Source: Solirubrobacterales bacterium (lineage in GTDB: Bacteria > Actinomycetota > Thermoleophilia > Solirubrobacterales > Solirubrobacteraceae). From it: a stretch of 58,358 nucleotides of DNA. Made by a program: the position numbers and the translations under genes. The notes under the pieces are model-generated. The model saw only the letters and a program-made list of their open reading frames with translations. It was not told the DNA's origin and ran no database searches. The stretch covers positions 1-58,358 of the forward strand of contig DAIDJO010000014.1 of the NCBI GenBank assembly GCA_027451345.1. Reading direction: 5' to 3'. Of this stretch, positions 1 through 58,358 are shown in pieces. The first letter of the stretch is position 1; each line of letters begins with the position of its first letter.

Positions 1-2
1 CC

Positions 3-1697
3 GCCCTCCCCTACCACGAACTCGGCGGCGCATACGCGCGTCACGAGGTCGAGGGTTTGACGAAGCGGCTGGTCTTCTCCGCGTGGAAGGCGGTCCCGCG
101 CTCGGTCGCGGGCCTGCTGAGCTATCTCGCTGAGCGGCGCCTGACCCTCGAGGCGGACCCGACCGCCGTCAACTCCCCACAGCGCCGGGCAGCACAGCGC
201 GATCGCCTGACCTTCGCCAGCGGTGAGCGCGGACGGCTGACCGGGATGCCGGCGCTCGCGGTGCTGTACCCCTGCACGACGCTGGCGATCGCGGCCGATC
301 CTCGTGAGTTCGCACGCGAGCACCCGGACCGCTCGATCACGGAGCTCACGACCTGGGCCACGGCACGGATCGCAGCGCTCCTCGAACGTCTCCCGGCGCC
401 CACGGGAGATCGAAGGGACGATGAGCGCTGGTACTGGGCGGCGCCCCTGCTGCTCGACGCCGCAGACCAGGGGTTCTGGGGGCGCAGGGACCTCGCCGCC
501 GCCTGGCGGGGCGGGGACAGCCCAGCGGCGGCCGAGGGAAGCGGCTGGCAGGATCACGTCGACCTTGCGGCCGAGACGGCAAGCGGGAACCTCACACCCC
601 CGCTCGGGAGCATGCCGAACGATCTGGTGGACGTCCTGGCGCTGATGGCGCTCGGCGCTCCCGGTGTGCTCGCGATGCGAGCGCTCGCCCGTGTCACCGG
701 CCTCGGGTACGACGATGCCGACCTGAGGCTCGCGGCCGGTCAGGTCGCGTGGGGCCTGCGCTCCCTGTTCAATTCGCCGGAGGCGACGGCCCTGCTGCGG
801 GCGTCGGGGACCGAGACGTTCTGGCGCGAGGTGCTGCGTCACTCGCTCGACGGCGATCTCCAGGCCGTTCTCGACGAGTACGCCCACATCCTTCTCGAGG
901 CCGAGGGTCTCCTCGACCAGCCCCCGGTTCAGGCCGCCTACCTGGTCGCGGCCGCGATGATGCGAGCGCTCGGACTGCGTGCCTCCCGCGTCAACTACAC
1001 GTCGGTCTCGACCGCGTCAGGCCGGATCGAGACGAGCAGCGAGCGTCTGTACACGGCGTTCGCCATGCGCTTTGGGGACGATGAGGGCGGCGACCGTGGA
1101 GCCGGCGAGCAGCCGGCGCGTCGATCCCAACTCCGCGAAGCGTTCAACTCGCCGTTCTGGCCGTTTGCCCTCATCAGCACCTCCGTGGGCCAGGAGGGGC
1201 TCGACTTTCATCCCTACTGCCACATCGTTGTGCACTGGAACCTTCCCAACAATCCGGTGGACCTCGAGCAGCGAGAGGGACGGGTCCACCGGTACAAGGG
1301 CCACGCGATCCGCAAGAACGTAGCGCGCCGGCATGGGGCTGCCGCGATCGCCGGCCCGGCGGTTGATCCCTGGAGCGCGGCGTTTCACCTGGCCACCGGC
1401 GACCGGCTGCCGAGTGACAGCGAACTCGTGCCGTTCTGGATCTACCCGCCCCTACCCGGCGAGCGTGGGGCGACGATCGAGCGGCACGTCCTCGCCCTGC
1501 CGCTCAGCCGAGAGCTCGGCCGGCTCGATTCCCTTCGCAACGCGCTCGCGGTGTACCGGCTCGCCTTCGGCCAGGCGCGACAGGAGGATGTGATCGACCA
1601 CCTCCTCACGCGTCTGGGACCCGAACGAGCACAGGCGCTCGCTGCCGAACTGCGCATCGATCTGCGGCCTCCCGGTTGCAGGTCCGCGTTCGCGTGA
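3..1697 (+). CDS. Superfamily 2 helicase, C-terminal part (5' end outside window)
   Basis: The frame is open from the first bases of the window, so this is the 3' portion of a larger gene; 564 residues are visible. A TTG at 57 is not a real start, because the frame continues upstream through residues that look like helicase sequence. The visible part starts with a KRLVFSAWKAVP segment, as in the start of an SF2 C-terminal helicase domain. A long, mostly helical insert follows. Helicase motifs V and VI come at about residues 390-440: TSVGQEGLDFHPY, then LPNNPVDLEQREGRVHRYKG with the arginine-finger QREGRVHR. The DEAD/DEAH half must lie upstream. It shares the strand opposite to the Wadjet operon and is separated from it by about 560 bp. 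A role in DNA processing or defence is inferred from family and location; it is not DrmD or DrmA, whose motifs differ. Confidence 0.8.
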   Translation, partial: ALPYHELGGAYARHEVEGLTKRLVFSAWKAVPRSVAGLLSYLAERRLTLEADPTAVNSPQRRAAQRDRLTFASGERGRLTGMPALAVLYPCTTLAIAADPREFAREHPDRSITELTTWATARIAALLERLPAPTGDRRDDERWYWAAPLLLDAADQGFWGRRDLAAAWRGGDSPAAAEGSGWQDHVDLAAETASGNLTPPLGSMPNDLVDVLALMALGAPGVLAMRALARVTGLGYDDADLRLAAGQVAWGLRSLFNSPEATALLRASGTETFWREVLRHSLDGDLQAVLDEYAHILLEAEGLLDQPPVQAAYLVAAAMMRALGLRASRVNYTSVSTASGRIETSSERLYTAFAMRFGDDEGGDRGAGEQPARRSQLREAFNSPFWPFALISTSVGQEGLDFHPYCHIVVHWNLPNNPVDLEQREGRVHRYKGHAIRKNVARRHGAAAIAGPAVDPWSAAFHLATGDRLPSDSELVPFWIYPPLPGERGATIERHVLALPLSRELGRLDSLRNALAVYRLAFGQARQEDVIDHLLTRLGPERAQALAAELRIDLRPPGCRSAFA

Positions 1698-2256
1698 AAT
1701 CGTCGGGCGGTTGAGCAGGGCGCGTACCGTGAGGCGCCAGCGCCACGAGCGCGTCAAGCAGCACGCGCCGCGCCTCGCCACAGATCGGGTCGACGGAGTT
1801 CACGGGCTTTGAAGAGACCCGGTGAGGGCTTTGAGCGACGGCACTCGCCAAATCGCCTCGTTCACGCTCATCCACCCCAGCAGCGCCTCCCCCTCGGCCG
1901 GACGAGCGCCACCACCTGCCATGGATCAAGACATACGCCATCGCGCTGACCCTCTCGCCTAAGCTTTCTGACGCGGCCCAACCGTTCGCGTGCGCCGTTC
2001 CGTACGCGCCCCGCCGAATACTGCCCGAGGAGCCCGAGGGACACGCCCTGCGCTTCAATACCTCGAGCGAACTCGTGGGCATCACGCTGGTCAGCCCGCG
2101 TCACTGGATCCGGCAAGAGCGCCATCTGCCAATCACCCTCCCCCACCAGCTCGACATCGAGGACGCCACATGCTCCGCGCTCGTCGCTGCCTGACGACCG
2201 ACCGTGAGCGTCCGGACGTCATCATCACGGTCCGCGACAGCAGCACGCGCCGAGCC
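1698..2256. other. Non-coding or degenerate gap between helicase gene and jetD
   Basis: This stretch separates the convergent ends of the helicase gene (plus strand) and jetD (minus strand). No intact gene is supported. Open frames here have the arginine/proline/serine-rich composition expected of chance frames in GC-rich DNA. The only protein-like signal is a possible DUF2283-like tail near 2034-2194. I see no T-rich intrinsic terminator. Confidence 0.5.
1901..2194 (+). pseudogene. Possible remnant of a DUF2283-like protein
   Basis: One plus-strand frame, open without a convincing start, ends at TGA 2192-2194. Its last ~55 codons read like the tail of a small DUF2283-type protein: HALRFNTSSELVGITLVSP followed by a short helical end (LPITLPHQLDIEDA). 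DUF2283 proteins have the pattern of a hydrophobic strand, D-x-x-G-x-[LI]-V-G-I-E. Here the acidic turn is degraded and the expected N-terminal YDPEADALYI strand is not visible. I call it a remnant at low confidence; it could be a chance frame. Confidence 0.25.
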
Positions 2257-3549
2257 TTACCTCCGATGCCCGAGGCCCTGCAGGCTCTCCACCAGATCCT
2301 GCGCCACGAGCTCCTCTTCGACCTGACGCCCGATGGCGGCCATCGCCTCGGTCAACGCCGGATCCCAGCTCGCCACGACCGGCGCTCCCACCAGCTTCGC
2401 CGTGTGTCCGTGAGTCGTTGCCGCTTCTCGATAGGCGTCGGCACCGAACTGCCACGGCTCCACCGGCAACCGCCGATGCAAAAGGTTCCCGATCCTGAGG
2501 CCGGGCCAGTCAAAGTCTCCGTGGTGTTGCAGGCGCGCTCCTGCGGCTGACAGTGAACGAAGCAGGACCATCGTGGCGGCGCGCGGCTGGCCGCCCGTGC
2601 ACACCAGCGGAGGACATCCGGGCCCCAGCGAGTCGGCGGCGATTGCCACCACGGAGGGATTCTCGACGATCAGCACGCGCTCGACTTCCTGCCACGCAGG
2701 CGGTGTGCGCACGAGCTGGCGCAGCGTCAGCCAGACCGGCTCACCGGTGGCGCGAGCGGCGGCCAGCAAGCCGCCGCTCGCGATCCCATCGCTCGGGAGC
2801 CCGAGCGTGAGCACGGCGCTCGACAGCTCGTCGCACAGCACCCCGACTGCCGCCCAGGCTTCGCGTCGCGCCTCGGAGAGTGACTCCCCGGGCTCAGGCG
2901 GCGCGATGCCTGCCAGGGCCCGAACCGCGCCGAGCGCCAGCGTGCCGAGCGGTGCGCCGTCGTCGAGGGCGTGCGCGCGCCCGAGAACCCCCGCGGCGAA
3001 CGCGGCCAGTGACTGCGGACGCTCAACCGGCAGCGCCTCCAGCAGCCGTGAGAGTCCCACCAGCAGCTCAGCGCCCGCGGCCGGGGATCCTCCCGCGAGT
3101 CGCTTCACGAGTCCGGTCGACCGTACGCGCACGAGCCAGTCGGCCAGTTCGGTCCTGCCGGCAAGCTCGGTCCTTCCGGCGATCGCCGCCTCGAGCGGTG
3201 CGAACGCTTGGGCCCATGCCAGCGCCTCAGCGGATGCCGCGTCGGCACGGACGCTGACGGGACCGGTGAGCGTGGTCACCGCGCCGGCAAGTCCGCCGCC
3301 GTGAATGCCGGCGCGGCGCAGGAGCACGTCGATCTCCCCAAGCGGCACCGACAGCCCGCGGGCGACGCGCGGCTGACGACCGAGCAACCGCGCGACCGCG
3401 TCGCGCTCACCGGCGGTCGCGCTCGGTAGCGTCACGGTCCCTTCGAGCGCCTCCCCGCGCTCCATGCGCCGGCGAGCGCGGTCGAGTACCCACGCGAGCT
3501 CTGGAACGCCGAGGAGGCGGTTCAGTCGCTGGTGGTCGACGTGTCCCAC
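2257..3549 (-). CDS. jetD: Wadjet type II nuclease subunit JetD (DUF2399/TIGR02679)
   Basis: 430 residues. In Wadjet, JetD is the Toprim-fold nuclease that cleaves plasmid DNA after the JetABC SMC motor has extruded a loop. The C-terminal DUF2399 region is clear: the Toprim glutamate motif VLIVENPSVVA near residue 295 and the acidic motif HHGDFDWPGLRI near residue 345. The N-terminal ~280 residues are helical and alanine-rich, as in the TIGR02679 family. The gene is last in the operon jetA-jetB-jetC-jetD and its GTG start (3547-3549) lies 28 bp inside the end of jetC, so translation is probably coupled. A second in-frame GTG at 3540 is an alternative start. Family assignment is from motif recognition and gene order; nuclease activity is inferred from characterised Wadjet systems. 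Confidence 0.9.
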   Translation of the reverse strand: MGHVDHQRLNRLLGVPELAWVLDRARRRMERGEALEGTVTLPSATAGERDAVARLLGRQPRVARGLSVPLGEIDVLLRRAGIHGGGLAGAVTTLTGPVSVRADAASAEALAWAQAFAPLEAAIAGRTELAGRTELADWLVRVRSTGLVKRLAGGSPAAGAELLVGLSRLLEALPVERPQSLAAFAAGVLGRAHALDDGAPLGTLALGAVRALAGIAPPEPGESLSEARREAWAAVGVLCDELSSAVLTLGLPSDGIASGGLLAAARATGEPVWLTLRQLVRTPPAWQEVERVLIVENPSVVAIAADSLGPGCPPLVCTGGQPRAATMVLLRSLSAAGARLQHHGDFDWPGLRIGNLLHRRLPVEPWQFGADAYREAATTHGHTAKLVGAPVVASWDPALTEAMAAIGRQVEEELVAQDLVESLQGLGHRR

Positions 3550-6500
3550 AGTTGCGCCCCCTCCGTCGGGGCGATCGCCGCCACGTTCGCGGGCTCCGGT
3601 GCGTCAGGCGCCCGTGTGCGCTCGAAGCCGTCCCATTCCCAACGGGTGACGAGCACAGCGGCAACCCCGTCGATGCGGGACAGCTGGGCGATCGCCAGCC
3701 CCGGCACCTCCGCGTAGCAGCCCCATTCGCGCTCGCTCGTCATGACCACGTCGAGGTCGAAGGCGGCGAGCAGTCCGAGGCACTTCGCGCGGGCTCGGTC
3801 ATCGACGCCCGCGAATGCCTCGTCCAGCATCACCAGGCGTGGCGCGTGCGGGTTGCCGGCCGAGCTGTAGTAGGAGGAGGCGGCGGCGAACAGCGGCACG
3901 CTCGCGGCGAGCACACGCTCACCGCCTGAGGACGGGCCGCTCGCCGGCTGCCAACCGCCGGCCTGCCGGCGCTCGACGCTGAAGCGATGCCAGTGGCGGT
4001 AGTCAAAGGCGCGCGTGAGCAGCTCGATCCAGGTTCCCGCCTCATCTCCGGCCCGGGCCGCACGGATCTGGTGCTGGAGGAAGCCGCCGACGGCCGCCCG
4101 GTCATCCTCGGACCAGGCGTCGGTGCTCTGGCGCAGGAGCCGCGTGCGAGCATCGCTGAGACCATCGGGCGCATCAGGGTCGGTGAGCCAGCGCAGCCGC
4201 AACTGCATGCCGGTGCTCGTTGGGCGCGCCGCCAGCTCGGCATTCGTGTCACGCACGCGCTGCTCGGCCGCGACGATCAGCTCCTGCAGCGCGCTCGCGA
4301 CCTCGCCGACGAGGTGGTTCTCCAGGATCTCCCGCTCACGCGAGTCGAGCAGCCGGCGACGCTCCTGCAGCTCCGCGGCCAGGCCGCTCACCAGCCCGGG
4401 CAGTGCCTTTGTCTGGCCCTGGAAGCTGACCTCGATCACGATCCCCTCTTCGCGCGGGAACATCGCCGCGTCGTTGCCGTGACGACGCAGCGCATCGGCG
4501 AGGTGACCGAGCTCGTCGCTCACCTGGCGCTGTAGCCGCATCCAGCGCGCCTCCTCGTCGGGCTCATCGGCAAGCGCCTGCTCGATCTCCCGCGCGAGGC
4601 GCAGTGCCTGGGTGACGTTCCATTCGTCCGGCTCCTCGATGCCCCCGAGCGCAACGTCGATCAGGCCAGTCTCGGTGAAGCGGCGCAGTCCATCGGCCGC
4701 GTCGAGCCGCTCCTGCGTGGCATGGGAGAACTGCTCGCGCAGCTCTCTGTTCCGAGCGTCCGCTGCGCCCTCCGCGCGCTGAGCTTCACCAAGCCGGGCT
4801 TCCGTCGCCTCCTGCTCCTCGAGGTTTCTGCGCTGCGCGTCGCTCACCTCGCGCATCTGTCGCTCAAGCTCCGCGATCGCCGCTCCGGCGGTCGCCTCCA
4901 GGGTGTCGCGCCGCTCGACCGCCGTGGCGAGCTGTCGCTCGATCTCTGCCAGCCTGCTCTCCGCGCTGTCCCGTTCCCGTTCGCCCTCGCGCACATCGGC
5001 GTGCGCCTGAGCCAGGGCGCGTTCGGCCCGGTCGGCGCGCGTGCAGGCCGGCCAGAGCGTTGCCGCGGCGACCTCGAACTGGCGCAGCGCCGCCGTGACC
5101 GCCTCGAGCGCGTCTCCGCCCGCGGGCAGGCCGAGGGCGGCCGCGTCTGCCACGAGTGTCTCCTGGATCTCGGCGACCGCAGCCAAGGCCCTGGCCTCAG
5201 CCTCACGCGCCGACTCCAGCGCCCGCTCGGCTCCCGCCAACTCGGCCTCCACGGCCTCGAGCCGCGCGTGAGCGTCGCGGACCTCCGCGTCCGATGGCCG
5301 CTCATCCAGTTCGCGGCCGAGTTGCTCACGGCGTCCCGCCAGCACCCTCACCTCACGCTCGATCTCCGCCAGCCGCGCTCGTGCCTTAGCGAGCGCGGTC
5401 CGCAGCTCGGCGATCCGCGCCCGGCAGGCGGCCTCTCGCGCAGCATGTCCGACGAACTGGGCCGTCGACTTGTGCCAGGCGCCGCGCAGCGCGCCGTTGC
5501 GGTAGCGGCCGTCGTCTGTGACCCAAACGGTGGCGTCGCTCTCACCAACGCCTATCGCCTCGAGCACCCGCTCCACCTCCCGGGCACCCACCGCCGCGCC
5601 CGCGTCGACCACGTGCTTGAGCACGGCGCCCAGGCGAGGCCCATCGGCATCGAGGTCCGCCGCGGCGAGCAGCGCGTCCTCGGTATGCGGGTCGATCAGC
5701 TCACCGTCGGGAGTCACCCACCCGTCGAGGATCCCGCTGGCCTCCATGGCCGCTTCGATGCCGGCCCGCTGGCCGGCATCGAGACCATCGCGGAAGTCGA
5801 CGAGCTGCCACAGTGGCGCCCCGGGCCGACCAGCACGCGCGTCGGTCGCGCGTGTCAGCGGAGCGGGCGGCACGGGATGGACGCCGGACTCGAGCTCGAC
5901 GCACTCTCGCTCCAGCTCCAGGATCTCGGCTCCGGTCTCCTGTGCGCGACCGTCGAGCTCGGCCTGTGCGCGCTCGAGCCGACGAACCGCCGCGTGGCCC
6001 GCGTCGATGATCACGCGGTCGATCGGATTGGCCCCGGCCAACCTCTCGACCCACTCGTCCAATGCCGCCAGGGCGGCTGCCGGATCGACGAGCCCGAGCT
6101 CTGTTGCATCCCGCAGGTGCTCACGGACCGCCCGGGCGTAGCCGTCGATGCGACCGCGAAGCTGCAGCTCGGCTGCGTCGCGACGCTCAGCCGCTCCCGC
6201 GAGCTCATGCTCACGCTGTTCGGTGCCATGCCGCGCGGAGACGAGCGCTCGCTGAGCCTCATCGCGGCGCCGCACCAGCGTCTCGATGCGGCGGATGCCG
6301 GTGTGCTGACGCGCGGCGAGCTCGGCGATGACGATGGGCAGCTCGGCCGCCTCGCGCGTACGGATCGCGCTGGCGAACTCGGGGCCGATCGCAGCGTCGT
6401 CGGCGTGCGCGGCCGCACGCTGGCTGATCGCCTCCCGGGCGACGGTGGCCTCGGAGAGCTCGGTGTCGGCCTCGGCGACACGATCTTGCCGAGCAGCGAT

Positions 6501-7607
6501 CCGCTTGGTGAGATCCTCGAGTGCGGACCGCACCTCCTGCCGCTGGCGCTCAGCCGCTTCGGCGTCCTCGCCCGCCCGGCGCAGCTCGTGCGCGCTGCGG
6601 GTGAGCGGATCCGCGCGCAGCGCCTCCTGGCGTCCGCTCAGCTTGGCGTGATCGGTCCGCAGCGCCGCGAGCTGTTCGCGCGCGGCCGCGAGCTCGCTGA
6701 CCGCGTCGCGGTGCTGCTGCTCGGCGGCGGTGAGCTCGCGGCTGAGACGGTCAACCACGGTCTGTGCCTGTCGCAGCGGTGCCGCCCGCCGGCGGGTCGC
6801 CATCCGGGCGTACGCGCGGTAGGTGTGGAGGTAGTGCTCCGCTGCCTCGTGCGTCTCGGTCATCGCCTGCAGCTCGGCGGCATCGTCCTCGAGCGCCCGA
6901 AACGCCTCGGCGACGTTGTGCAGGAGGGCCTGGTCGAGCGGCGGCAACGCGTCGGTCAGCGCGGTCGAGAGGCTGCGCTCGTCGGGCCGCTTGGAGAGCT
7001 GCGGCTGACGGACCTTGACCAGCAGGTCGATCAGCGCGCCGTAGCGCTGCTCACCGACACCGAATAGCCGCTCGTCGATGGCACGGCGATAGTCGCGCTT
7101 GCGGCGGTGAACGGTGCCGCGGGCTCCGAGCTCCTCGCCGAGGCGGTCGGCGCTGAGCGCGACCCCCGTGTGATCCACCAACGACAGCTCCGTGCCGATG
7201 CGGAGGTCGGTGATGAAGAACCAGTGTGCGGTGATCCCGCGTCCCGACGAGGCCTTCATCCCGCAGCCGATGGTGCAGAACTCCGGGCCGCGATCACCAC
7301 GGCGGCCCAGCTCCATCCAGGTGTAGCCGAGCCGGTCGGGGTTGGGGTGCTCGCCGCCGAGCAACAGGTTCCACTCCATCCTCTTGTTCGGATCCGCGTC
7401 GGGCTCAACGCGGTGCGGTGAGAGCTCGCCGTCGAGCAGGAACGGGAGCGTGAGGGCGAGCACCTTTGACTTCCCGGTCCCGTTGTTGCCGCGCAACAGC
7501 AGCCGACCGTCCCGGAAGGCGAACTCCTGGTGGTCGTAGTAGAAGATGTCGTCGAGCCCGATACGCAGCGGCTGCCAGCGCTCCCGGGTTGGCTCAGGCA
7601 GGGTCAT
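3522..7607 (-). CDS. jetC: Wadjet type II SMC-like ATPase JetC (TIGR02680)
   Basis: 1361 residues, the length expected for TIGR02680 proteins. It is a MukB/SMC-like ATPase: the N-terminal head has Walker A RGNNGTGKSK at residues 39-48, preceded by the typical DDIFYYDHQEFAF strand. About 1000 residues of heptad-rich coiled coil (glutamate/arginine/alanine-rich, residues ~240-1150) are interrupted near the middle by a globular hinge-like segment. The C-terminal head has the ABC signature SSGGERVLAASVP near 1225 and Walker B RLVMLDEAFAGVDD near 1260 with the catalytic glutamate present. In Wadjet the JetC dimer extrudes DNA loops with the JetA kleisin and JetB. ATG 7607 overlaps the jetB stop by 4 bp (ATGA). 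The antisense strand is open over long stretches, but that is a composition effect. Confidence 0.95.
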   Translation of the reverse strand: MTLPEPTRERWQPLRIGLDDIFYYDHQEFAFRDGRLLLRGNNGTGKSKVLALTLPFLLDGELSPHRVEPDADPNKRMEWNLLLGGEHPNPDRLGYTWMELGRRGDRGPEFCTIGCGMKASSGRGITAHWFFITDLRIGTELSLVDHTGVALSADRLGEELGARGTVHRRKRDYRRAIDERLFGVGEQRYGALIDLLVKVRQPQLSKRPDERSLSTALTDALPPLDQALLHNVAEAFRALEDDAAELQAMTETHEAAEHYLHTYRAYARMATRRRAAPLRQAQTVVDRLSRELTAAEQQHRDAVSELAAAREQLAALRTDHAKLSGRQEALRADPLTRSAHELRRAGEDAEAAERQRQEVRSALEDLTKRIAARQDRVAEADTELSEATVAREAISQRAAAHADDAAIGPEFASAIRTREAAELPIVIAELAARQHTGIRRIETLVRRRDEAQRALVSARHGTEQREHELAGAAERRDAAELQLRGRIDGYARAVREHLRDATELGLVDPAAALAALDEWVERLAGANPIDRVIIDAGHAAVRRLERAQAELDGRAQETGAEILELERECVELESGVHPVPPAPLTRATDARAGRPGAPLWQLVDFRDGLDAGQRAGIEAAMEASGILDGWVTPDGELIDPHTEDALLAAADLDADGPRLGAVLKHVVDAGAAVGAREVERVLEAIGVGESDATVWVTDDGRYRNGALRGAWHKSTAQFVGHAAREAACRARIAELRTALAKARARLAEIEREVRVLAGRREQLGRELDERPSDAEVRDAHARLEAVEAELAGAERALESAREAEARALAAVAEIQETLVADAAALGLPAGGDALEAVTAALRQFEVAAATLWPACTRADRAERALAQAHADVREGERERDSAESRLAEIERQLATAVERRDTLEATAGAAIAELERQMREVSDAQRRNLEEQEATEARLGEAQRAEGAADARNRELREQFSHATQERLDAADGLRRFTETGLIDVALGGIEEPDEWNVTQALRLAREIEQALADEPDEEARWMRLQRQVSDELGHLADALRRHGNDAAMFPREEGIVIEVSFQGQTKALPGLVSGLAAELQERRRLLDSREREILENHLVGEVASALQELIVAAEQRVRDTNAELAARPTSTGMQLRLRWLTDPDAPDGLSDARTRLLRQSTDAWSEDDRAAVGGFLQHQIRAARAGDEAGTWIELLTRAFDYRHWHRFSVERRQAGGWQPASGPSSGGERVLAASVPLFAAASSYYSSAGNPHAPRLVMLDEAFAGVDDRARAKCLGLLAAFDLDVVMTSEREWGCYAEVPGLAIAQLSRIDGVAAVLVTRWEWDGFERTRAPDAPEPANVAAIAPTEGAQLWDTSTTSD

Positions 7608-8806
7608 GCGTGCGTCTCCGGCAGCGGCGCGATCGTCGGAGCGTCCAGACCGAAGCGTCCGAGCGCGGGCAGCGGATGCACGCGATCTCCCTCGCGCCGC
7701 ACGAGTCGCAGCGCGACCAGACGCTCCAGGGCGTGCTCGACGAGGCCCGCTTCGGCGCCCGGCTCACGGGTGTTGCGCCGCCAGTACGAACGGTGCTGCT
7801 GCGCCAGATGCCGCACGAACGCACGAAGCTCCTCAACGCTGACATCGCTCTCACGCGCGGCGAGCTCCTCACCGATCAGCAGCGCGACGTGCCCGTCGGT
7901 GCCGACCTCCGGCATCCGCACATCCGTGAGTTCGTCACGCGGGTCGACCATCGCGATCCCCTCGGCGCGGATCTCAGGCAACAAGCCGGTGAGCTCACCG
8001 ACCCGACCGGTGAGCAGTCCGCGTTGCACGGTCAGGTACGCGCGCTCGGCCTCGGTGAGCTCGTCGTGATACAGGACGGGCTCGTCCAGCAGTGATCGCA
8101 TGAGACGATGACGCGTCGCGCGGTTGCGCAGCTCGAGAGAGGCGGGCTCGGCCTCGGCGACGAGGGCGTCCAGCCGCTCGTCGAAGCTCTCCGCGGTGAT
8201 CGTGGAGGGGCCACGCGCGGCGCTGATCAGGACCGCCATCACCCGCCGCTCGACGTCATAGAGGACATCGCCGGCCTCGCGGATGAACGCGTCCTCGTCA
8301 CCGGCGACGCGAGCGAGCACGCCGAGCTCGAGCAGGGTCCGTACGACGGCGACGAGGTCACCCCTCTCCCCTCGACCACTCAGCTCGAAGGTGAATTCCG
8401 TCGCAGCCAGGCGCTCGTCGGCCGCCGCGATCATGATCCCCTCCGCCAACCGTCCGAGCGTGATCTGCTGATCGGCTCGCTCGAGCACGGACAGCGCCAG
8501 GCACACCAGCACGTACCGGCGCCGGCCGAACGGCACGTTGGAGCGCGGCTCACGCGCCGGATGCGTCCCGTCAGGCGCCGCGCCGACGCGCTTGAACAAC
8601 CGTGCCACCTCGGCATCGATATGCAGCCGCCAGCCGGTGTTCTGCTCGAACCAGTCGCGCAGCGGGGTGGCCTGTTGCCGCACGACGCGAAACAACTCCG
8701 GCTCATCGCGGGCGAGCAGCAGCGGTCGGCGCAGGAGCGCCCGTGCGGCCCGACGCAGGTCGCGTTGGTCGGCCTCGTGGAGTGCTGTGCTCAGCTGATC
8801 GCTCAC
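7604..8806 (-). CDS. jetB: Wadjet type II subunit JetB (DUF2398/TIGR02678)
   Basis: 400 residues, matching TIGR02678/DUF2398 in size, composition and position. JetB is the KITE-like winged-helix partner that binds the JetA kleisin in the Wadjet SMC complex. Recognisable features are the N-terminal DQRDLRRAARALLRRPLL helix, a central LALSVLERADQQITLGRLAE helix and a winged-helix-rich C-terminal half ending in LERLVALRLVRREGDRVHPL. The GTG start at 8806 overlaps the end of jetA by 4 bp (GTGA), and its own stop overlaps jetC by 4 bp, so the subunits are almost certainly co-translated. No catalytic residues are expected. Confidence 0.92.
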   Translation of the reverse strand: MSDQLSTALHEADQRDLRRAARALLRRPLLLARDEPELFRVVRQQATPLRDWFEQNTGWRLHIDAEVARLFKRVGAAPDGTHPAREPRSNVPFGRRRYVLVCLALSVLERADQQITLGRLAEGIMIAAADERLAATEFTFELSGRGERGDLVAVVRTLLELGVLARVAGDEDAFIREAGDVLYDVERRVMAVLISAARGPSTITAESFDERLDALVAEAEPASLELRNRATRHRLMRSLLDEPVLYHDELTEAERAYLTVQRGLLTGRVGELTGLLPEIRAEGIAMVDPRDELTDVRMPEVGTDGHVALLIGEELAARESDVSVEELRAFVRHLAQQHRSYWRRNTREPGAEAGLVEHALERLVALRLVRREGDRVHPLPALGRFGLDAPTIAPLPETHA

Positions 8807-10341
8807 GCGACGAGCCTCTGCGCGTGACTGGTGAGATCGACGATGTGCAGGACGTGGTCGGGCCCGCGGAAGATGCCCTGCTCGGTGTGGATCTCAACCC
8901 AGCCGGCGCCGGCGATCGGCGTGAGGCGGATCTCCAGCGAGCCATCACCCGTGGCCGTGCGCGTCTCCGGCTCATCCGGGCGCCGCGCTGAGAGCGCATG
9001 CCCAAGCAGAGCCAGGAACAGCGCAAAGGCATCCGCTTGGAGCTCGCCGAGCTGGCTGAGCCGAACAGGATGCGCGGTGAGGAGCCGCGCACGCGCGGCC
9101 GCGGTCTGGTCGGCCTCCGCGGCGGCGCGCTCGAGAAGGAACTGCCGTTCGCGGCGGCGGTCGATGACGCGGCTCGGCTTGCCACGCCGCTCATAGCTTC
9201 CCGTCCGTCGCAGGCGCGGGCTGATCATCAGCCGTGGTGCGTCGCGCCACGGTGTTGCCGGCTTGATCGGGCTGTGCCGGCGAGCGTCGGCGGTATCGGC
9301 ATCGATTGTCAGGTGCCTGGCGCTGTTGAGACCGAAGCTGGCCTGCCACAGGCGGTGCATCGCGGTCTCGTCGGGCGCCTGCGCGAACCAGACGGCCATC
9401 TCCCGGAAGTCGGCGTTGCGATCGGAGCGACCGGTGCGACGCTGGTTGAGCAGCGTGACGACACCGAGTAGATCTGGGATGGCCTTCAGCGCGCTCGCGC
9501 GCAGCAGCTTCGCCTGGCTGGGGTGCCCGGGAGCGGAGACGAACCATTGCCGGAGTCCGAGCCAGCGCTCGCGCCAGCCGGCCAGCTCGGCGGCCACGCT
9601 CTCAGCTCTCGTGGCGTCGCCGCCCGGAGCAACATCCTCGGCGTCTCGCTCGGCCACCAGCCTCAGCAGCCGGTCGACATCCCCGTCGCTGATACCGCTG
9701 AGCAGCTCCGCGATCTCAGCCCCGGTCCCGGTGAGGTCCTTGACGAACCGCTCCAGATAGTCGATCAGCCTGTCCTTGTAGGCGAGAAACGCGTCGACCT
9801 CCAGCTCGTAGAGCTCGATCGTGCGTTGCAGCGAGCCCATGAACGCCTGTGCGTTCTCGGCGAGGTCCGCGCAGCGCGCGACGAGATCGCGCAGGACCAG
9901 TCCACTGCGGCCGACGTCGGGTTCAGGCTCGTCTGCGAGCGCGTGCAGCGTTCGCAGACGGTCAGCGATGTCGCGGAGCGCGACCGCCTGGAGTGCACCG
10001 CGGCGGCCGAGCTGCTCGTCGAACACCGCCAGCGACCGTTCGGCCGCCTCGCCCGCTTGGGTGAGTTGATACAGGAAGCGCGCGCGATGGAAGTCCTCGA
10101 CGCTGGTCACCCGGCTCGTGTCGGGGCCGGCCCGCAGGTTGCCCCACGTGACGAGCTGCTTCGTCGCGTCGGCGAGCGCTTGCAGGTCCTCACCGGGCAA
10201 CGCCTCGGCGAGGTCCTCGGTGCGCAGGTGCACCACGAACCTGCGCTTGGCGCTCACGAACGCGAGCATCACCCGGCGGTACAGATCGGCGTTCTGCGCC
10301 GTCAGGTACGCGAACGGTTTGAAGCGGGCCGAGTCGTCCAT
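8803..10341 (-). CDS. jetA: Wadjet type II kleisin subunit JetA (DUF2397/TIGR02677)
   Basis: 512 residues from ATG 10341; a GTG three codons upstream (10350) is also possible and neither has a strong ribosome binding site. The N-terminus FKPFAYLTAQNADLYRRVM is typical of TIGR02677/DUF2397, the kleisin-type subunit that bridges the JetC heads and recruits JetB. A winged-helix N-terminal domain is followed by helical segments (a long helix spans roughly residues 150-210) and a basic patch ISPRLRRTGSYERRGKPSR near residue 385. First gene of the operon; a 99-bp spacer separates it from the divergent antitoxin-like gene and should hold the operon promoter. Confidence 0.92.
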   Translation of the reverse strand: MDDSARFKPFAYLTAQNADLYRRVMLAFVSAKRRFVVHLRTEDLAEALPGEDLQALADATKQLVTWGNLRAGPDTSRVTSVEDFHRARFLYQLTQAGEAAERSLAVFDEQLGRRGALQAVALRDIADRLRTLHALADEPEPDVGRSGLVLRDLVARCADLAENAQAFMGSLQRTIELYELEVDAFLAYKDRLIDYLERFVKDLTGTGAEIAELLSGISDGDVDRLLRLVAERDAEDVAPGGDATRAESVAAELAGWRERWLGLRQWFVSAPGHPSQAKLLRASALKAIPDLLGVVTLLNQRRTGRSDRNADFREMAVWFAQAPDETAMHRLWQASFGLNSARHLTIDADTADARRHSPIKPATPWRDAPRLMISPRLRRTGSYERRGKPSRVIDRRRERQFLLERAAAEADQTAAARARLLTAHPVRLSQLGELQADAFALFLALLGHALSARRPDEPETRTATGDGSLEIRLTPIAGAGWVEIHTEQGIFRGPDHVLHIVDLTSHAQRLVA

Positions 10342-10440
10342 CCTGCGCACACGGTGGCAGGGCAGGCGGACGGATCAGCGTCGCGGAATCGTCGACGCTC
10401 CGTCATCAACTGTCCGCGCCCCCGTCTACGTTTCGCTGCC

Positions 10441-10665
10441 ATGACAGACGACAGCCCTTCGATCCGCATCCGCCCCGACGAACTGCGCACCGTCCGCGAG
10501 GCGATGCGCGATCTCGGTTCCCTCCTCACCTCGCTTGAGGACGGGGATGTCGAGAAGCTCGTGCTCACACAACGCAACCGCATGCGCGCCGTGGTCGTCT
10601 CACTCGAGCACTGGAGCAGGGTCGAGCGAGCGCTCGCTGCGCGGGACATCGTCGAGCGCGACTGA
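10441..10665 (+). CDS. Phd/YefM-like antitoxin, no toxin partner seen
   Basis: 74 residues from ATG 10441. The C-terminal half reads VEKLVLTQRNRMRAVVVSLEHW, matching the Phd/YefM fold, in which a DNA-binding beta strand carries a permission phrase (x-x-V-x-x-x-G/N-x-x-x-A-V-V-V-S) followed by a helix. The N-terminus has the usual helix (PDELRTVREAMRDLG). Phd-type proteins normally autorepress an operon with a toxin (Doc, YoeB, VapC-like) directly downstream. Here the next gene begins 167 bp later and is not a toxin family I recognise. It is divergently transcribed from jetA and so could regulate that intergenic region; this is inference. Confidence 0.7.
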   Translation: MTDDSPSIRIRPDELRTVREAMRDLGSLLTSLEDGDVEKLVLTQRNRMRAVVVSLEHWSRVERALAARDIVERD

Positions 10666-10832
10666 GCGGACGGGTTGACACGAGGCCCCCATCTCGTGGT
10701 ACTGCCTCGAGCCCGTGACCAGCTTCTCGGCCCGCGCGGTGGCCGCTGGCATCGTGACCTTGCCATGCCCATCCCCCCGGCGCCGGAGCCAGCTCGCCGC
10801 TTCCGTCCGCAGCGCCGCGTACAAACGTCGTC

Positions 10833-11630
10833 ATGAGCGAGGATCCCTCAATCCACGAACGGGTTCGTGACCTGCGCGCGCAGCACTACGCCCCGGCCGA
10901 GATCGCGCGGGTGCTGAGAATCAGCAAGTGCGAAGCCACTCGGCTCGTCAGAGCCGTCGCGGCCCAGACTGTGGCGGACGCCGCCGCTGCAGGTGAGGGT
11001 GGACAGTCGACGCAGTGTTGGGTGAACCCTGGTTGGAGTCACGGGCTGAGCATTGCCGGCCACGATCACTGGCCGCGCGATGCCCGCCCCGCGTCGGAGG
11101 CCACCGGGAGCGGCGTCGCGGTCGTGATGGTCGCCACACCCGCCGGTCACGACCGGCTCGAGGTGTGCACTTTCCTGGTTGACACGTGGTGTTTGGGCGT
11201 CAAGAACGCGATGGGTCCGACGCGTGTGAGGACCCGCCGGCTCGACGAGATCAGGCGCCAGTGCTATCTCCCATGGCGCTCCGCGGGTCTACCCGCGCCG
11301 CTCGAACTCGGACAACACCTGGTGCTCGGAGCCGTCGAGTTCGCCCAGCGACTCGGCTTCGAGCCGCATCCGGACTTTCGAGCCGCCCGGCCGGCGCTCG
11401 GCAGCCGGGAAGGACCCAGCGCGATCACGTTCGGACTGAACGGCACGCCTCATTACATCAACGGCCCCTACGACGACCCTCGACGTGTACTCGCGACGCT
11501 CGAGCGGAACGTCGGTCGCGACGGGTTTCACTACACCGTCGCAGTCGGTGAGGCTGACGACCCAGGTGACGGCTTCAGTTACTCCGTCACGCGGACCGCT
11601 CGGGACGAGCCCCTCCGCGACGCGGCATAG
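10833..11630 (+). CDS. Helix-turn-helix protein of unknown function
   Basis: 265 residues. Residues ~8-45 form a homeodomain-like helix-turn-helix (RDLRAQHYAPAEIARVLRIS, then KCEATRLVRAV). The rest is a globular domain with conserved-looking features: CWVNPGWSHGLSI near 60, TFLVDTWCLGVKNAMG near 110, GAVEFAQRLGFEPHPDF near 170 and GTPHYINGPYDDPRRVLATL near 205. I recall similar actinobacterial hypothetical proteins with VDxxCLGVK and GPYDDP motifs but know no function. It follows the antitoxin-like gene on the same strand after 167 bp. It may be a regulator or a DNA-associated accessory protein. Confidence 0.7.
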   Translation: MSEDPSIHERVRDLRAQHYAPAEIARVLRISKCEATRLVRAVAAQTVADAAAAGEGGQSTQCWVNPGWSHGLSIAGHDHWPRDARPASEATGSGVAVVMVATPAGHDRLEVCTFLVDTWCLGVKNAMGPTRVRTRRLDEIRRQCYLPWRSAGLPAPLELGQHLVLGAVEFAQRLGFEPHPDFRAARPALGSREGPSAITFGLNGTPHYINGPYDDPRRVLATLERNVGRDGFHYTVAVGEADDPGDGFSYSVTRTARDEPLRDAA

Positions 11631-11689
11631 GACCCCGCGCCGGGCACCGTGACGAGATCGAAACCGGGCACGTGCACCGATCCCGCGTC

Positions 11690-12345
11690 TTCTCAAGCAG
11701 CACGCTTGACGGTCTCCGAGGATATCTCAGAGCACATTGAGCCTTCGCCCCGAGCTCCGCAGTTGGTGGGTGCATGGATGGGGTGAACCGTCTGTAGGTA
11801 TGGCTGTTCGGCGTTCTCGGGCGGGTGGGCCGTGTGTCCACGCTTGCGGGCTGCGTATGGGCGCCGCTCGAGGGGGTGAAACACGGGCGCATCTCGAGGG
11901 GGCCATTGAGGTCACGGAACCCGCGTTCGGCTTCGAGCAGGTCCTTGTCGCCCAGCGTGACGTCCTCGGCTGAGGTCCGGGCCGCTGATGGCGAGCAGGT
12001 ACGTCCGTCGGGCCTGGCTTCGGCGGCGATCTTGGAGCGGTCGATCTTCAACCGGCCGGCCGGTGTCTGGCGCAGATAGCGCCCCAGGCTCGGGTCGTCA
12101 CGCAGCGCGAGTTCGGCCGTCGTGTGGGTCGTCTGCTGCTTGGCCTTCGTCGCCTGCGTCGTGTTCCTCGCGGCGAGCGTCTCGTGGCGCGGCGCGTCGA
12201 TCCGCTCGAGCTCGGCCTGGAGCCGTTGGATCGTGTGGTCGCGGGCCTGCTTTTGGGGTGCCGCCTCACCGGGGGTTGTGGCGGATGATGAATCGCATCG
12301 CGCCGTCGCGCATCCGCTCCCCGGCGATCCAGTGCCCACCCGTCC
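11690..12345 (-). pseudogene. Decayed IS1634-family (DDE) transposase fragment
   Basis: Reading the minus strand, fragments resemble the C-terminal half of IS1634-type transposases: GAMRFIIRHNP (about 12285-12320), then in another frame DHTIQRLQAELERIDA, LALRDDPSLGRYLRQTPAG and the catalytic-glutamate region DLLEAERGFRDLNGPLEMRP. These are spread over at least two frames. Frameshifts lie near 12285 and after RPCF near 11885; the following HRLE...LLCWLALLL block is degenerate. No terminal inverted repeats are obvious. The N-terminal DDE half is absent, so the element is long dead. Its upstream edge abuts a P-type ATPase fragment on the other strand. Confidence 0.7.
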
Positions 12346-12364
12346 ACCACCCCGTCACCGCCGT

Positions 12365-12616
12365 CAGGACGAGCGCCGCTCGTTCGGACCCCCGTCCGAC
12401 CCGGATCCTCCTGATCGCGGTGATCGGCACCCAGATCCTCGCCACCGGTGTCACCGCCGCCGGGTTGCTCATAGGTCAACCTCTGCGCTGGGACCTGATC
12501 GCGCTCGCCTTGGGTGCGCGCTCGTCTGGAGCCTCGTGCTCGACCAGTTGAAGATGATCGCCTACCCGCGCCTCGAGCGATGCCCCAGCGCTGACGCCGG
12601 GGGGCCGAGCCGGTGA
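12365..12616 (+). pseudogene. C-terminal remnant of a cation-transporting P-type ATPase
   Basis: The last ~80 codons of a P-type (plasma-membrane H+-ATPase-like) pump are visible on the plus strand in two frames. DERRSFGPP gives way to TRILLIAVIGTQILATGVTA and LLIGQPLRWDLIALALG, then after a frameshift near 12515 CALVWSLVLDQLKMIAYPRL and a stop at 12616. The VIGTQILAT transmembrane segment and the [LV]DxxK[ML][IL]AY end are typical of the last two membrane helices of these pumps. At least two frameshifts are present and everything upstream is missing, replaced by the transposase remnant. The tail overlaps the end of the opposite-strand membrane-protein gene by about 55 bp. Confidence 0.6.
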
Positions 12617-13584
12617 CGCGGCTGAGGGTGGGTGAGCGCGCAGAGCGCGCAGGCGAGCAGCACGAGTAGCGGCGCGGAGTTGGGGTCGGTCGCGCCGCCA
12701 GCGAGGATCCCACCGAAGCCCTGCCCGACCACCCAGAACACCAGGTTGCTCAGGATCGAGAGCCACAGGAACGCTCGAGCGTGCCAGTTGCCGGCAACGG
12801 CGAGCCCGATCGCGATCGAGATCCCGGCGAGCGTGAGGCCGATCACCAGCCCGTGGCCCGCGGTGACCGTCGCCAGCCACACCTGGAGGTGGGCCAGCCA
12901 TCCAACTCCCGAGGGCGCACCCTGGATCGTCTCGCTGATGGCATTCGGGCTGCTGCTCGCCGCGACGACCCACAGCCACGCGATCAACAGCCATAGGGCA
13001 CCCCACATGAGCCGCGCCCCGCGAACGCCGAGCAGGCCTCCGGGGCGCCCACCGGGCCAGACGACCAGTCCCACGAGCAGGTACAGGATCGCCGCGCCGG
13101 GCGAGCCGGACAGGGGATCGGCCATCGGCATGAGGATCATTCCGAACCCTTCGCCGAGCCACCAGACAAGCGATGCCCACACGAACGACAGCATCAGCGC
13201 GGGCTTCACCGTGCGACGGTGCAGCAAGCCGAGCCCAATCGTGATCTGCACCAGCGCGAAGAGCGTGTTGAGCAGCGCCTGCTCGGACTGCACGATGTTC
13301 GCCGCCCAGTTCACGCTGTCGGCGAGCCACGACGGCTCGCCCAGCGCGTTGCCGGTCAGCGCCTCGATGAACCCACGTCCGTACATGAACGATTGAAACT
13401 GCAGCGCCCCGTCGAGCAGCCAGATCAGTCCGAGCACCACCTGGATCGCGCGTCGGCTATCGGCGCGCAAGCGGCCACGCGCCCATGCACCCGACGCCGC
13501 AGCACGGGCAAGCGGCCCACGCTGCAGCAGAGCTTCCGCGGTGCGATTCGGCGACGGCCAGGACAACGACATGTCCGTGACCAT
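12562..13584 (-). CDS. Multi-pass integral membrane protein, unknown function
   Basis: 340 residues with about seven or eight hydrophobic helices: AIQVVLGLIWLLDGALQF near residue 45, LFALVQITIGLGLL near 108, ALMLSFVWASLVWWL near 128, ILYLLVGLVVWPGG near 165, LMWGALWLLIAWLWVVAASS near 190, then further segments near 240, 265 and 295. WLLDGALQFQSFMYG and LVWWLGEGFGMI resemble a widespread but uncharacterised actinobacterial membrane-protein family. The C-terminal ~25 residues (arginine/proline-rich) run over the P-type ATPase remnant and may not be native. It is the only intact gene within a stretch of broken ones. Confidence 0.7.
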   Translation of the reverse strand: MVTDMSLSWPSPNRTAEALLQRGPLARAAASGAWARGRLRADSRRAIQVVLGLIWLLDGALQFQSFMYGRGFIEALTGNALGEPSWLADSVNWAANIVQSEQALLNTLFALVQITIGLGLLHRRTVKPALMLSFVWASLVWWLGEGFGMILMPMADPLSGSPGAAILYLLVGLVVWPGGRPGGLLGVRGARLMWGALWLLIAWLWVVAASSSPNAISETIQGAPSGVGWLAHLQVWLATVTAGHGLVIGLTLAGISIAIGLAVAGNWHARAFLWLSILSNLVFWVVGQGFGGILAGGATDPNSAPLLVLLACALCALTHPQPRHRLGPPASALGHRSRRG

Positions 13585-13631
13585 ACGGAGCCGCTCGGTC
13601 CCGGCGATCGGCAGCGGGCCGCCGCCCGGTC

Positions 13632-14185
13632 GCGGAAAACTACCGACAGTACCCGCACGAGCTCTCCGGGGGGATGCTCCAGCGGGTGATGATCGCCTCG
13701 ACGCTGATGACTGACCCGCGCCTGATCCTCGCGGACGAGCCGACCACCGCCCTGGACGTGACGACCCAGGAGGAGGTCGTGGCGATCCTCGACGAGCTGC
13801 GGCGCGAGCGCGGCCTGGCGCTGATCTTCATCACCCACGACCTGGATCTGGCGTCGGCGCTGTGTGACCAGACGGCCGTCTTCTACGCCGGGGAGATCGT
13901 CGACGTGCAGGCCTGTTCGACGCTCCACGGCGATCCGCTGCACCCTACATGGCCGGGCTCGCCGCTGCTCGCCCGGCGGTCGACGCCCGCGGTGGCTGGC
14001 TCACCGTGATCCCCGGCAACCCGATCGCCGCCTACGAGGCGCCCCGCGGCTGCCGCTTCGCCGGGCGCTGCGGCTTCGTCGAGGATCGGTGCCGGGACGG
14101 CCGGGTCGCGCTGCAGCCGGTCGCCTCGGGGCACGCCCGCTGTGTGCGCACCGAGGAGCTCCGGGCGGCGAGGGGCGCGCGGTGA
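13632..14185 (+). pseudogene. Truncated, frameshifted DppD/OppD-type ABC ATPase
   Basis: Only the C-terminal half of a peptide-transporter ATPase remains. It begins without its Walker A at AENYRQYPHELSGGMLQR (signature motif), continues through Walker B LILADEPTTALDVTTQEE and the switch histidine FITHDLDLAS, and breaks near 13945 where one base is missing within the HPYMAGL motif. The next frame carries the oligopeptide C-terminal region (GCRFAGRCGFVEDRC, cysteine motif) to the stop at 14185. The 5' half is absent; the junction near 13630 meets the upstream region of the opposite-strand membrane-protein gene. Confidence 0.8.
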
Positions 14186-14976
14186 GCGGCGCCGTCGGTC
14201 GGGCTGCGCAAGCAGTTCGGTGACATGGTCGCCGTGCAGGAGCTGTCGTTCTCGGTGCCGGCGGGCGGGTCGCTCGGGATCGTCGGGAGTCCGGCGCGGG
14301 CAAGACGACGGTCGCGCGGATGATCCTCGGGTTCGAGGCTCCCACCGCCGGCCGGGTGACCGCCTGCGGGCAGGATCGCTCGGTGCCGGCGCACTCGGCC
14401 ACGGAGCGCCGCCAGCGCGGGCGTGAGGTCCAGATCGTCTTCCAGGACCCGTACTCGAGCCTCGACCCGCGGGAGCCGGTCGGGCACGGACTCGAGCGAT
14501 TGCTGAAGCTCCACGGCGTCGGGGACGCGGCCGAGCGCCGACGGCGGGCCGTGGCCCTGGCCGGGCAGGTCGGCCTCGGGACCCGCCAGCTCAGCGCGCT
14601 GCCGCGCGAGCTCTCCGGCGGGCAGCGCCAGCGCGTGGCGATCGCCCGGGCGCTCGCCCCCGTGCCCCAGATCCTCGTGCTGGACGAGGCGGTCGCCTCG
14701 CTCGATGTCACGATCCAGGCCCAGGTCCTGAACCTGCTGGCGGACATCCGCGAGACCACGACGATCGCGTACGTCTTCATCAGCCATGACCTTGCGGTCG
14801 TCCGGCACCTGACCGACGAGCTGATCGTGATGCGCAATGGAGCAGTCGTCGAGCGGGGCGAGACCGGACAGGGCCTCGATGCCCCGCAACACGAGTACAC
14901 ACAGCGTCTGGGGCGCGAGCATTCCGGTTCCAGGCTGGAGGCCACGGCGGCGAACGACGGAGTGCAGGCTGCTTGA
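14182..14976 (+). pseudogene. Frameshifted DppF/OppF-type ABC ATPase
   Basis: The GTG at 14182 overlaps the previous stop by 4 bp, as in an intact dppDF pair, but the frame is lost within 20 bp. The N-terminal sequence LRKQFGDMVAVQELSFSVP is in a different frame from the GTG, and a second single-base loss near 14291 splits the Walker A (GIVG before, SGAGKTT in the next frame). From 14320 onward the frame is clean: FQDPYSSLDPR, signature LSGGQRQRVAIARAL, Walker B ILVLDEAVASLD and switch HDLAVV. Two frameshifts in 110 bp make it non-functional unless they are sequence errors. Confidence 0.8.
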
Positions 14977-14980
14977 CGAG

Positions 14981-16440
14981 GTGCTCGACCGCGACGAGTG
15001 CGCCCAGGCCGCCGCGATCCGGGACGGAGAGGTGACCTGTGCGGAGCTGATCGGGGACGCGATCCACCGGATCGAGTCGCTCAACCCGGAGCTCAACTGC
15101 GTGGTGGCCGAGCGGTTCGACGCGGCGCTGCAGGAGGCCCGCGAGCTCGATCGGGTCGGCGTCCTGGCCGGACCGCTCGCCGGGGTGCCGGTGCTCCTCA
15201 AGGACCTGGGGCAGCAGGTGGCGGCGCTCGCCCAGACCGACGGATCGCGGGCGGAACGGACCGGCCCGCCGGCCGAGGACAGCCGGCTGGCCACGCGCCT
15301 GCACGAGGGCGGGATGATCCCGCTCGGCAAGGCCACCTCGCCGGAGTTTGGCAACCATCCGACGAGCGAGCCAGCCGTGCACGGCCCGGCGCGCAATCCG
15401 TGGGATCTCGGGCGGACGGCCGGCGGATCGAGCGGCGGCGCGGCGGCCGCGATGGCCGCGGTGGCCGCGCGCATGGTCCCGGTGGCGGGCGCCAGCGACG
15501 GCGCGGGCTCGATCCGCATCCCGGCCTCCTGCTGCAGCGTCTTTGGCCTGAAGCCCTCGCGCGGACGGGTCGCCATCGCCAACTCCGACGGGCAGCTCGC
15601 GCCGCTTGCCGTCACCCACGCGGTCAGCCGCTCGGTTCGGGACAGCGCCACCCTGCTCGACCTCCTCAGCGCCCCGAAACCGGGCACCACCCCCTCCCTG
15701 CCGCTGCCGCGCGTCCCGTTCTCGATGAAGTCCGGTGATCCCGGGAACCTGCGGATCGCTGTGAGTTAGGAGCACACCTTCGGCGGTGCCGTGGATCCGT
15801 CGTGTGTGGCGGCGGCCGAGCACACGGCGGAGCTCCTCACCTCCCTCGGGCACCGCGTCGAGCCGGGCGCCCCGCCGGTGACCTTCGACCGCAGCGCGAT
15901 CATCGAGCCGATGCTCCGACTCCGGGCGGCGGCGAACCTCGACGGCAAGCGCGGGTTCGAAGCCGCACTGGGGCGCCCGCTGCGCCGGGACGAGCTCAAG
16001 GACACGACCTGGGAGCTCATCGTGTACGCCGAGCACCTCTCGAGCGCCGACCTCACCCGGGCCGTCCGGCAGATCGCCGCCGCCGCCGACGAGATCGCCA
16101 CGTTCTTTGAGCGCTTCGACCTCTGGCTCACTCCCACCCTCGCTCAGGCCTCGCCCCCGTTAAGGGTGTTGAGCCGGTCGGTCGGGAGCGCCGCCGGCTG
16201 GTGGACCTACGACCTCGAGTTCAACCCCTGGTGGCCGATCGCGAACGCTTCGGGCGGCGCGGCCGCCTCGCTGCCGCTGTTGGTGAACGGAGAGGGCCTC
16301 CCCATCGGTTCGATGCTCACCGCGGGGTGCGGGCAGGAGTCGCTGCTGCTGCGGGTGTGTGCGCAGGTGGAAGACGCGAGTCCGTGGGGGAGCGACGGCC
16401 GTGAGGTGAGCGGCAGCGGCGGCGGGTGGACGCCGGCGGG
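14981..16440 (+). pseudogene. Amidase-signature family enzyme interrupted by an in-frame stop
   Basis: An amidase-signature protein of about 480 codons. The catalytic Ser-Ser-Lys set is present: lysine in VPVLLKDLG, the GGSSGG serine motif (AGGSSGGAAAA) and the second serine in DGAGSIRIPA. A TAG at 15767-15769 interrupts the frame; reading resumes in the same frame with HTFGGAVDPS and runs through WLTPTLAQ and NASGGAAASLPL to about QVEDASPW near 16385. Beyond that the frame becomes low complexity and runs into the opposite-strand dehydrogenase gene, so the natural end is lost. The likely start is GTG 14981. It follows the dppDF remnants as in a peptide or amide uptake operon. Confidence 0.75.
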
Positions 16441-16458
16441 GACGGCGCCCGACCGTGC

Positions 16459-17442
16459 TCAAGTGGTGTTCCCCTCCGGGCGCTCGTACACGGCTGGATT
16501 GGCCACATGCGGCGCGCGTCGGCCAGCCAGGACCTCCGCCATCCCGTCGGCCATCTCAGCCAAGATGAGCGGCCAGGCTCGGCGCGACAGCGCCATGACG
16601 TGGGGTGTCAGAACCACGTCGGGGTGGTTGAACAAGGGATGGTGCTGGGGGGGCTCGGGATCGAAGACATCAAGCCCGACGCCCGAGAGCCGTCCGTCAC
16701 AGAGAGCCTCGTAGGCGGCGTCGAGGTCAAGCAATCCGCCACGTCCGCAGTTGACCAACACCGCTCCCGGCTTGACATCGATCAGGGCACGCGACCCGAT
16801 CAACCCCTCGGTCTCTGCCGTCAACGGCGTATGCAGACTGATGACGTCGGCGCTCGCCAGGAGGTCTGGCAGATCGCTCAGGGTCACCGCGGCGTCGACC
16901 CCGGATCGGTCGGCGTACGGATCATGCGCCAGGATCCGCATCCCGAAGACAGTCGCGATCTCGGCGACGCGACGGCCGATGCGACCGCAGCCCACGATCC
17001 CCAGGGTCGAGCCGTCCAGGTCACCGAGCGTGAGGTCCTCTCGCCCGGACCAGGCACCGTCGCGAACAAGCTGCGTGGCGCGGCCCAGCCGCTTTACGAG
17101 GTGCAGGATCAGTGCAAATGTTCCTTCGGCGACCGCGCGAGTGCCAGCGCTGGGCGTGATTGCGATTGGGATGCCGCGTGCCGTCGCCGCTGCTACGTCG
17201 ACTCTGTCGACCCCGACACCGCTGCGCCCGATCACCCGCAGCCTCGGCGCCGCACTGATCACTGCCTCGTCGATGACGGCGGCCGCGCGCGCGGCGATCG
17301 CGACCGTATCGGGCAGATGCCGAGCGATGGCGTGCCGATCGTCAGCGGCAACTTCCACGTACGGCCCGTACACCTCGAGCCGCTCACGCACAAGCTCGTC
17401 GGCTGGGCCGATCGCGAGGATCACACCTTCACCTGGACTCAT
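16459..17442 (-). CDS. D-2-hydroxyacid dehydrogenase (NAD-dependent)
   Basis: 327 residues, typical for the D-isomer-specific 2-hydroxyacid dehydrogenase family (phosphoglycerate dehydrogenase-like), which interconverts 2-keto acids and D-2-hydroxyacids with NAD(P)H. The Rossmann motif GIVGCGRIGRRVAE lies near residue 150. The catalytic set is the arginine in VNCGRGGLLD (near 230), the glutamate in LDVFDPEPP (near 260) and the histidine in VLTPHV (near 280). It is the last gene of the minus-strand catabolic operon, 13 bp after the aldehyde dehydrogenase gene. In this setting it could reduce or oxidise a 2-keto acid released by the HpcH/HpaI aldolase; the substrate is not predictable from sequence. 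Confidence 0.9.
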   Translation of the reverse strand: MSPGEGVILAIGPADELVRERLEVYGPYVEVAADDRHAIARHLPDTVAIAARAAAVIDEAVISAAPRLRVIGRSGVGVDRVDVAAATARGIPIAITPSAGTRAVAEGTFALILHLVKRLGRATQLVRDGAWSGREDLTLGDLDGSTLGIVGCGRIGRRVAEIATVFGMRILAHDPYADRSGVDAAVTLSDLPDLLASADVISLHTPLTAETEGLIGSRALIDVKPGAVLVNCGRGGLLDLDAAYEALCDGRLSGVGLDVFDPEPPQHHPLFNHPDVVLTPHVMALSRRAWPLILAEMADGMAEVLAGRRAPHVANPAVYERPEGNTT

Positions 17443-17455
17443 GAGACCCTGCGCC

Positions 17456-18877
17456 TCAGGCGGTGCCGTGTAGGACGATCGTCTTGACCTCGGTCATCTC
17501 CTCGATCGCGTATCGCGGCCCCTCCTTGCCGACGCCGCTGCCCTTCAGTCCGCCGTAGGGCATGAGGTCAGCGCGCCACAGCGGCGTCCAGTTGACATGG
17601 AGGTTGCCGGCATCAACCTCCTGCGCGAACCGCACCGCGTTCGATACATCTCGGGTGAAGATGCCCGCCCCGAGACCGAACTGGGTTCCATTGGCAACCT
17701 TGATCGCTGCGCCAATGTCACTGACGGCGCTGACCGCGACCGCTGGCCCGAAGAGCTCGTCCTGACTGAGCGGGCTGCTTGGGTCGACGTCTGCGACGAT
17801 CGCCGGAGTGACGACCGAGCCGCTGCGCTCACCGCCCGTCAGCAGCTGCGCCCCGTTCCGCGCGCCCTCGCGGAGCGCCGCTTCAACCCGCGTCGCCTCA
17901 CCCTCTGAAATGAGCGACCCGAGGGCCGTGTCCGGCTGGGATGGGTCGCCGAGTCGGATCGCCTCCACCTTGGGCACCAGCGCGTCGAGCAGGTCTCCCA
18001 CCACGGCGCGGTCGGCGATCACGCGCTGAACCGAGATGCACACCTGTCCTGCATTGGCGTATCCGCCGAGCGCGATCGCGCTCGCGGCCAGTTCGATGTC
18101 GGCATCCGGCAGGACCACGACGGGACAGCTCGCGCCAAGCTCGAGCGAGAGCTTCTTGATGCCTGCGGTCTTCGTGATCCTCGCACCGGTACTGGTGCTG
18201 CCGGTGAAGCTGATCTTGCGCACGCGCTGGTCGCTGCACAGCGCGTCCCCCAGTACGCCACCAGACCCAGTGACGCACGAGATCGCTTCCGGGTGCAACC
18301 CGACCTCGAGCAGGATCTCGATCAGCTTGAGCGCCGTCAGCGGCGTCTGGCGCGCGGGCTTGAGCACGACGGCGTTTCCCGCCGCCAGCGCTGGGGCGAT
18401 CTTGTGAAGCACAAGCAGGAGCGGAAAGTTGAACGGCGTGATCGCCACCACCACCCCGCACGGCTGACGCACCGTGAAACCGAGGCGATGCCGCCCGCCG
18501 TTGGGTGCAGCGTCCAGTGGAAGGCTGTCGCCGTAGAGCTGCGAGCCCTCGAAGCCCGACAGCCGCAGGATGTGCCCCGCTCGTGAAGCCTCCGCCCTCG
18601 CCTCGGTGATCGGCTTGCCGGTCTCTCGCGAGATCGTCATGGCCAGGTCATCAACTCGGCTGTCGGCGACGTCGCCCGCGCGGCGGAGGATCTCCTCGCG
18701 CTCATACGCCGTCAATCGCCGCTGGTATTCGGCGCCGCGCACCGCGGCAGTGATCGCGCGATCCACATCCTGCACCGTCGCCACCGGAACGGCATCGATC
18801 ACCTCACCGCTGTAGGGCGCCCGGAGCTGCTCTTGCTCTGAACCTTCGATCCATTCGCCTGCGACGAACATGCGCAT
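17456..18877 (-). CDS. NAD(P)-dependent aldehyde dehydrogenase
   Basis: 473 residues, full length for the ALDH superfamily. It oxidises an aldehyde to the acid. Seen: the cofactor region VVAITPFNFPLLLVLHKIAP near 150, FTGSTSTGARI near 225, the catalytic glutamate in KLSLELGASCP near 247 and the catalytic cysteine in GGYANAGQVCISVQR near 280. The cysteine context resembles the phosphonoacetaldehyde/sulfoacetaldehyde/lactaldehyde group more than CoA-acylating IolA. It is preceded by GGAGGG 5 bp before ATG 18877 and follows the aldolase gene by 16 bp. In the pathway it probably oxidises the aldehyde or semialdehyde product of the aldolase. Confidence 0.92.
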   Translation of the reverse strand: MRMFVAGEWIEGSEQEQLRAPYSGEVIDAVPVATVQDVDRAITAAVRGAEYQRRLTAYEREEILRRAGDVADSRVDDLAMTISRETGKPITEARAEASRAGHILRLSGFEGSQLYGDSLPLDAAPNGGRHRLGFTVRQPCGVVVAITPFNFPLLLVLHKIAPALAAGNAVVLKPARQTPLTALKLIEILLEVGLHPEAISCVTGSGGVLGDALCSDQRVRKISFTGSTSTGARITKTAGIKKLSLELGASCPVVVLPDADIELAASAIALGGYANAGQVCISVQRVIADRAVVGDLLDALVPKVEAIRLGDPSQPDTALGSLISEGEATRVEAALREGARNGAQLLTGGERSGSVVTPAIVADVDPSSPLSQDELFGPAVAVSAVSDIGAAIKVANGTQFGLGAGIFTRDVSNAVRFAQEVDAGNLHVNWTPLWRADLMPYGGLKGSGVGKEGPRYAIEEMTEVKTIVLHGTA

Positions 18878-18893
18878 CGCGCACCCTCCACTC

Positions 18894-19697
18894 TCAGTCG
18901 TTGACCGCTTGCTGGACGTTGGACACCTCGCGCTCGCTGGTCACGGGCGCAAGCGGCGTGGCCGCGTCGCGTGCGGCGGCGGCGATGAACGTCGAGTCCG
19001 AGCCGACCGCCAGGAACGTGAAGCCCTGCTCGTGATAAGCCTGCGCCGTCTCGTTGCTCGGAGCGAGGATGCCGGCGGAGATCCCGGCCGCCCGCGCTGC
19101 GCCGACCACTCGGTTCAGCGCCGAGCGGAACTCAGGGGAATCGAGTTGGCGAGGGACGCCGATCGCGTAGGAGAGATCTGCCGGCCCGACAAAGATCACG
19201 TCAACCCCCGGGACCCGTACGATCTCCTCGACGGCATCGAGCGCCGCAACGCTCTCGATCTGCACGATGCCCAGGACGCGACCGTTCGCGCTGTGAAGGG
19301 CTTCAGACCGCAGCCCGAAGCCGCACGCACGGTTGTACCTGGCAACGCCGCGGTCGCCCTCCGGCGGGTAGCGCAGATGCCGGATCGCGGCGGCCACCTC
19401 CGCGACCGTGTCCAGCCGCGGGAACATCACCCCGGCGGCCCCGAGATCGAGCACCCGTCCCGTGCGGATGCGCTCCGCGCTCTCGACACGCACGAGCATC
19501 GGGACACGGTGAGTGGCCGCGGCCAGGAGTTGCCCCACAAGTGCCGCCTCGTCGCCGCCGCCATGCTCGAGGTCGGCCAGCAGCCAATCAAAGCAAGCGA
19601 GGGCGCACACCTCGGCGGCGAGCGGCGAGCCCAGGTTCAGGAACGTCCCGATCGTCGGCTCGCCTGACTGGATTCGATCTCGCAGCGACGTTGTCAT
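18894..19697 (-). CDS. HpcH/HpaI-family class II aldolase
   Basis: 267 residues from ATG 19697, which overlaps the IolD-like gene stop by 4 bp; the frame is open further upstream but that is inside the neighbour. The HpcH/HpaI (2-keto-3-deoxy acid) aldolase family uses a divalent metal to cleave 2-keto acids to pyruvate or a related enolate plus an aldehyde. Seen: LADLEHGGG (catalytic histidine) near residue 45, MLVRVES (arginine) near 70, metal ligands in IVQIESVAALD near 145 and VDVIFVGPADLSYAIG near 170. It probably replaces the IolJ-type aldolase step in this locus, giving an aldehyde for the following ALDH. Confidence 0.92.
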   Translation of the reverse strand: MTTSLRDRIQSGEPTIGTFLNLGSPLAAEVCALACFDWLLADLEHGGGDEAALVGQLLAAATHRVPMLVRVESAERIRTGRVLDLGAAGVMFPRLDTVAEVAAAIRHLRYPPEGDRGVARYNRACGFGLRSEALHSANGRVLGIVQIESVAALDAVEEIVRVPGVDVIFVGPADLSYAIGVPRQLDSPEFRSALNRVVGAARAAGISAGILAPSNETAQAYHEQGFTFLAVGSDSTFIAAAARDAATPLAPVTSEREVSNVQQAVND

Positions 19698-21631
19698 CCG
19701 AACCACCTCTGATCGGACAGGCCCTCCTGGTACGCGGCACGCCGGGCCGCGATCCACGGCTGCTCGGACACCTCCGCTGGGGCGACGTCCCACCACGCGC
19801 CCGCTGGCGGGAGGGACGCGTGTGGAGCCGTCGGGACGACGATTACCGTCGGCCCGCCCGCAACGCGGGCCTCGGCGAGCGCGTGACGAAGTTCGGCTGA
19901 TGTGGCAGCTGTTAGCGCTTGCGCGCCCAACCCCGACGCCACCGCCGCGAGGTCGAGTCGCACGTACTCCCCCTCGAGCGGGCCTTCACCGAGCGCGCCG
20001 ACGCGGTGACGGATCTCGTTGCCGAAATGCCGGCCACTGACGCTCATCTGCAGGCGTCGGATCGCCTGGAACCCGTGGTTGTCGGAGATTACAACGGTGA
20101 CCTTCAACCCCTCCTGGACGGCGGTGGCAAGCTCCGACGGCTGCATCAGAAAGGTGCCATCACCGATCAACGCGATCACCTCACCCTTGGGTTTGGCAAG
20201 TCGGACACCGAGCGTCGCTGGCAACTCGTATCCCATGCAGGAGAAGCCGAACTCCAGGTGACACTGACGCCCGGCGGTGCTGTCCCACACCTTCTGAAGG
20301 TCTCCGGGTGGGGTGCCCGCCGCCGCGATCACCGTATCTCCGGACTGGACAGCCTCATTGAGGATGCCAATCAAGCCACCCTGTGTCATCGGCCCCTCAT
20401 CGGGCGGGCGCAGCGCCTGGGCTCGGATCGCAAGCCATTGGTCCTTTACGACGCTGGCTCGCACAGTCCACTCAGGGCGCGGGCTCACGCCTGCGTCCTG
20501 CGCGGCCTGGTGCAGCGCGGCAAGCGCCAGCTTGGCATCAGCCAGCAGCGGCACAGCCGCCTGCTTGAGCGCGTCACGGTCGACGACATTCACCGATGCG
20601 AACCTCACGCGGGGATTACGGAAAAGCGACTGTGACGCGGTCGTGAAATCGGTCAGGCGTGTGCCGACGTGGATGATGAGATCGGCCTCCGCGGCGAGCG
20701 CGTTCGCGGCTGGGTTGCCCTCGAGGCCGATGCCGCCGATGCCCCACCAGCGGTCGTCTTCCACCGCTCCCTTGCCGGCGAACGTCTCCGTCACCGGGAT
20801 GCCCAACGCCTCGGCCAGCGCTGCAAGCTCCGGCTGCGCCTCGGAGTAGTGCACCCCGCCGCCGGCGATGATCAGCGGCTTCTCGGCCTCGACGAGCAGA
20901 CGCAGGACCGCCTGCACGTCGTCCGGATGTGGAGCTCGACGCCGAATCACCCAGTCGCGCTGCGCAAACAGGGCCACTGGATAGTCGTATGCCTCCGACT
21001 GGACATCCTGCGGGAGGGCAATCACCACCGCTCCCGCTTCCGAGGGGCTCGTGAGCACGCGCATCGCCTCCGGCAGCGCGGTCAGGACCTGCTCGGGGCG
21101 AGTGATGCGATCGAAGAACCGCGCGACGGGACGAAAGCAGTCGTTGACGCTCACGTCACCGGCGATAGGATGCTCGAGCTGTTGCAGAACCGGGCCCTGC
21201 CGCCGCGAGCTGTATGTGTCGCCGGGAAAGAGCAGGGCGGGCAGTCGATTGACGGTCGCCAGCGCAGCGCCCGTGACCATGTTCGCGGCTCCCGGACCGA
21301 TTGACGACGTCACGGCCAGCGTCGCGTTGCGTAGGCTGGCCTTCGCAAAGGCGGTGGCAATGTGGACGAGCGACTGCTCGTTGCGGCCTTGGATGAATGG
21401 CAGATCAGCCTGGTATTCGTCGAGCGCCTGGCCGAGGCCCGCAACGTTGCCGTGCCCGAAGATTCCGAGCATCGCCGGCACGAGACGCTGCCGGCGACCA
21501 TCCCTGACACTCTGCTGCTGCGCCAGGAAACGGACGATCGCCTGTGAGGTCGTCAGACGAACCGTCCTGCCCTGCGCGCCCAGATCGCCGCCGTCCGCGG
21601 GCGCGACCTCCGTGTCCGGAATCCGCTGCAT
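19694..21631 (-). CDS. iolD: IolD-like thiamine diphosphate hydrolase
   Basis: 645 residues. The family member IolD opens the ring of 3D-trihydroxycyclohexane-1,2-dione to 5-deoxyglucuronate in inositol catabolism. The three-domain TPP-enzyme layout is clear: TVRLTTSQAIVRFLAQQQ at the N-terminus (typical IolD start), the conserved glutamate region FIQGRNEQSLVHIATAFAK near 80, a central Rossmann-like domain (KPLIIAGGGVHYSEA) and the TPP motif IGDGTFLMQPSELATA near 490 ending ISDNHGF. ATG 21631 has a strong GGAGGAGAGG site. Gene order next to Gfo/Idh, PfkB and ALDH genes supports a cyclitol substrate. A related TPP carboligase function cannot be excluded. Confidence 0.85.
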   Translation of the reverse strand: MQRIPDTEVAPADGGDLGAQGRTVRLTTSQAIVRFLAQQQSVRDGRRQRLVPAMLGIFGHGNVAGLGQALDEYQADLPFIQGRNEQSLVHIATAFAKASLRNATLAVTSSIGPGAANMVTGAALATVNRLPALLFPGDTYSSRRQGPVLQQLEHPIAGDVSVNDCFRPVARFFDRITRPEQVLTALPEAMRVLTSPSEAGAVVIALPQDVQSEAYDYPVALFAQRDWVIRRRAPHPDDVQAVLRLLVEAEKPLIIAGGGVHYSEAQPELAALAEALGIPVTETFAGKGAVEDDRWWGIGGIGLEGNPAANALAAEADLIIHVGTRLTDFTTASQSLFRNPRVRFASVNVVDRDALKQAAVPLLADAKLALAALHQAAQDAGVSPRPEWTVRASVVKDQWLAIRAQALRPPDEGPMTQGGLIGILNEAVQSGDTVIAAAGTPPGDLQKVWDSTAGRQCHLEFGFSCMGYELPATLGVRLAKPKGEVIALIGDGTFLMQPSELATAVQEGLKVTVVISDNHGFQAIRRLQMSVSGRHFGNEIRHRVGALGEGPLEGEYVRLDLAAVASGLGAQALTAATSAELRHALAEARVAGGPTVIVVPTAPHASLPPAGAWWDVAPAEVSEQPWIAARRAAYQEGLSDQRWFG

Positions 21632-22837
21632 CTACCTCTCCTCCTCCAGGAGCGCCCGCGGGGCGGTGGGGCTGATCTCGCCGACGTCGACCCAGGTCTC
21701 CTGCTCGATCGAGCGAACCATCGCGTCGATGACCCGCGCGCTGGCGAGCGCGTCCGCCGCGCTCGGCGGACGCGCCGAACCGTCACGGATCGACTCGAGG
21801 AAGAGCTTGCTCTCGATGACCTTCAGATCTGAGAAGCCCATCGAGTTGCCCACGCCCGGCTGGAAGCGCGCGAAATCCGGATGATGCGGCGCTGCCATCA
21901 CTGTGGAGTAGCCTGCATCGTCGGTGCCCTTCGGAACGCGATAGAGCAAGAGCTCGTTGAGGCGCTGGAAATCCCATTCCAGCGCACCGTTGGTTCCGTG
22001 AACCTCGAAGCCCATCCGCGCGTGCGGGCCGACGATGACCCGGCTCGCCTCCAAGGTCCCACGCAAGCCCGATTCAAACCGCACCAGGCTGCTCGCGGCG
22101 TCCTCGTTCTCCACCGGTACCAAATCGCCGTTCTCGACGACGCTGAAATGCGTGCTGCCCGTGCTCATCGTCATCTTCGGACGCTCGGTGATCAGCGTGG
22201 ACTGCTGCGCGGTGACGCGGGCGATCGGACCCGCCAGATAGTGAGCCATGTCCACGGCATGTGACATCAGGTCCCCGAGCACGCCGAGACCCGCCAACTC
22301 GCGGGAGAAACGCCAGGACAGAGCCCCGAGTGGATGGCTCGCGTAGTCACACAGGAAGTAGCCGCGGTAGTGAGTGATCTGCCCGATCTCGCCGCCGGCA
22401 ATCAGATTCCTGGCGTGCTGAACGACCGGCGCGTGCCGGTAGTTGAAGCCGACCGTGGTACAGATCCCAGCTGCTGCGACCGCCGCCGCGATCTCCGCTG
22501 TCTCGACCGGGAATCGTCCGAGCGGTTTCTCACCCCAGAAGTGCTTTCCCGCAGCGGCGGCGGCAAGTGCCATCTCCCGATGCATGAAGTTCGGGGTTGT
22601 GATGCTGACCGCATCCACCTCGGGGTGCTCAAGCACCTCGCGCCAAGCGGTGGTCCACTCCCGGAACCCGTGGAGATCGCGAGCCTGGCGCGCACGCTCA
22701 GCGCTCTGGTCAGCCACGATCACGAGCCGCGGCTCGACACCGAGTTCGGGATAGTGACAACGCAGGCGCTTGTACGCCGCAGCGTGCATATCCCCCATCC
22801 AGCCCGCACCCAACACGCCGATACCGATCTCACGCAT
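21632..22837 (-). CDS. Gfo/Idh/MocA-family oxidoreductase (inositol 2-dehydrogenase-like)
   Basis: 401 residues from ATG 22837, just before the Rossmann motif GIGVLGAGWMG. A GTG at 22882, 8 bp after a GGAGG, is an alternative start adding 15 residues. The family oxidises or reduces sugars and cyclitols with NAD(P); IolG (myo-inositol 2-dehydrogenase) is a member. Seen: the dinucleotide-binding motif, EKPLGRFP near 108 (EKP lysine) and GVLGDLMSHAVDMAHYL near 190, carrying the GDxxxHxxD catalytic pattern. It directly abuts the IolD-like gene with no spacer, supporting the IolG-like role, which remains an inference. Confidence 0.88.
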   Translation of the reverse strand: MREIGIGVLGAGWMGDMHAAAYKRLRCHYPELGVEPRLVIVADQSAERARQARDLHGFREWTTAWREVLEHPEVDAVSITTPNFMHREMALAAAAAGKHFWGEKPLGRFPVETAEIAAAVAAAGICTTVGFNYRHAPVVQHARNLIAGGEIGQITHYRGYFLCDYASHPLGALSWRFSRELAGLGVLGDLMSHAVDMAHYLAGPIARVTAQQSTLITERPKMTMSTGSTHFSVVENGDLVPVENEDAASSLVRFESGLRGTLEASRVIVGPHARMGFEVHGTNGALEWDFQRLNELLLYRVPKGTDDAGYSTVMAAPHHPDFARFQPGVGNSMGFSDLKVIESKLFLESIRDGSARPPSAADALASARVIDAMVRSIEQETWVDVGEISPTAPRALLEEER

Positions 22838-22966
22838 GGGAGCCCCCTGCGGTTGCACACCAGACCCAGCGCTCTGCACCACTCATGCATCCTCCGCTTC
22901 TCGTTCAATGCGACGTGTCGGGGCGGTCCATGGTTCGCTCTGGACGCTTTGGCCAGGACCAGCCAT

Positions 22967-23848
22967 TCAGCCGGGCGGTAGGGCTAGGTGCCGGGCGCGC
23001 GCGTGGCGCTCAAGCTCGGCCCGCTGGGGTGCACCCCCGGCCCCCGAAGAGGCCGCCACAGCCAGCGCCGCCGCAAGCACGGCGAGCGCCAACCGCTCGG
23101 GTAGAGCCAAGCCGCCGAGATCGGCCCACACGTACGTGGCGGCGAACACATCGCCGGCGCCGGTGGCATCGACCAGGTCCGCGGAGACCGCCGGCATCGT
23201 GACGGGACACCCACGGCCCTCGACCGCGATCGCACCGCGCGCGCCGAGCGTCACCACAACGGTGCCGATATCCGCCTGCGCGGCCAACCAGACCGCCGCG
23301 TCCGCCGCTGCGGGGACTCCGGCGAGTCGCAGCGCCTCATCCTCGTTGAGGACCAGCGCGCGCGCCCCGGCAAGCGCGGGGAGGACGGTCGCCACCGAGT
23401 GCGCGCTTTCGGCGAAGTCGGCCATCGCGTAGAAGCGCGCGCCGGGCGGGGCCATGGCGGCACGGCTCATCACAGCCACAAACGCCCTCGCAGACGGGAC
23501 CGCTGAGGGGTCGGGGGCGGAGGGCACGCTGTGCGTCACCATCGCCCGATCGCCGTCCAACGCCATGATCGCCGTGACCGACGTTGCGGCCGCGTCTGGC
23601 CCGATCCAGTCGACACCCTCGGCCCTAAGGGTCTCAGCGAGCCATCGGCCCGCGGGATCCATGCCCACCGGCCAGGCCACGGCACTGCGCAGGCCGAGGC
23701 GGGACGCGGCGACGGCGATGATCGCGGCCCCGCCGGCCCCGAGCGCGAGCTCCGCGGCGTTGACCTCCTCCCCCAGCCGTGGCAACCGGGGAAGCCCGAG
23801 AAACCCGACATCGAGGAACGGCGGTCCCGCGACTACGACGTCGTACAT
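22967..23848 (-). CDS. PfkB-family carbohydrate kinase
   Basis: 293 residues from ATG 23848, which shares one base with the stop of the GH4 gene (TGATG), so translation is coupled. PfkB/ribokinase enzymes phosphorylate sugars with ATP. Seen: the N-terminal GPPFLDVGF, the double-glycine motif ALGAGGAAIIAVAASRLG near residue 40 and the C-terminal ATP/anion-hole signature DLVDATGAGDVFAATYVW near 240 with the catalytic aspartate in GAGD. In inositol pathways the corresponding kinase is IolC. Because the next gene upstream is a GH4 enzyme of the phosphoglycosidase type and uptake here is by an ABC system, the kinase may supply the phosphorylated substrate instead. Confidence 0.9.
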   Translation of the reverse strand: MYDVVVAGPPFLDVGFLGLPRLPRLGEEVNAAELALGAGGAAIIAVAASRLGLRSAVAWPVGMDPAGRWLAETLRAEGVDWIGPDAAATSVTAIMALDGDRAMVTHSVPSAPDPSAVPSARAFVAVMSRAAMAPPGARFYAMADFAESAHSVATVLPALAGARALVLNEDEALRLAGVPAAADAAVWLAAQADIGTVVVTLGARGAIAVEGRGCPVTMPAVSADLVDATGAGDVFAATYVWADLGGLALPERLALAVLAAALAVAASSGAGGAPQRAELERHARARHLALPPG

Positions 23849-25191
23849 CACCTGAAGGTCTGCCGCAGCTGCGAATGCTTGTCGATGTAACCGTCCAGGA
23901 TCCGCCGGGCGATGTTGACCGACGGCACGAGCGGGTGCATCGCGATCGCCCGCACCGCGCCGTCCCGTGACCCCGACAACGCCGCGTCGATCGCCGTGCG
24001 CTCGATGTCCTTGATCGTCTCGATCAAGGACCGCGCGTGCCCGGGCACCGAACCGACGGCGGTCGGCACGACCCCTGCGCTCCCGACGATGCACGGCACC
24101 TCGACCACAGCGTCGGCGTCGAGAAACGGAAGACTGCTGGAGTTGGCGGTGTTGACAATCAGGACCCGCCCCTGGTTGTGTGTGATCGCCTCGACGACGG
24201 CGATCGCCTCCCCCTCATATCCGCCGGCGTCTACTTCGTCATCGTCGCGGCCGCCCAGTCCGGCGGCGAGGCGAGCCTCCTCCATGTAGCGAGCCTCACG
24301 CTCACGCCGCGTCGCGTGCCAGGCTCGCAACGCCGCTTCGGGGCCGCGGTCCTCAGCGGCGTAGAAGGCACGCTGCTGCTCAAGCAGGAACTCGCCGCGC
24401 GACTGCCGGCTCGAACGCGCCGCCGCCACCGTGTCGGCGGCGTGGTAATAGAAGTACAGGTACTCGTTCGGGATCATCCCGATCGAGCGGAGCCAGTCCG
24501 CGCCAAACAGCCGACCCTCTTCGAAGCTCTCCAGACGCTCAGCGTCGGCCAGCAGATCGGGAAGCAGATCCCGCTCTCCGTCGCGCACCGCACGCAGCCA
24601 TCCGAGGTGGTTGAGGCCGAAGTAGTCGAACCACAGGCTCTCCGGCGCCCGGCCTAACGCCCGAGCCACGCGGCGGCACAGCGCGGTGGGTGAATCGCAG
24701 ATGCCGACGACCCGTCGGCCGAGGATGTCCTGGATCGCCTCCGTCACCAGACCGGCCGGGTTGGTGAAGTTCACGAACCATGCGCGCGGCGCGTACCGAG
24801 CGACGGCTTCGGCGAGCTCCACCATCACCGGAACGGTGCGCAGGGCAAAACAGATGCCGCCTGGCCCCGTGGTTTCCTGCCCGACCACACCATCATCCAT
24901 CGGCACCCGCTCGTCGATGACGCGACTCTCGAGCTCGCCGACCCGAATCGCGCAGAAGACGAAATCAGCCCCCTCCAGCGCTTCATCGAGCCGGGTGGTG
25001 CAGCGGAACGGCAGGATTCCGTCCGACTCCTGCGCCTGTCCGCGCAGGACGTTGGCAATCCGCGCGAGACGCTCGGAGCTGATGTCGTACAGCACGAGCT
25101 CGTCGAGACCCAGACCCGATGCGCGTCCGAGCAACGCGCCATAGAGCATCGGGACGCGGAAGCCACCGCCACCCAGGACCGTGATCTTCAT
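23848..25191 (-). CDS. Glycoside hydrolase family 4 (6-phospho-glycosidase type)
   Basis: 447 residues, the standard GH4 length. GH4 enzymes use NAD+ and Mn2+ and cleave glycosides by transient oxidation at C3. Seen: the N-terminal Rossmann motif VLGGGGFRVPMLY, DFVFCAIRVGELESR near 78, GQETTGPGG near 105, the substrate/NAD motif WFVNFTNPAGLVTEA near 140, and metal ligands in VVGICDSP (cysteine) and YFGLNHLGWLRA (histidine) near 165 and 195. The CDSP and GLNHL patterns fit the 6-phospho-beta-glucosidase branch better than the alpha-galactosidase branch. First gene of the operon running to 16459; a candidate promoter lies just upstream. Confidence 0.92.
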   Translation of the reverse strand: MKITVLGGGGFRVPMLYGALLGRASGLGLDELVLYDISSERLARIANVLRGQAQESDGILPFRCTTRLDEALEGADFVFCAIRVGELESRVIDERVPMDDGVVGQETTGPGGICFALRTVPVMVELAEAVARYAPRAWFVNFTNPAGLVTEAIQDILGRRVVGICDSPTALCRRVARALGRAPESLWFDYFGLNHLGWLRAVRDGERDLLPDLLADAERLESFEEGRLFGADWLRSIGMIPNEYLYFYYHAADTVAAARSSRQSRGEFLLEQQRAFYAAEDRGPEAALRAWHATRREREARYMEEARLAAGLGGRDDDEVDAGGYEGEAIAVVEAITHNQGRVLIVNTANSSSLPFLDADAVVEVPCIVGSAGVVPTAVGSVPGHARSLIETIKDIERTAIDAALSGSRDGAVRAIAMHPLVPSVNIARRILDGYIDKHSQLRQTFR

Positions 25192-25269
25192 GACGTCGCG
25201 ACGCGGGTCGCATGCCGAGGAGAAACAGCCCGGCGCGGCACACGGGAGCCAAGTTGGAGCACGAGGGCC

Positions 25270-25297
25270 AGCGTACCAGTTCTGAGTGTTAATGCAA
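25270..25297 (-). promoter_or_regulatory. Candidate promoter of the GH4 catabolic operon
   Basis: In the 138-bp gap upstream of the GH4 gene the minus strand reads TTGCAT (25297-25292), a 16-bp spacer and TACGCT (25275-25270), a plausible sigma-70-type pair. The surrounding DNA is less GC-rich than the coding regions. Two TCGAA words exactly 10 bp apart (25306-25310 and 25316-25320) sit immediately upstream of the -35 and could be a regulator site. Pattern recognition only. Confidence 0.35.
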
Positions 25298-25329
25298 GAA
25301 AGTGATCGAAGTTGGTCGAAACGCGGCGC

Positions 25330-26331
25330 TCAGGCTCCAGGCTCGAAGGGAGCGTCGAAGCGCTGCCCGGAGGGCGCACGCTCGAGGGACCGCACAAACC
25401 GCAGCGCGTCCCGTGCGGCCAGCTCTCGGTTCATGCCAGAGTCCTCCCATTCGACCGCGATGGGACCCGCGTAGCGAACGTCGTCCAACGCTCGCACGAG
25501 TTCCTCCCAATCGATCTGCCCTCGTCCCGGGGAACGAAAGTCCCAGCCGCGTGCCGGATGACCGAAGGGAAGGTGTGAGGCGAGCAGGCCATTGCGGCCG
25601 TCCAGGCGCCGGGCGGCGTCCTTGGCGTGAACGTTCACGATGCGCGCGCCGTGCGCGCGGACGAAGGTCGCCGGATCCACGAATTGCCAGTGCAGATGGC
25701 TGGGGTCGAAGTTCAGCGCAAACGCCCGATGGTCGACGGTGGCGATCGCGCGCTCGGCCGTCCAGTGGTCGTAGGCGATCTCGCCGGGATGAACCTCAAG
25801 CGCGAAGGTCACGCCCTCCGCAGCGAAGACATCCAGAATCGGCGTCCACCGCTCAGCGAAGTCAGCGTACGCCGCGTCGATCGCGCCCTCGGAGACGGGC
25901 GGGAAACCGGCCAGCGCATGCCAGACACTCGAGCCGGTGAACCCGGCCACGACCCGGACGCCGAGAGCAGCTGCCGCCCTCGCCGTATCGGCCATCTCCG
26001 CCGCCGCTCGCCGGCGCACACCTTCCGGCTCCCCGTCCCCCCACACGCGGTTGGGCAGGATCCCCTGATGGCGAGTGTCGATCGGCACGTCGCACACCGC
26101 CTGTCCGACGAGATGAGCGCCGATCGCCACACAGTCGAGACCGTGGGCCTGGAGCATCCTTCGGACCCCCGGAGCGTAGCCGGGATCGGTTATCGCGCGG
26201 TGGACATCGAAGTGCGCGCCCCAACAGGCCAGCTCGAGACCGTCGTAGCCCCAACGGGCCGCGCGGGCGGCCAGCGCCTCCAGTGGCATGTCGGCCCATT
26301 GACCGGTCACCAGCGTGATGGGTCGGTTCAT
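25330..26331 (-). CDS. TIM-barrel sugar isomerase/epimerase (IolE/IolI-like)
   Basis: 333 residues from ATG 26331, chosen because GGAGGTGG precedes it by about 5 bp; the frame is open 14 codons further. AP-endonuclease-2-fold TIM barrel of the xylose isomerase-like family, which includes inosose dehydratase (IolE), inosose isomerase (IolI) and sugar epimerases. Seen: WGYDGLELACWG near 30, VRVVAGFTG near 125, metal ligands FALEVHPGEIA (glutamate) near 175, LNFDPSHLHWQ (aspartate/histidine) near 205, IVNVHAKDA (histidine) near 235 and PIAVEWED (glutamate) near 285. It would supply the inosose dehydratase or isomerase step upstream of the IolD-like enzyme. Confidence 0.88.
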   Translation of the reverse strand: MNRPITLVTGQWADMPLEALAARAARWGYDGLELACWGAHFDVHRAITDPGYAPGVRRMLQAHGLDCVAIGAHLVGQAVCDVPIDTRHQGILPNRVWGDGEPEGVRRRAAAEMADTARAAAALGVRVVAGFTGSSVWHALAGFPPVSEGAIDAAYADFAERWTPILDVFAAEGVTFALEVHPGEIAYDHWTAERAIATVDHRAFALNFDPSHLHWQFVDPATFVRAHGARIVNVHAKDAARRLDGRNGLLASHLPFGHPARGWDFRSPGRGQIDWEELVRALDDVRYAGPIAVEWEDSGMNRELAARDALRFVRSLERAPSGQRFDAPFEPGA

Positions 26332-26419
26332 CGACCCACCTCCGCCTCGCCGCATGAGCGGCGAGGCACGCATTCGGGCGGCGTCGTGCGCGCCGTCGAA
26401 TTGGGCGGCTCGCCTGGCG

Positions 26420-27544
26420 TCACCATGAGTTGCGCCCGCCCCCCATGAACTGCTCTCGCTGGACAGGTCGGGCGGGCTCCGTTTGGGTGATCTTGCTCAG
26501 CCCCCGCGGAACGTCCGGGTCCAGACCCATTCGTCTCGCCAGCGCCTCGGTGAGCTGCTGACCGGGGCCGACCAGGACCAGCGGGGCGATCGCCTCGGGC
26601 AGTGTCGTGCGCGCGAGTGCGACGTCGCAGCACCGCGCGAACGCATCGTCGCCCCCGATCCCGACGACGGCGGCGCCGCGGGCGCGCATCTGCGAGGCGA
26701 TCTCACCGAGCGGCGTTCGGTAGGGCCCTTCGGGCGGGGCGACGACGACGCCCGCGGTGTCGCGGTCGACGAGGGCGATCGGACCGTGCAGAAGGTCGGC
26801 ATAGGAGAGGCCCAGGCTCGGGACGTAGCACGTCTCCAGCAGCTTAAGCGAGAGCTCTTGAGCGGTCGACAGTGCGTATCCCCTGCTCGTGACCACGGCA
26901 TGACCGCGGTCGACCATCAGAGCTGCCGCAGCGTCGACGGTGTCGTCACCGGAGAGCATCCGGCGCATCTCTTCCGGTACTCGGCTGAGGTCACGGAGGA
27001 GGGCGTCGCCCGCCGGAGCCAGTGCCGCGCCGAGGACCGCCAAGGCGGTGAGCTGCGCGGTGTACGTCTTCGTCGCCGGCACGGCGCGCTCGTCACCGGC
27101 GTGGGTGATCAGCGCAACATCAGCATGGGCCGCCAGCGGCGAATCCTCGGCGTTGGTGACCGCCACCGTCGCCGCCCCGCAGCGACGCGCCCAGACAATG
27201 CTCTCGGTGATCTCAGCGGTCCGTCCGGACTGAGAGAGCCCGACCACGAGGGCGTTGCCCAGGTCAAGCCGGCGGTGGTAGTGAGTCGCGATCGAGGGTG
27301 AGGCCAGCGAGCCGAGGAGACCGGCGGTGAGCTCACACACGTACCGGCCGTAGACGGCCGCGTTGTTCGATGATCCACGCCCGACGAATATCACGTGCGA
27401 ACGGTCTCGGCCGAGCGCGCGCAGAACAGGCACGCTCGGCAGCAACGCATCGAGCGTCGCCGCCAGGACCGCCGGTTGCTGGTCGATCTCGGCGGCCATA
27501 CGGCTCGTGGGCGAGGAATTGGAAGCGTGGAGAGCGTCGATCAT
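26420..27544 (-). CDS. SIS-domain sugar isomerase/deaminase-like protein
   Basis: 374 residues from ATG 27544; no clear ribosome binding site, and an ATG 15 codons later is an alternative. It has two SIS domains like the isomerase half of GlmS, but no glutaminase domain. Seen: HVIFVGRGSSNNAAVYGRY near residue 50, the phosphosugar-binding loop LVVGLSQSGRTAEI near 95, VPATKTYTAQLTAL near 150 and the second-domain ELSLKLLETCYVPSLGLSY near 225 followed by DLLHGPIALVD. This is the pattern of GlmS-like/AgaS-like amino-sugar-phosphate isomerases or deaminases. It is the promoter-proximal gene facing the DeoR regulator, suggesting an amino-sugar phosphate intermediate. Confidence 0.85.
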   Translation of the reverse strand: MIDALHASNSSPTSRMAAEIDQQPAVLAATLDALLPSVPVLRALGRDRSHVIFVGRGSSNNAAVYGRYVCELTAGLLGSLASPSIATHYHRRLDLGNALVVGLSQSGRTAEITESIVWARRCGAATVAVTNAEDSPLAAHADVALITHAGDERAVPATKTYTAQLTALAVLGAALAPAGDALLRDLSRVPEEMRRMLSGDDTVDAAAALMVDRGHAVVTSRGYALSTAQELSLKLLETCYVPSLGLSYADLLHGPIALVDRDTAGVVVAPPEGPYRTPLGEIASQMRARGAAVVGIGGDDAFARCCDVALARTTLPEAIAPLVLVGPGQQLTEALARRMGLDPDVPRGLSKITQTEPARPVQREQFMGGGRNSW

Positions 27545-27569
27545 GGGGTCAGGCAAATACGCGCAACTA

Positions 27570-27616
27570 CGAACAATTTCGGGCGACTTCGAACGATACA
27601 CGTTGTAGACCGAACA
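27570..27616. promoter_or_regulatory. Candidate operator: three CGAAC(A/G) repeats between divergent genes
   Basis: The gap between the SIS gene and the divergent deoR-type gene contains CGAACA at 27570-27575, CGAACG at 27590-27595 and CGAACA at 27611-27616, spaced 20 and 21 bp, about two helical turns apart. The middle copy lies in a TTCGAA palindrome. CGAACA is the half-site of the well-known GlpR (DeoR family) operator. The position suits autoregulation and control of the sugar genes by the adjacent regulator. Confidence 0.45.
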
Positions 27617-27638
27617 TGTCGACCACTACAATGGCCGC

Positions 27639-28384
27639 ATGCTGCCCACTGAGAGGCGGAGGTCGATGGAACTCGCCGTCCGTGCCGGGGTCACTGAGGT
27701 CAAGCAGCTCGCAACGCGCTTCAACGTATCTGAGGTGACGGTTCGGCGCGACCTCGACGAGCTCATGCTCCTGGGGCGTGTCAACCGAGTGCGGGGCGGA
27801 GCGGTGCTCGCCGATGCGGAGGAGCGCCCCTTCACCGAAACGGTGATCGATCATCTGCCCGAGAAGATGCGGATTGGCGCGGCCGCAGCGGCGTTGGTCG
27901 AGGACGGCCAGACGGTCATGATCGACGTCGGCACCACCGCGCTGCAACTCGCCCGCAGCCTCCGCGACCGTGAGGTCACGGTCGTGACGACGAACCTCGC
28001 TGTCTACGAGGAACTGGCGGGATCACAGGCGACCACGCTCGTGCTCCCCGGCGGCGAGCTCCGGCGCAACTATCGCTCGCTGGTCGGCCCCATCGCCGAG
28101 GAGAACCTGCGCAACATGAGCGCCGACGTCGCGTTCCTGGGAGCCTCGGGCATCGACCGCCGGCTCGTCGTACGTGACTCGACGGGGGTGGAGGTTCCGA
28201 TCAAGCGCGCGATGATCGCGTCAGCCAACCGCGCCGTGCTCCTCACCGACAGTTCAAAGTTTGAGACTGCGGCCCTTCTCACGGTTTGTCAGGCCGCCGA
28301 CCTCGCCGCCGTCGTGACGGACGCCGGCGTGTCGAATGAACGGCGCCGAGCGCTCGAGGCCGCGGGCGTGGAAGTGATCGTCGC

Positions 28385-28388
<4 letters not shown>
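27639..28388 (+). CDS. DeoR-family transcriptional repressor
   Basis: 249 residues, standard DeoR-family length. The N-terminal winged helix (LPTERRRSMELAVRAG, then VKQLATRFNVSEVTVRRDLD) has the recognition helix sequence VSEVTVRRDLDEL and the RVRGGAV wing. The C-terminal DeoR sensor domain, which binds phosphorylated sugars, shows VMIDVGTTALQLA near 90, VVTTNLAV near 115, TLVLPGGELRR near 135 and DVAFLGASGID near 165. It starts the plus-strand operon with the two ABC ATPase genes (overlap of 4 bp) and diverges from the SIS gene, so it probably controls the whole catabolic locus in response to a phosphosugar. Confidence 0.93.
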
Positions 28389-29409
<1,021 letters not shown>

Positions 29410-29413
<4 letters not shown>

Positions 29414-30453
29414 GCGCCGTGTCCGCGCCGACGCCACCGTTGCTCGAGGCCCGGCACGTCAGTAAGGAGTACCCCGTCGGCGCCGGGCTAACGTTGCGGC
29501 GCCGCCGCGAGGTCGTGCACGCGGTCACCGACGTCTCGATCACCGTGGGAGCGGGAGAGGTGTTCGGACTGGTCGGCGAATCGGGCTGCGGTAAGTCGAC
29601 CTTGTCGCGCCTGATGGTTGCGCTCGAGCGTCCGTCGAGCGGCGAGGTGCGGATCGACGGCATCAACCTGTCCGAGATCGGGGGACGCCGGCTTCGCGCA
29701 TTGCGACGCGACTTCCAGCTCATGTTCCAGGACCCCGACGCCTCGCTTGACCCGCGAATGCGGGTCGGCGCCAGCGTCGCCGAGCCGTTGGCGGCCCAGC
29801 GCATCGGCACCCGCCGGGAGCGGGCCGCAACCGTGGCGCGGCTGCTGGACGAGGTCGGGCTGAGTCGAGATGTCGCCGAGCGCTTCCCGCACGAGCTCTC
29901 AGGCGGCCAGCGCCAGCGGGTGGGACTGGCGCGCGCCCTGTCCCTCCAACCGCGGCTGATCGTCGCCGACGAGCCGGTCAGCGCCCTCGACGTCTCGGTC
30001 CAAGCGCAGGTGATCAACCTGCTCCGGGAGACGCAGGTCCAGCACGGGCTGACGTACGTGGTGATCTCTCACGACCTCGCCGTCATCCACTACCTGGCCG
30101 ACCGCATCGGCGTGATGTATCTGGGCGTACTCGTCGAGGTCGGCCCGGCAGACCGCATCTACGCGGCTCCGGCCCATCCGTACACTGCGGGACTGGTTGA
30201 GACGATCCCCAGACCGGCGCCCGCCGGCCAGCGCGGCCGCCGTCAGGCGGCGATCCGGGGAGAGCTGCCATCGCCGGTCAACCCCCCTTCGGGATGCCGC
30301 TTTCGGACCCGCTGCCCGAGTGCACAGGACCGCTGCGCGGTCGAGGTCCCGCAGCTGCGGGAATTCGGAGCCGGGCACACTGCGGCCTGCCATTTCCCGC
30401 TGTACCCAGCGGCGGCCGGTGCCGCACCGTCGGGCTCGCTATCGGGCGTGTAG
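29410..30453 (+). CDS. Dpp/Opp-type ABC transporter ATPase (DppF-like)
   Basis: 347 residues from ATG 29410, which overlaps the preceding stop (ATGA); the frame is open further upstream within the neighbour. Seen: Walker A LVGESGCGKSTLSRLMV near residue 55, FQDPDASLDPRM near 110, signature LSGGQRQRVGLARAL near 165, Walker B LIVADEPVSALD near 185, switch VISHDLAVIHY near 215 and the C-terminal CRFRTRCPSAQDRC near 300. It pairs with the DppD-like ATPase to energise the DppB/DppC permeases encoded convergently. The last 15 bp overlap the 3' end of the DppC-like gene on the opposite strand. Confidence 0.95.
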
Positions 30454-31350
30454 GCGGGCGCTGAGCCCGTCGCGCAGCGCGTCGCCGACGAAATTGAAGG
30501 CGACGACGGTCAGAATGATCGCGACTCCGGGGGGATAGACCAACCACCAGTAGCCGTCGGCCGTGTAGGTGACGCCGTTGGAGAGCATCGATCCCCAGTC
30601 GGCTGCCGGTGGGCGCACTCCGAGACCCAGGTAGCTCAGAGTCGCCACGATGAGAATCGCGTCGGCGATCTGAAAGGTGACGTTGACGACGATCGTGCCG
30701 ATCGTGTTCGGGATGATGTGGCGCAGGATGCTGCGCCACCGTCCGCCGCCCATGACGGTAACCGCCTGCACATAATCGAGGCCGCGCAGAGACAGCGTCT
30801 CACCGCGTACCAGTCGAGCTGGCGCCAACCATGAAATCAGCGCGACGACCAGGACCAGCGCGGCGAGGCTTGAGGTAAGGGACCCCAGGAACAGCAGCAG
30901 AAACAGCGACGGGATGGCGAGAAGGCCGTCGACAATGCGCATCATGACGGAATCGACGACGCCCCCACTGAACCCTGCGAGCGCACCCCAGAGCGCACCG
31001 AAACAGGTCGCGATCACGGCGGCGGCGAGGCCCACTTCGAGCGACGTCCGGCCGCCGAGCATCAGCCGTCCCAGCATGTCGCGACCCGTGTCGTCGGTGC
31101 CGAGCAGGTGGCTCGCGTCGGGCCGTATCAGACTCAGCTGCAGCGACGTGTGGAGCTGATCGGTGTGATAGACGAGTGGTCCGACGAAGCAGAAGAGGAC
31201 CATGAAGACGATCATGGCCAAGCCCAAGGTCGCCAGTCGGTTCTGCAGAAAGACATCAAGGACCAGGCGCCACAGCTGGCGGCTGGCGGTGACGCCCTCG
31301 CCCGAGTCAGTCGGCAGCTCCGCGGGCCCATTGGATGGCAGAACGGCCAT
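30439..31350 (-). CDS. Dpp/Opp-type ABC permease (DppC-like)
   Basis: 303 residues from ATG 31350, which shares a base with the DppB-like stop (TGATG); an upstream open extension lies inside that gene. Inner-membrane permease with about six helices: LATLGLAMIVFMVLFCFVGP near residue 38, LAAAVIATCFGALWGALAGF near 108, IPSLFLLLFLGSLTSSLAAL near 150 and further segments to the C-terminus. The DppC-type LLGTDDTGRDMLGRLMLGGR motif is near 85 and the EAA loop (coupling helix) near 200 (VQAVTVMGGGRWRSILRHI, then IPN). It pairs with DppB as the pore of the importer. Confidence 0.94.
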   Translation of the reverse strand: MAVLPSNGPAELPTDSGEGVTASRQLWRLVLDVFLQNRLATLGLAMIVFMVLFCFVGPLVYHTDQLHTSLQLSLIRPDASHLLGTDDTGRDMLGRLMLGGRTSLEVGLAAAVIATCFGALWGALAGFSGGVVDSVMMRIVDGLLAIPSLFLLLFLGSLTSSLAALVLVVALISWLAPARLVRGETLSLRGLDYVQAVTVMGGGRWRSILRHIIPNTIGTIVVNVTFQIADAILIVATLSYLGLGVRPPAADWGSMLSNGVTYTADGYWWLVYPPGVAIILTVVAFNFVGDALRDGLSARLHAR

Positions 31351-32294
31351 CAGGTGTACCGGACGCGAGGGTCGAGAGCGGCGTACATGAGATCGGCGAG
31401 CAGTGAGCCCACCACGGTGCCGACGGCCGCCACGAGCACGAGACCGAGCATGACCGGGTAGTCCTGATTCTGTGCGGCAGTCCAGAACAGCAGACCCGTG
31501 CCGGGAAAGTTGAACACCGACTCGACCACCAGCGCACCACCCAGGACCCACGGCAGGCTCAGACCCAGCAACGTCACAACTGGCACAAGTGCGTTGCGCA
31601 GGGTATGGCGCATGACGACGCGCCACTCCGGCACCCCGCGGGCACGCGCAGTGCGCACGTAGTCCTGTGAAAGCTGTTCGAGCATCGAGGAGCGCATGTA
31701 ACGGCTGAACTGGGCGATCGTTACGAGCGCGAGCGTGGCGACCGGGAGGACGAGGCCCTCGGGGTGGGCGAGCACCTGGGACAAACTGCCCTGCGGCGCC
31801 TCGGAGGGTAGCCAGCCGAGGTTGATGGCGAACAGCTCGATGAGGACGAGTCCGAGCCAGAAACTCGGCATCGCGTAGAAGATGAATGCGGCACCCGTGA
31901 AGATGTAGTCGATCAGTCGATTGCGGCGGACCGCCTGGAGAATCCCCAGCGGTACCGCCAACAGGGCCGCCAGGAGAGTGCTCAAGCCAACGAGCAGAAT
32001 GGTCTTCGGCAGAGCCTCGCCCAGCAGCGAGGTGACGCTCTGACTGAGCTTGTAGGAGTACCCGAGGTTCCCCCTGAGGAGTTGCCCGATGTAATGCACG
32101 TACTGCTCCAGCAGCGGCCGGTTGTAACCGTTGAGGCGGTTGAACGCGGCCTTCTCTGCGGCGGTGGCTCGGCGTCCGAGGATCGCTTCGGCTGGTCCGC
32201 CGGGCAGGAGGCGGACCAGCAAGAATACGATCACGGTGACCATGAAGATCACGAGCACAGCCTGCCCGACGCGGCGGATCAGATAGCCGGTCAT
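31350..32294 (-). CDS. Dpp/Opp-type ABC permease (DppB-like)
   Basis: 314 residues from ATG 32294, chosen because MTGYLIRRVGQAVLVIFMVT is the standard DppB N-terminus; the gene lies 22 bp after the binding-protein gene. Six transmembrane helices, with the DppB motif RLLPGGPAEAILGRRA near residue 30, the GNLGYSYKLSQSV segment near 75, the EAA-type loop DYVRTARARGVPEWRVVMRH near 210 and AFIFYAMPSFWLGLVLIELF near 135. Inner-membrane pore subunit for the substrate delivered by the adjacent binding protein. Confidence 0.94.
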   Translation of the reverse strand: MTGYLIRRVGQAVLVIFMVTVIVFLLVRLLPGGPAEAILGRRATAAEKAAFNRLNGYNRPLLEQYVHYIGQLLRGNLGYSYKLSQSVTSLLGEALPKTILLVGLSTLLAALLAVPLGILQAVRRNRLIDYIFTGAAFIFYAMPSFWLGLVLIELFAINLGWLPSEAPQGSLSQVLAHPEGLVLPVATLALVTIAQFSRYMRSSMLEQLSQDYVRTARARGVPEWRVVMRHTLRNALVPVVTLLGLSLPWVLGGALVVESVFNFPGTGLLFWTAAQNQDYPVMLGLVLVAAVGTVVGSLLADLMYAALDPRVRYT

Positions 32295-32316
32295 GTTCTC
32301 GCTCGTGATCGGGGGC

Positions 32317-34167
32317 TCAGCGCGCCGGGCGCCAATCCTCCGGGTAGAGCTGGCCGAATGGGTCGTTGGGCTGCGTATTGGTCCACTTGTCGCTGACCGC
32401 CACGATCGAGTCCGGCTTTGGGGTCCACAGCACGGGCAGCTGCCGGGCGAGGTAGTTCTCATAGCTGGTCATCGCCTGAGGGCTCGTGCTGATATGGGTC
32501 GCCTTGATCAGTTTGTCGGCCGTCGGATCTGAGTAGCCACCCGCGTTCGATGCCCCGCGGGAGGCGAAGATCAGAGAGCCTTCCGGGTAGTAGTCGGGCT
32601 GGAAGGTCCAGGCGAGGTCGCCCTGGATCAGCTGCCATCCGCACTTGGACTGGGACGGCGTGCACCTGACCTCGTGCGCGTTGACCGTGTCCAATGGCTC
32701 GGGCACGAGGTTGAGCTTGATGCCAGCCTTCATGAAGTTCGACGCCATTGCCTGCACGCCGAGGGCCAACGACGAGATGCCGTTGGCGTATTCGAACGTG
32801 AACTTGAGCGCCGCGCCGGCCGCCACACCCCGGCCGCACTCAGTCGGGCCGGTTCCGGGCTTCGCGCAGGTGCTCACCCCGTTGGGCCTGACCGTCCAAC
32901 CGTGCGTCTTGAGGAGCGCCACCGCCTTGGACGGTGAATACGGGTAGACGCCGTTCTTGACCAGGGTGCTGGCGAAGGCATTGGGCGGATCGGTCGGCAC
33001 CGGTCCGTGAGTCTGGCCGCCGAAGCCGTTCAGTGCCACCCTCACCCATGTCGCCTGGTCGATCAACTCCTGCATTGCCTGCCGGATGTAGAGCTGCTTG
33101 AAGATCGGTCCGGCCACGGGGTTGTTGAAGTTGAGGACGGTGTAGTTGATCGACCAGGTCGGGGACGACGCAACGGCATAACCGCTCGACTTCAGCAGCG
33201 GGATCTGCGAGGCGTCCTGGGACGGGATGTAGCCGTAATCGACGCCGCCGCTGCGCAGGACGTTGTACTCGGCGGCGTCGCTCGTGAACGGAACTAGGTT
33301 GAACTGCTTGAGCACTGGCTTGATCGGCCCCGAATAGGCCGTATTGGGAACCAGCGTGACCCGGTTGGAGGTGTCGAACGAGCGGATCTTCCACGGGCCG
33401 CTGACCACCTTCCAGAGAGGGTTGGTAGCGTAGGTGGAGAGCTCGTTGCCCTGCTTGAGGAGGAAGTGGTAGACCTGCTTGGCGCCCGCAGGCGTCATGT
33501 CCTGGTTCCCGACCGGTCCCGTGGCGCTCGTCTTGTCCCAGAGGTGCTGGGGCATCGGGGTGATCTGACTGAGCTCGTTATAGAGCACCCACTGATGGTT
33601 GTAGACGCGGTTGAAGGTGAAGGCGATCTTGGTGGGCCCCTCCGCCTTGACGCTCGTCACATTGTCGGGGAACTCGCCCGGCACGTAGCCCGCCCAGTTG
33701 TTCTTGGCGACGCGCAGCAGATTCATCCAGAACACCACGTCGCGGCTGGTGATCGCGTGTCCGTCCGACCACTTGTACGGCTTCAGCTTGACGACCGCAG
33801 TCCGACCGCCATTCGTGTACGTCGGAGCGTTGGCGAGGCTGAGCTGGGCGTTGAAGTCCGGGGTGCCGTTATTCCCGAACCAGTAGAGCGGCCGGTAGAT
33901 GAGGAACTGGAACTCCGAGTCGTTGTTTCCGTTGTAGTTCGTCAGCGGCGTCAGAGGGAAGATGTAGTACGGGGGCGAGTTCGGTGGTTCCGCGAACGTG
34001 GCGCTGGTCGGAGCGGCCTTCGTGACGTGGGCGCCGGCCGAAGCGGCCGCGTTCGCGCTGCCGCCACCGCCGCCGACCGCAACCGCCAGCGCAGCAGCTG
34101 TCAGTGCGACACCGCCGAGGCGGATCTGATTGCCGCGGGGTGCGCGACCGGCTCTGTAGACCTTCAT
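32317..34167 (-). CDS. ABC transporter substrate-binding protein, family 5
   Basis: 616 residues, typical of family 5 (DppA/OppA-like) extracytoplasmic binding proteins. ATG 34167 is preceded by AAGGGGAAGCT. An N-terminal Sec signal peptide is visible (basic RAGRAPRGNQIR, then hydrophobic LGGVALTAAALAVAV, then small residues ANAAASAGA); no lipobox cysteine is present, so it is probably released or held by another anchor. Family signatures: AVVKLKPYKWSDGHAITSRD near 125, FTFNRVYNHQWVLY near 190, YIRQAMQELIDQATWVR near 360 and a C-terminal KWTNTQPNDPFGQLYPEDW. It delivers the substrate to DppBC. The cargo may be a peptide or a glycoside; context favours the latter. Confidence 0.94.
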   Translation of the reverse strand: MKVYRAGRAPRGNQIRLGGVALTAAALAVAVGGGGGSANAAASAGAHVTKAAPTSATFAEPPNSPPYYIFPLTPLTNYNGNNDSEFQFLIYRPLYWFGNNGTPDFNAQLSLANAPTYTNGGRTAVVKLKPYKWSDGHAITSRDVVFWMNLLRVAKNNWAGYVPGEFPDNVTSVKAEGPTKIAFTFNRVYNHQWVLYNELSQITPMPQHLWDKTSATGPVGNQDMTPAGAKQVYHFLLKQGNELSTYATNPLWKVVSGPWKIRSFDTSNRVTLVPNTAYSGPIKPVLKQFNLVPFTSDAAEYNVLRSGGVDYGYIPSQDASQIPLLKSSGYAVASSPTWSINYTVLNFNNPVAGPIFKQLYIRQAMQELIDQATWVRVALNGFGGQTHGPVPTDPPNAFASTLVKNGVYPYSPSKAVALLKTHGWTVRPNGVSTCAKPGTGPTECGRGVAAGAALKFTFEYANGISSLALGVQAMASNFMKAGIKLNLVPEPLDTVNAHEVRCTPSQSKCGWQLIQGDLAWTFQPDYYPEGSLIFASRGASNAGGYSDPTADKLIKATHISTSPQAMTSYENYLARQLPVLWTPKPDSIVAVSDKWTNTQPNDPFGQLYPEDWRPAR

Positions 34168-34225
34168 AGCTTCCCCTTTGGCCCTGGGGCCGTCGGATTG
34201 AACATGATCGTTTCGGGAGTGCAGG

Positions 34226-34960
34226 TCATCGTGTGTCGACCCTCTGAAACCCTTCAGCGATGCGCCCGTCGGCCAGGCCTGCCAGGGTGGCGAACTCCGC
34301 CCCCGCTCGGCGTGCGGCGGCTACGAGACCGCCCGCAGCGTCGTCCTGGCTGACGTGACAAGCGAGCGCCGCGTACTTTCGCTCGGACGTCCCGGTGATG
34401 TCGACCACGATGTCGGGCGTCGGCGCTCCGAACAGCCACGTCTCGGGGACCGCGTGGGGTTCAAGGCCCGCCTCCCTCAGTTCTGGGTGCGCGAACGGGT
34501 TGCGGGCCAGAGGATAGATCGCGGCGAGGGCCGCCGCGCCGACCGCGAGGTGATCCGGGTGGTACTGGTACACGTGAGCCCAGTCGCGCTCCGGTGAGTG
34601 CACCAAGACCAGGGTCGGGCGGACCTCTCGGATGACGCGCGTGAGCTCGCGCCGCAGAGCTGGACCGTCGGCCACGTCCCCATCGCTCCAGCCGAGGAAG
34701 ACGACCTCTGCGCCGGCCAACGCCGCGGCTGAACGCTGCTCTCGGCGTCGCAGCGCGGGCACGTCAGCGCGATCGATCGTGAGGTCCGATCCGCCGCTCT
34801 GACCGTCGGTCACCACGCACCAGGTGACCGGCAGGCCCTGCTCCCGCCAAGCGATGGCGCAGCCGCCGGCGTTGAAGTCGACGTCGTCGGGATGTGCACC
34901 GATCATCAGTACCGGTCCTTCTGGTCGCTCAGGCGAGAAAGCCTTCGGCGATGGCGTCAT
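34226..34960 (-). CDS. PIG-L family deacetylase
   Basis: 244 residues; ATG 34960 lies in the last 32 bp of the hydrolase gene and is preceded by GAGGTG. PIG-L (LmbE) proteins are zinc-dependent deacetylases of GlcNAc-type groups; relatives include MshB (GlcNAc-inositol deacetylase) and Mca (mycothiol conjugate amidase). Seen: the zinc motif LMIGAHPDDVDFNAGG near residue 20, TDGQSGG near 50, the RRREQRSAAALAGAEVVFLG segment near 72 and the second histidine motif YQYHPDHLAVG near 130. It sits between an alpha/beta hydrolase gene and the binding-protein gene in one operon, so the imported compound or a product probably carries an N-acetyl group. Confidence 0.92.
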   Translation of the reverse strand: MTPSPKAFSPERPEGPVLMIGAHPDDVDFNAGGCAIAWREQGLPVTWCVVTDGQSGGSDLTIDRADVPALRRREQRSAAALAGAEVVFLGWSDGDVADGPALRRELTRVIREVRPTLVLVHSPERDWAHVYQYHPDHLAVGAAALAAIYPLARNPFAHPELREAGLEPHAVPETWLFGAPTPDIVVDITGTSERKYAALACHVSQDDAAGGLVAAARRAGAEFATLAGLADGRIAEGFQRVDTR

Positions 34961-35843
34961 GGAGCACCTCGGCTAGCGCTGCGGGCTGTTGGGCGTGGAT
35001 GTCGTGATCAGCGGGACTGAACCAGCGGGCACAGCCGCGCGGCAGCGCATCCAGTGCGCGCTGCACGTCGCGTCGCTTGTTGTTGCTGAAGGGGACCTGG
35101 CGTGTTCCATCAGCCGGCAGCAGCAGGACCGGGACGGTCACCCCGGCGTACAGCCGTGACGGCGGGCGCTCCCAAAGCTCCCTCAGGAGCAGGAGGTGGC
35201 GCTCCCGGGTCAGATGCGGCACAACGGTGCCGGCGGCACTCACGCCGAAGCAGGCCATCATGCCGTCGATCCCCTCCTCCGGCCAGTCTTCCGAGCCGGC
35301 GCGAAGCATCGCCCGAAGCTCGTCGGGAGTGCGGTCGGTGAGGTCCGGCGGCGCGAGTTCACGCTCACAGTCGTCCCAGTTCGCGAAGGTCTCACGCAGC
35401 TCGATCATGCCGCCGTCCACGCCGACCACCGCCGCCAGAGCGTGCGGATGGGCCGCCGCCAGCTCGAGCACCAGGTTGCCACCCATCGATTGGCCGACAA
35501 CGACGGCGCGCCGCCAATCGTCGTCTCGAGCGGCGAGAGCGTCGAGCACGAGGCGCAGGTCCTCCACCATCGTGGGGAAGTCATAGCCCCGATCGGGCTT
35601 GTCCGAGGCCCCATGACCGCGGAGGTCCATCGCCACCGTGCGATGGCCACGAGCCTCCAACTCCCGCGCAGCGCCGCTCCACATGCGCGCATTGGAGGCG
35701 AGGCCGTGAACGAGCAGCAGCGGCGGCCCTGACTGACCTGTGCCGCACGCGGCGCCGCGTAGGACGACACCGCCGACACCCTCGAACGCGAGCGGCGTCA
35801 CGTCGCGACGCGAAGGCACTGGCCACGGGAGGTCATGTTGCAA
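34929..35843 (-). CDS. Alpha/beta-fold hydrolase
   Basis: 304 residues if it starts at TTG 35843; an ATG at 35912 is possible but would put low-GC, promoter-like DNA inside the gene, so I prefer the shorter form. The fold signature is clear: LLLVHGLASNARMW (oxyanion HG) near residue 40, AMDLRGHGASDKPDRGYDF near 68, the nucleophile elbow VVVGQSMGGNLVLEL near 108, an acid candidate in LLLPADGTRQ near 245 and the catalytic histidine SPADHDIHAQQ near 283. Such enzymes cleave esters, amides or C-C bonds; the substrate is unknown. It is first in the operon with the PIG-L deacetylase and the importer genes. Confidence 0.85.
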   Translation of the reverse strand: MQHDLPWPVPSRRDVTPLAFEGVGGVVLRGAACGTGQSGPPLLLVHGLASNARMWSGAARELEARGHRTVAMDLRGHGASDKPDRGYDFPTMVEDLRLVLDALAARDDDWRRAVVVGQSMGGNLVLELAAAHPHALAAVVGVDGGMIELRETFANWDDCERELAPPDLTDRTPDELRAMLRAGSEDWPEEGIDGMMACFGVSAAGTVVPHLTRERHLLLLRELWERPPSRLYAGVTVPVLLLPADGTRQVPFSNNKRRDVQRALDALPRGCARWFSPADHDIHAQQPAALAEVLHDAIAEGFLA

Positions 35844-35930
35844 AGCGTACACAATTGTTGCTAAAATTGCGAATATGAATGAAGTTGTGCCGTTAGTTCG
35901 ATCATCGCGCATCAGCGAGCGGTCGGCGGC
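35844..35930. promoter_or_regulatory. Divergent AT-rich promoter region
   Basis: This short gap between the divergent hydrolase and class V PLP-enzyme genes contains the most AT-rich run in its neighbourhood (about 35850-35888), with an 8-bp palindrome ACAATTGT at 35851-35858 and TATTC/GAATAT-like words. It is the natural place for back-to-back promoters and an operator. I cannot assign individual -10/-35 boxes with confidence. Confidence 0.4.
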
Positions 35931-35934
35931 GTGA
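35875..35934 (+). CDS. Possible 19-codon leader ORF coupled to the next gene
   Basis: ATG 35875 opens a frame of 19 codons whose TGA (35932-35934) overlaps the GTG start of the following gene as GTGA. The arrangement would allow translational coupling, which could explain how a GTG without a Shine-Dalgarno site is translated. No ribosome binding site is visible before the ATG, and the peptide (MNEVVPLVRSSRISERSAA) has no known motif. It may be chance, or the ATG may mark the transcription start of a leaderless message. Confidence 0.25.
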   Translation: MNEVVPLVRSSRISERSAA

Positions 35935-37385
35935 GAGTCCGCACGGCGCACCCATCGCTCGAGGCCGCAGAGCTCCGGTTCCTCGATGACCACCCCGAAT
36001 ACGCTGGCACGCAGAAGCTGGACGAACTGCGTCGCACGGAGTTCGCGCGCCTTGACCAGGGGCGTCACGTGTACCTTGACTACACCGGGGGTGGTCTATA
36101 CGCAGAGTCGCTACTGCGCGAACACCTCGGTCTGCTCGAGGCGGAGGTGTACGGCAACCCCCACTCGATCAACCCGCCTTCAGCCGCAAGCACCCTCCTG
36201 GTTGAGCGAGCCCGAGCCCGCGTGCTCGAGTTCTTCAGAGCCGAGCCGCAGGAGTACGTCGCGATTTTCACCCCCAACGCCACAGGCGCATTGCGGCTGG
36301 TCGGGGAGGCGTATCCGTTTCACCACGGAGACCGGTTCCTGCTGACGTTCGACAATCACAACTCGGTCAACGGGATCCGCGAGTTCGCCCGCGCTCGCGG
36401 CGCAGCAACGACATATGTCCCGAGTGTCGCGCCTGATCTGCGAGTCGACGAACAGCTGCTGCGGCACTACCTGACCGACACGGCGGGCGATCACCACAAC
36501 CTGTTCGCCTTCCCGGCTCAATCGAACTTCTCCGGGGTCCAGCACCCGCTCGAGTGGATCGAGGAGGCCCATGCACACGGCTGGGACGTGCTGCTCGACG
36601 CTGCTGCGTACGTTCCCACCAATCGGCTGGATCTGAGCCGCTGGCATCCCGACTTTGTCGCCCTCTCGTTCTACAAGATGTTCGGGTGGCCAACCGGCGT
36701 AGGGTGCCTGCTCGCCCGCCGTGACAAGCTCGTGAAGCTCGAGCGTCCATGGTTCTCAGGCGGAACCGTCGTCGCTGCCTTCGTCGGTCGGGAGTACCAC
36801 CAGTCCGCTCCAGATGCGGCGCAATTCGAGGACGGCACGGTGAACTACCTCAACCTCCCCGCCGTCGAGATCGGACTGCGCTTTCTCGACCGAGTCGGGA
36901 TTGAAATGATCCACACCCGCGTCAGTGCGCTCGGCGCTGGAATGCTGGACGCGCTCGGCGCCCTCACGCATAGCGACGGCTCTCCCGTCGCAACCCTCTA
37001 CGGGCCGCGATCATGGCACCAGCGCGGCGCGACGATCGCGTTCAACTTCCTTCATCCGGACGGTCGGGTGATCGACGAGCGTTACGTCGACCGCGTTGCC
37101 AGCCAGCACAACATCGCCCTTCGCACCGGCTGCTTCTGCAACCCCGGGGCCGGCGAGATCGCGTTCACCATCTCCCGCGAGACGCTCCTCGGCGGTGAAT
37201 TCGGCGAGGGCATGACCCTCGATGATTACATCCCACGGATCGGCCTACCGTCCGGCGGCGCGATCCGCGCATCGCTCGGACTCGCCTCCGACTACTCCGA
37301 CCTGCACCGCTTCACCGAGTTCGCCGAGGAATTCGTCGACCTGATCGAGGTCCCGAAGGATCTGCCGCCGCGAATGGCCTGCTGA
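35931..37385 (+). CDS. Class V aminotransferase-fold PLP enzyme (MOCOS/cysteine desulfurase-like)
   Basis: 484 residues from GTG 35931. Fold-type I, class V PLP enzyme resembling the N-terminal desulfurase domain of molybdenum cofactor sulfurase: HVYLDYTGGGLYAESLL near residue 47, YGNPHSINPPS near 75, AIFTPNATGALRLVGEA near 110, the PLP-lysine region VALSFYKMFGWPTGVG near 245, and the reactive-cysteine context ALRTGCFCNPGAGE near 395. A sulfur-transfer or C-S/C-N lyase role is therefore likely. It diverges from the hydrolase-deacetylase-importer operon. Its part in the pathway is unclear; desulfuration of a thiol conjugate would fit the neighbouring PIG-L protein but is conjecture. Confidence 0.88.
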   Translation: MRVRTAHPSLEAAELRFLDDHPEYAGTQKLDELRRTEFARLDQGRHVYLDYTGGGLYAESLLREHLGLLEAEVYGNPHSINPPSAASTLLVERARARVLEFFRAEPQEYVAIFTPNATGALRLVGEAYPFHHGDRFLLTFDNHNSVNGIREFARARGAATTYVPSVAPDLRVDEQLLRHYLTDTAGDHHNLFAFPAQSNFSGVQHPLEWIEEAHAHGWDVLLDAAAYVPTNRLDLSRWHPDFVALSFYKMFGWPTGVGCLLARRDKLVKLERPWFSGGTVVAAFVGREYHQSAPDAAQFEDGTVNYLNLPAVEIGLRFLDRVGIEMIHTRVSALGAGMLDALGALTHSDGSPVATLYGPRSWHQRGATIAFNFLHPDGRVIDERYVDRVASQHNIALRTGCFCNPGAGEIAFTISRETLLGGEFGEGMTLDDYIPRIGLPSGGAIRASLGLASDYSDLHRFTEFAEEFVDLIEVPKDLPPRMAC

Positions 37386-37555
37386 CGCGAACTGGAGTCT
37401 CGGCCGGTGTGGGCATCTCGAGCGGTAAGCGCCGGCCACTGGTGGGAGCGGCCGTTTGCAGTGGCCCCGGCGTGGCGCAGTGGGAAAGCCAGCCGACGTC
37501 GCAACAGATGGCAACTGGATCCTAGCCTCTGACCTCCGGCTCGGTGAGTGGTCAG

Positions 37556-37609
37556 ACCGCGTTGCGGTCAGGTGAAGGCCCGAAGGGCCGAGCCTGTCCG
37601 CAACGCGGT
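37556..37609. repeat. Large composite hairpin
   Basis: A 12-bp perfect inverted repeat (ACCGCGTTGCGG at 37556-37567 with CCGCAACGCGGT at 37598-37609) encloses a T-T mismatch, a 4-bp helix (CAGG 37569-37572 with CCTG 37593-37596), a small internal loop and a 5-bp GGCCC/GGGCC hairpin with a GAA loop (37577-37589). There is no T-tract, so it is not a classical terminator. It may be a recombination or insertion-sequence end, a REP-like element or a structured RNA. Confidence 0.6.
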
Positions 37610-37639
37610 GCGCGCCTCTCTGGGGTCCGGTCATCACGC

Positions 37640-37921
37640 GACTGAGCCAGCCCGCTCCCCCAAGCGCACTACCGGCTGCGCTATGACCGGCTCTGCAAAA
37701 AGGGAACGATGACGCTGCGCCGCGCCAGCCGCATGCACCACCTCGGCATCGGCGCCGCACACGCCGGAAAACGCGTTCTCGCACTGGTCGACGACCACCA
37801 CGTCACCGTCATCGAACTCGACACCAGCGAGATCCTCTCCACCCACCACATCCAGCCCGAAAAGGCCTACTGGCGCAACCAACAAAAAGAGCCCGGCCGA
37901 TGGCCGAGCTCCACAAACTGA
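37640..37921 (+). pseudogene. IS481-family transposase, C-terminal remnant
   Basis: A plus-strand frame, open from about 37640 to the TGA-side end at 37921, carries the C-terminal strand-rich region of IS481-type transposases: AHYRLRYDRLCKKGTMTLRR then MHHLGIGAAHAGKRVLALVD and a final VIELDTSEILSTHHI. Intact relatives read HYRVRxDxxxxxGxVTLRxxxRLHHIGIGRxHxG. The DDE catalytic core and N-terminus are missing. It borders the island integration point. Confidence 0.65.
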
Positions 37922-37927
37922 GACCCA

Positions 37928-37962
37928 TGTCCCGAGACACCTGAGACATATGTCCCGAGACA
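37928..37962. repeat. Two direct TGTCCCGAGACA repeats
   Basis: TGTCCCGAGACA occurs at 37928-37939 and again at 37951-37962 (23 bp apart), with a partial CTGAGACAT between. They lie just after the IS481 remnant and just before the tRNA fragment, so they probably derive from IS481 ends or its target region. Confidence 0.5.
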
Positions 37963-37970
37963 TCACACTA

Positions 37971-38017
37971 TAGCGGGGGCAGGATTCGAACCTGCGACCT
38001 TCGGGTTATGAGCCCGA
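37971..38017 (-). other. 3' half of tRNA-Met(CAT): probable attachment site
   Basis: On the minus strand the sequence gives a perfect 5-bp anticodon stem with a 7-nt loop CTCATAA (anticodon CAT, complement of 38008-38010), a 6-nt variable loop, a T-arm GCAGG/TTCGAAT/CCTGC (37979-37995) and the acceptor 3' strand CCCCGCT plus discriminator A. To the right, where the D-arm and 5' acceptor strand should be, the sequence is unrelated. A 47-bp tRNA 3' half next to an integrase gene is the classical duplicated attachment core of an integrated element. The element should extend rightward, with the intact tRNA-Met gene at its far end outside the window. Confidence 0.85.
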
Positions 38018-38108
38018 TGCCCGGTTGCTTTTGCGGTGATTTCTGGGGATTTTTGGCAGGTCGAAAAGCCCCTATTCACGGCCGATCTCGCACGTTTGGA
38101 GCACATCG

Positions 38109-38147
38109 TGGAGTACACGCCAATCTTGGAGTACACGTGGAGTACAT
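38109..38147 (+). repeat. Three TGGAGTACA repeats upstream of the integrase gene
   Basis: TGGAGTACAC at 38109-38118 and 38127-38136 and TGGAGTACAT at 38138-38147. Short direct repeats between an attachment core and an integrase start are typical of integrase arm-type or regulatory sites; that function is inferred. Confidence 0.5.
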
Positions 38148-38165
38148 CGCCTGTAGGATGTTCAT

Positions 38166-39539
38166 ATGCCCTCCAGGGCCACCCCCGAGAAGCTTCCTCC
38201 GATCAGCCTGAAGGTGAGCGACCGCGGTAGCGGACCGCGGTACTACGCGGACTTCCGTCACGGCGGTAAGCGCACAACGCTCGCCGTCGGGCCGGCCTGG
38301 CTCGCGCCGGACACTGAGGGTGGCTGGCGATCGCGCCGCGGCCGCGCGCAGGACGGGTTCTATGACGAGCGCACCGCAACCGTGCAGGCGGCCGCGCTGG
38401 TCAGCAAGTACGTGAACGATGCGGCCGACGTGGAGCGCGTCGAGTTCGAGCGCAAGAACCGCGGCGTCACATTCCGCGAGGTTGCACACGCGTACCTCGC
38501 CTGGTTGGAAGACGTGAAGGACGCAGCACCATCGACGCTGCGCAGTCACCGCTCCGATCTGCGCGAGCCCGGCGAGGCGTACAAGCGCGGCAACGGCACC
38601 ACGTCCGGATTCATCATGGCCGGCCTCGGGGATATCCCCGCCGCAAAGATCACTCCGGAGCAGGTCGATGATGTACTCGATGCGGTGGCGGCTTCCGGTG
38701 CCGGCGCGCGCAGCGTGAATCGGCGGCGGGAGATCATCGTCGCCGTCCTCAACTTCGGGATGAAGTCGAGCCGCTTCAAACTGCGCTTCCCTGACGGCAA
38801 TCCAGCTGCTGGCTCCCAACGCAGGCGCCTCCCCCAAGCCGCCGCCCTCGAGTTCTACACCCCCGAAGACGTCGAGGCTCTTGCGCGCGCTCTCGCGAGC
38901 GGCCTTCACCGGCCCCCTGACGACCGCGCGCGCAGAACCACCCATGAGGTTCACCAGGACACGCAAGACGCTGAGGCGGTACGGGTATCGGCTTACCTAG
39001 GCCTGCGGCAGGGCGAGCTACTGGCGCTGCGCTGGCAGGACGTGAACTGGACCGCCGCGACGGTGACGATCAGCCGCACCGTCAGCGCCGAAGTCGAGCG
39101 CAATACGACAAAGGGTCGCAAGGTCCGGATCGTCCCGCTCAGCGACCCCGCCGCGGCAGCGCTCAACCGTCTATCCCAACGCGGGGAATACACCGATCCC
39201 GGCGAGTTGGTGATCTGCAATGGCTTCGGACGACGACTCGACGGGTCCGCACTGCGACGCCGGTTCAACCGCGCGCGAGAGGCTGCCGGGCTTCGTGAAC
39301 TGCGCTGGCACGACCTGCGCCACAGCTTCGGCAGCCAACTCGTCGCCAGCGGTATCGACCTCGAGGACGTCCGGGACGCGATGGGACACGCCCACCTGGC
39401 AACAACGGGCCGCTACCTCCACGCGCGACCAGCAACACAGCGAGCCGCGGCGTACACGCGCGCGTTTGCTTCGGCCGAGGAGATCGTCGCGCGTCACCCT
39501 GCCGTCACGAATCCAACGAACGAGGAGGCCAATCTGTGA
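38166..39539 (+). CDS. Tyrosine recombinase / site-specific integrase
   Basis: 457 residues; ATG 38166 follows TAGGATG with AGGA about 8 bp upstream. It inserts and excises the island at the tRNA-Met core. An N-terminal SAM-like DNA-binding domain (FREVAHAYLAWLEDVKDAAP near residue 100) precedes the catalytic domain, in which all active residues are visible: arginine in YLGLRQGELLALRW near 278, lysine in NTTKGRKVRIVPL near 318, HDLRHSFGSQL (HxxR) near 380, histidine in GHAHLATTGRYL near 408 and the nucleophilic tyrosine in TGRYLHARP near 416. It reads away from the tRNA fragment 149 bp to its left. The gene is intact and probably functional. Confidence 0.95.
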   Translation: MPSRATPEKLPPISLKVSDRGSGPRYYADFRHGGKRTTLAVGPAWLAPDTEGGWRSRRGRAQDGFYDERTATVQAAALVSKYVNDAADVERVEFERKNRGVTFREVAHAYLAWLEDVKDAAPSTLRSHRSDLREPGEAYKRGNGTTSGFIMAGLGDIPAAKITPEQVDDVLDAVAASGAGARSVNRRREIIVAVLNFGMKSSRFKLRFPDGNPAAGSQRRRLPQAAALEFYTPEDVEALARALASGLHRPPDDRARRTTHEVHQDTQDAEAVRVSAYLGLRQGELLALRWQDVNWTAATVTISRTVSAEVERNTTKGRKVRIVPLSDPAAAALNRLSQRGEYTDPGELVICNGFGRRLDGSALRRRFNRAREAAGLRELRWHDLRHSFGSQLVASGIDLEDVRDAMGHAHLATTGRYLHARPATQRAAAYTRAFASAEEIVARHPAVTNPTNEEANL

Positions 39540-39698
39540 GCGAGCTACGAGCGAACCGGCTCCTCGTCGCGAGTCCCTCCGAGCGGAGGACACCAGACCG
39601 TCCGCGAGGTGGCTGACTTCCTCAAGGTCTCGGACCAGTCGGTCTACAACTACGCGAAGAACGGCACTCTCCCGAGCCGAAAGCTCGGGAGCACCTAG
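39536..39698 (+). pseudogene. Frameshifted excisionase-like helix-turn-helix gene
   Basis: GTG 39536 overlaps the integrase stop (GTGA), the usual arrangement for a small excisionase gene, and begins MSELRANRLLVASP. After about 15 codons the meaningful sequence moves to another frame: TVREVADFLKVSDQSVYNYA then KNGTLPSRKLGST, a MerR/excisionase-type HTH (compare xVxEVAxxLxVSxxTVYxxxxxGxLPxxKLG). It stops at TAG 39696-39698, before the expected last strand and helix. One frameshift and an early end mean no normal product. Confidence 0.6.
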
Positions 39699-39880
39699 TG
39701 TTTCTCCGCCCACAGTTAGAAGCCATTTTGTGGGGCGAATCGTCCCCGTAGATGTGTGGATGGGACCCTGTCCTTGGCGGACCGGCTGTCTGGCGGCTCG
39801 CTCGTGCTATCGCTCGCCACGACAGTAGGGGCCGAGGATGCCGGCAGCTCGGGTTGGCGAACCGTGTCCGAGTGTCACCT
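39699..39880. other. Short non-coding stretch, nothing recognised
   Basis: About 180 bp between the broken excisionase gene and the end of the DUF262 gene. No gene, tRNA or clear terminator is visible. A GC-rich inverted repeat (CTCCCGAG...CTCGGGAG, near 39669-39691) precedes it but lacks a T-tract. Confidence 0.4.
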
Positions 39881-41707
39881 TCAGGCCCTGTCCAAGATGA
39901 TCTCCGTCACACCCAGCTCCTCGGCCCGCGTCCTAAGCCACACATCAGGTATCGGCTCGGTTCCGGCTAGCACACCGGGCGGCACCGGGTCATGGGTAAG
40001 GATGTATTCAGTGCGGAGTCGATCCAGCAGCTCTTCCTTTGACAGCGCTGCGGGCCGAAAAGCGGAAGTCTCAAGCTCAGCATCCTCTGCTTCGTCGCCT
40101 TGGACCACGCTCTGGCCAAAAGCGGATTCGAGCTGCTCGCGAAGCAGTGTGTTGCGTTGAGCTAACAACGACTCAGGATGGTGAAGAAGCTCAGACATCT
40201 CTCCGTCTGGCAGCAACTGGTCCCGCCCAACGCCCTCAGTCGGCCATCCCAGTCCGCCGAGTTGGGTTTCCCCAGGCGCCATAGCACCCAACGCCTCCGC
40301 TGTGCCACGCAATGCGAAGATTTGACTCATTGCGAGATTGGATGGGATTCCCGCCGCATCCGCCGTCTTCTTACCGACGAGGTAGGTGACGACAACGTCG
40401 GTCGATCCGCCTTCGAGCAGCGGCCGGAGTGGCGTTCCGTCAAGATCGTGTGGTTTGAGAGATGCCAGCAAGCAAAGGATGGCTCGTGAGATTGCGCGAT
40501 TCGACCGCCGAGTTGCGGACGCGATGGCATCGCCATTGGCTGCCGGAACCGGAAGAGAGCTCCCCTCGCGCACTCTGGTCAACAGCTCGTAATCCTCGAC
40601 TACCCGGGTGTTCGCAGCGGCATCGAATCGGAGTGCGAAGGCACGTGAGAAGAACCAACGCCTTAGGGTCTCGGCATCGGCTTGGAGTGGTCGGTCCCAG
40701 GCAAGAGCGGCCAAGATCACGAGCATTGAGTCGTATGGCAGCCACTCTCGACGCAACACACCTAATTCGGCGCGAGCAAACCTAATCGCAGATCGCATTC
40801 CCTCGATCGCGCCGGGCCAAGCAGCGCGAAGCTCGGCAGAGTCGAGCGACAGGACCGCGCTCCTGCGAACACTCCGCAGTCGCCGCAAAGCCACTACCTG
40901 CAGGACGGCCAAACCGTCCTCGCCGAGGTACTGTGCTAGCTCCGGCGCGTCTAAGGTGGCCTCCTCCCAAGCCTCTCGGAGATCCCAGGTGTCCGTGAAC
41001 ACCTTTGCAACTGAAAGATCGAACGTACCGAGCTGCATACCGGTCCGATTCACCCTTTCAAAGATCCGGGCGATGTCGCTTTCAGCCTCCCGCGCGTCGA
41101 TCGTGGTCGCAGGGAAGACGTAGCTCGGCAGATGATGGAGGTACCGCTGGTACAGCTCGTTGAGTGCCTTATCGGTCCCTGCAACCTCAAGGAGCGTCCC
41201 TTGGCGACGTTGATCGTCTACCCAGCCGAAGAACGAATCTGCAGTCTTCAAGCAGTAAAACGGGATCATTGAAGCTTCAGCCCATTCCCGACCGCGCAGG
41301 CGGCGATTCCATTGCTCCCTCGGGAAGCTGCGGACGCAATCCTCTAGTTCCTCGACCGTGTCCGCACCGGCGGCTTCTGCGCTCACGGCGTAGACGTACT
41401 TACCTCGATCAAGCAAAGCATGAAAAAGGGACGTAAGTCGTTGCTGACCATCGAGAACTACGTACCGTGGCTCTTGGGACGGCTCAGGCCCTTCTTCGAA
41501 GGCCCTCAACTCAAGAAAGGTCGAATTGCCACGAAGCAGCAGAAGACTGCCAGACGGCCACCCCATCATCACTGTCGCGAGCATCGCGCGCGCATCTGAA
41601 GGGGTCCAGTCGTAGTCTCGCTGGAACGCGGGCAGCGCAACGCTCCCATCGAGCACACCATCTAAGAGGTCGACTAGCCGTTCGGAGTGTGTAGTGGACT
41701 CAAGCAT
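39881..41707 (-). CDS. DUF262-domain protein (GmrSD-like)
   Basis: 608 residues. The N-terminal DUF262 (ParB/Srx-like NTPase) domain is clear: LDGSVALPAFQRDYDWTPSD near residue 18, WPSGSLLLLRG near 50 and the catalytic DGQQR motif YVVLDGQQRLTSLFHAL near 85. DUF262 proteins include the GmrS half of GmrSD type IV restriction enzymes and many defence genes. The C-terminal part is helical, but where GmrSD proteins carry the HNH motif HHIFP, this protein reads VVVTYLVGKKTADAAGI, with no histidines, so nuclease activity is doubtful. It shares one base with the stop of the upstream membrane-protein gene (TAATG). Base composition is visibly lower in GC than the neighbouring DISARM genes, suggesting separate acquisition. 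Confidence 0.85.
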   Translation of the reverse strand: MLESTTHSERLVDLLDGVLDGSVALPAFQRDYDWTPSDARAMLATVMMGWPSGSLLLLRGNSTFLELRAFEEGPEPSQEPRYVVLDGQQRLTSLFHALLDRGKYVYAVSAEAAGADTVEELEDCVRSFPREQWNRRLRGREWAEASMIPFYCLKTADSFFGWVDDQRRQGTLLEVAGTDKALNELYQRYLHHLPSYVFPATTIDAREAESDIARIFERVNRTGMQLGTFDLSVAKVFTDTWDLREAWEEATLDAPELAQYLGEDGLAVLQVVALRRLRSVRRSAVLSLDSAELRAAWPGAIEGMRSAIRFARAELGVLRREWLPYDSMLVILAALAWDRPLQADAETLRRWFFSRAFALRFDAAANTRVVEDYELLTRVREGSSLPVPAANGDAIASATRRSNRAISRAILCLLASLKPHDLDGTPLRPLLEGGSTDVVVTYLVGKKTADAAGIPSNLAMSQIFALRGTAEALGAMAPGETQLGGLGWPTEGVGRDQLLPDGEMSELLHHPESLLAQRNTLLREQLESAFGQSVVQGDEAEDAELETSAFRPAALSKEELLDRLRTEYILTHDPVPPGVLAGTEPIPDVWLRTRAEELGVTEIILDRA

Positions 41708-42507
41708 TATTTAGCCCGGATTGGGGCGTTAGGTACTGCTCCAAGCCCGGCGAGTAGCCCGGTCATCCACCTCTCGGTCGACGGGCTTGATTCCAGTTCG
41801 AATGTCAGTGTCACCGGCAGTTCACCCGGATCCGCCTTATAACTCCCTGGGAGTGTGACGATTGCCGTCTTATCCCCGATAACCAGCCCAGTTCCAGTCA
41901 CGCCTCTATACAGCAGTGGCGATAGTTTGGCTCCCCTGACCAAGGCTCGACTCGGCTCAAGAACCTGCCAGCTATTAATCGCAGAATCGTAGACACGTTC
42001 GAGCGATCGTTTGAGGTGATCTTTGTCGGCGACGTCGAGCTGTCGCGCCAATGCCGCGAGAGTGGTGTCATCGTTCCAGTTCGGCAGATACAGAAATACA
42101 TCGACTTTGGCTTGACGGGCACGGTCCAGGATCGCGGCCCAAATTCCCGACGTCGTCCACGCCAGCGGATTGTCTGGCAAAACGGTGATGCGGCCCTTGT
42201 CGGCAAGATACTTGTCCCACTCTGGAAGGCCGATCACAACGTTCGCGAGACCGACTTCCGCCATGTCGCCGCTTAGGTCGGTGGCGGTGAAGACATCCCG
42301 AACCACCTGTTTCCGGAGATACGGCTCATACAGACCAATCAGAAAGGCGGAGGTGACAAGGACTGCTCCGATCTCACGCCCGACGGTCCCGATAGAACTC
42401 TCGTCCCCAGTGGTGATCCAAAGCACGAAGACACCAAGGGCGAGGAGGCCGACGGCGGCCGCGAGCGACCAGGTCACATACGAGCGTAGTGAGATCGTTC
42501 GATTCAT
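41707..42507 (-). CDS. Membrane-anchored protein of unknown function paired with DUF262 gene
   Basis: 266 residues. Two N-terminal transmembrane helices (SLAAAVGLLALGVFVLWITT near residue 14 and EIGAVLVTSAFLIGLYEPYL near 45) are followed by a ~200-residue cytoplasmic alpha/beta domain: GRITVLPDNPLAW near 105, AAILDRARQAKVDVFLYLPN near 125, LARQLDVADKDHLKRSLERV near 150 and TLPGSYKADPGELPVTLTFE near 220. The pattern of strand, then FLYLPN, loosely recalls phospholipase D-like or receptor-type folds, but no HKD motif is present. I do not recognise the family. Co-translation with the DUF262 gene (1-bp overlap) suggests a two-component system with a membrane effector or sensor. Confidence 0.75.
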   Translation of the reverse strand: MNRTISLRSYVTWSLAAAVGLLALGVFVLWITTGDESSIGTVGREIGAVLVTSAFLIGLYEPYLRKQVVRDVFTATDLSGDMAEVGLANVVIGLPEWDKYLADKGRITVLPDNPLAWTTSGIWAAILDRARQAKVDVFLYLPNWNDDTTLAALARQLDVADKDHLKRSLERVYDSAINSWQVLEPSRALVRGAKLSPLLYRGVTGTGLVIGDKTAIVTLPGSYKADPGELPVTLTFELESSPSTERWMTGLLAGLGAVPNAPIRAK

Positions 42508-42911
42508 AGTTCCGTGTCAGCGATAGGGCCAGTGTCTACTGTGGGTTGTGGGCACAAGCTTACGATCAAACCCTCCCCGCAGGCGCACGGAGACCAGCCT
42601 ACCTGACCGTCGCACTGGCCCGGAGGGGCAAGAGGTGGCGCGTCCCAGTGGCGCGCTTCGCAATCGGCGACACAAAGACCTCTCCGCGAGCGCTTACCTG
42701 AAGCCGGAGGGGAGCCTGCGACATCAAGGAGCTGGAGCTGAATTGCGGATGAGGTTGGCGAGAGCGTCCCGGTCGGCTGTAGGGCGCGAGCTTTCGCGAA
42801 GGTGTTTCCGCCTGAACCCGACGGGCTCCGCCCGACTCCCATCACGCCGAGTCGAGCCTGCGTCCTGCGAAGCGCAATCCCAATCAGTCAGTCTCGTCCT
42901 GAACGTGCTCT
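42508..42911. other. Gap between the DUF262 pair and drmC, nothing recognised
   Basis: About 400 bp with no supported gene; open frames on both strands are arginine/serine/proline-rich without family features. The promoter of the membrane protein/DUF262 pair should lie in its left part and any drmC terminator in its right part, but I cannot point to either. Confidence 0.4.
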
Positions 42912-43694
42912 CTAGTCCGGCAGCGACAGGAGCAGCTTCTTCTCAATCAGCGTTCTGAAGTGAAGGACGATCGAGCGAGAGAGTGCCTGATCGTGGGTCA
43001 AGATACCGGCCTCGATGTTGCTCTCGAACGCTCTCTCAGTCAGATTGGCCGACGTGACAAGCGCTACACGTTCATCAGCAACGACGGCCTTGGCGTGGAG
43101 AACGGCTGACCCACGACCAGGCTCAAGCGCGCGAGGGTCGTAGAAGACATCTGGCCGGCGCGCGCCTGGCCACTCACGGTCCCACAGGCGTCTTGCGAAC
43201 GCAATCACCGGGTCCGGCTCTGCCGGCCCAGCGGCCCCGTTTCCCACGTTCAGCAAGAGGGTCACAGCGAGTCGAGGTACAGCGTCCATCCGCTGTGCCA
43301 ACGTTGCGAATGCCTTTGGCCCGTCGTAGTACACGTAGGTGCTGATCCATAGCGAACCTTCGGCACCGGCGACGAGTTCGTCGAAGACCCTCGCTGTGTC
43401 GCGGGCATGTAGCCCGGCGACCTCAGGCCCAGACCAAACCAGCTCAGGTCTACGCACACGGGACTGCGCGTGCGCGGCAGCTTCGAGAGCCAAGGACACA
43501 CCAGTTGGGCTGACTCCGCTCGAGTCGATCTGCGCCAGCGCGGTTGTGAGCAACTCGACATCGACGCCGCGGGGCTGGCCGAGGGCTCCGGCGACGGCTG
43601 TTGGCGTATAAGGAGGTGCGAGTAGACCTGCGCGAAGGGCGCCGCTCAGTCGCTCCTGCACATGCTCCGGCAGCGCGAGCAGTGGCTCGATCAC
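42912..43694 (-). CDS. drmC: DISARM subunit DrmC (phospholipase D-like)
   Basis: 260 residues; GTG 43694 overlaps the drmB stop by 4 bp. DrmC is the PLD-domain protein of DISARM. One HKD motif is visible: LHAKAVVADERVALVTSANL near residue 200, with the asparagine/glutamate of SANLTERAFESN completing the site, so an active enzyme would need dimerisation as in single-HKD nucleases. The N-terminal half has a helical DUF-like region and SLWISTYVYYDGPKAFATL near 115, the degenerate first PLD half. DrmC was reported dispensable for protection in the first DISARM study. Last gene of the system. Confidence 0.88.
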   Translation of the reverse strand: MIEPLLALPEHVQERLSGALRAGLLAPPYTPTAVAGALGQPRGVDVELLTTALAQIDSSGVSPTGVSLALEAAAHAQSRVRRPELVWSGPEVAGLHARDTARVFDELVAGAEGSLWISTYVYYDGPKAFATLAQRMDAVPRLAVTLLLNVGNGAAGPAEPDPVIAFARRLWDREWPGARRPDVFYDPRALEPGRGSAVLHAKAVVADERVALVTSANLTERAFESNIEAGILTHDQALSRSIVLHFRTLIEKKLLLSLPD

Positions 43695-45478
43695 AGCACT
43701 GGGTCGAAGAAGGCGGCGTCAGGCACCGCGAGCGTTGGAACGACAAGTGCACGGTCGAGCAGGTCGTTGCGCATCTCACACGTGGTCTCTGCGATCAGTG
43801 CGCAGCCGTGGCAGGCTGCGCCATGCAGCCAGCGTCCTTCCATCCCTTCGCCCGGTGAGTGCTGGGCGCACACCGGGTCGTTCGAGCACAAACCACCAGC
43901 CGCGAATGCCAGCTCCAGATGGCTCGCCAGATGTCGCGCCTGGCTGACCAAGCCACCGAGTGTGCCTTCCGCGTCAGTAGAGGCGGTGTAGATCAACACG
44001 GCATATTGGCGAGTCTCAGGATCGACATAGATGCGCTCACGCAGCGAGCTTGCCGGGTATCCGCATCGCATCGCGAGCTGTGTGAGCAGGAGGTGGGAGA
44101 GCGTGTGGACGAGCACGTAAGGGCCGCCCGGGAACGGACGCTGGATACCGCGCCGCGCAGCCCACTCGCGCCAACCGGCGGCGAGCTGATCGATCCGGCG
44201 CGCGACCCCGGGGCGCTGCAACCATGCCTGGACCTCTTCACTGTTGAGCGCCACGAGAAGGCCCTCACCACGATTCTCCACAGCCGGGAACCATTGGGGC
44301 TCGAGCGCAAGCGGGGCCAGCTCCGGGCCGTCCGGATCGTACTCACCGTTGACATCGGGGACGATCGCTTCCAACCGCGTGAACCCGATCTGAACGATGA
44401 CCTCGCGCAGTCGGTGAAGTTGAACCACGGCAGCAATGCGGTCGGTGATGGGCGGCCGGCGCCACGCTTCGGGCGGGAGCCGGCGAGCGTGAAAGTCGGG
44501 GTCGACCGGAACGTCCTCGCCGTAGCCCTCGGGTGCGGCCAGCAACGCGTCAAGCTCGGCAAGCTTCACCGGCCGCTCGTCAGCACCGCCGCGCAAGCGC
44601 TTGATCGCGTCAAGAGCCTCCTCGTCTGAGTGCCCGGCGAGTGCAGCGGCTACCGCAGGAAGACGGCGGAGCACCTGAAGGGAGGCAACGTCGTTGACGA
44701 CCTGCAATAGCGCCCACTGCGACTGCACTGCCTCGTCAAGCTCCGTCCCGCGTTCAGGCAACGAGAGAGCGGTCATTCCGTGGGCGAAGTATGCGTTTGA
44801 TGCCGTTCGGATCAGCAGTCGGCTCGGCAGGCCGCAGGTCTCCTCTGTGTGTGGGCCGAGCCATGGTCGCGCTCCCCAGCAGGGCCCGAGCGCTCCGACC
44901 TCGGCGGCCTCCTGCATTCCGCGGGGCCGCACTCCGCAGTCGCAGCGGACGACGAGATCAGCAAGGTCACCACTCGTACCGCGCTCCTCCAGCCACATCT
45001 GCCGAGTGCACTGGGCACCCGAGCCGTGCAGGAACGAGCGCCAGTTGACGTCCTGAACATGGCCACGCTGGCAGGTGCGCACAAACCGCGTTGCGACGAC
45101 GTCACGGCCGTCGAAGCGCCCGCGCTCGTCGAGTGCCTTGCGGTGCACCAGTCTCCGGCCTTGGCGAGTCCCGCCACCTCCCAGCTCCTGGACAACCATC
45201 CATTCCGGGAAGCGCCATACCCCGATTCCCGTGTGCTGCTCCCACGGGGCGGCCGCGTCTGCAGGCGGAGCGTAGAGACGGGGGTTCGGGATCCGTGTCA
45301 TCAGCGTCAGCCGGCGGGTGAGCCGCGGCTCGACGATCTCCTGAAGCTGGTCGATGCGACCCCACGTATCAAGGCCCCCGATGATCCCCGAATAACGCGG
45401 CAGGTCGATCAACGCTCCTGGGCCCCACGTGGTGATCGCCTGGCTACGACGGATCTGCCCGGTTGGTTGCGGGCTCAC
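43691..45478 (-). CDS. drmB: DISARM subunit DrmB (DUF1998)
   Basis: 595 residues; GTG 45478 overlaps the drmA stop by 4 bp. DrmB carries a C-terminal DUF1998 domain and forms the core DrmAB complex with the DrmA helicase. Seen: the N-terminal RRSQAITTWGPGALIDLPRY (typical DrmB start), a cysteine-containing stretch FVRTCQRGHVQDVN near 130 and the DUF1998 region YVLVHTLSHLLLTQLAMRCG near 445, IYVDPETRQYAVLIYTAS near 475, GLCSNDPVCAQHSPGE near 520 and HGAACHGCALIAETTCEM near 545; the paired cysteines suggest a zinc site. Confidence 0.92.
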   Translation of the reverse strand: MSPQPTGQIRRSQAITTWGPGALIDLPRYSGIIGGLDTWGRIDQLQEIVEPRLTRRLTLMTRIPNPRLYAPPADAAAPWEQHTGIGVWRFPEWMVVQELGGGGTRQGRRLVHRKALDERGRFDGRDVVATRFVRTCQRGHVQDVNWRSFLHGSGAQCTRQMWLEERGTSGDLADLVVRCDCGVRPRGMQEAAEVGALGPCWGARPWLGPHTEETCGLPSRLLIRTASNAYFAHGMTALSLPERGTELDEAVQSQWALLQVVNDVASLQVLRRLPAVAAALAGHSDEEALDAIKRLRGGADERPVKLAELDALLAAPEGYGEDVPVDPDFHARRLPPEAWRRPPITDRIAAVVQLHRLREVIVQIGFTRLEAIVPDVNGEYDPDGPELAPLALEPQWFPAVENRGEGLLVALNSEEVQAWLQRPGVARRIDQLAAGWREWAARRGIQRPFPGGPYVLVHTLSHLLLTQLAMRCGYPASSLRERIYVDPETRQYAVLIYTASTDAEGTLGGLVSQARHLASHLELAFAAGGLCSNDPVCAQHSPGEGMEGRWLHGAACHGCALIAETTCEMRNDLLDRALVVPTLAVPDAAFFDPVL

Positions 45479-48400
45479 AGCTCAGTGTCCTTGATCCAGT
45501 TACCACCGAGGTCGCGCATGAATAGGCCGACGCTCGGCTCGACGTCGCGCAACGAGCGGTTCACGCGGAACTTGCGGTGGTGCTCTGACTCGAAGTCGGT
45601 GTCAAGCATCTCGCGTAGGAGTGGCCTTGCTTGTGGGTTGCCCTCCCAGCGTTGGTAGCGCAGGTCAACACCAGCGGACTGGTAGTCGCGCTCGACGCGG
45701 ATCCACGAGTCCAACAGGTCTGCGATCCGACTCCGTACCGCGGCGAGCCGCTCGTCACGTTCGCGCTCGTCGTCGAACGGCTGTGCGCGCAGGCGCCGTT
45801 CGAAGATTGCGACCAGCTCACGCTCGAGCGCTGGCCGCACCGCGTTGATCTCACCAGCACCGAGCGCGGGTTCGAGCGAAGCGCGCATGTGGCGAGCGGC
45901 GGCGACCAAGGTGCCCGCAAAGCCACGATCGATGGCCCGGGCGGCAAACGGAGTGACGCTGGCGACCTCAATCGAGCGGTAGAAGGTCTCGTGAAAGTGG
46001 CGGAAGCGCTCAAGGTGAGAGCGGTCCCGCGGTTTGTGGAAGTTCAGCAGCGTGACGACAAGACCGGGAGCCCAATCTGCGCGACCGACGCGGCTCGTGG
46101 CCTGGATGTATTCCGACGTCGTCTTCGGTTGGCCCAGGACGCCCATCAGCCCCAGACGAGGAATGTCGAGACCGACCGAGATCATGTTCGTGGCGATCGC
46201 GCAATCCACGCGGTCGGGCCGGTCGAACGTGCTTCCAAGCCGCCGGCGTGCTTCAGCGACACGCTTGGTCGATTCGCGCGAGGTCAGCTCGACGACGTCG
46301 GAGAACGTCGTACGGTCCTGGAAGAGCGCGTCGGTCTCCCCTAGCCGGCGACGGGCGCCGTAGGCGCGGAGCGTCGAACGGACCTCCTCCTCGAGGATCC
46401 GACGGGCGCCGCCGAGTTCCCGCAGGCTGTTGAAGTAGCCGACGATCGTCATGTAAGGGTCAGCAGGGTTGTCCGGGACGGTGTGGCCGCCAAGGTCGCG
46501 GTAGCAGCGCTCGGCTGCTGCCATCAGCGCAAGCCACACACGCCGCATCGCAACTTTCGGGTTCCGTCCCTGCGCCGCCACGCCGACGTACAGACGGGCT
46601 GGTGCGGTATCCGTTGTGACGGTGCGCGCAAAGAAGGAATCGCGCCGATCCGGCCCAGGGGGTGGGAAGACTTGAGTCACCGACCGCGCGAACAGCGCCT
46701 GGATCTGGTCCTGAGCCCGACGAACCGTGGCGGTGGATGCGACGATCTTCGGACCCGGCGGCAAACTCACAGCGGCATCGTTCCCTGCGGCGCCGGCGTG
46801 TACACAGAGCGCGTCGATCGCCGTTTCGTACAGTCCCGCCATCGTTCCGAGTGGTCCGGAGATGAGATGCAGCTCGTCCTGGATCACCAGGTCGGGCGGC
46901 GGCAGCGGTGCGCTCAATGGGCGGCCTCTTCGCGGCTCTGCGGCACCGTAGAAGCCGGTCGCGTCGGCTCGGTCGGCGCCGCCCAGAAGTACACCCGACT
47001 CGCCGATCCAGGGGAGCGCCGCGAACTTGTCCACTGTGGCAATCAGGAACGCGGGTAGCCGCCGGTACAGCGGCTCGTCGACGGCGACGATCGGCAGCGA
47101 CCGCTCGCCGTTGAACTCGCAGTCGAAGTTCGAACAGACGATCCGCAGATCGCGCGGCTGGTCACTATCGGGCAGCAGAGTGAACGAGTCCGGCTCGAAG
47201 CGGGTGCCACACCACGGGCACTCCTCAAGTGGAATCGGCGAAGGCTTTGAGCGCGGGTTCGACTTGAACTGGCTAACCATCGAGCGGGCCGTATCTGAGC
47301 GGCCATCCCCTTTCCTCCCCATGCGGATCGGCGTCGCCGCCTTGCCGACCCACAGCCCAATCTCAAACGGCCAGTCGCCATAGCGGTCGGTGTCGGCTTC
47401 GCGTTCCAGCTCGAGCGCACAGACGAGGCCAGCCGCGCGGCTCAACTGGTCGAGCGTCAGGAGCCGCAGCGTGTAGCGCATGATCACACTGACCCCGGCC
47501 GCGCCGAGCCCGCGGTCCTCAGGGTGACGAAGACGGCGGAGGACCAGTGCGAACGCACTCAGGCCGAGATACGCCTCGGTCTTTCCACCACCGGTGGGGA
47601 AATACAGAAGATCGACGATCTGACGCTGTGGGTCGTCCGGGTCGGCGACGCCGGGCAGATTCAACAGGAGGAAGGCGAGCTGGAACGGCCGCCACTCCGG
47701 CTCTGCGATCTCGAGACGACGGATCAGCGCGCTTGCGACCGCGCGGTTGGCGAGCCGAAAGGCGTCGAGCGCGTCCGGGTCTGCGGCCAGGCAGTCGATC
47801 CCGCGCTCGATCCGGGCGGCTGCGACGCCCGCGAGGTGGAGCAGTTGATCGGCGGTCTCCCGACGACGTGCCGGGAGACCGGTGACCGCAGACTGCTGAT
47901 GCTCAATCCAGGACCGGTACTCCAGGACAAGGGGAGCGAGTGCCGCCCGAACAGCATCACCATCGCCGAGAGACGCGAGCGCGCTCATCCGCAGCTCGGT
48001 GCCCGCCGCCGCACCGGCAACCGTCTTCTCAACCTGGGCGGTCGGGATCCAGCGCGTGCGGAGCGTGCGGCATTCTCCGTCAGGATCAAAGGTCCAGTCA
48101 GCAGCAACGCCGTGCCCTGTTGCGTATTCGCCGCACCCTGCGTACTGGAGATCGGCCACGCGGTCGTCCCAATCTCGCGAGCGGCTTCCCTGTAAATCGG
48201 GTCGTGGAATAACTGGTGCTGGGCTGAGGACCTCGAGCTGCGCCTGGAAGGCGAAGGCGGTGTCGGCTCGATCAAGGTCAGAAGGTCTGTTGTTGACGAG
48301 AAACAGCGATATCGGGCGGCTGCCTTCGGGAAGTTCACCGTCGAAGCGAGCTAGGTCGAGCGAGCGCACCAGAACGTGCAGCTCGAGGCCTCCCGAATCC

Positions 48401-48972
48401 GGAACAGACAGGACCCGAAGCTGACCGATGTCACCGGTCTCTAGCGGCACGTCGAGCGCGGACTCGCGGGGAATCCGCCGCCACGCCGGCGGCCTGCGTC
48501 CGGTCTCCTCACCATCGCCGTCCGACGGTTCCGTATCAGGTGGCCCATCGTCGTGCTCGGAGGGTTCTTCCCCGGAGCGAGTCGCGCCGGGCTCGTAGGT
48601 GTAGTCGGCCCAGCGCACGGTGACCGCCAGCGCGTGCGTGTCGGCACTGATCAGCGCCGAGAGGCCGATCGAGGATGGGAAGAAGCCCGGCTTTGCCGGC
48701 GCGCTGTCTTCGGTCGGCTCCTCACCTTCAGCCTCTGGTGTCTCATCAAGCCGGTCGTCCGAATCAGCGTCGGCGGTCTGGTTGACCGGCGCATCCCGCG
48801 GGATTAGGAAGCCGGTCAGATACCAGTTACTCGGGCGCACCCACCCTGGCAGCAGCTCCTCCTCCAGCCGGTGCCCAGACCACGGCCCGACAAGGTCGAG
48901 CTCCAGTGCCTCCACCAGACGGCTCCGCACCGCCTGCGCCCCGTCTGTGCGTGTACCAGCCTCGGTCGCCAT
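45475..48972 (-). CDS. drmA: DISARM helicase DrmA
   Basis: 1165 residues; ATG 48972 directly abuts the drmMI stop. SF2-type helicase that, with DrmB, loads on unmodified DNA with 5' overhangs in characterised DISARM. Seen: Walker A LLYFPTGGGKTEAYLGLSAF near residue 465, a Cys4 zinc-ribbon-like stretch (CPWCG near 580 and CSNFDC near 610), the DELH box LVIQDELHLISGPLG near 690, SSTRE-like STATVRRAQDQIQALF near 740 and helicase motifs V-VI ATNMISVGLDIPRLGLMGVL, then TSEYIQATSRVGR, near 935. The N-terminal ~440 residues hold the DrmA-specific region, including an acidic low-complexity patch near 140-165. Confidence 0.93.
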   Translation of the reverse strand: MATEAGTRTDGAQAVRSRLVEALELDLVGPWSGHRLEEELLPGWVRPSNWYLTGFLIPRDAPVNQTADADSDDRLDETPEAEGEEPTEDSAPAKPGFFPSSIGLSALISADTHALAVTVRWADYTYEPGATRSGEEPSEHDDGPPDTEPSDGDGEETGRRPPAWRRIPRESALDVPLETGDIGQLRVLSVPDSGGLELHVLVRSLDLARFDGELPEGSRPISLFLVNNRPSDLDRADTAFAFQAQLEVLSPAPVIPRPDLQGSRSRDWDDRVADLQYAGCGEYATGHGVAADWTFDPDGECRTLRTRWIPTAQVEKTVAGAAAGTELRMSALASLGDGDAVRAALAPLVLEYRSWIEHQQSAVTGLPARRRETADQLLHLAGVAAARIERGIDCLAADPDALDAFRLANRAVASALIRRLEIAEPEWRPFQLAFLLLNLPGVADPDDPQRQIVDLLYFPTGGGKTEAYLGLSAFALVLRRLRHPEDRGLGAAGVSVIMRYTLRLLTLDQLSRAAGLVCALELEREADTDRYGDWPFEIGLWVGKAATPIRMGRKGDGRSDTARSMVSQFKSNPRSKPSPIPLEECPWCGTRFEPDSFTLLPDSDQPRDLRIVCSNFDCEFNGERSLPIVAVDEPLYRRLPAFLIATVDKFAALPWIGESGVLLGGADRADATGFYGAAEPRRGRPLSAPLPPPDLVIQDELHLISGPLGTMAGLYETAIDALCVHAGAAGNDAAVSLPPGPKIVASTATVRRAQDQIQALFARSVTQVFPPPGPDRRDSFFARTVTTDTAPARLYVGVAAQGRNPKVAMRRVWLALMAAAERCYRDLGGHTVPDNPADPYMTIVGYFNSLRELGGARRILEEEVRSTLRAYGARRRLGETDALFQDRTTFSDVVELTSRESTKRVAEARRRLGSTFDRPDRVDCAIATNMISVGLDIPRLGLMGVLGQPKTTSEYIQATSRVGRADWAPGLVVTLLNFHKPRDRSHLERFRHFHETFYRSIEVASVTPFAARAIDRGFAGTLVAAARHMRASLEPALGAGEINAVRPALERELVAIFERRLRAQPFDDERERDERLAAVRSRIADLLDSWIRVERDYQSAGVDLRYQRWEGNPQARPLLREMLDTDFESEHHRKFRVNRSLRDVEPSVGLFMRDLGGNWIKDTEL

Positions 48973-51900
48973 TTAGAAGAGCGTCCCCTCAGGCGGCGCC
49001 ATCGCCGCTGCGACGCGGCGCCGGCCCGTGGCACCGGCCGCCGGCCCGGCCCGCTCCTCTTCAGCCGCCCGCTCACCGTTCAGCTGGATCAATCTCGCGA
49101 GCACCTCATCCCGGACTTCATCCGGCCAGCGGTAGCGGTAGGGCTTCTTCCTGTTGCCCCACTCCTCCTCGTCGCTCTCGTAGTCCAGGAGGAACTCGTT
49201 GTCAGTCGGGATGTCATCCCAGCCGTAGGCGTGCAGCACGGCGCGGTCCATAGCCTCATGTAACTCGCGCAGCCGGACGATCCCGGGGTCTGACTCATAC
49301 GGGTCGTGCAAGCGGTTGTAGGTCTTGGTCAGACCTTCGTTGTTGGTAACCATGCGGTCGGAGCGGTAATCGTGGTAAGCCCGGCCGGTCACCTCGAGCT
49401 CAGAATCAGCGGCCCAGCCCGCCAGGAACGGAAACGTCTCAAAGCAGGTCGTCGGCGTGTAGGCCAAATCGTCCTTCAAGCTCGACATAAAGAACCGGAC
49501 CCATATCTCGTGTACCGATGACTGGAGGGTCGCGAAGGCGGCAAACGATGAGAAGGGGAATACGGTCAGGTTGCTCGAATACACGATCCCCACCGGCAAG
49601 AATGCCAGCGCGTATCTGGTCATGGCCTGAGACCCCGTCACAAGGACGCGGTCGAGATCAGCGATCGCCGCATACAACTGTTTCGCCGGTGATCCAAACT
49701 GCCACCATCGGGCCGCGCGCTGCTTGTCGATAGCGCTCACCGTCTTCGCGATGCGCGTTGGCTTGACCCGTTTCTCGACGATCGCCAGCAGTTCTGGCCA
49801 CCTCAGCCGGCAATCATCCTCGACTCGTTCGCCGAAGTTGATCACATACCGATGAGGCGAATGAGTCGGGCTATCTGCAACCTCGGAGTAGCCGATGTAA
49901 GGGAAGACGATCTCGGCATTGACCGGATTCTCTTCGAGCAGCCGGCGCATGTCAGCAAGCGAGTTAGCGACGCCCTTTGTATCGGTGTCGTCGAAGGTGA
50001 ACCCCATGCCGAGCACGATCGAGCCCTGGAAGCTCTGGCCAGCGTTGGCGGCAAGTCGCGCGGGTGACTGGTCGCTGCCGCCGTGGAACAGATAGGAGCT
50101 GATCCGCTCCACCGGTCGACTATCGAGTAGGGGAGTGGCGACAGTCTTGCCGTTGGCCACGTGCACCACGCTCACCACAACCGCGGCGCCACCGCTCGGC
50201 CACTTGACGCGTTTGCGGGCGGCGTAGATCGTGCCTCCGTGTGTGCAGATCCAGCCAAGACCGCTCTCTCGGGTGTCCCCCTGTCCGATGGTGTTGGTTG
50301 CGATCAGACCAAATGTGCCTTGCTCGCGGAGCATGTCGAAGGCACGGCGGAAGAAATGGGCGACGAGATCGGCGTTTCCGTGCGTATCGGTGTGAGCCTG
50401 CTTGAGCCAATCCGAGTAGTGGGCCGGATTGGCTGATGCCAACGTGTTCTTACCGGCAAACGGCGGATTCCCGACGATCGCATCGAATCCGGGGTTCCGC
50501 CGGTCGAACACCTCCGGGAACTCCACCGGCCAGTGGAACGGCGCAAGCGGCGGGTGCGCGTCACGTCGCTCGTCGATCCGCCACCGCTCCTGATCAGCCT
50601 GGCCGTTGGTGACCGACAGCGCGACGAGGTTCCGAAGTTCCTCGCGCTGCTTGGGCTTCTCAGCCGAGAAGAAGCACGCGACGGCCAGGTCACCGATCAA
50701 GGTCACCTGGCCGAGTTCCGCGCGAGCTTCGTCCCACATATCGCGGAGCGTCCAATCTGGTGTCGCGTCAGTCGCCTCACGGATTTGCCCCCGGAGGTCC
50801 GCGACACGATCGAGGTGGCGCTGTACAACCACGCCCTCCAGGCCCGGCTGCCCGGGCTTCCAGTGCATCGCGGCGATCTGGTGTCGTTCGAGGCCGACGA
50901 GCGAGTCGCCATGGCGGAGGGCGTGATCTAGGAAGGTCAGCGGGTGCTCGCGGGCGAGGGTGGCGAGCCAGAGCGACATCTTGGCCAGGTCGACTGCCAT
51001 CGGATTCCGGTCGACGCCGTACAGGCACCGCTGGACGACCAGGCGCATCGCGTAAATGAGCTCGTCCTCGTCCGCCGGGATCTCCGGGCGCTCGCCGGCG
51101 GCGTCCCATGCATCGAGCAGGGCTCGGGCCAGCTGCCGGCAGGCCTCCACCAGGAACGCTCCGGACCCCATCGCCGGGTCACACACCTTCAGCTCGAGAA
51201 TTTCGTCAGGCGTGCTGGCTCTGGCGAGCAGTGGCACGAGCGTCGTCTCGACGATCGGTTGCGTCAGCGAGCGTGGCGTGTAGTGCGACCCGGACTTGCG
51301 GCGCTCCTCACCCGGCTGAAGCAATAGCGCGCCGGCCGGCGCGAGCTCTGGTGTCGCTGCGGTGTCGGTAACGGGCGCCAAAGCGGCCTGAAGCCCCTCC
51401 AGCGAGGTGGCCTGCCTGACGGCCTCTGCGGTGCGCCCGGTCAACTTGCGTCCGGCATGGCTGTCGATCCATTTGACGCGTTCGCCTGCTGCGACGGTCA
51501 GGAGCTCCGTGAGGTCGATCGCAGTCGGGGCGCCGGCGCGCTGGCTGGCGCGGATCGCGATCGAGGGGCCGCTCGCGCGATGCAGCTCGAAGCCCATCAT
51601 CGTCTCGTAGACCGAGCCGATCTGCTCGACGTCGAGGGCGCGATAGGAGAGGCGCTCGCCATCGAGCACCAGCAGCTGCTCGAGCACCGCCTGGACGGTC
51701 GAATCGGGCACCAGCGGCGGCTCGATCCGCTCCCCGACCTGACGGCGACCGACGGGTCGCCCCTCCAGGAAGCTGAAGCGATCGGGATCGAACAGCTCGC
51801 CGTGTCGGGCGGGCAGGCCGAGCGCGGCGGCGCCATCGTGGACGATGCGGAACAGGGCGAGGAGCTGTGCCCAGGCGCCGTAGCGCTGGGAGATCGTGTC

Positions 51901-52893
51901 CGGGTGAAGGGCGGCATCCTCGCGTAGCCGCTCGTGTAGCGCCCCCAATGAGTAGAAGCGGCTGAACACAGGGTGGGCGGGCAGCAGTCCGCGTTCCTCG
52001 GCATACAGGAGAAAGACCAGGCGCATCACCACGGTGAGCAACGCGCGGTAGATGTCTTCGGGGGAGTCGGCGAGGGTCGGGCCCAGCAGCTCGCCGCCGG
52101 TTGCGCCGTCGGCGGCCTGGAAGCCACGCAACAGCTCATACAGAGCATGAAGCACCTGCCCGGACAGACGCTCAGAAACCTCGTTCTGGAACTTCCGGCT
52201 ATCGCTCAGCAGCGCGGCGAGTCGTTGGCCGGGCGGGAGGGTCAGCAGGCGAGACTGCCTGAGCAGCAGCCGCATCGCCTGTGCGATCGGGCGCCCGGCA
52301 GGCTGGAGCATGTCCGCAACGGCGAAGTCGAGCCAGCCTGAGCTCTCGCCACGGGGGGCTGAGAGCAGCCGCAGCGTGCGCCCATTTGTGAGCAGTCCCG
52401 CGGCGACGCTCGTGGTGCGCAGCAGGCGCTCAAGCTGCTGGTGTGGTGTCAGGCGCGCGTCCGCATGCCGGGGCTCCTCGTCGAGTCCTTGGTCCGGCGG
52501 CACGAACGTGACGAGCAGCTGCCAGGGAGGCGAGCCGGCGGCCGGAGACAGCTCGCGCACGGCGACGTCAGGGGTGAGCAGGGTGACGTCCTCGTCGGGG
52601 AGGGTGAGCGTCAACTCCTCGGGGATGGCTACGCCGGCCAGCGGGCCGGCGTAGCCCTTTGGCGAGAACGACCAGCCGAGGACCTCCCGTGCGAACCGCT
52701 CAAAGTCCCGGATGAGCGGCCCGTCTTCGGTTTCCTCGGCAACCTCGCTCAGACGTTCCTGAGTGAGACGGTCGCTGCGGTCGAGGACGGCGCCGTCGCG
52801 CACGAGCGCGGTCGGTGAGACAACGAGGCCGGTCGGCTGGACGAATCCGAGCCATTCGAGGTGGGCGGCGATCTGCGGATCCTGAGCGGTCAT
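48973..52893 (-). CDS. drmMI: DISARM class 1 adenine-N6 DNA methyltransferase DrmMI
   Basis: 1306 residues from ATG 52893, which shares a base with the drmD stop (TGATG); a GTG at 52911 would add six residues. Eco57I/PglX-like gamma-class adenine methyltransferase marking host DNA as self. Seen: the SAM-binding motif I VCDPAMGSGAFLVEACRQLA near residue 575, the catalytic motif IV IVGNPPFAGKNTLA near 810, ATNTIGQGDTRESG near 865 and the TTCFETFPFL target-recognition-type motif near 1145. The N-terminal ~450 residues (restriction-enzyme-like VAIPEELTLTLPDEDVTLLT near 90) have no intact PD-(D/E)XK motif that I can see. Class 1 DISARM is defined by this gene plus drmD. Confidence 0.92.
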   Translation of the reverse strand: MTAQDPQIAAHLEWLGFVQPTGLVVSPTALVRDGAVLDRSDRLTQERLSEVAEETEDGPLIRDFERFAREVLGWSFSPKGYAGPLAGVAIPEELTLTLPDEDVTLLTPDVAVRELSPAAGSPPWQLLVTFVPPDQGLDEEPRHADARLTPHQQLERLLRTTSVAAGLLTNGRTLRLLSAPRGESSGWLDFAVADMLQPAGRPIAQAMRLLLRQSRLLTLPPGQRLAALLSDSRKFQNEVSERLSGQVLHALYELLRGFQAADGATGGELLGPTLADSPEDIYRALLTVVMRLVFLLYAEERGLLPAHPVFSRFYSLGALHERLREDAALHPDTISQRYGAWAQLLALFRIVHDGAAALGLPARHGELFDPDRFSFLEGRPVGRRQVGERIEPPLVPDSTVQAVLEQLLVLDGERLSYRALDVEQIGSVYETMMGFELHRASGPSIAIRASQRAGAPTAIDLTELLTVAAGERVKWIDSHAGRKLTGRTAEAVRQATSLEGLQAALAPVTDTAATPELAPAGALLLQPGEERRKSGSHYTPRSLTQPIVETTLVPLLARASTPDEILELKVCDPAMGSGAFLVEACRQLARALLDAWDAAGERPEIPADEDELIYAMRLVVQRCLYGVDRNPMAVDLAKMSLWLATLAREHPLTFLDHALRHGDSLVGLERHQIAAMHWKPGQPGLEGVVVQRHLDRVADLRGQIREATDATPDWTLRDMWDEARAELGQVTLIGDLAVACFFSAEKPKQREELRNLVALSVTNGQADQERWRIDERRDAHPPLAPFHWPVEFPEVFDRRNPGFDAIVGNPPFAGKNTLASANPAHYSDWLKQAHTDTHGNADLVAHFFRRAFDMLREQGTFGLIATNTIGQGDTRESGLGWICTHGGTIYAARKRVKWPSGGAAVVVSVVHVANGKTVATPLLDSRPVERISSYLFHGGSDQSPARLAANAGQSFQGSIVLGMGFTFDDTDTKGVANSLADMRRLLEENPVNAEIVFPYIGYSEVADSPTHSPHRYVINFGERVEDDCRLRWPELLAIVEKRVKPTRIAKTVSAIDKQRAARWWQFGSPAKQLYAAIADLDRVLVTGSQAMTRYALAFLPVGIVYSSNLTVFPFSSFAAFATLQSSVHEIWVRFFMSSLKDDLAYTPTTCFETFPFLAGWAADSELEVTGRAYHDYRSDRMVTNNEGLTKTYNRLHDPYESDPGIVRLRELHEAMDRAVLHAYGWDDIPTDNEFLLDYESDEEEWGNRKKPYRYRWPDEVRDEVLARLIQLNGERAAEEERAGPAAGATGRRRVAAAMAPPEGTLF

Positions 52894-55800
52894 CAGTTCG
52901 TGTCCGGCCACAGGTAGACGAGGCCGACCGGCTCGACGCGGCGGGCGCGGATCTCGTAGAAGCGCTCGATCCGTGCGGGTTCGGTTTCCAGGTCTGCGTC
53001 GAACTGGCCCAGGCGCCGCTCCCAGGCTCTCATGTTTGCCTCGAGCTGGCGGCGTTCCTCCTCAGCGAAGGCGAGCGTCAGCTGATCGAACTCGGTGCTG
53101 TGGCGACCCAGCTCTGAGCGCACACGTTCGCGTTGGCGGGTCAGGATGTCGCGCAGCTGCTCCGATTCGCGCCGCCCGCGCTCACTAAGGAGGTCTTGGG
53201 CTCGGGAGGCCTCATCGGCCGCCCGTACCTCGAGCGGTCCGAGCAGCTCCTCGACATCCCGTGTTGCGCTCGCCAAGAGGCGCTCCGTCACGGTTGTGGT
53301 CGGTTTCGGTGTTGCCCGATCGCCGTCGTGGTTCAACGATGCCTCGAGCAACTCAAGCGCCCGCTGTTCGGCCTCTCGGGCATATGGTGAGAGCGGCCCG
53401 TCACGCCGGTTCGGATCAACCCAGCGCGCCGCGACCGCGACCAGAACCTCGTGCAGTCGTTCGGCTCCGGCGCCGTACAGGGTCAGGCGGCCGAGTAGTA
53501 CCACACGCGGAATCGAGTCGGCGACCTGCGCGAGGCACGCGCGTGAGAGGTCATGGTGGACGAACCCTTGAGACCGGAAGCGACCGAGCAGCCGCTGCGC
53601 GACACGCTGCTCGAGGTGGAGATGCACGGTGTCCTCGGTGAGGACACCCTGATCCTCGAAGACGACCGGCCGCACCGGCGCGTTACGTCGCCAGTCCAGA
53701 AGCTTCTCATCGCGCGGTCGTGGGGTGCGCAGCGTGTCGAGCGTAGCCGCCCAGGTCGGGTCAGCCCCGGCGCACCGATCGAGCGCAGGGAACTGCCACT
53801 TGACCGGTCCGCCGGGGGCTCGGGTAGCGCGTGTCTGCAACGAGTCAGCCCCGAGAAGCTCTAGCGAGCGCGAGAGGGCGTCTCTGAAGGCGCGCTCGTC
53901 GAAGGCCACCCACTGCCGGGAGCGCTCAAGAAGGGTGCGGCATGTGTCGATCTGCTCTCGCAGCTCGTCCTGGCGCTCACGGGCTTCCTCAAGCTCCTCG
54001 CCGACCAGCTGCTTTCGATCAGCCGGGAGGTCGGTCTGCTCGATCTGTTCGGCGAGGCGATTGGCGTCGCTATGGCGGATGCCGTGCCGGAGCCCGCGCT
54101 CGATTTCATCGTCGATCACTTTCGAGAGGCTGCCGAGCTCGCGTCGGATCGTCTCGGTCTTCTTCACGAGGACATCGAGGACCCGGTCCTCGAAGCGCTG
54201 TGGCAGCACGAAGTAGTGGCAGCGGACCTGGTCGGCTGGCTGGAGCTTCCGGTCGATGCGGCCGTTTCGCTGCTCGATTCGCCCCGGATTCCACGGGAGG
54301 TCGAAGTGGAACAGATCCGCGCAGTGAGCTTGGAAGTTCAGACCCTCCCGCGCCGCGTCAGTGGCGATCAGAATCCGCAGCGGGTCCTCGGCGGGAGGCG
54401 TGTTGAAACGTCGCTGGACCTCCTGCCGGCGTGGTCCGCTCGTCAGGCCGGTGATCACCTCGATCCGTTCCTCGGCCCGATCGGTGCAGGCGATCGCCTG
54501 CTCGAGGATCTGATGCAGCCAGCGCTTGGTGCCCTCGCGACTCTCGGTAAAGATCAGCACGCGGCGGTCGTTCCACGGAGGTGTCCCTCCGTCTGCCGGA
54601 CGCTTGCCGTAGGCGGGAAGGTCGGGGCACATGTGTTCCCGGATCCAATCGATCAGGTGGAGTGCCTTCGCGTCGGGTTGGTCGCGCGACCGGTCGGCGA
54701 TCGTCTGCATCTGGTCGAGCAGTTCGGAGCGCCGGGCGTCGCGTGCGCCGGCGTCGGATCGCGGCTCGTCTGTGAGCCCAGCCTCGACGCCAGCGGTAGC
54801 GGCCTCGATGAGCTGCTGCTCAGCGACCAGCAGCTCATCGTCGGACTGGCCTATAGCTTCGTCATCCGGTCCCGGCGCCGTCGTCAGACCCGTGAGAGAG
54901 AATGCCGACGCCGGAGGTGTCTCGTCGATCGCAGTTTCGACGTCCGTGGCCGTTGCAGCGGCACGACGCTCGAGCGCCCGGCGGTGCACCTCAAGGCTCT
55001 GGGCGAACGCCTCGATCGAGGACAGCAGCCGCTGCTGCAGGCCAACAATCAGCAAGCCTGCGCTCGCCTGAGTGCGCTTGGAGGCCTGCGCGAAGCGCTG
55101 CTCGTGCACCTCGCGGTACTCATCAAGGAGACGCGAGAGGAGCAGCTCCGGCTGACCGGGGGGCAGGTTGTCGATCGCGATACGCACAACCTCTCGCTGA
55201 GGAAAGCCTCCCTGGATCGCACGGATGTCCTCCTTGAGCCGACGGACCATCACGGCCTCGAGGTCCCGCTTGCCCTTGATCTTCACTCCCCGCGTGAATC
55301 GGTACGGGTCAAGCAGCTCAAGCAGCGTCGAAAAGCTGTTCGAGTGGCCATTGTGCGGCGTGGCGGACAGGAACAGCCGATGCTCAAAGCGTCCGCTGAG
55401 GTCGCGGACGGCGCGGGTGAACTTGGTCTCGATGCCATAACGACCCCCACTCGAGGGCGCCGCATGGTGCGCCTCGTCGAGGATGAGAAGGCTGCCGGGG
55501 GCCAGCTCACCCAGCCATGCGCGCATCGGATCGGTGTAGGCCGGATCGATGAGGAGGCTGTGAGAAACCAGAAACCGGCTGTGCGTGGCCCATGGGTTGA
55601 CGCCGAACCCGCGCTCGCGCCTTACCCGTGCGACATACGCGCGGTCGAGGATTTCAAAGGTCAGACCGAACCGCTCCTCGAGCTCTGCTTTCCACTGCTC
55701 GAGCACCGAAGGCGGTGCCGCCACGACGATAGTCTTGCAGCGCTTACGCAAGAGCAGCTCGCGCGCGATCAGTCCTGCCTCGATCGTCTTGCCGAGGCCT

Positions 55801-56297
55801 GTGTCGTCGGCGATGAACAGATTCACGCGCGGGAGGCGCAGTGCCTTGCGCAACGGCTCCATCTGATAGGCGTCGATCTTGATCCCTGCCCGGAACGGGG
55901 CCTGGAATAGGTTCGAGTCGGTCGCTGTGACGCTGCTCCAGCGCAGCGTGTTGAGGAACGCCGCGAACGTCCGCGGGTCGTCGAAGCCACGCTCGCCGAC
56001 GCGCTCCCAGCCCTCGGATCGAACGATCCGACGATCGGGCTCGTACTCCCAGTAGACGCTCAGCTCCTCGCCCTGGGCGTCGTCCTCCGCGCAGGCAAGT
56101 CGCACCACCGTCGCACCAGGTGACCCTGGAGTATTGGCGCCTGTGGGGTCCATCTGGTCGGGCACTTCGACAGCGTCCACTAGCCAACGTCGAGAGCGAA
56201 GCTGCACGAGGTCGCCCTGGTTCGGAAGCTCCTCGGGGAGCGCTCCAGGAGCATGAGTCCAGGGTGTGTTCAGGGTCATCACGTGCAGACGCGGCAT
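52893..56297 (-). CDS. drmD: DISARM class 1 SNF2-family helicase DrmD
   Basis: 1134 residues from ATG 56297; an ATG six codons later is equally possible. SNF2-like ATPase specific to class 1 DISARM. Seen: an N-terminal QGDLVQLRSRRWLVDAVEV (small beta domain), Walker A LFIADDTGLGKTIEAGLIAR near residue 160, the DEAH box LLILDEAHHAAPSSGG near 270, the motif III-like LFLSATPHNGHSN near 305, the C-terminal helicase domain RVLIFTESREGTKRWLHQIL near 580 and motifs V-VI IATDAAREGLNFQAH, then DLPWNPGRIEQRNGRIDR, near 650. A charged coiled-coil-rich region fills residues ~730-1130. First gene of the DISARM operon, 170 bp from the JetD-like gene on the same strand. Confidence 0.92.
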   Translation of the reverse strand: MPRLHVMTLNTPWTHAPGALPEELPNQGDLVQLRSRRWLVDAVEVPDQMDPTGANTPGSPGATVVRLACAEDDAQGEELSVYWEYEPDRRIVRSEGWERVGERGFDDPRTFAAFLNTLRWSSVTATDSNLFQAPFRAGIKIDAYQMEPLRKALRLPRVNLFIADDTGLGKTIEAGLIARELLLRKRCKTIVVAAPPSVLEQWKAELEERFGLTFEILDRAYVARVRRERGFGVNPWATHSRFLVSHSLLIDPAYTDPMRAWLGELAPGSLLILDEAHHAAPSSGGRYGIETKFTRAVRDLSGRFEHRLFLSATPHNGHSNSFSTLLELLDPYRFTRGVKIKGKRDLEAVMVRRLKEDIRAIQGGFPQREVVRIAIDNLPPGQPELLLSRLLDEYREVHEQRFAQASKRTQASAGLLIVGLQQRLLSSIEAFAQSLEVHRRALERRAAATATDVETAIDETPPASAFSLTGLTTAPGPDDEAIGQSDDELLVAEQQLIEAATAGVEAGLTDEPRSDAGARDARRSELLDQMQTIADRSRDQPDAKALHLIDWIREHMCPDLPAYGKRPADGGTPPWNDRRVLIFTESREGTKRWLHQILEQAIACTDRAEERIEVITGLTSGPRRQEVQRRFNTPPAEDPLRILIATDAAREGLNFQAHCADLFHFDLPWNPGRIEQRNGRIDRKLQPADQVRCHYFVLPQRFEDRVLDVLVKKTETIRRELGSLSKVIDDEIERGLRHGIRHSDANRLAEQIEQTDLPADRKQLVGEELEEARERQDELREQIDTCRTLLERSRQWVAFDERAFRDALSRSLELLGADSLQTRATRAPGGPVKWQFPALDRCAGADPTWAATLDTLRTPRPRDEKLLDWRRNAPVRPVVFEDQGVLTEDTVHLHLEQRVAQRLLGRFRSQGFVHHDLSRACLAQVADSIPRVVLLGRLTLYGAGAERLHEVLVAVAARWVDPNRRDGPLSPYAREAEQRALELLEASLNHDGDRATPKPTTTVTERLLASATRDVEELLGPLEVRAADEASRAQDLLSERGRRESEQLRDILTRQRERVRSELGRHSTEFDQLTLAFAEEERRQLEANMRAWERRLGQFDADLETEPARIERFYEIRARRVEPVGLVYLWPDTN

Positions 56298-56467
56298 ACG
56301 AGCAGGTGCTTCGGCCCCCGGTTCCCGACCCGCGTGCGAATGCTAACGGCGGGCTCGGACTCGGTGGAAGGCGGGCGGGCCGGCTTTTCGCGCTCGTCCA
56401 AGCACTCAGTCGGTGAACCGGGCCGTCCTGGTAAGCGCGGAACCTCGGTGATGTGGAGCCGCTGTAG
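56298..56467. promoter_or_regulatory. Intergenic region upstream of drmD
   Basis: 170 bp between the stop of the JetD-like gene and drmD. It is the only sizeable gap in the 15.9 kb minus-strand run from 58358 to 42912, so a DISARM promoter is expected here if the two modules are not one transcript. No confident -10/-35 pair was identified. Confidence 0.3.
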
Positions 56468-57508
56468 CTAGAGGCCAGCCTTGCCGCCGCGCGCTACCAG
56501 CAATTCCGTTCCGACCCATTCCTGAGCCAGACGCTCGCCCCGCTCGAGGACTGCCGCCGCGTCGGCGCGCACCTCCTCGGGCAGCCACGCCGTGAGCTTG
56601 CGCACCCGGTAGTGCGTGGGCGGGTTCTCGACGGGCACCGAACGCCCGTGGCCCAGGAGAAGTTCATAGAGCCAGGTCGCCGGCTCTACGGCGGGTAGGT
56701 TCACTGCTGTGGCTACGGTGTTCGCGTGGACTGGGATGTCGAGCCCGTCTATGTCGAGGTCCCCGAAGTAATAGACGCGTCGCGGCGGCGTGGGCAAATC
56801 GGCGAGAAACGTGACTGAGCCCTTGAAGTGCGCGCCCGCCCCGTAGATGACGACGCCGACGTCGCCTGCAGCCGGCAAGAGGCGGCAGAGAGAAACGAAC
56901 GTATGGTGGTTCTCGACGACGAGCACGTCCGGACCCGCGCCGATGACCTGGTAGACGAACGGCGGATGGACCTCCTCGCAGCGCAGCTGCTCAAGCGTCA
57001 ACCGTCCGGGCGCGAACAGCTGGCTTCCCATCAGCGTCTCCAAGCGCTTCTCGTAGCCAAATAGCTGGAGCGAGCGCTCGCGCAATGGGACGATCGGACG
57101 CTCCGAGCCGCCGTCGCGGAAGAAGCCGTTGATCGCGCGAAGGTCGGCGAGCGTCTGCGCGTCGACTGACAGCTCGCCTCCCCACGCCAGCTCCGGACGC
57201 CAAGCGACCCCGGCGCCCGAGACCCGCCGTGCCGGCCGGGGCGGGCGCTCGACGCGTACGAACCGCGGCAGCGCGGGTTTCGCGCTGCGGTCATACGAGC
57301 GCTCACCGGGCAGTTCAACAACGCCCGCATCGACCAGCTCGTCGAGGACCTCGGCCAGACGGGCGCGCCGGTCCGGTGCGTGGGCCAGCGCGGGCTCCGC
57401 CGTAACAAGCAGCGCCTGCAACTCGGCAAGTCTGACCTGCCGACGCGGCCAGGCCTCAAGTTCCTGGGCCATGCGCCCCGCGGTTACGCCAAGCGCCAGC
57501 GCGTTCAT
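56468..57508 (-). CDS. Wadjet JetD-like Toprim nuclease (DUF2220-type)
   Basis: 346 residues; ATG 57508 overlaps the stop of the SMC-like gene by 4 bp (ATGA). The C-terminal half is a Toprim domain of the DUF2220/JetD kind: the catalytic glutamate in PDVLVVENHHTFVSL near residue 200, VVIYGAGAHFKGSV near 222 and the acidic motif VYYFGDLDIDGLDIPVHAN near 245 (D-x-D), all intact. The N-terminus has a winged-helix-like DUF3322-type region (VLDELVDAGVVELPGE near 55). This differs from the DUF2399-type jetD at 2257-3549. By analogy it cuts DNA handled by its SMC partner. Confidence 0.82.
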   Translation of the reverse strand: MNALALGVTAGRMAQELEAWPRRQVRLAELQALLVTAEPALAHAPDRRARLAEVLDELVDAGVVELPGERSYDRSAKPALPRFVRVERPPRPARRVSGAGVAWRPELAWGGELSVDAQTLADLRAINGFFRDGGSERPIVPLRERSLQLFGYEKRLETLMGSQLFAPGRLTLEQLRCEEVHPPFVYQVIGAGPDVLVVENHHTFVSLCRLLPAAGDVGVVIYGAGAHFKGSVTFLADLPTPPRRVYYFGDLDIDGLDIPVHANTVATAVNLPAVEPATWLYELLLGHGRSVPVENPPTHYRVRKLTAWLPEEVRADAAAVLERGERLAQEWVGTELLVARGGKAGL

Positions 57509-58358
57509 GCCGGTGTTGGCTCGTCTGTGCGGACGTGCACTACTCGTGCGGCATCGAGGTAGCCGTGGTCGTCCTCGCCGGCGTGGCCGTTGAGAAGTGC
57601 GGCGCGTAGGTCTTCGGCCACGCGGATGCGCTGCATGCCAGCGCGCATATCGAGGTCATTGCGCAGCCGCACGACGCAGGGGAACTTCGAGAGCGCGTTC
57701 AGGTCGAAGACCCCGGTGGTGTAGATGAGCTGGACGCCGACCCGCTCGGCCACCTTCAGCTGGATGTCCAAGAGGTACTCCGCGCTCGCCTTCCCGATGG
57801 GGTTATCGAGGAAGAGCACACCTGCCCGTGGCTTCTGGCGACCACGCGAAGCCGAGCGCATGGCCGCCAGCGTGCAGTACAAAGCGATGGCGGCGGTCAG
57901 ACGCTGCCCGCCTGAGAACTCGCCCATCGCTGTGACGGGAACACGCTCGTCGCGAAGGACCGTGTCGGGCTTGAGCACCGTCACGCGAAAGCCCTTAGGC
58001 TCGGCGGCTGCCCGCACTCCGCGCAGAAGCATCGTCATGCCGTCGCGGTTGCCGATTTGGCTCACGGAGGAGTCGAGCACGTCGCCGAGGCGCTCCAGGA
58101 GAATGTCTTCGGAGTCGGTGTCGTCGAAATCGATGCGCAGGAACGGTTTGCCCGACCAGTCACCCAACTCTCCGGGGAGGCGCGACGCGCGGGCGGCCTG
58201 GCGGAGCGTCGCCAGGCCGGCCTGAACGAGGGAGGCCAGCCGCTGCAGGAGCGCCGTCCGGTGCTGCTCGATCGAGGCGAGCTCTTTGGCCACCTCGGCT
58301 GCGCGTGCCTTCAGGTGCGGGATTAGCTCGCCGCTGCGGCGGGCGAGCGTCGCGACGT
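57505..58358 (-). CDS. SMC/MukB-like ATPase, C-terminal part (5' end outside window)
   Basis: About 284 codons are visible and the frame stays open to the window edge, so the gene continues. The visible part starts with coiled coil (HLKARAAEVAKELASIEQH) and then forms the C-terminal ABC head lobe: a conserved FLRIDFDDTDSEDILLERLG strand-helix, the ABC signature MGEFSGGQRLTAAIALYC, Walker B AGVLFLDNPIGKASAEYLL and the final VQLIYTTGVFDLNALSKFP, then VVRLRNDLDMRAG. The Walker B ends in D-N where SMC and JetC proteins have D-E, so the catalytic glutamate is absent at its usual place. It is translationally coupled to the JetD-like gene. Subunits equivalent to JetA/JetB would lie upstream, beyond the window. 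Confidence 0.82.
   Translation of the reverse strand, partial: VATLARRSGELIPHLKARAAEVAKELASIEQHRTALLQRLASLVQAGLATLRQAARASRLPGELGDWSGKPFLRIDFDDTDSEDILLERLGDVLDSSVSQIGNRDGMTMLLRGVRAAAEPKGFRVTVLKPDTVLRDERVPVTAMGEFSGGQRLTAAIALYCTLAAMRSASRGRQKPRAGVLFLDNPIGKASAEYLLDIQLKVAERVGVQLIYTTGVFDLNALSKFPCVVRLRNDLDMRAGMQRIRVAEDLRAALLNGHAGEDDHGYLDAARVVHVRTDEPTPA

What the first reader, a model, noticed from the sequence alone, without database searches (positions are those of the whole stretch)
56468..58358. SMC-like ATPase plus JetD-type nuclease beside DISARM, with D-N instead of D-E in Walker B
The pair resembles a Wadjet SMC/nuclease module but the ATPase head has LFLDNP in place of LxLDE. If this is fixed in the family, ATP hydrolysis must use another residue or be slow, making it a mechanistically distinct Wadjet-like system. 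From memory, actinobacterial relatives share LFLDNPIG, but I could not verify this. Its linkage to DISARM suggests a compound defence module.
Basis: partly seen in the sequence, partly recalled or inferred. Interest (0 to 1): 0.75.

Follow-up and report, generated by a model that had tools for sequence, protein, structure and literature searches.

The report
Wadjet type III with altered ATPase
The end of this contig carries the tail of a bacterial SMC-like DNA motor and its DNA-cutting partner from a known plasmid-defence family (Wadjet type III), and the relatives examined share an unusual residue where the motor's ATP-splitting acid normally sits, so how it uses ATP is an open, testable question.

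Summary
Window 56468-58356 (- strand) encodes a complete JetD nuclease and the last 283 residues of an SMC-like JetC, cut by the contig end. PADLOC profiles make it Wadjet type III (JetC3 350.5 bits, JetD3 324.7 bits). Relatives with full operons carry JetA3 and JetB3.

D-N is not a mutation of this copy. All 54 readable JetC3 head rows (45 distinct cores; Actinomycetota, Pseudomonadota, Bacillota) read D-N-P. Type I and II JetC keep an acid there: D-E in 4 of 4 JetC1; D-E in 6 and D-D in 3 of 9 JetC2. The same contig holds a complete type II Wadjet with LDEA, not mentioned in the finding.

Most likely: ATP-gated JetABC drives JetD cleavage as in type I, but with a remodelled hydrolysis site; a Glu invariant in the N-lobe (17 of 17) is a candidate replacement acid, unproven and weakened by a nearby conserved Asp in type II. 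Close rival: very slow hydrolysis, as proposed for Lamassu LmuB.

DISARM, complete by profile, lies beside it, but the linkage is sporadic: 2 of 24 JetD3-bearing genomes of one genus.

The parts
57505..58356 (-). jetC3, 3' part only (C-terminal 283 aa: coiled coil, signature FSGGQ, Walker B LFLDNPIG); 5' part beyond the contig end
57796..57810 (-). Walker B core LDNPI (residues 183-187 of the 283-aa fragment); Asn185 at the place of the catalytic Glu
   Evidence: position from the residue numbering checked against the DNA; profile alignment; N in 54 of 54 readable rows
56468..57508 (-). jetD3, complete Toprim-type nuclease, 346 aa; acidic motifs VVEN and GDLDID present
52893..56297 (-). drmD, DISARM SNF2-like helicase (neighbour, not part of the Wadjet)
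   Evidence: NF038317, 1011.9 bits
48973..52911 (-). drmMI, DISARM adenine methylase (neighbour)
   Evidence: PDLC02643 1257.7 bits
45475..48972 (-). drmA, DISARM helicase (neighbour)
   Evidence: NF038325 1104.4 bits
43691..45478 (-). drmB (neighbour)
   Evidence: NF038324 507.3 bits
42912..43694 (-). drmC, phospholipase D-like (neighbour)
   Evidence: NF038319 168.4 bits
2257..10350 (-). separate, complete type II Wadjet on the same contig: jetA2 8803-10350, jetB2 7604-8806, jetC2 3522-7607, jetD2 2257-3549; JetC2 Walker B VMLDEA serves as internal comparison

Best explanation
The pair is the distal half (3' part of jetC, all of jetD) of a Wadjet type III operon, jetA3-jetB3-jetC3-jetD3. By homology JetC3 dimerises through two ABC heads, closes them on ATP, acts with the kleisin JetA and KITE JetB on DNA, and switches on the Toprim nuclease JetD. 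What sets type III apart is a remodelled ATP site: the Walker B catalytic Glu is Asn and the D-loop Asp is Asn/Ser/Thr in all rows read, while Walker A, the signature and the Walker B Asp are kept in most members. Because the Asn is strictly conserved and not drifting, I think hydrolysis is retained but by a different arrangement; the best candidate for a replacement acid is an invariant N-lobe Glu, usually in a motif N-x-x-E. Shown: gene identity, D-N across the relatives read, motifs in relatives. Inferred: ATP-gated cleavage, retained hydrolysis, role of the N-lobe Glu.
For: Type III profiles for both genes; in three relatives the genes beside jetC match JetA3 (3 of 3 strongly) and JetB3 (1 strongly, 2 weakly), and more loci show both. 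D-N: 54 of 54 readable rows, 45 distinct cores, 20 single-linkage clusters at 80% identity; of 31 loci found through JetD (7, the 24 strong ones), 30 were readable and all D-N. D-loop position N 36, S 17, T 1, never D. Type I JetC D-E 4 of 4; type II D-E 6 of 9, D-D 3 of 9, never N (family assignment). Asn aligned to that position (probabilities 1% and 24%, E 0.05 and 8e-4, so the register rests on the signature and Walker B motifs themselves). N-lobes of relatives: Walker A NGGGK, Asn213 and Glu216 invariant in 15 of 15; in the 17-row set that adds plasmid copies, NGGGK 16, NGNGK 1, the Glu 17 of 17, the Asn 15 of 17. Foldseek: the 17 best PDB hits of the C-lobe model are all JetC or MukB chains (low TM-scores, 2 hits with E up to 0.001), and the 19 best of the N-lobe model likewise (15 with E up to 0.001).
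Against: No biochemistry. The N-lobe Glu was chosen for conservation only. It is not as distinctive as I first thought: type II JetC has a conserved Asp (5 of 5) within one column of it in the profile alignment, and the MukB stretch read there also holds an Asp. The N-lobe model (pLDDT about 63-67 there) places it at the start of a helix after a kink, not in an obvious Q-loop, and the alignment to SMC is poor there. In L020, L034 and L035 the Walker A Ser/Thr is Gly, which fits loss of hydrolysis better. [quoted passage not shown] The window copy's own N-lobe cannot be seen. The C-lobe model is weak around Walker B (block pLDDT about 53-69).
Confidence: 0.45

Rival explanations
1. Type III Wadjet is an ATP-locked switch: the D-N heads bind ATP and close, but hydrolyse it very slowly or not at all, so the complex clamps DNA and triggers JetD once instead of extruding loops processively.
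For: Loss of the catalytic Glu is the hallmark of degenerate ABC sites (PMC7544095, abstract). The Lamassu ATPase LmuB generally has Gln there and may hydrolyse little or no ATP (PMC10586767, passages). D-loop Asp also absent in 54 of 54 rows; Walker A Ser/Thr lost in L020/L034/L035.
Against: Strict conservation of Asn, signature and Walker A suggests a working cycle. A type III-like JetC is near-universal in genus g50 (60 of 61 genomes; D-N in the 11 copies read, L002-L012), mostly without any JetD3 in the genome, so no nuclease to trigger.
Confidence: 0.35
2. The Asn makes no functional difference: hydrolysis proceeds through the Walker B Asp and the remaining site, and type III works exactly as type I.
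For: The position varies already in type II (D-D in 3 of 9). DndF's kinase domain has Asn for the Walker B Asp with an acid elsewhere (PMC10853773, passage).
Against: Type I and II keep an acid in 13 of 13; the DndF case is another P-loop class and another residue.
Confidence: 0.12
3. Wadjet III and DISARM form one compound defence module.
For: 170-bp gap, same strand in the window; JetD3 followed by drmD on the same strand, about 2 kb apart, in L035, G193 and G908.
Against: 2 of 24 strongly JetD3-positive genomes of the genus; both systems share a genome in 4 of 295 where 2.3 are expected from the separate counts; drmD not specially related; in L035 and G193 frames of the opposite strand lie between the two; 2 of 18 JetD3 loci with variable flanks show DISARM.
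Confidence: 0.05
4. A degenerate, dying copy.
For: Truncated at the contig end; D-N looks like a lost catalytic residue.
Against: Truncation is an assembly end; the frames seen are open; D-N is the family norm.
Confidence: 0.03

Closest known systems
Wadjet type III (PADLOC JetA3-JetB3-JetC3-JetD3)
   Same: JetC3 and JetD3 profiles match strongly; gene order C-D; relatives carry A and B; D-N is the rule in the relatives read
   Different: only the 3' half is on the contig; no difference in kind found
Wadjet type I (E. coli GF4-3, P. aeruginosa PA14 JetABCD; MksBEFG)
   Same: SMC-like, MukB-like head; Toprim nuclease partner
   Different: type I JetC has D-E in Walker B (4 of 4 read) and is shorter; no JetC1 profile matched the window protein at E 0.1
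Wadjet type II (TIGR02680 family; Neobacillus vireti JetABCD)
   Same: present on the same contig at 2257-10350; some members also lack the Glu (D-D in 3 of 9)
   Different: an acid, D-E or D-D, in 9 of 9 read; JetA2/B2 are DUF2397/DUF2398 proteins
Lamassu LmuB
   Same: SMC/Rad50-like defence ATPase with a natural amide (Gln) for the catalytic Glu (PMC10586767, passages)
   Different: a relative of Rad50, much smaller; Gln not Asn; different effectors
MukBEF / MksBEF
   Same: head fold by Foldseek; JetD-less JetABC operons resemble MksBEF in composition
   Different: MukB keeps the Glu (recalled); only remote similarity in sequence

Membership tests
Wadjet type III | JetC3-type SMC ATPase | tested here: met
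   PDLC00588 350.5 bits over positions 1193-1472 of 1484
Wadjet type III | JetD3-type Toprim nuclease | tested here: met
   PDLC00594 324.7 bits, JetD1/JetD2 models only weakly; JetD_C above cut-off; acidic motifs present
Wadjet type III | JetA3 and JetB3 in the same operon | tested here: inconclusive
   beyond the contig end in the window; present in relatives
Wadjet type III | Walker A in the N-lobe | tested here: inconclusive
   N-lobe not found in the assembly; relatives: NGGGK 16 and NGNGK 1 of 17, followed by Gly instead of Ser/Thr in 2 of 17
Wadjet type III | restricts plasmid transformation | not testable with these tools
   no experiment possible; one published type III deletion had no effect (PMC12645576)
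Wadjet type I | JetC1 profile and D-E Walker B | tested here: not met
   no JetC1 match at E 0.1; D-N
Wadjet type II | JetC2/TIGR02680 profile | tested here: not met
   no JetC2 or TIGR02680 match for 57505-58356; met by the other locus at 2257-10350
DISARM class 1 (neighbour) | drmD-drmMI-drmA-drmB-drmC | tested here: met
   that this set defines class 1 is recalled
Compound Wadjet-DISARM module | conserved linkage in relatives | tested here: not met
   2 of 24 genomes; 2 of 18 JetD3 loci

The most novel reading that the evidence does not exclude
Type III Wadjet is an SMC family in which the catalytic Glu of the ABC head has been given up by the whole lineage and its role moved to another residue (candidate: the invariant N-lobe Glu, usually in N-x-x-E). 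The same remodelled motor, without the nuclease, is a near-universal chromosomal complex in a large genus that I take to be Streptomyces, which would then have a second, unstudied condensin-like machine with a non-canonical ATP cycle.
Probability: 0.2. Interest if true: 0.85.

Novelty: new member of a known kind. Interest (0 to 1): 0.5.

Why it matters
Well-studied SMC motors rely on the Walker B Glu, and E-to-Q mutants are the standard way to freeze them (recalled). A natural family with Asn there would tell whether loop extrusion needs fast hydrolysis, or whether Wadjet cleavage can be triggered by ATP binding alone. The PDB has type I and type II JetABC; I found no type III entry by sequence (JetC profile, JetD profile) or among the 50 fold hits listed per search. 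The JetD-less core copy in genus g50 makes the question accessible in ordinary laboratory strains if that genus is Streptomyces.

Tried and rejected
Rejected: D-N as a mutation of this copy (54 of 54 rows N). Rejected: type I or II assignment. Not supported: compound module with DISARM. Left open: the N-lobe Glu as the Q-loop residue; profile alignments did not settle the register and the model has it at a helix start. Considered: the acid a few residues after the switch-loop position (D 38, E 13, none found 3, by a loose pattern); type II also has acids there, so not distinctive.

The same check showed the nearby Asp in type II. I lowered the best explanation from 0.5 to 0.45 and the novel case from 0.25 to 0.2, and raised the slow-switch rival from 0.32 to 0.35.

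Led nowhere: viral-contig search with JetD (no relative), phage records with JetC (none), PADLOC family PDLC00585 in 396 genomes (3 genomes, weak). Searches behind 'not found in print': in a library of openly licensed PMC papers only; Doron et al. 2018 was not held, nor was a DOI that I tried from memory for the 2020 ABC-ATPase classification. Papers: passages seen of PMC10586767, PMC12645576, PMC12287153, PMC12647877, PMC13121528, PMC10853773; abstract of PMC7544095; the rest only as listings.

Full report
What is there. The window is a whole contig (G000:C14) of an 85%-complete assembly of 3.31 Mb. The best named relative of the pair is a Solirubrobacterales MAG contig (L032; JetD 71% identity), so the host is probably of that group (inference). 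At its right end, - strand, lie a complete 346-aa JetD-like frame (56468-57508) and a 283-aa frame that runs off the contig (57505-58356), overlapping by 4 bp. Pfam places the ATPase only below cut-off and NCBIfam not at all, but PADLOC's profiles do: JetC3 350.5 bits and JetD3 324.7 bits. This is Wadjet type III. A search of the own assembly for the rest of JetC3 found only this piece.

Relatives. JetD3 and JetC3 searches gave related loci in Actinomycetota and, through plasmid records, in Polaromonas, Microvirga, Pontibacillus and E. coli among others. In L039 (Rhodococcus plasmid), L040 (Polaromonas) and L042 (Pontibacillus) the neighbouring genes match JetA3 (all three strongly) and JetB3 (strongly in L042, weakly in L039 and L040). 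The order is A-B-C-D, but D-A-B-C in Pontibacillus. In E. coli, DNA close to the L043 jetC covers at least 80% of the query in 62 of 5426 genomes (90 with any match).

The D-N. In the 19-sequence head alignment seven columns are invariant, and D184, N185 and P186 are three of them. Over the loci fetched, 54 of 54 readable head rows have N; the 55th, L115, has a broken frame there. Some rows are the same gene read in two loci; 45 distinct cores remain, 20 single-linkage clusters at 80% identity and 12 at 60%. To guard against a query biased to D-N, I read the JetC next to loci found by JetD (7; the 24 genomes with strong matches, the weaker ones not read): 30 of 31 readable, all D-N. Comparators: 4 of 4 type I JetC have D-E; of 9 type II JetC in hand, 6 have D-E, including the one on this very contig, and 3 have D-D (G042, G062, G128); none has N. 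So type I and II keep an acid in 13 of 13, though not always Glu. hhalign puts the Asn at that position in both comparisons, with low overall probability (1% and 24%); the signature and Walker B motifs fix the register. The D-loop Asp is also absent in type III: N 36, S 17, T 1.

The rest of the ATP site. In 17 N-lobes of relatives, Walker A is NGGGK in 16 and NGNGK in 1, followed by Ser or Thr except in L020 and L034 (and in L035), where it is Gly. In the 15-sequence N-lobe alignment the invariant positions are NGGGK, a Pro, a Leu, and Asn213 and Glu216 of a motif N-x-x-E; in the 17-row set the Glu is kept in 17 and the Asn in 15. I took this Glu as a candidate for a moved acid. Against it: type II has a conserved Asp (5 of 5) one column away in the profile alignment, the MukB stretch read there also has an Asp, the alignment to SMC is unreliable there, and the model (mean pLDDT 78) has it at a helix start. 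Models of both lobes find JetC and MukB heads in the PDB, with modest TM-scores; the C-lobe model is moderate (mean pLDDT 70.6, about 53-69 around Walker B).

How it may work. Type I Wadjet needs ATP and a functioning JetC ATPase for DNA cleavage, which acts on circular DNA (PMC10586767, passages). For ABC exporters, lack of the Walker B Glu marks degenerate sites (PMC7544095, abstract), and Lamassu LmuB generally has Gln there and may hydrolyse poorly. From these, type III either hydrolyses by another arrangement or works as a slow switch. I favour the first at 0.45 because the Asn, Walker A and the signature are so strictly kept; the second stands at 0.35. I recall that Doron et al. 2018 found a type III Wadjet active against plasmid transformation, but could not check it. 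A type III deletion in C. necator H16 had no effect on electroporation or plasmid stability under the conditions used.

A JetD-less relative. Genomes here are unnamed; I take genus g50 to be Streptomyces because its genomes are mostly 7-12 Mb and its jetABCD3-drmD locus in G193 closely resembles that of S. afghaniensis (L035). A JetC3 highly similar to L002 is present in 60 of 61 genomes of that genus, at 82-95% identity in 58 of the 60; D-N was read in 11 such copies, L002-L012. In the three loci examined (L094, L101, L102) jetA3-jetB3-jetC3 has no JetD3 homologue within about 7 kb downstream, and in L094/L107 the identified neighbours are a NIT-domain histidine kinase and a CT_C_D protein, not defence genes. 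A JetD3 search of 295 genomes of the genus matched 40, 24 of them strongly; of the 59 JetC3-positive genomes whose handles I could place in that draw, 47 had no JetD3 match at E 0.001. Two genomes of the window's own family (G556, G469) also have JetABC3 without a JetD3 hit in the flanks.

DISARM and the window's other defence genes. A DISARM set complete by profile lies 170 bp from jetD. The order jetABCD3-drmD-drmMI occurs in L035 and G193, and drmD lies beside JetD3 in G908, but only 2 of 24 strongly JetD3-positive genomes of the genus have drmD within 3 kb; drmD exceeds its cut-off in 28 of 295, and both systems share a genome in 4 where 2.3 are expected. The window's drmD is no closer to the linked ones (30.6% over about 1130 aa) than to five others (34.5-35.0% over about 740 aa; similar bit scores). 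I read this as co-residence in defence islands.

Novelty. The locus is a new member of a known kind. I found no description of the family-wide Asn in the openly licensed papers searched, which does not show that none exists.

Noticed in passing
window 2257-10350: A complete type II Wadjet (JetA2-B2-C2-D2) with a VMLDEA Walker B lies at the other end of the same contig.
   Followed up: yes
L052/L083 (G042), L053/L081 (G062), L076/L147 (G128): Three of nine type II JetC proteins read have D-D instead of D-E in Walker B: the catalytic position varies in type II as well.
   Followed up: partly
window 38166-42507: A tyrosine recombinase (Phage_integrase), a GmrSD_N protein (39881-41707) and a 266-aa protein without a family match above cut-off lie just beyond drmC; with DISARM and Wadjet III they look like a defence island. 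No tRNA was found in the window.
   Followed up: partly
L094, L101, L102; Near-universal type III-like JetC in genus g50 (60 of 61 genomes; taken to be Streptomyces), mostly in genomes without any JetD3 match; flanked in L094/L107 by non-defence genes.
   Followed up: partly
L098, L099 (G556, G469): JetABC3 with very long JetC frames (1905 and 1869 codons stop to stop) and no JetD3 hit nearby, in the window's own family.
   Followed up: no
L020, L034, L035: Walker A reads NGGGKG: the Ser/Thr after the Lys is Gly in this clade, part of which is DISARM-linked.
   Followed up: partly
L014/L033 (same contig) and L017: JetD has ISG or VSG where other JetD3 proteins have V-x-E-N, so the presumed Toprim Glu is missing in these genomes.
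   Followed up: no
L017 1372-3603 (-): One 744-codon frame matches JetA3 and, at residues 450-743, the JetC3 C-lobe, with no JetB match: a fusion, deletion or assembly error.
   Followed up: no
L115 (G864): JetC3 frame is broken just before the Walker B region beside a JetD3 frame.
   Followed up: no
L105 about 1278-3082, L035 about 11039-12843: Between jetD3 and drmD lie two frames on the opposite strand (219 and 401 codons) that by eye look like a PIN-like protein and a helix-turn-helix regulator.
   Followed up: no
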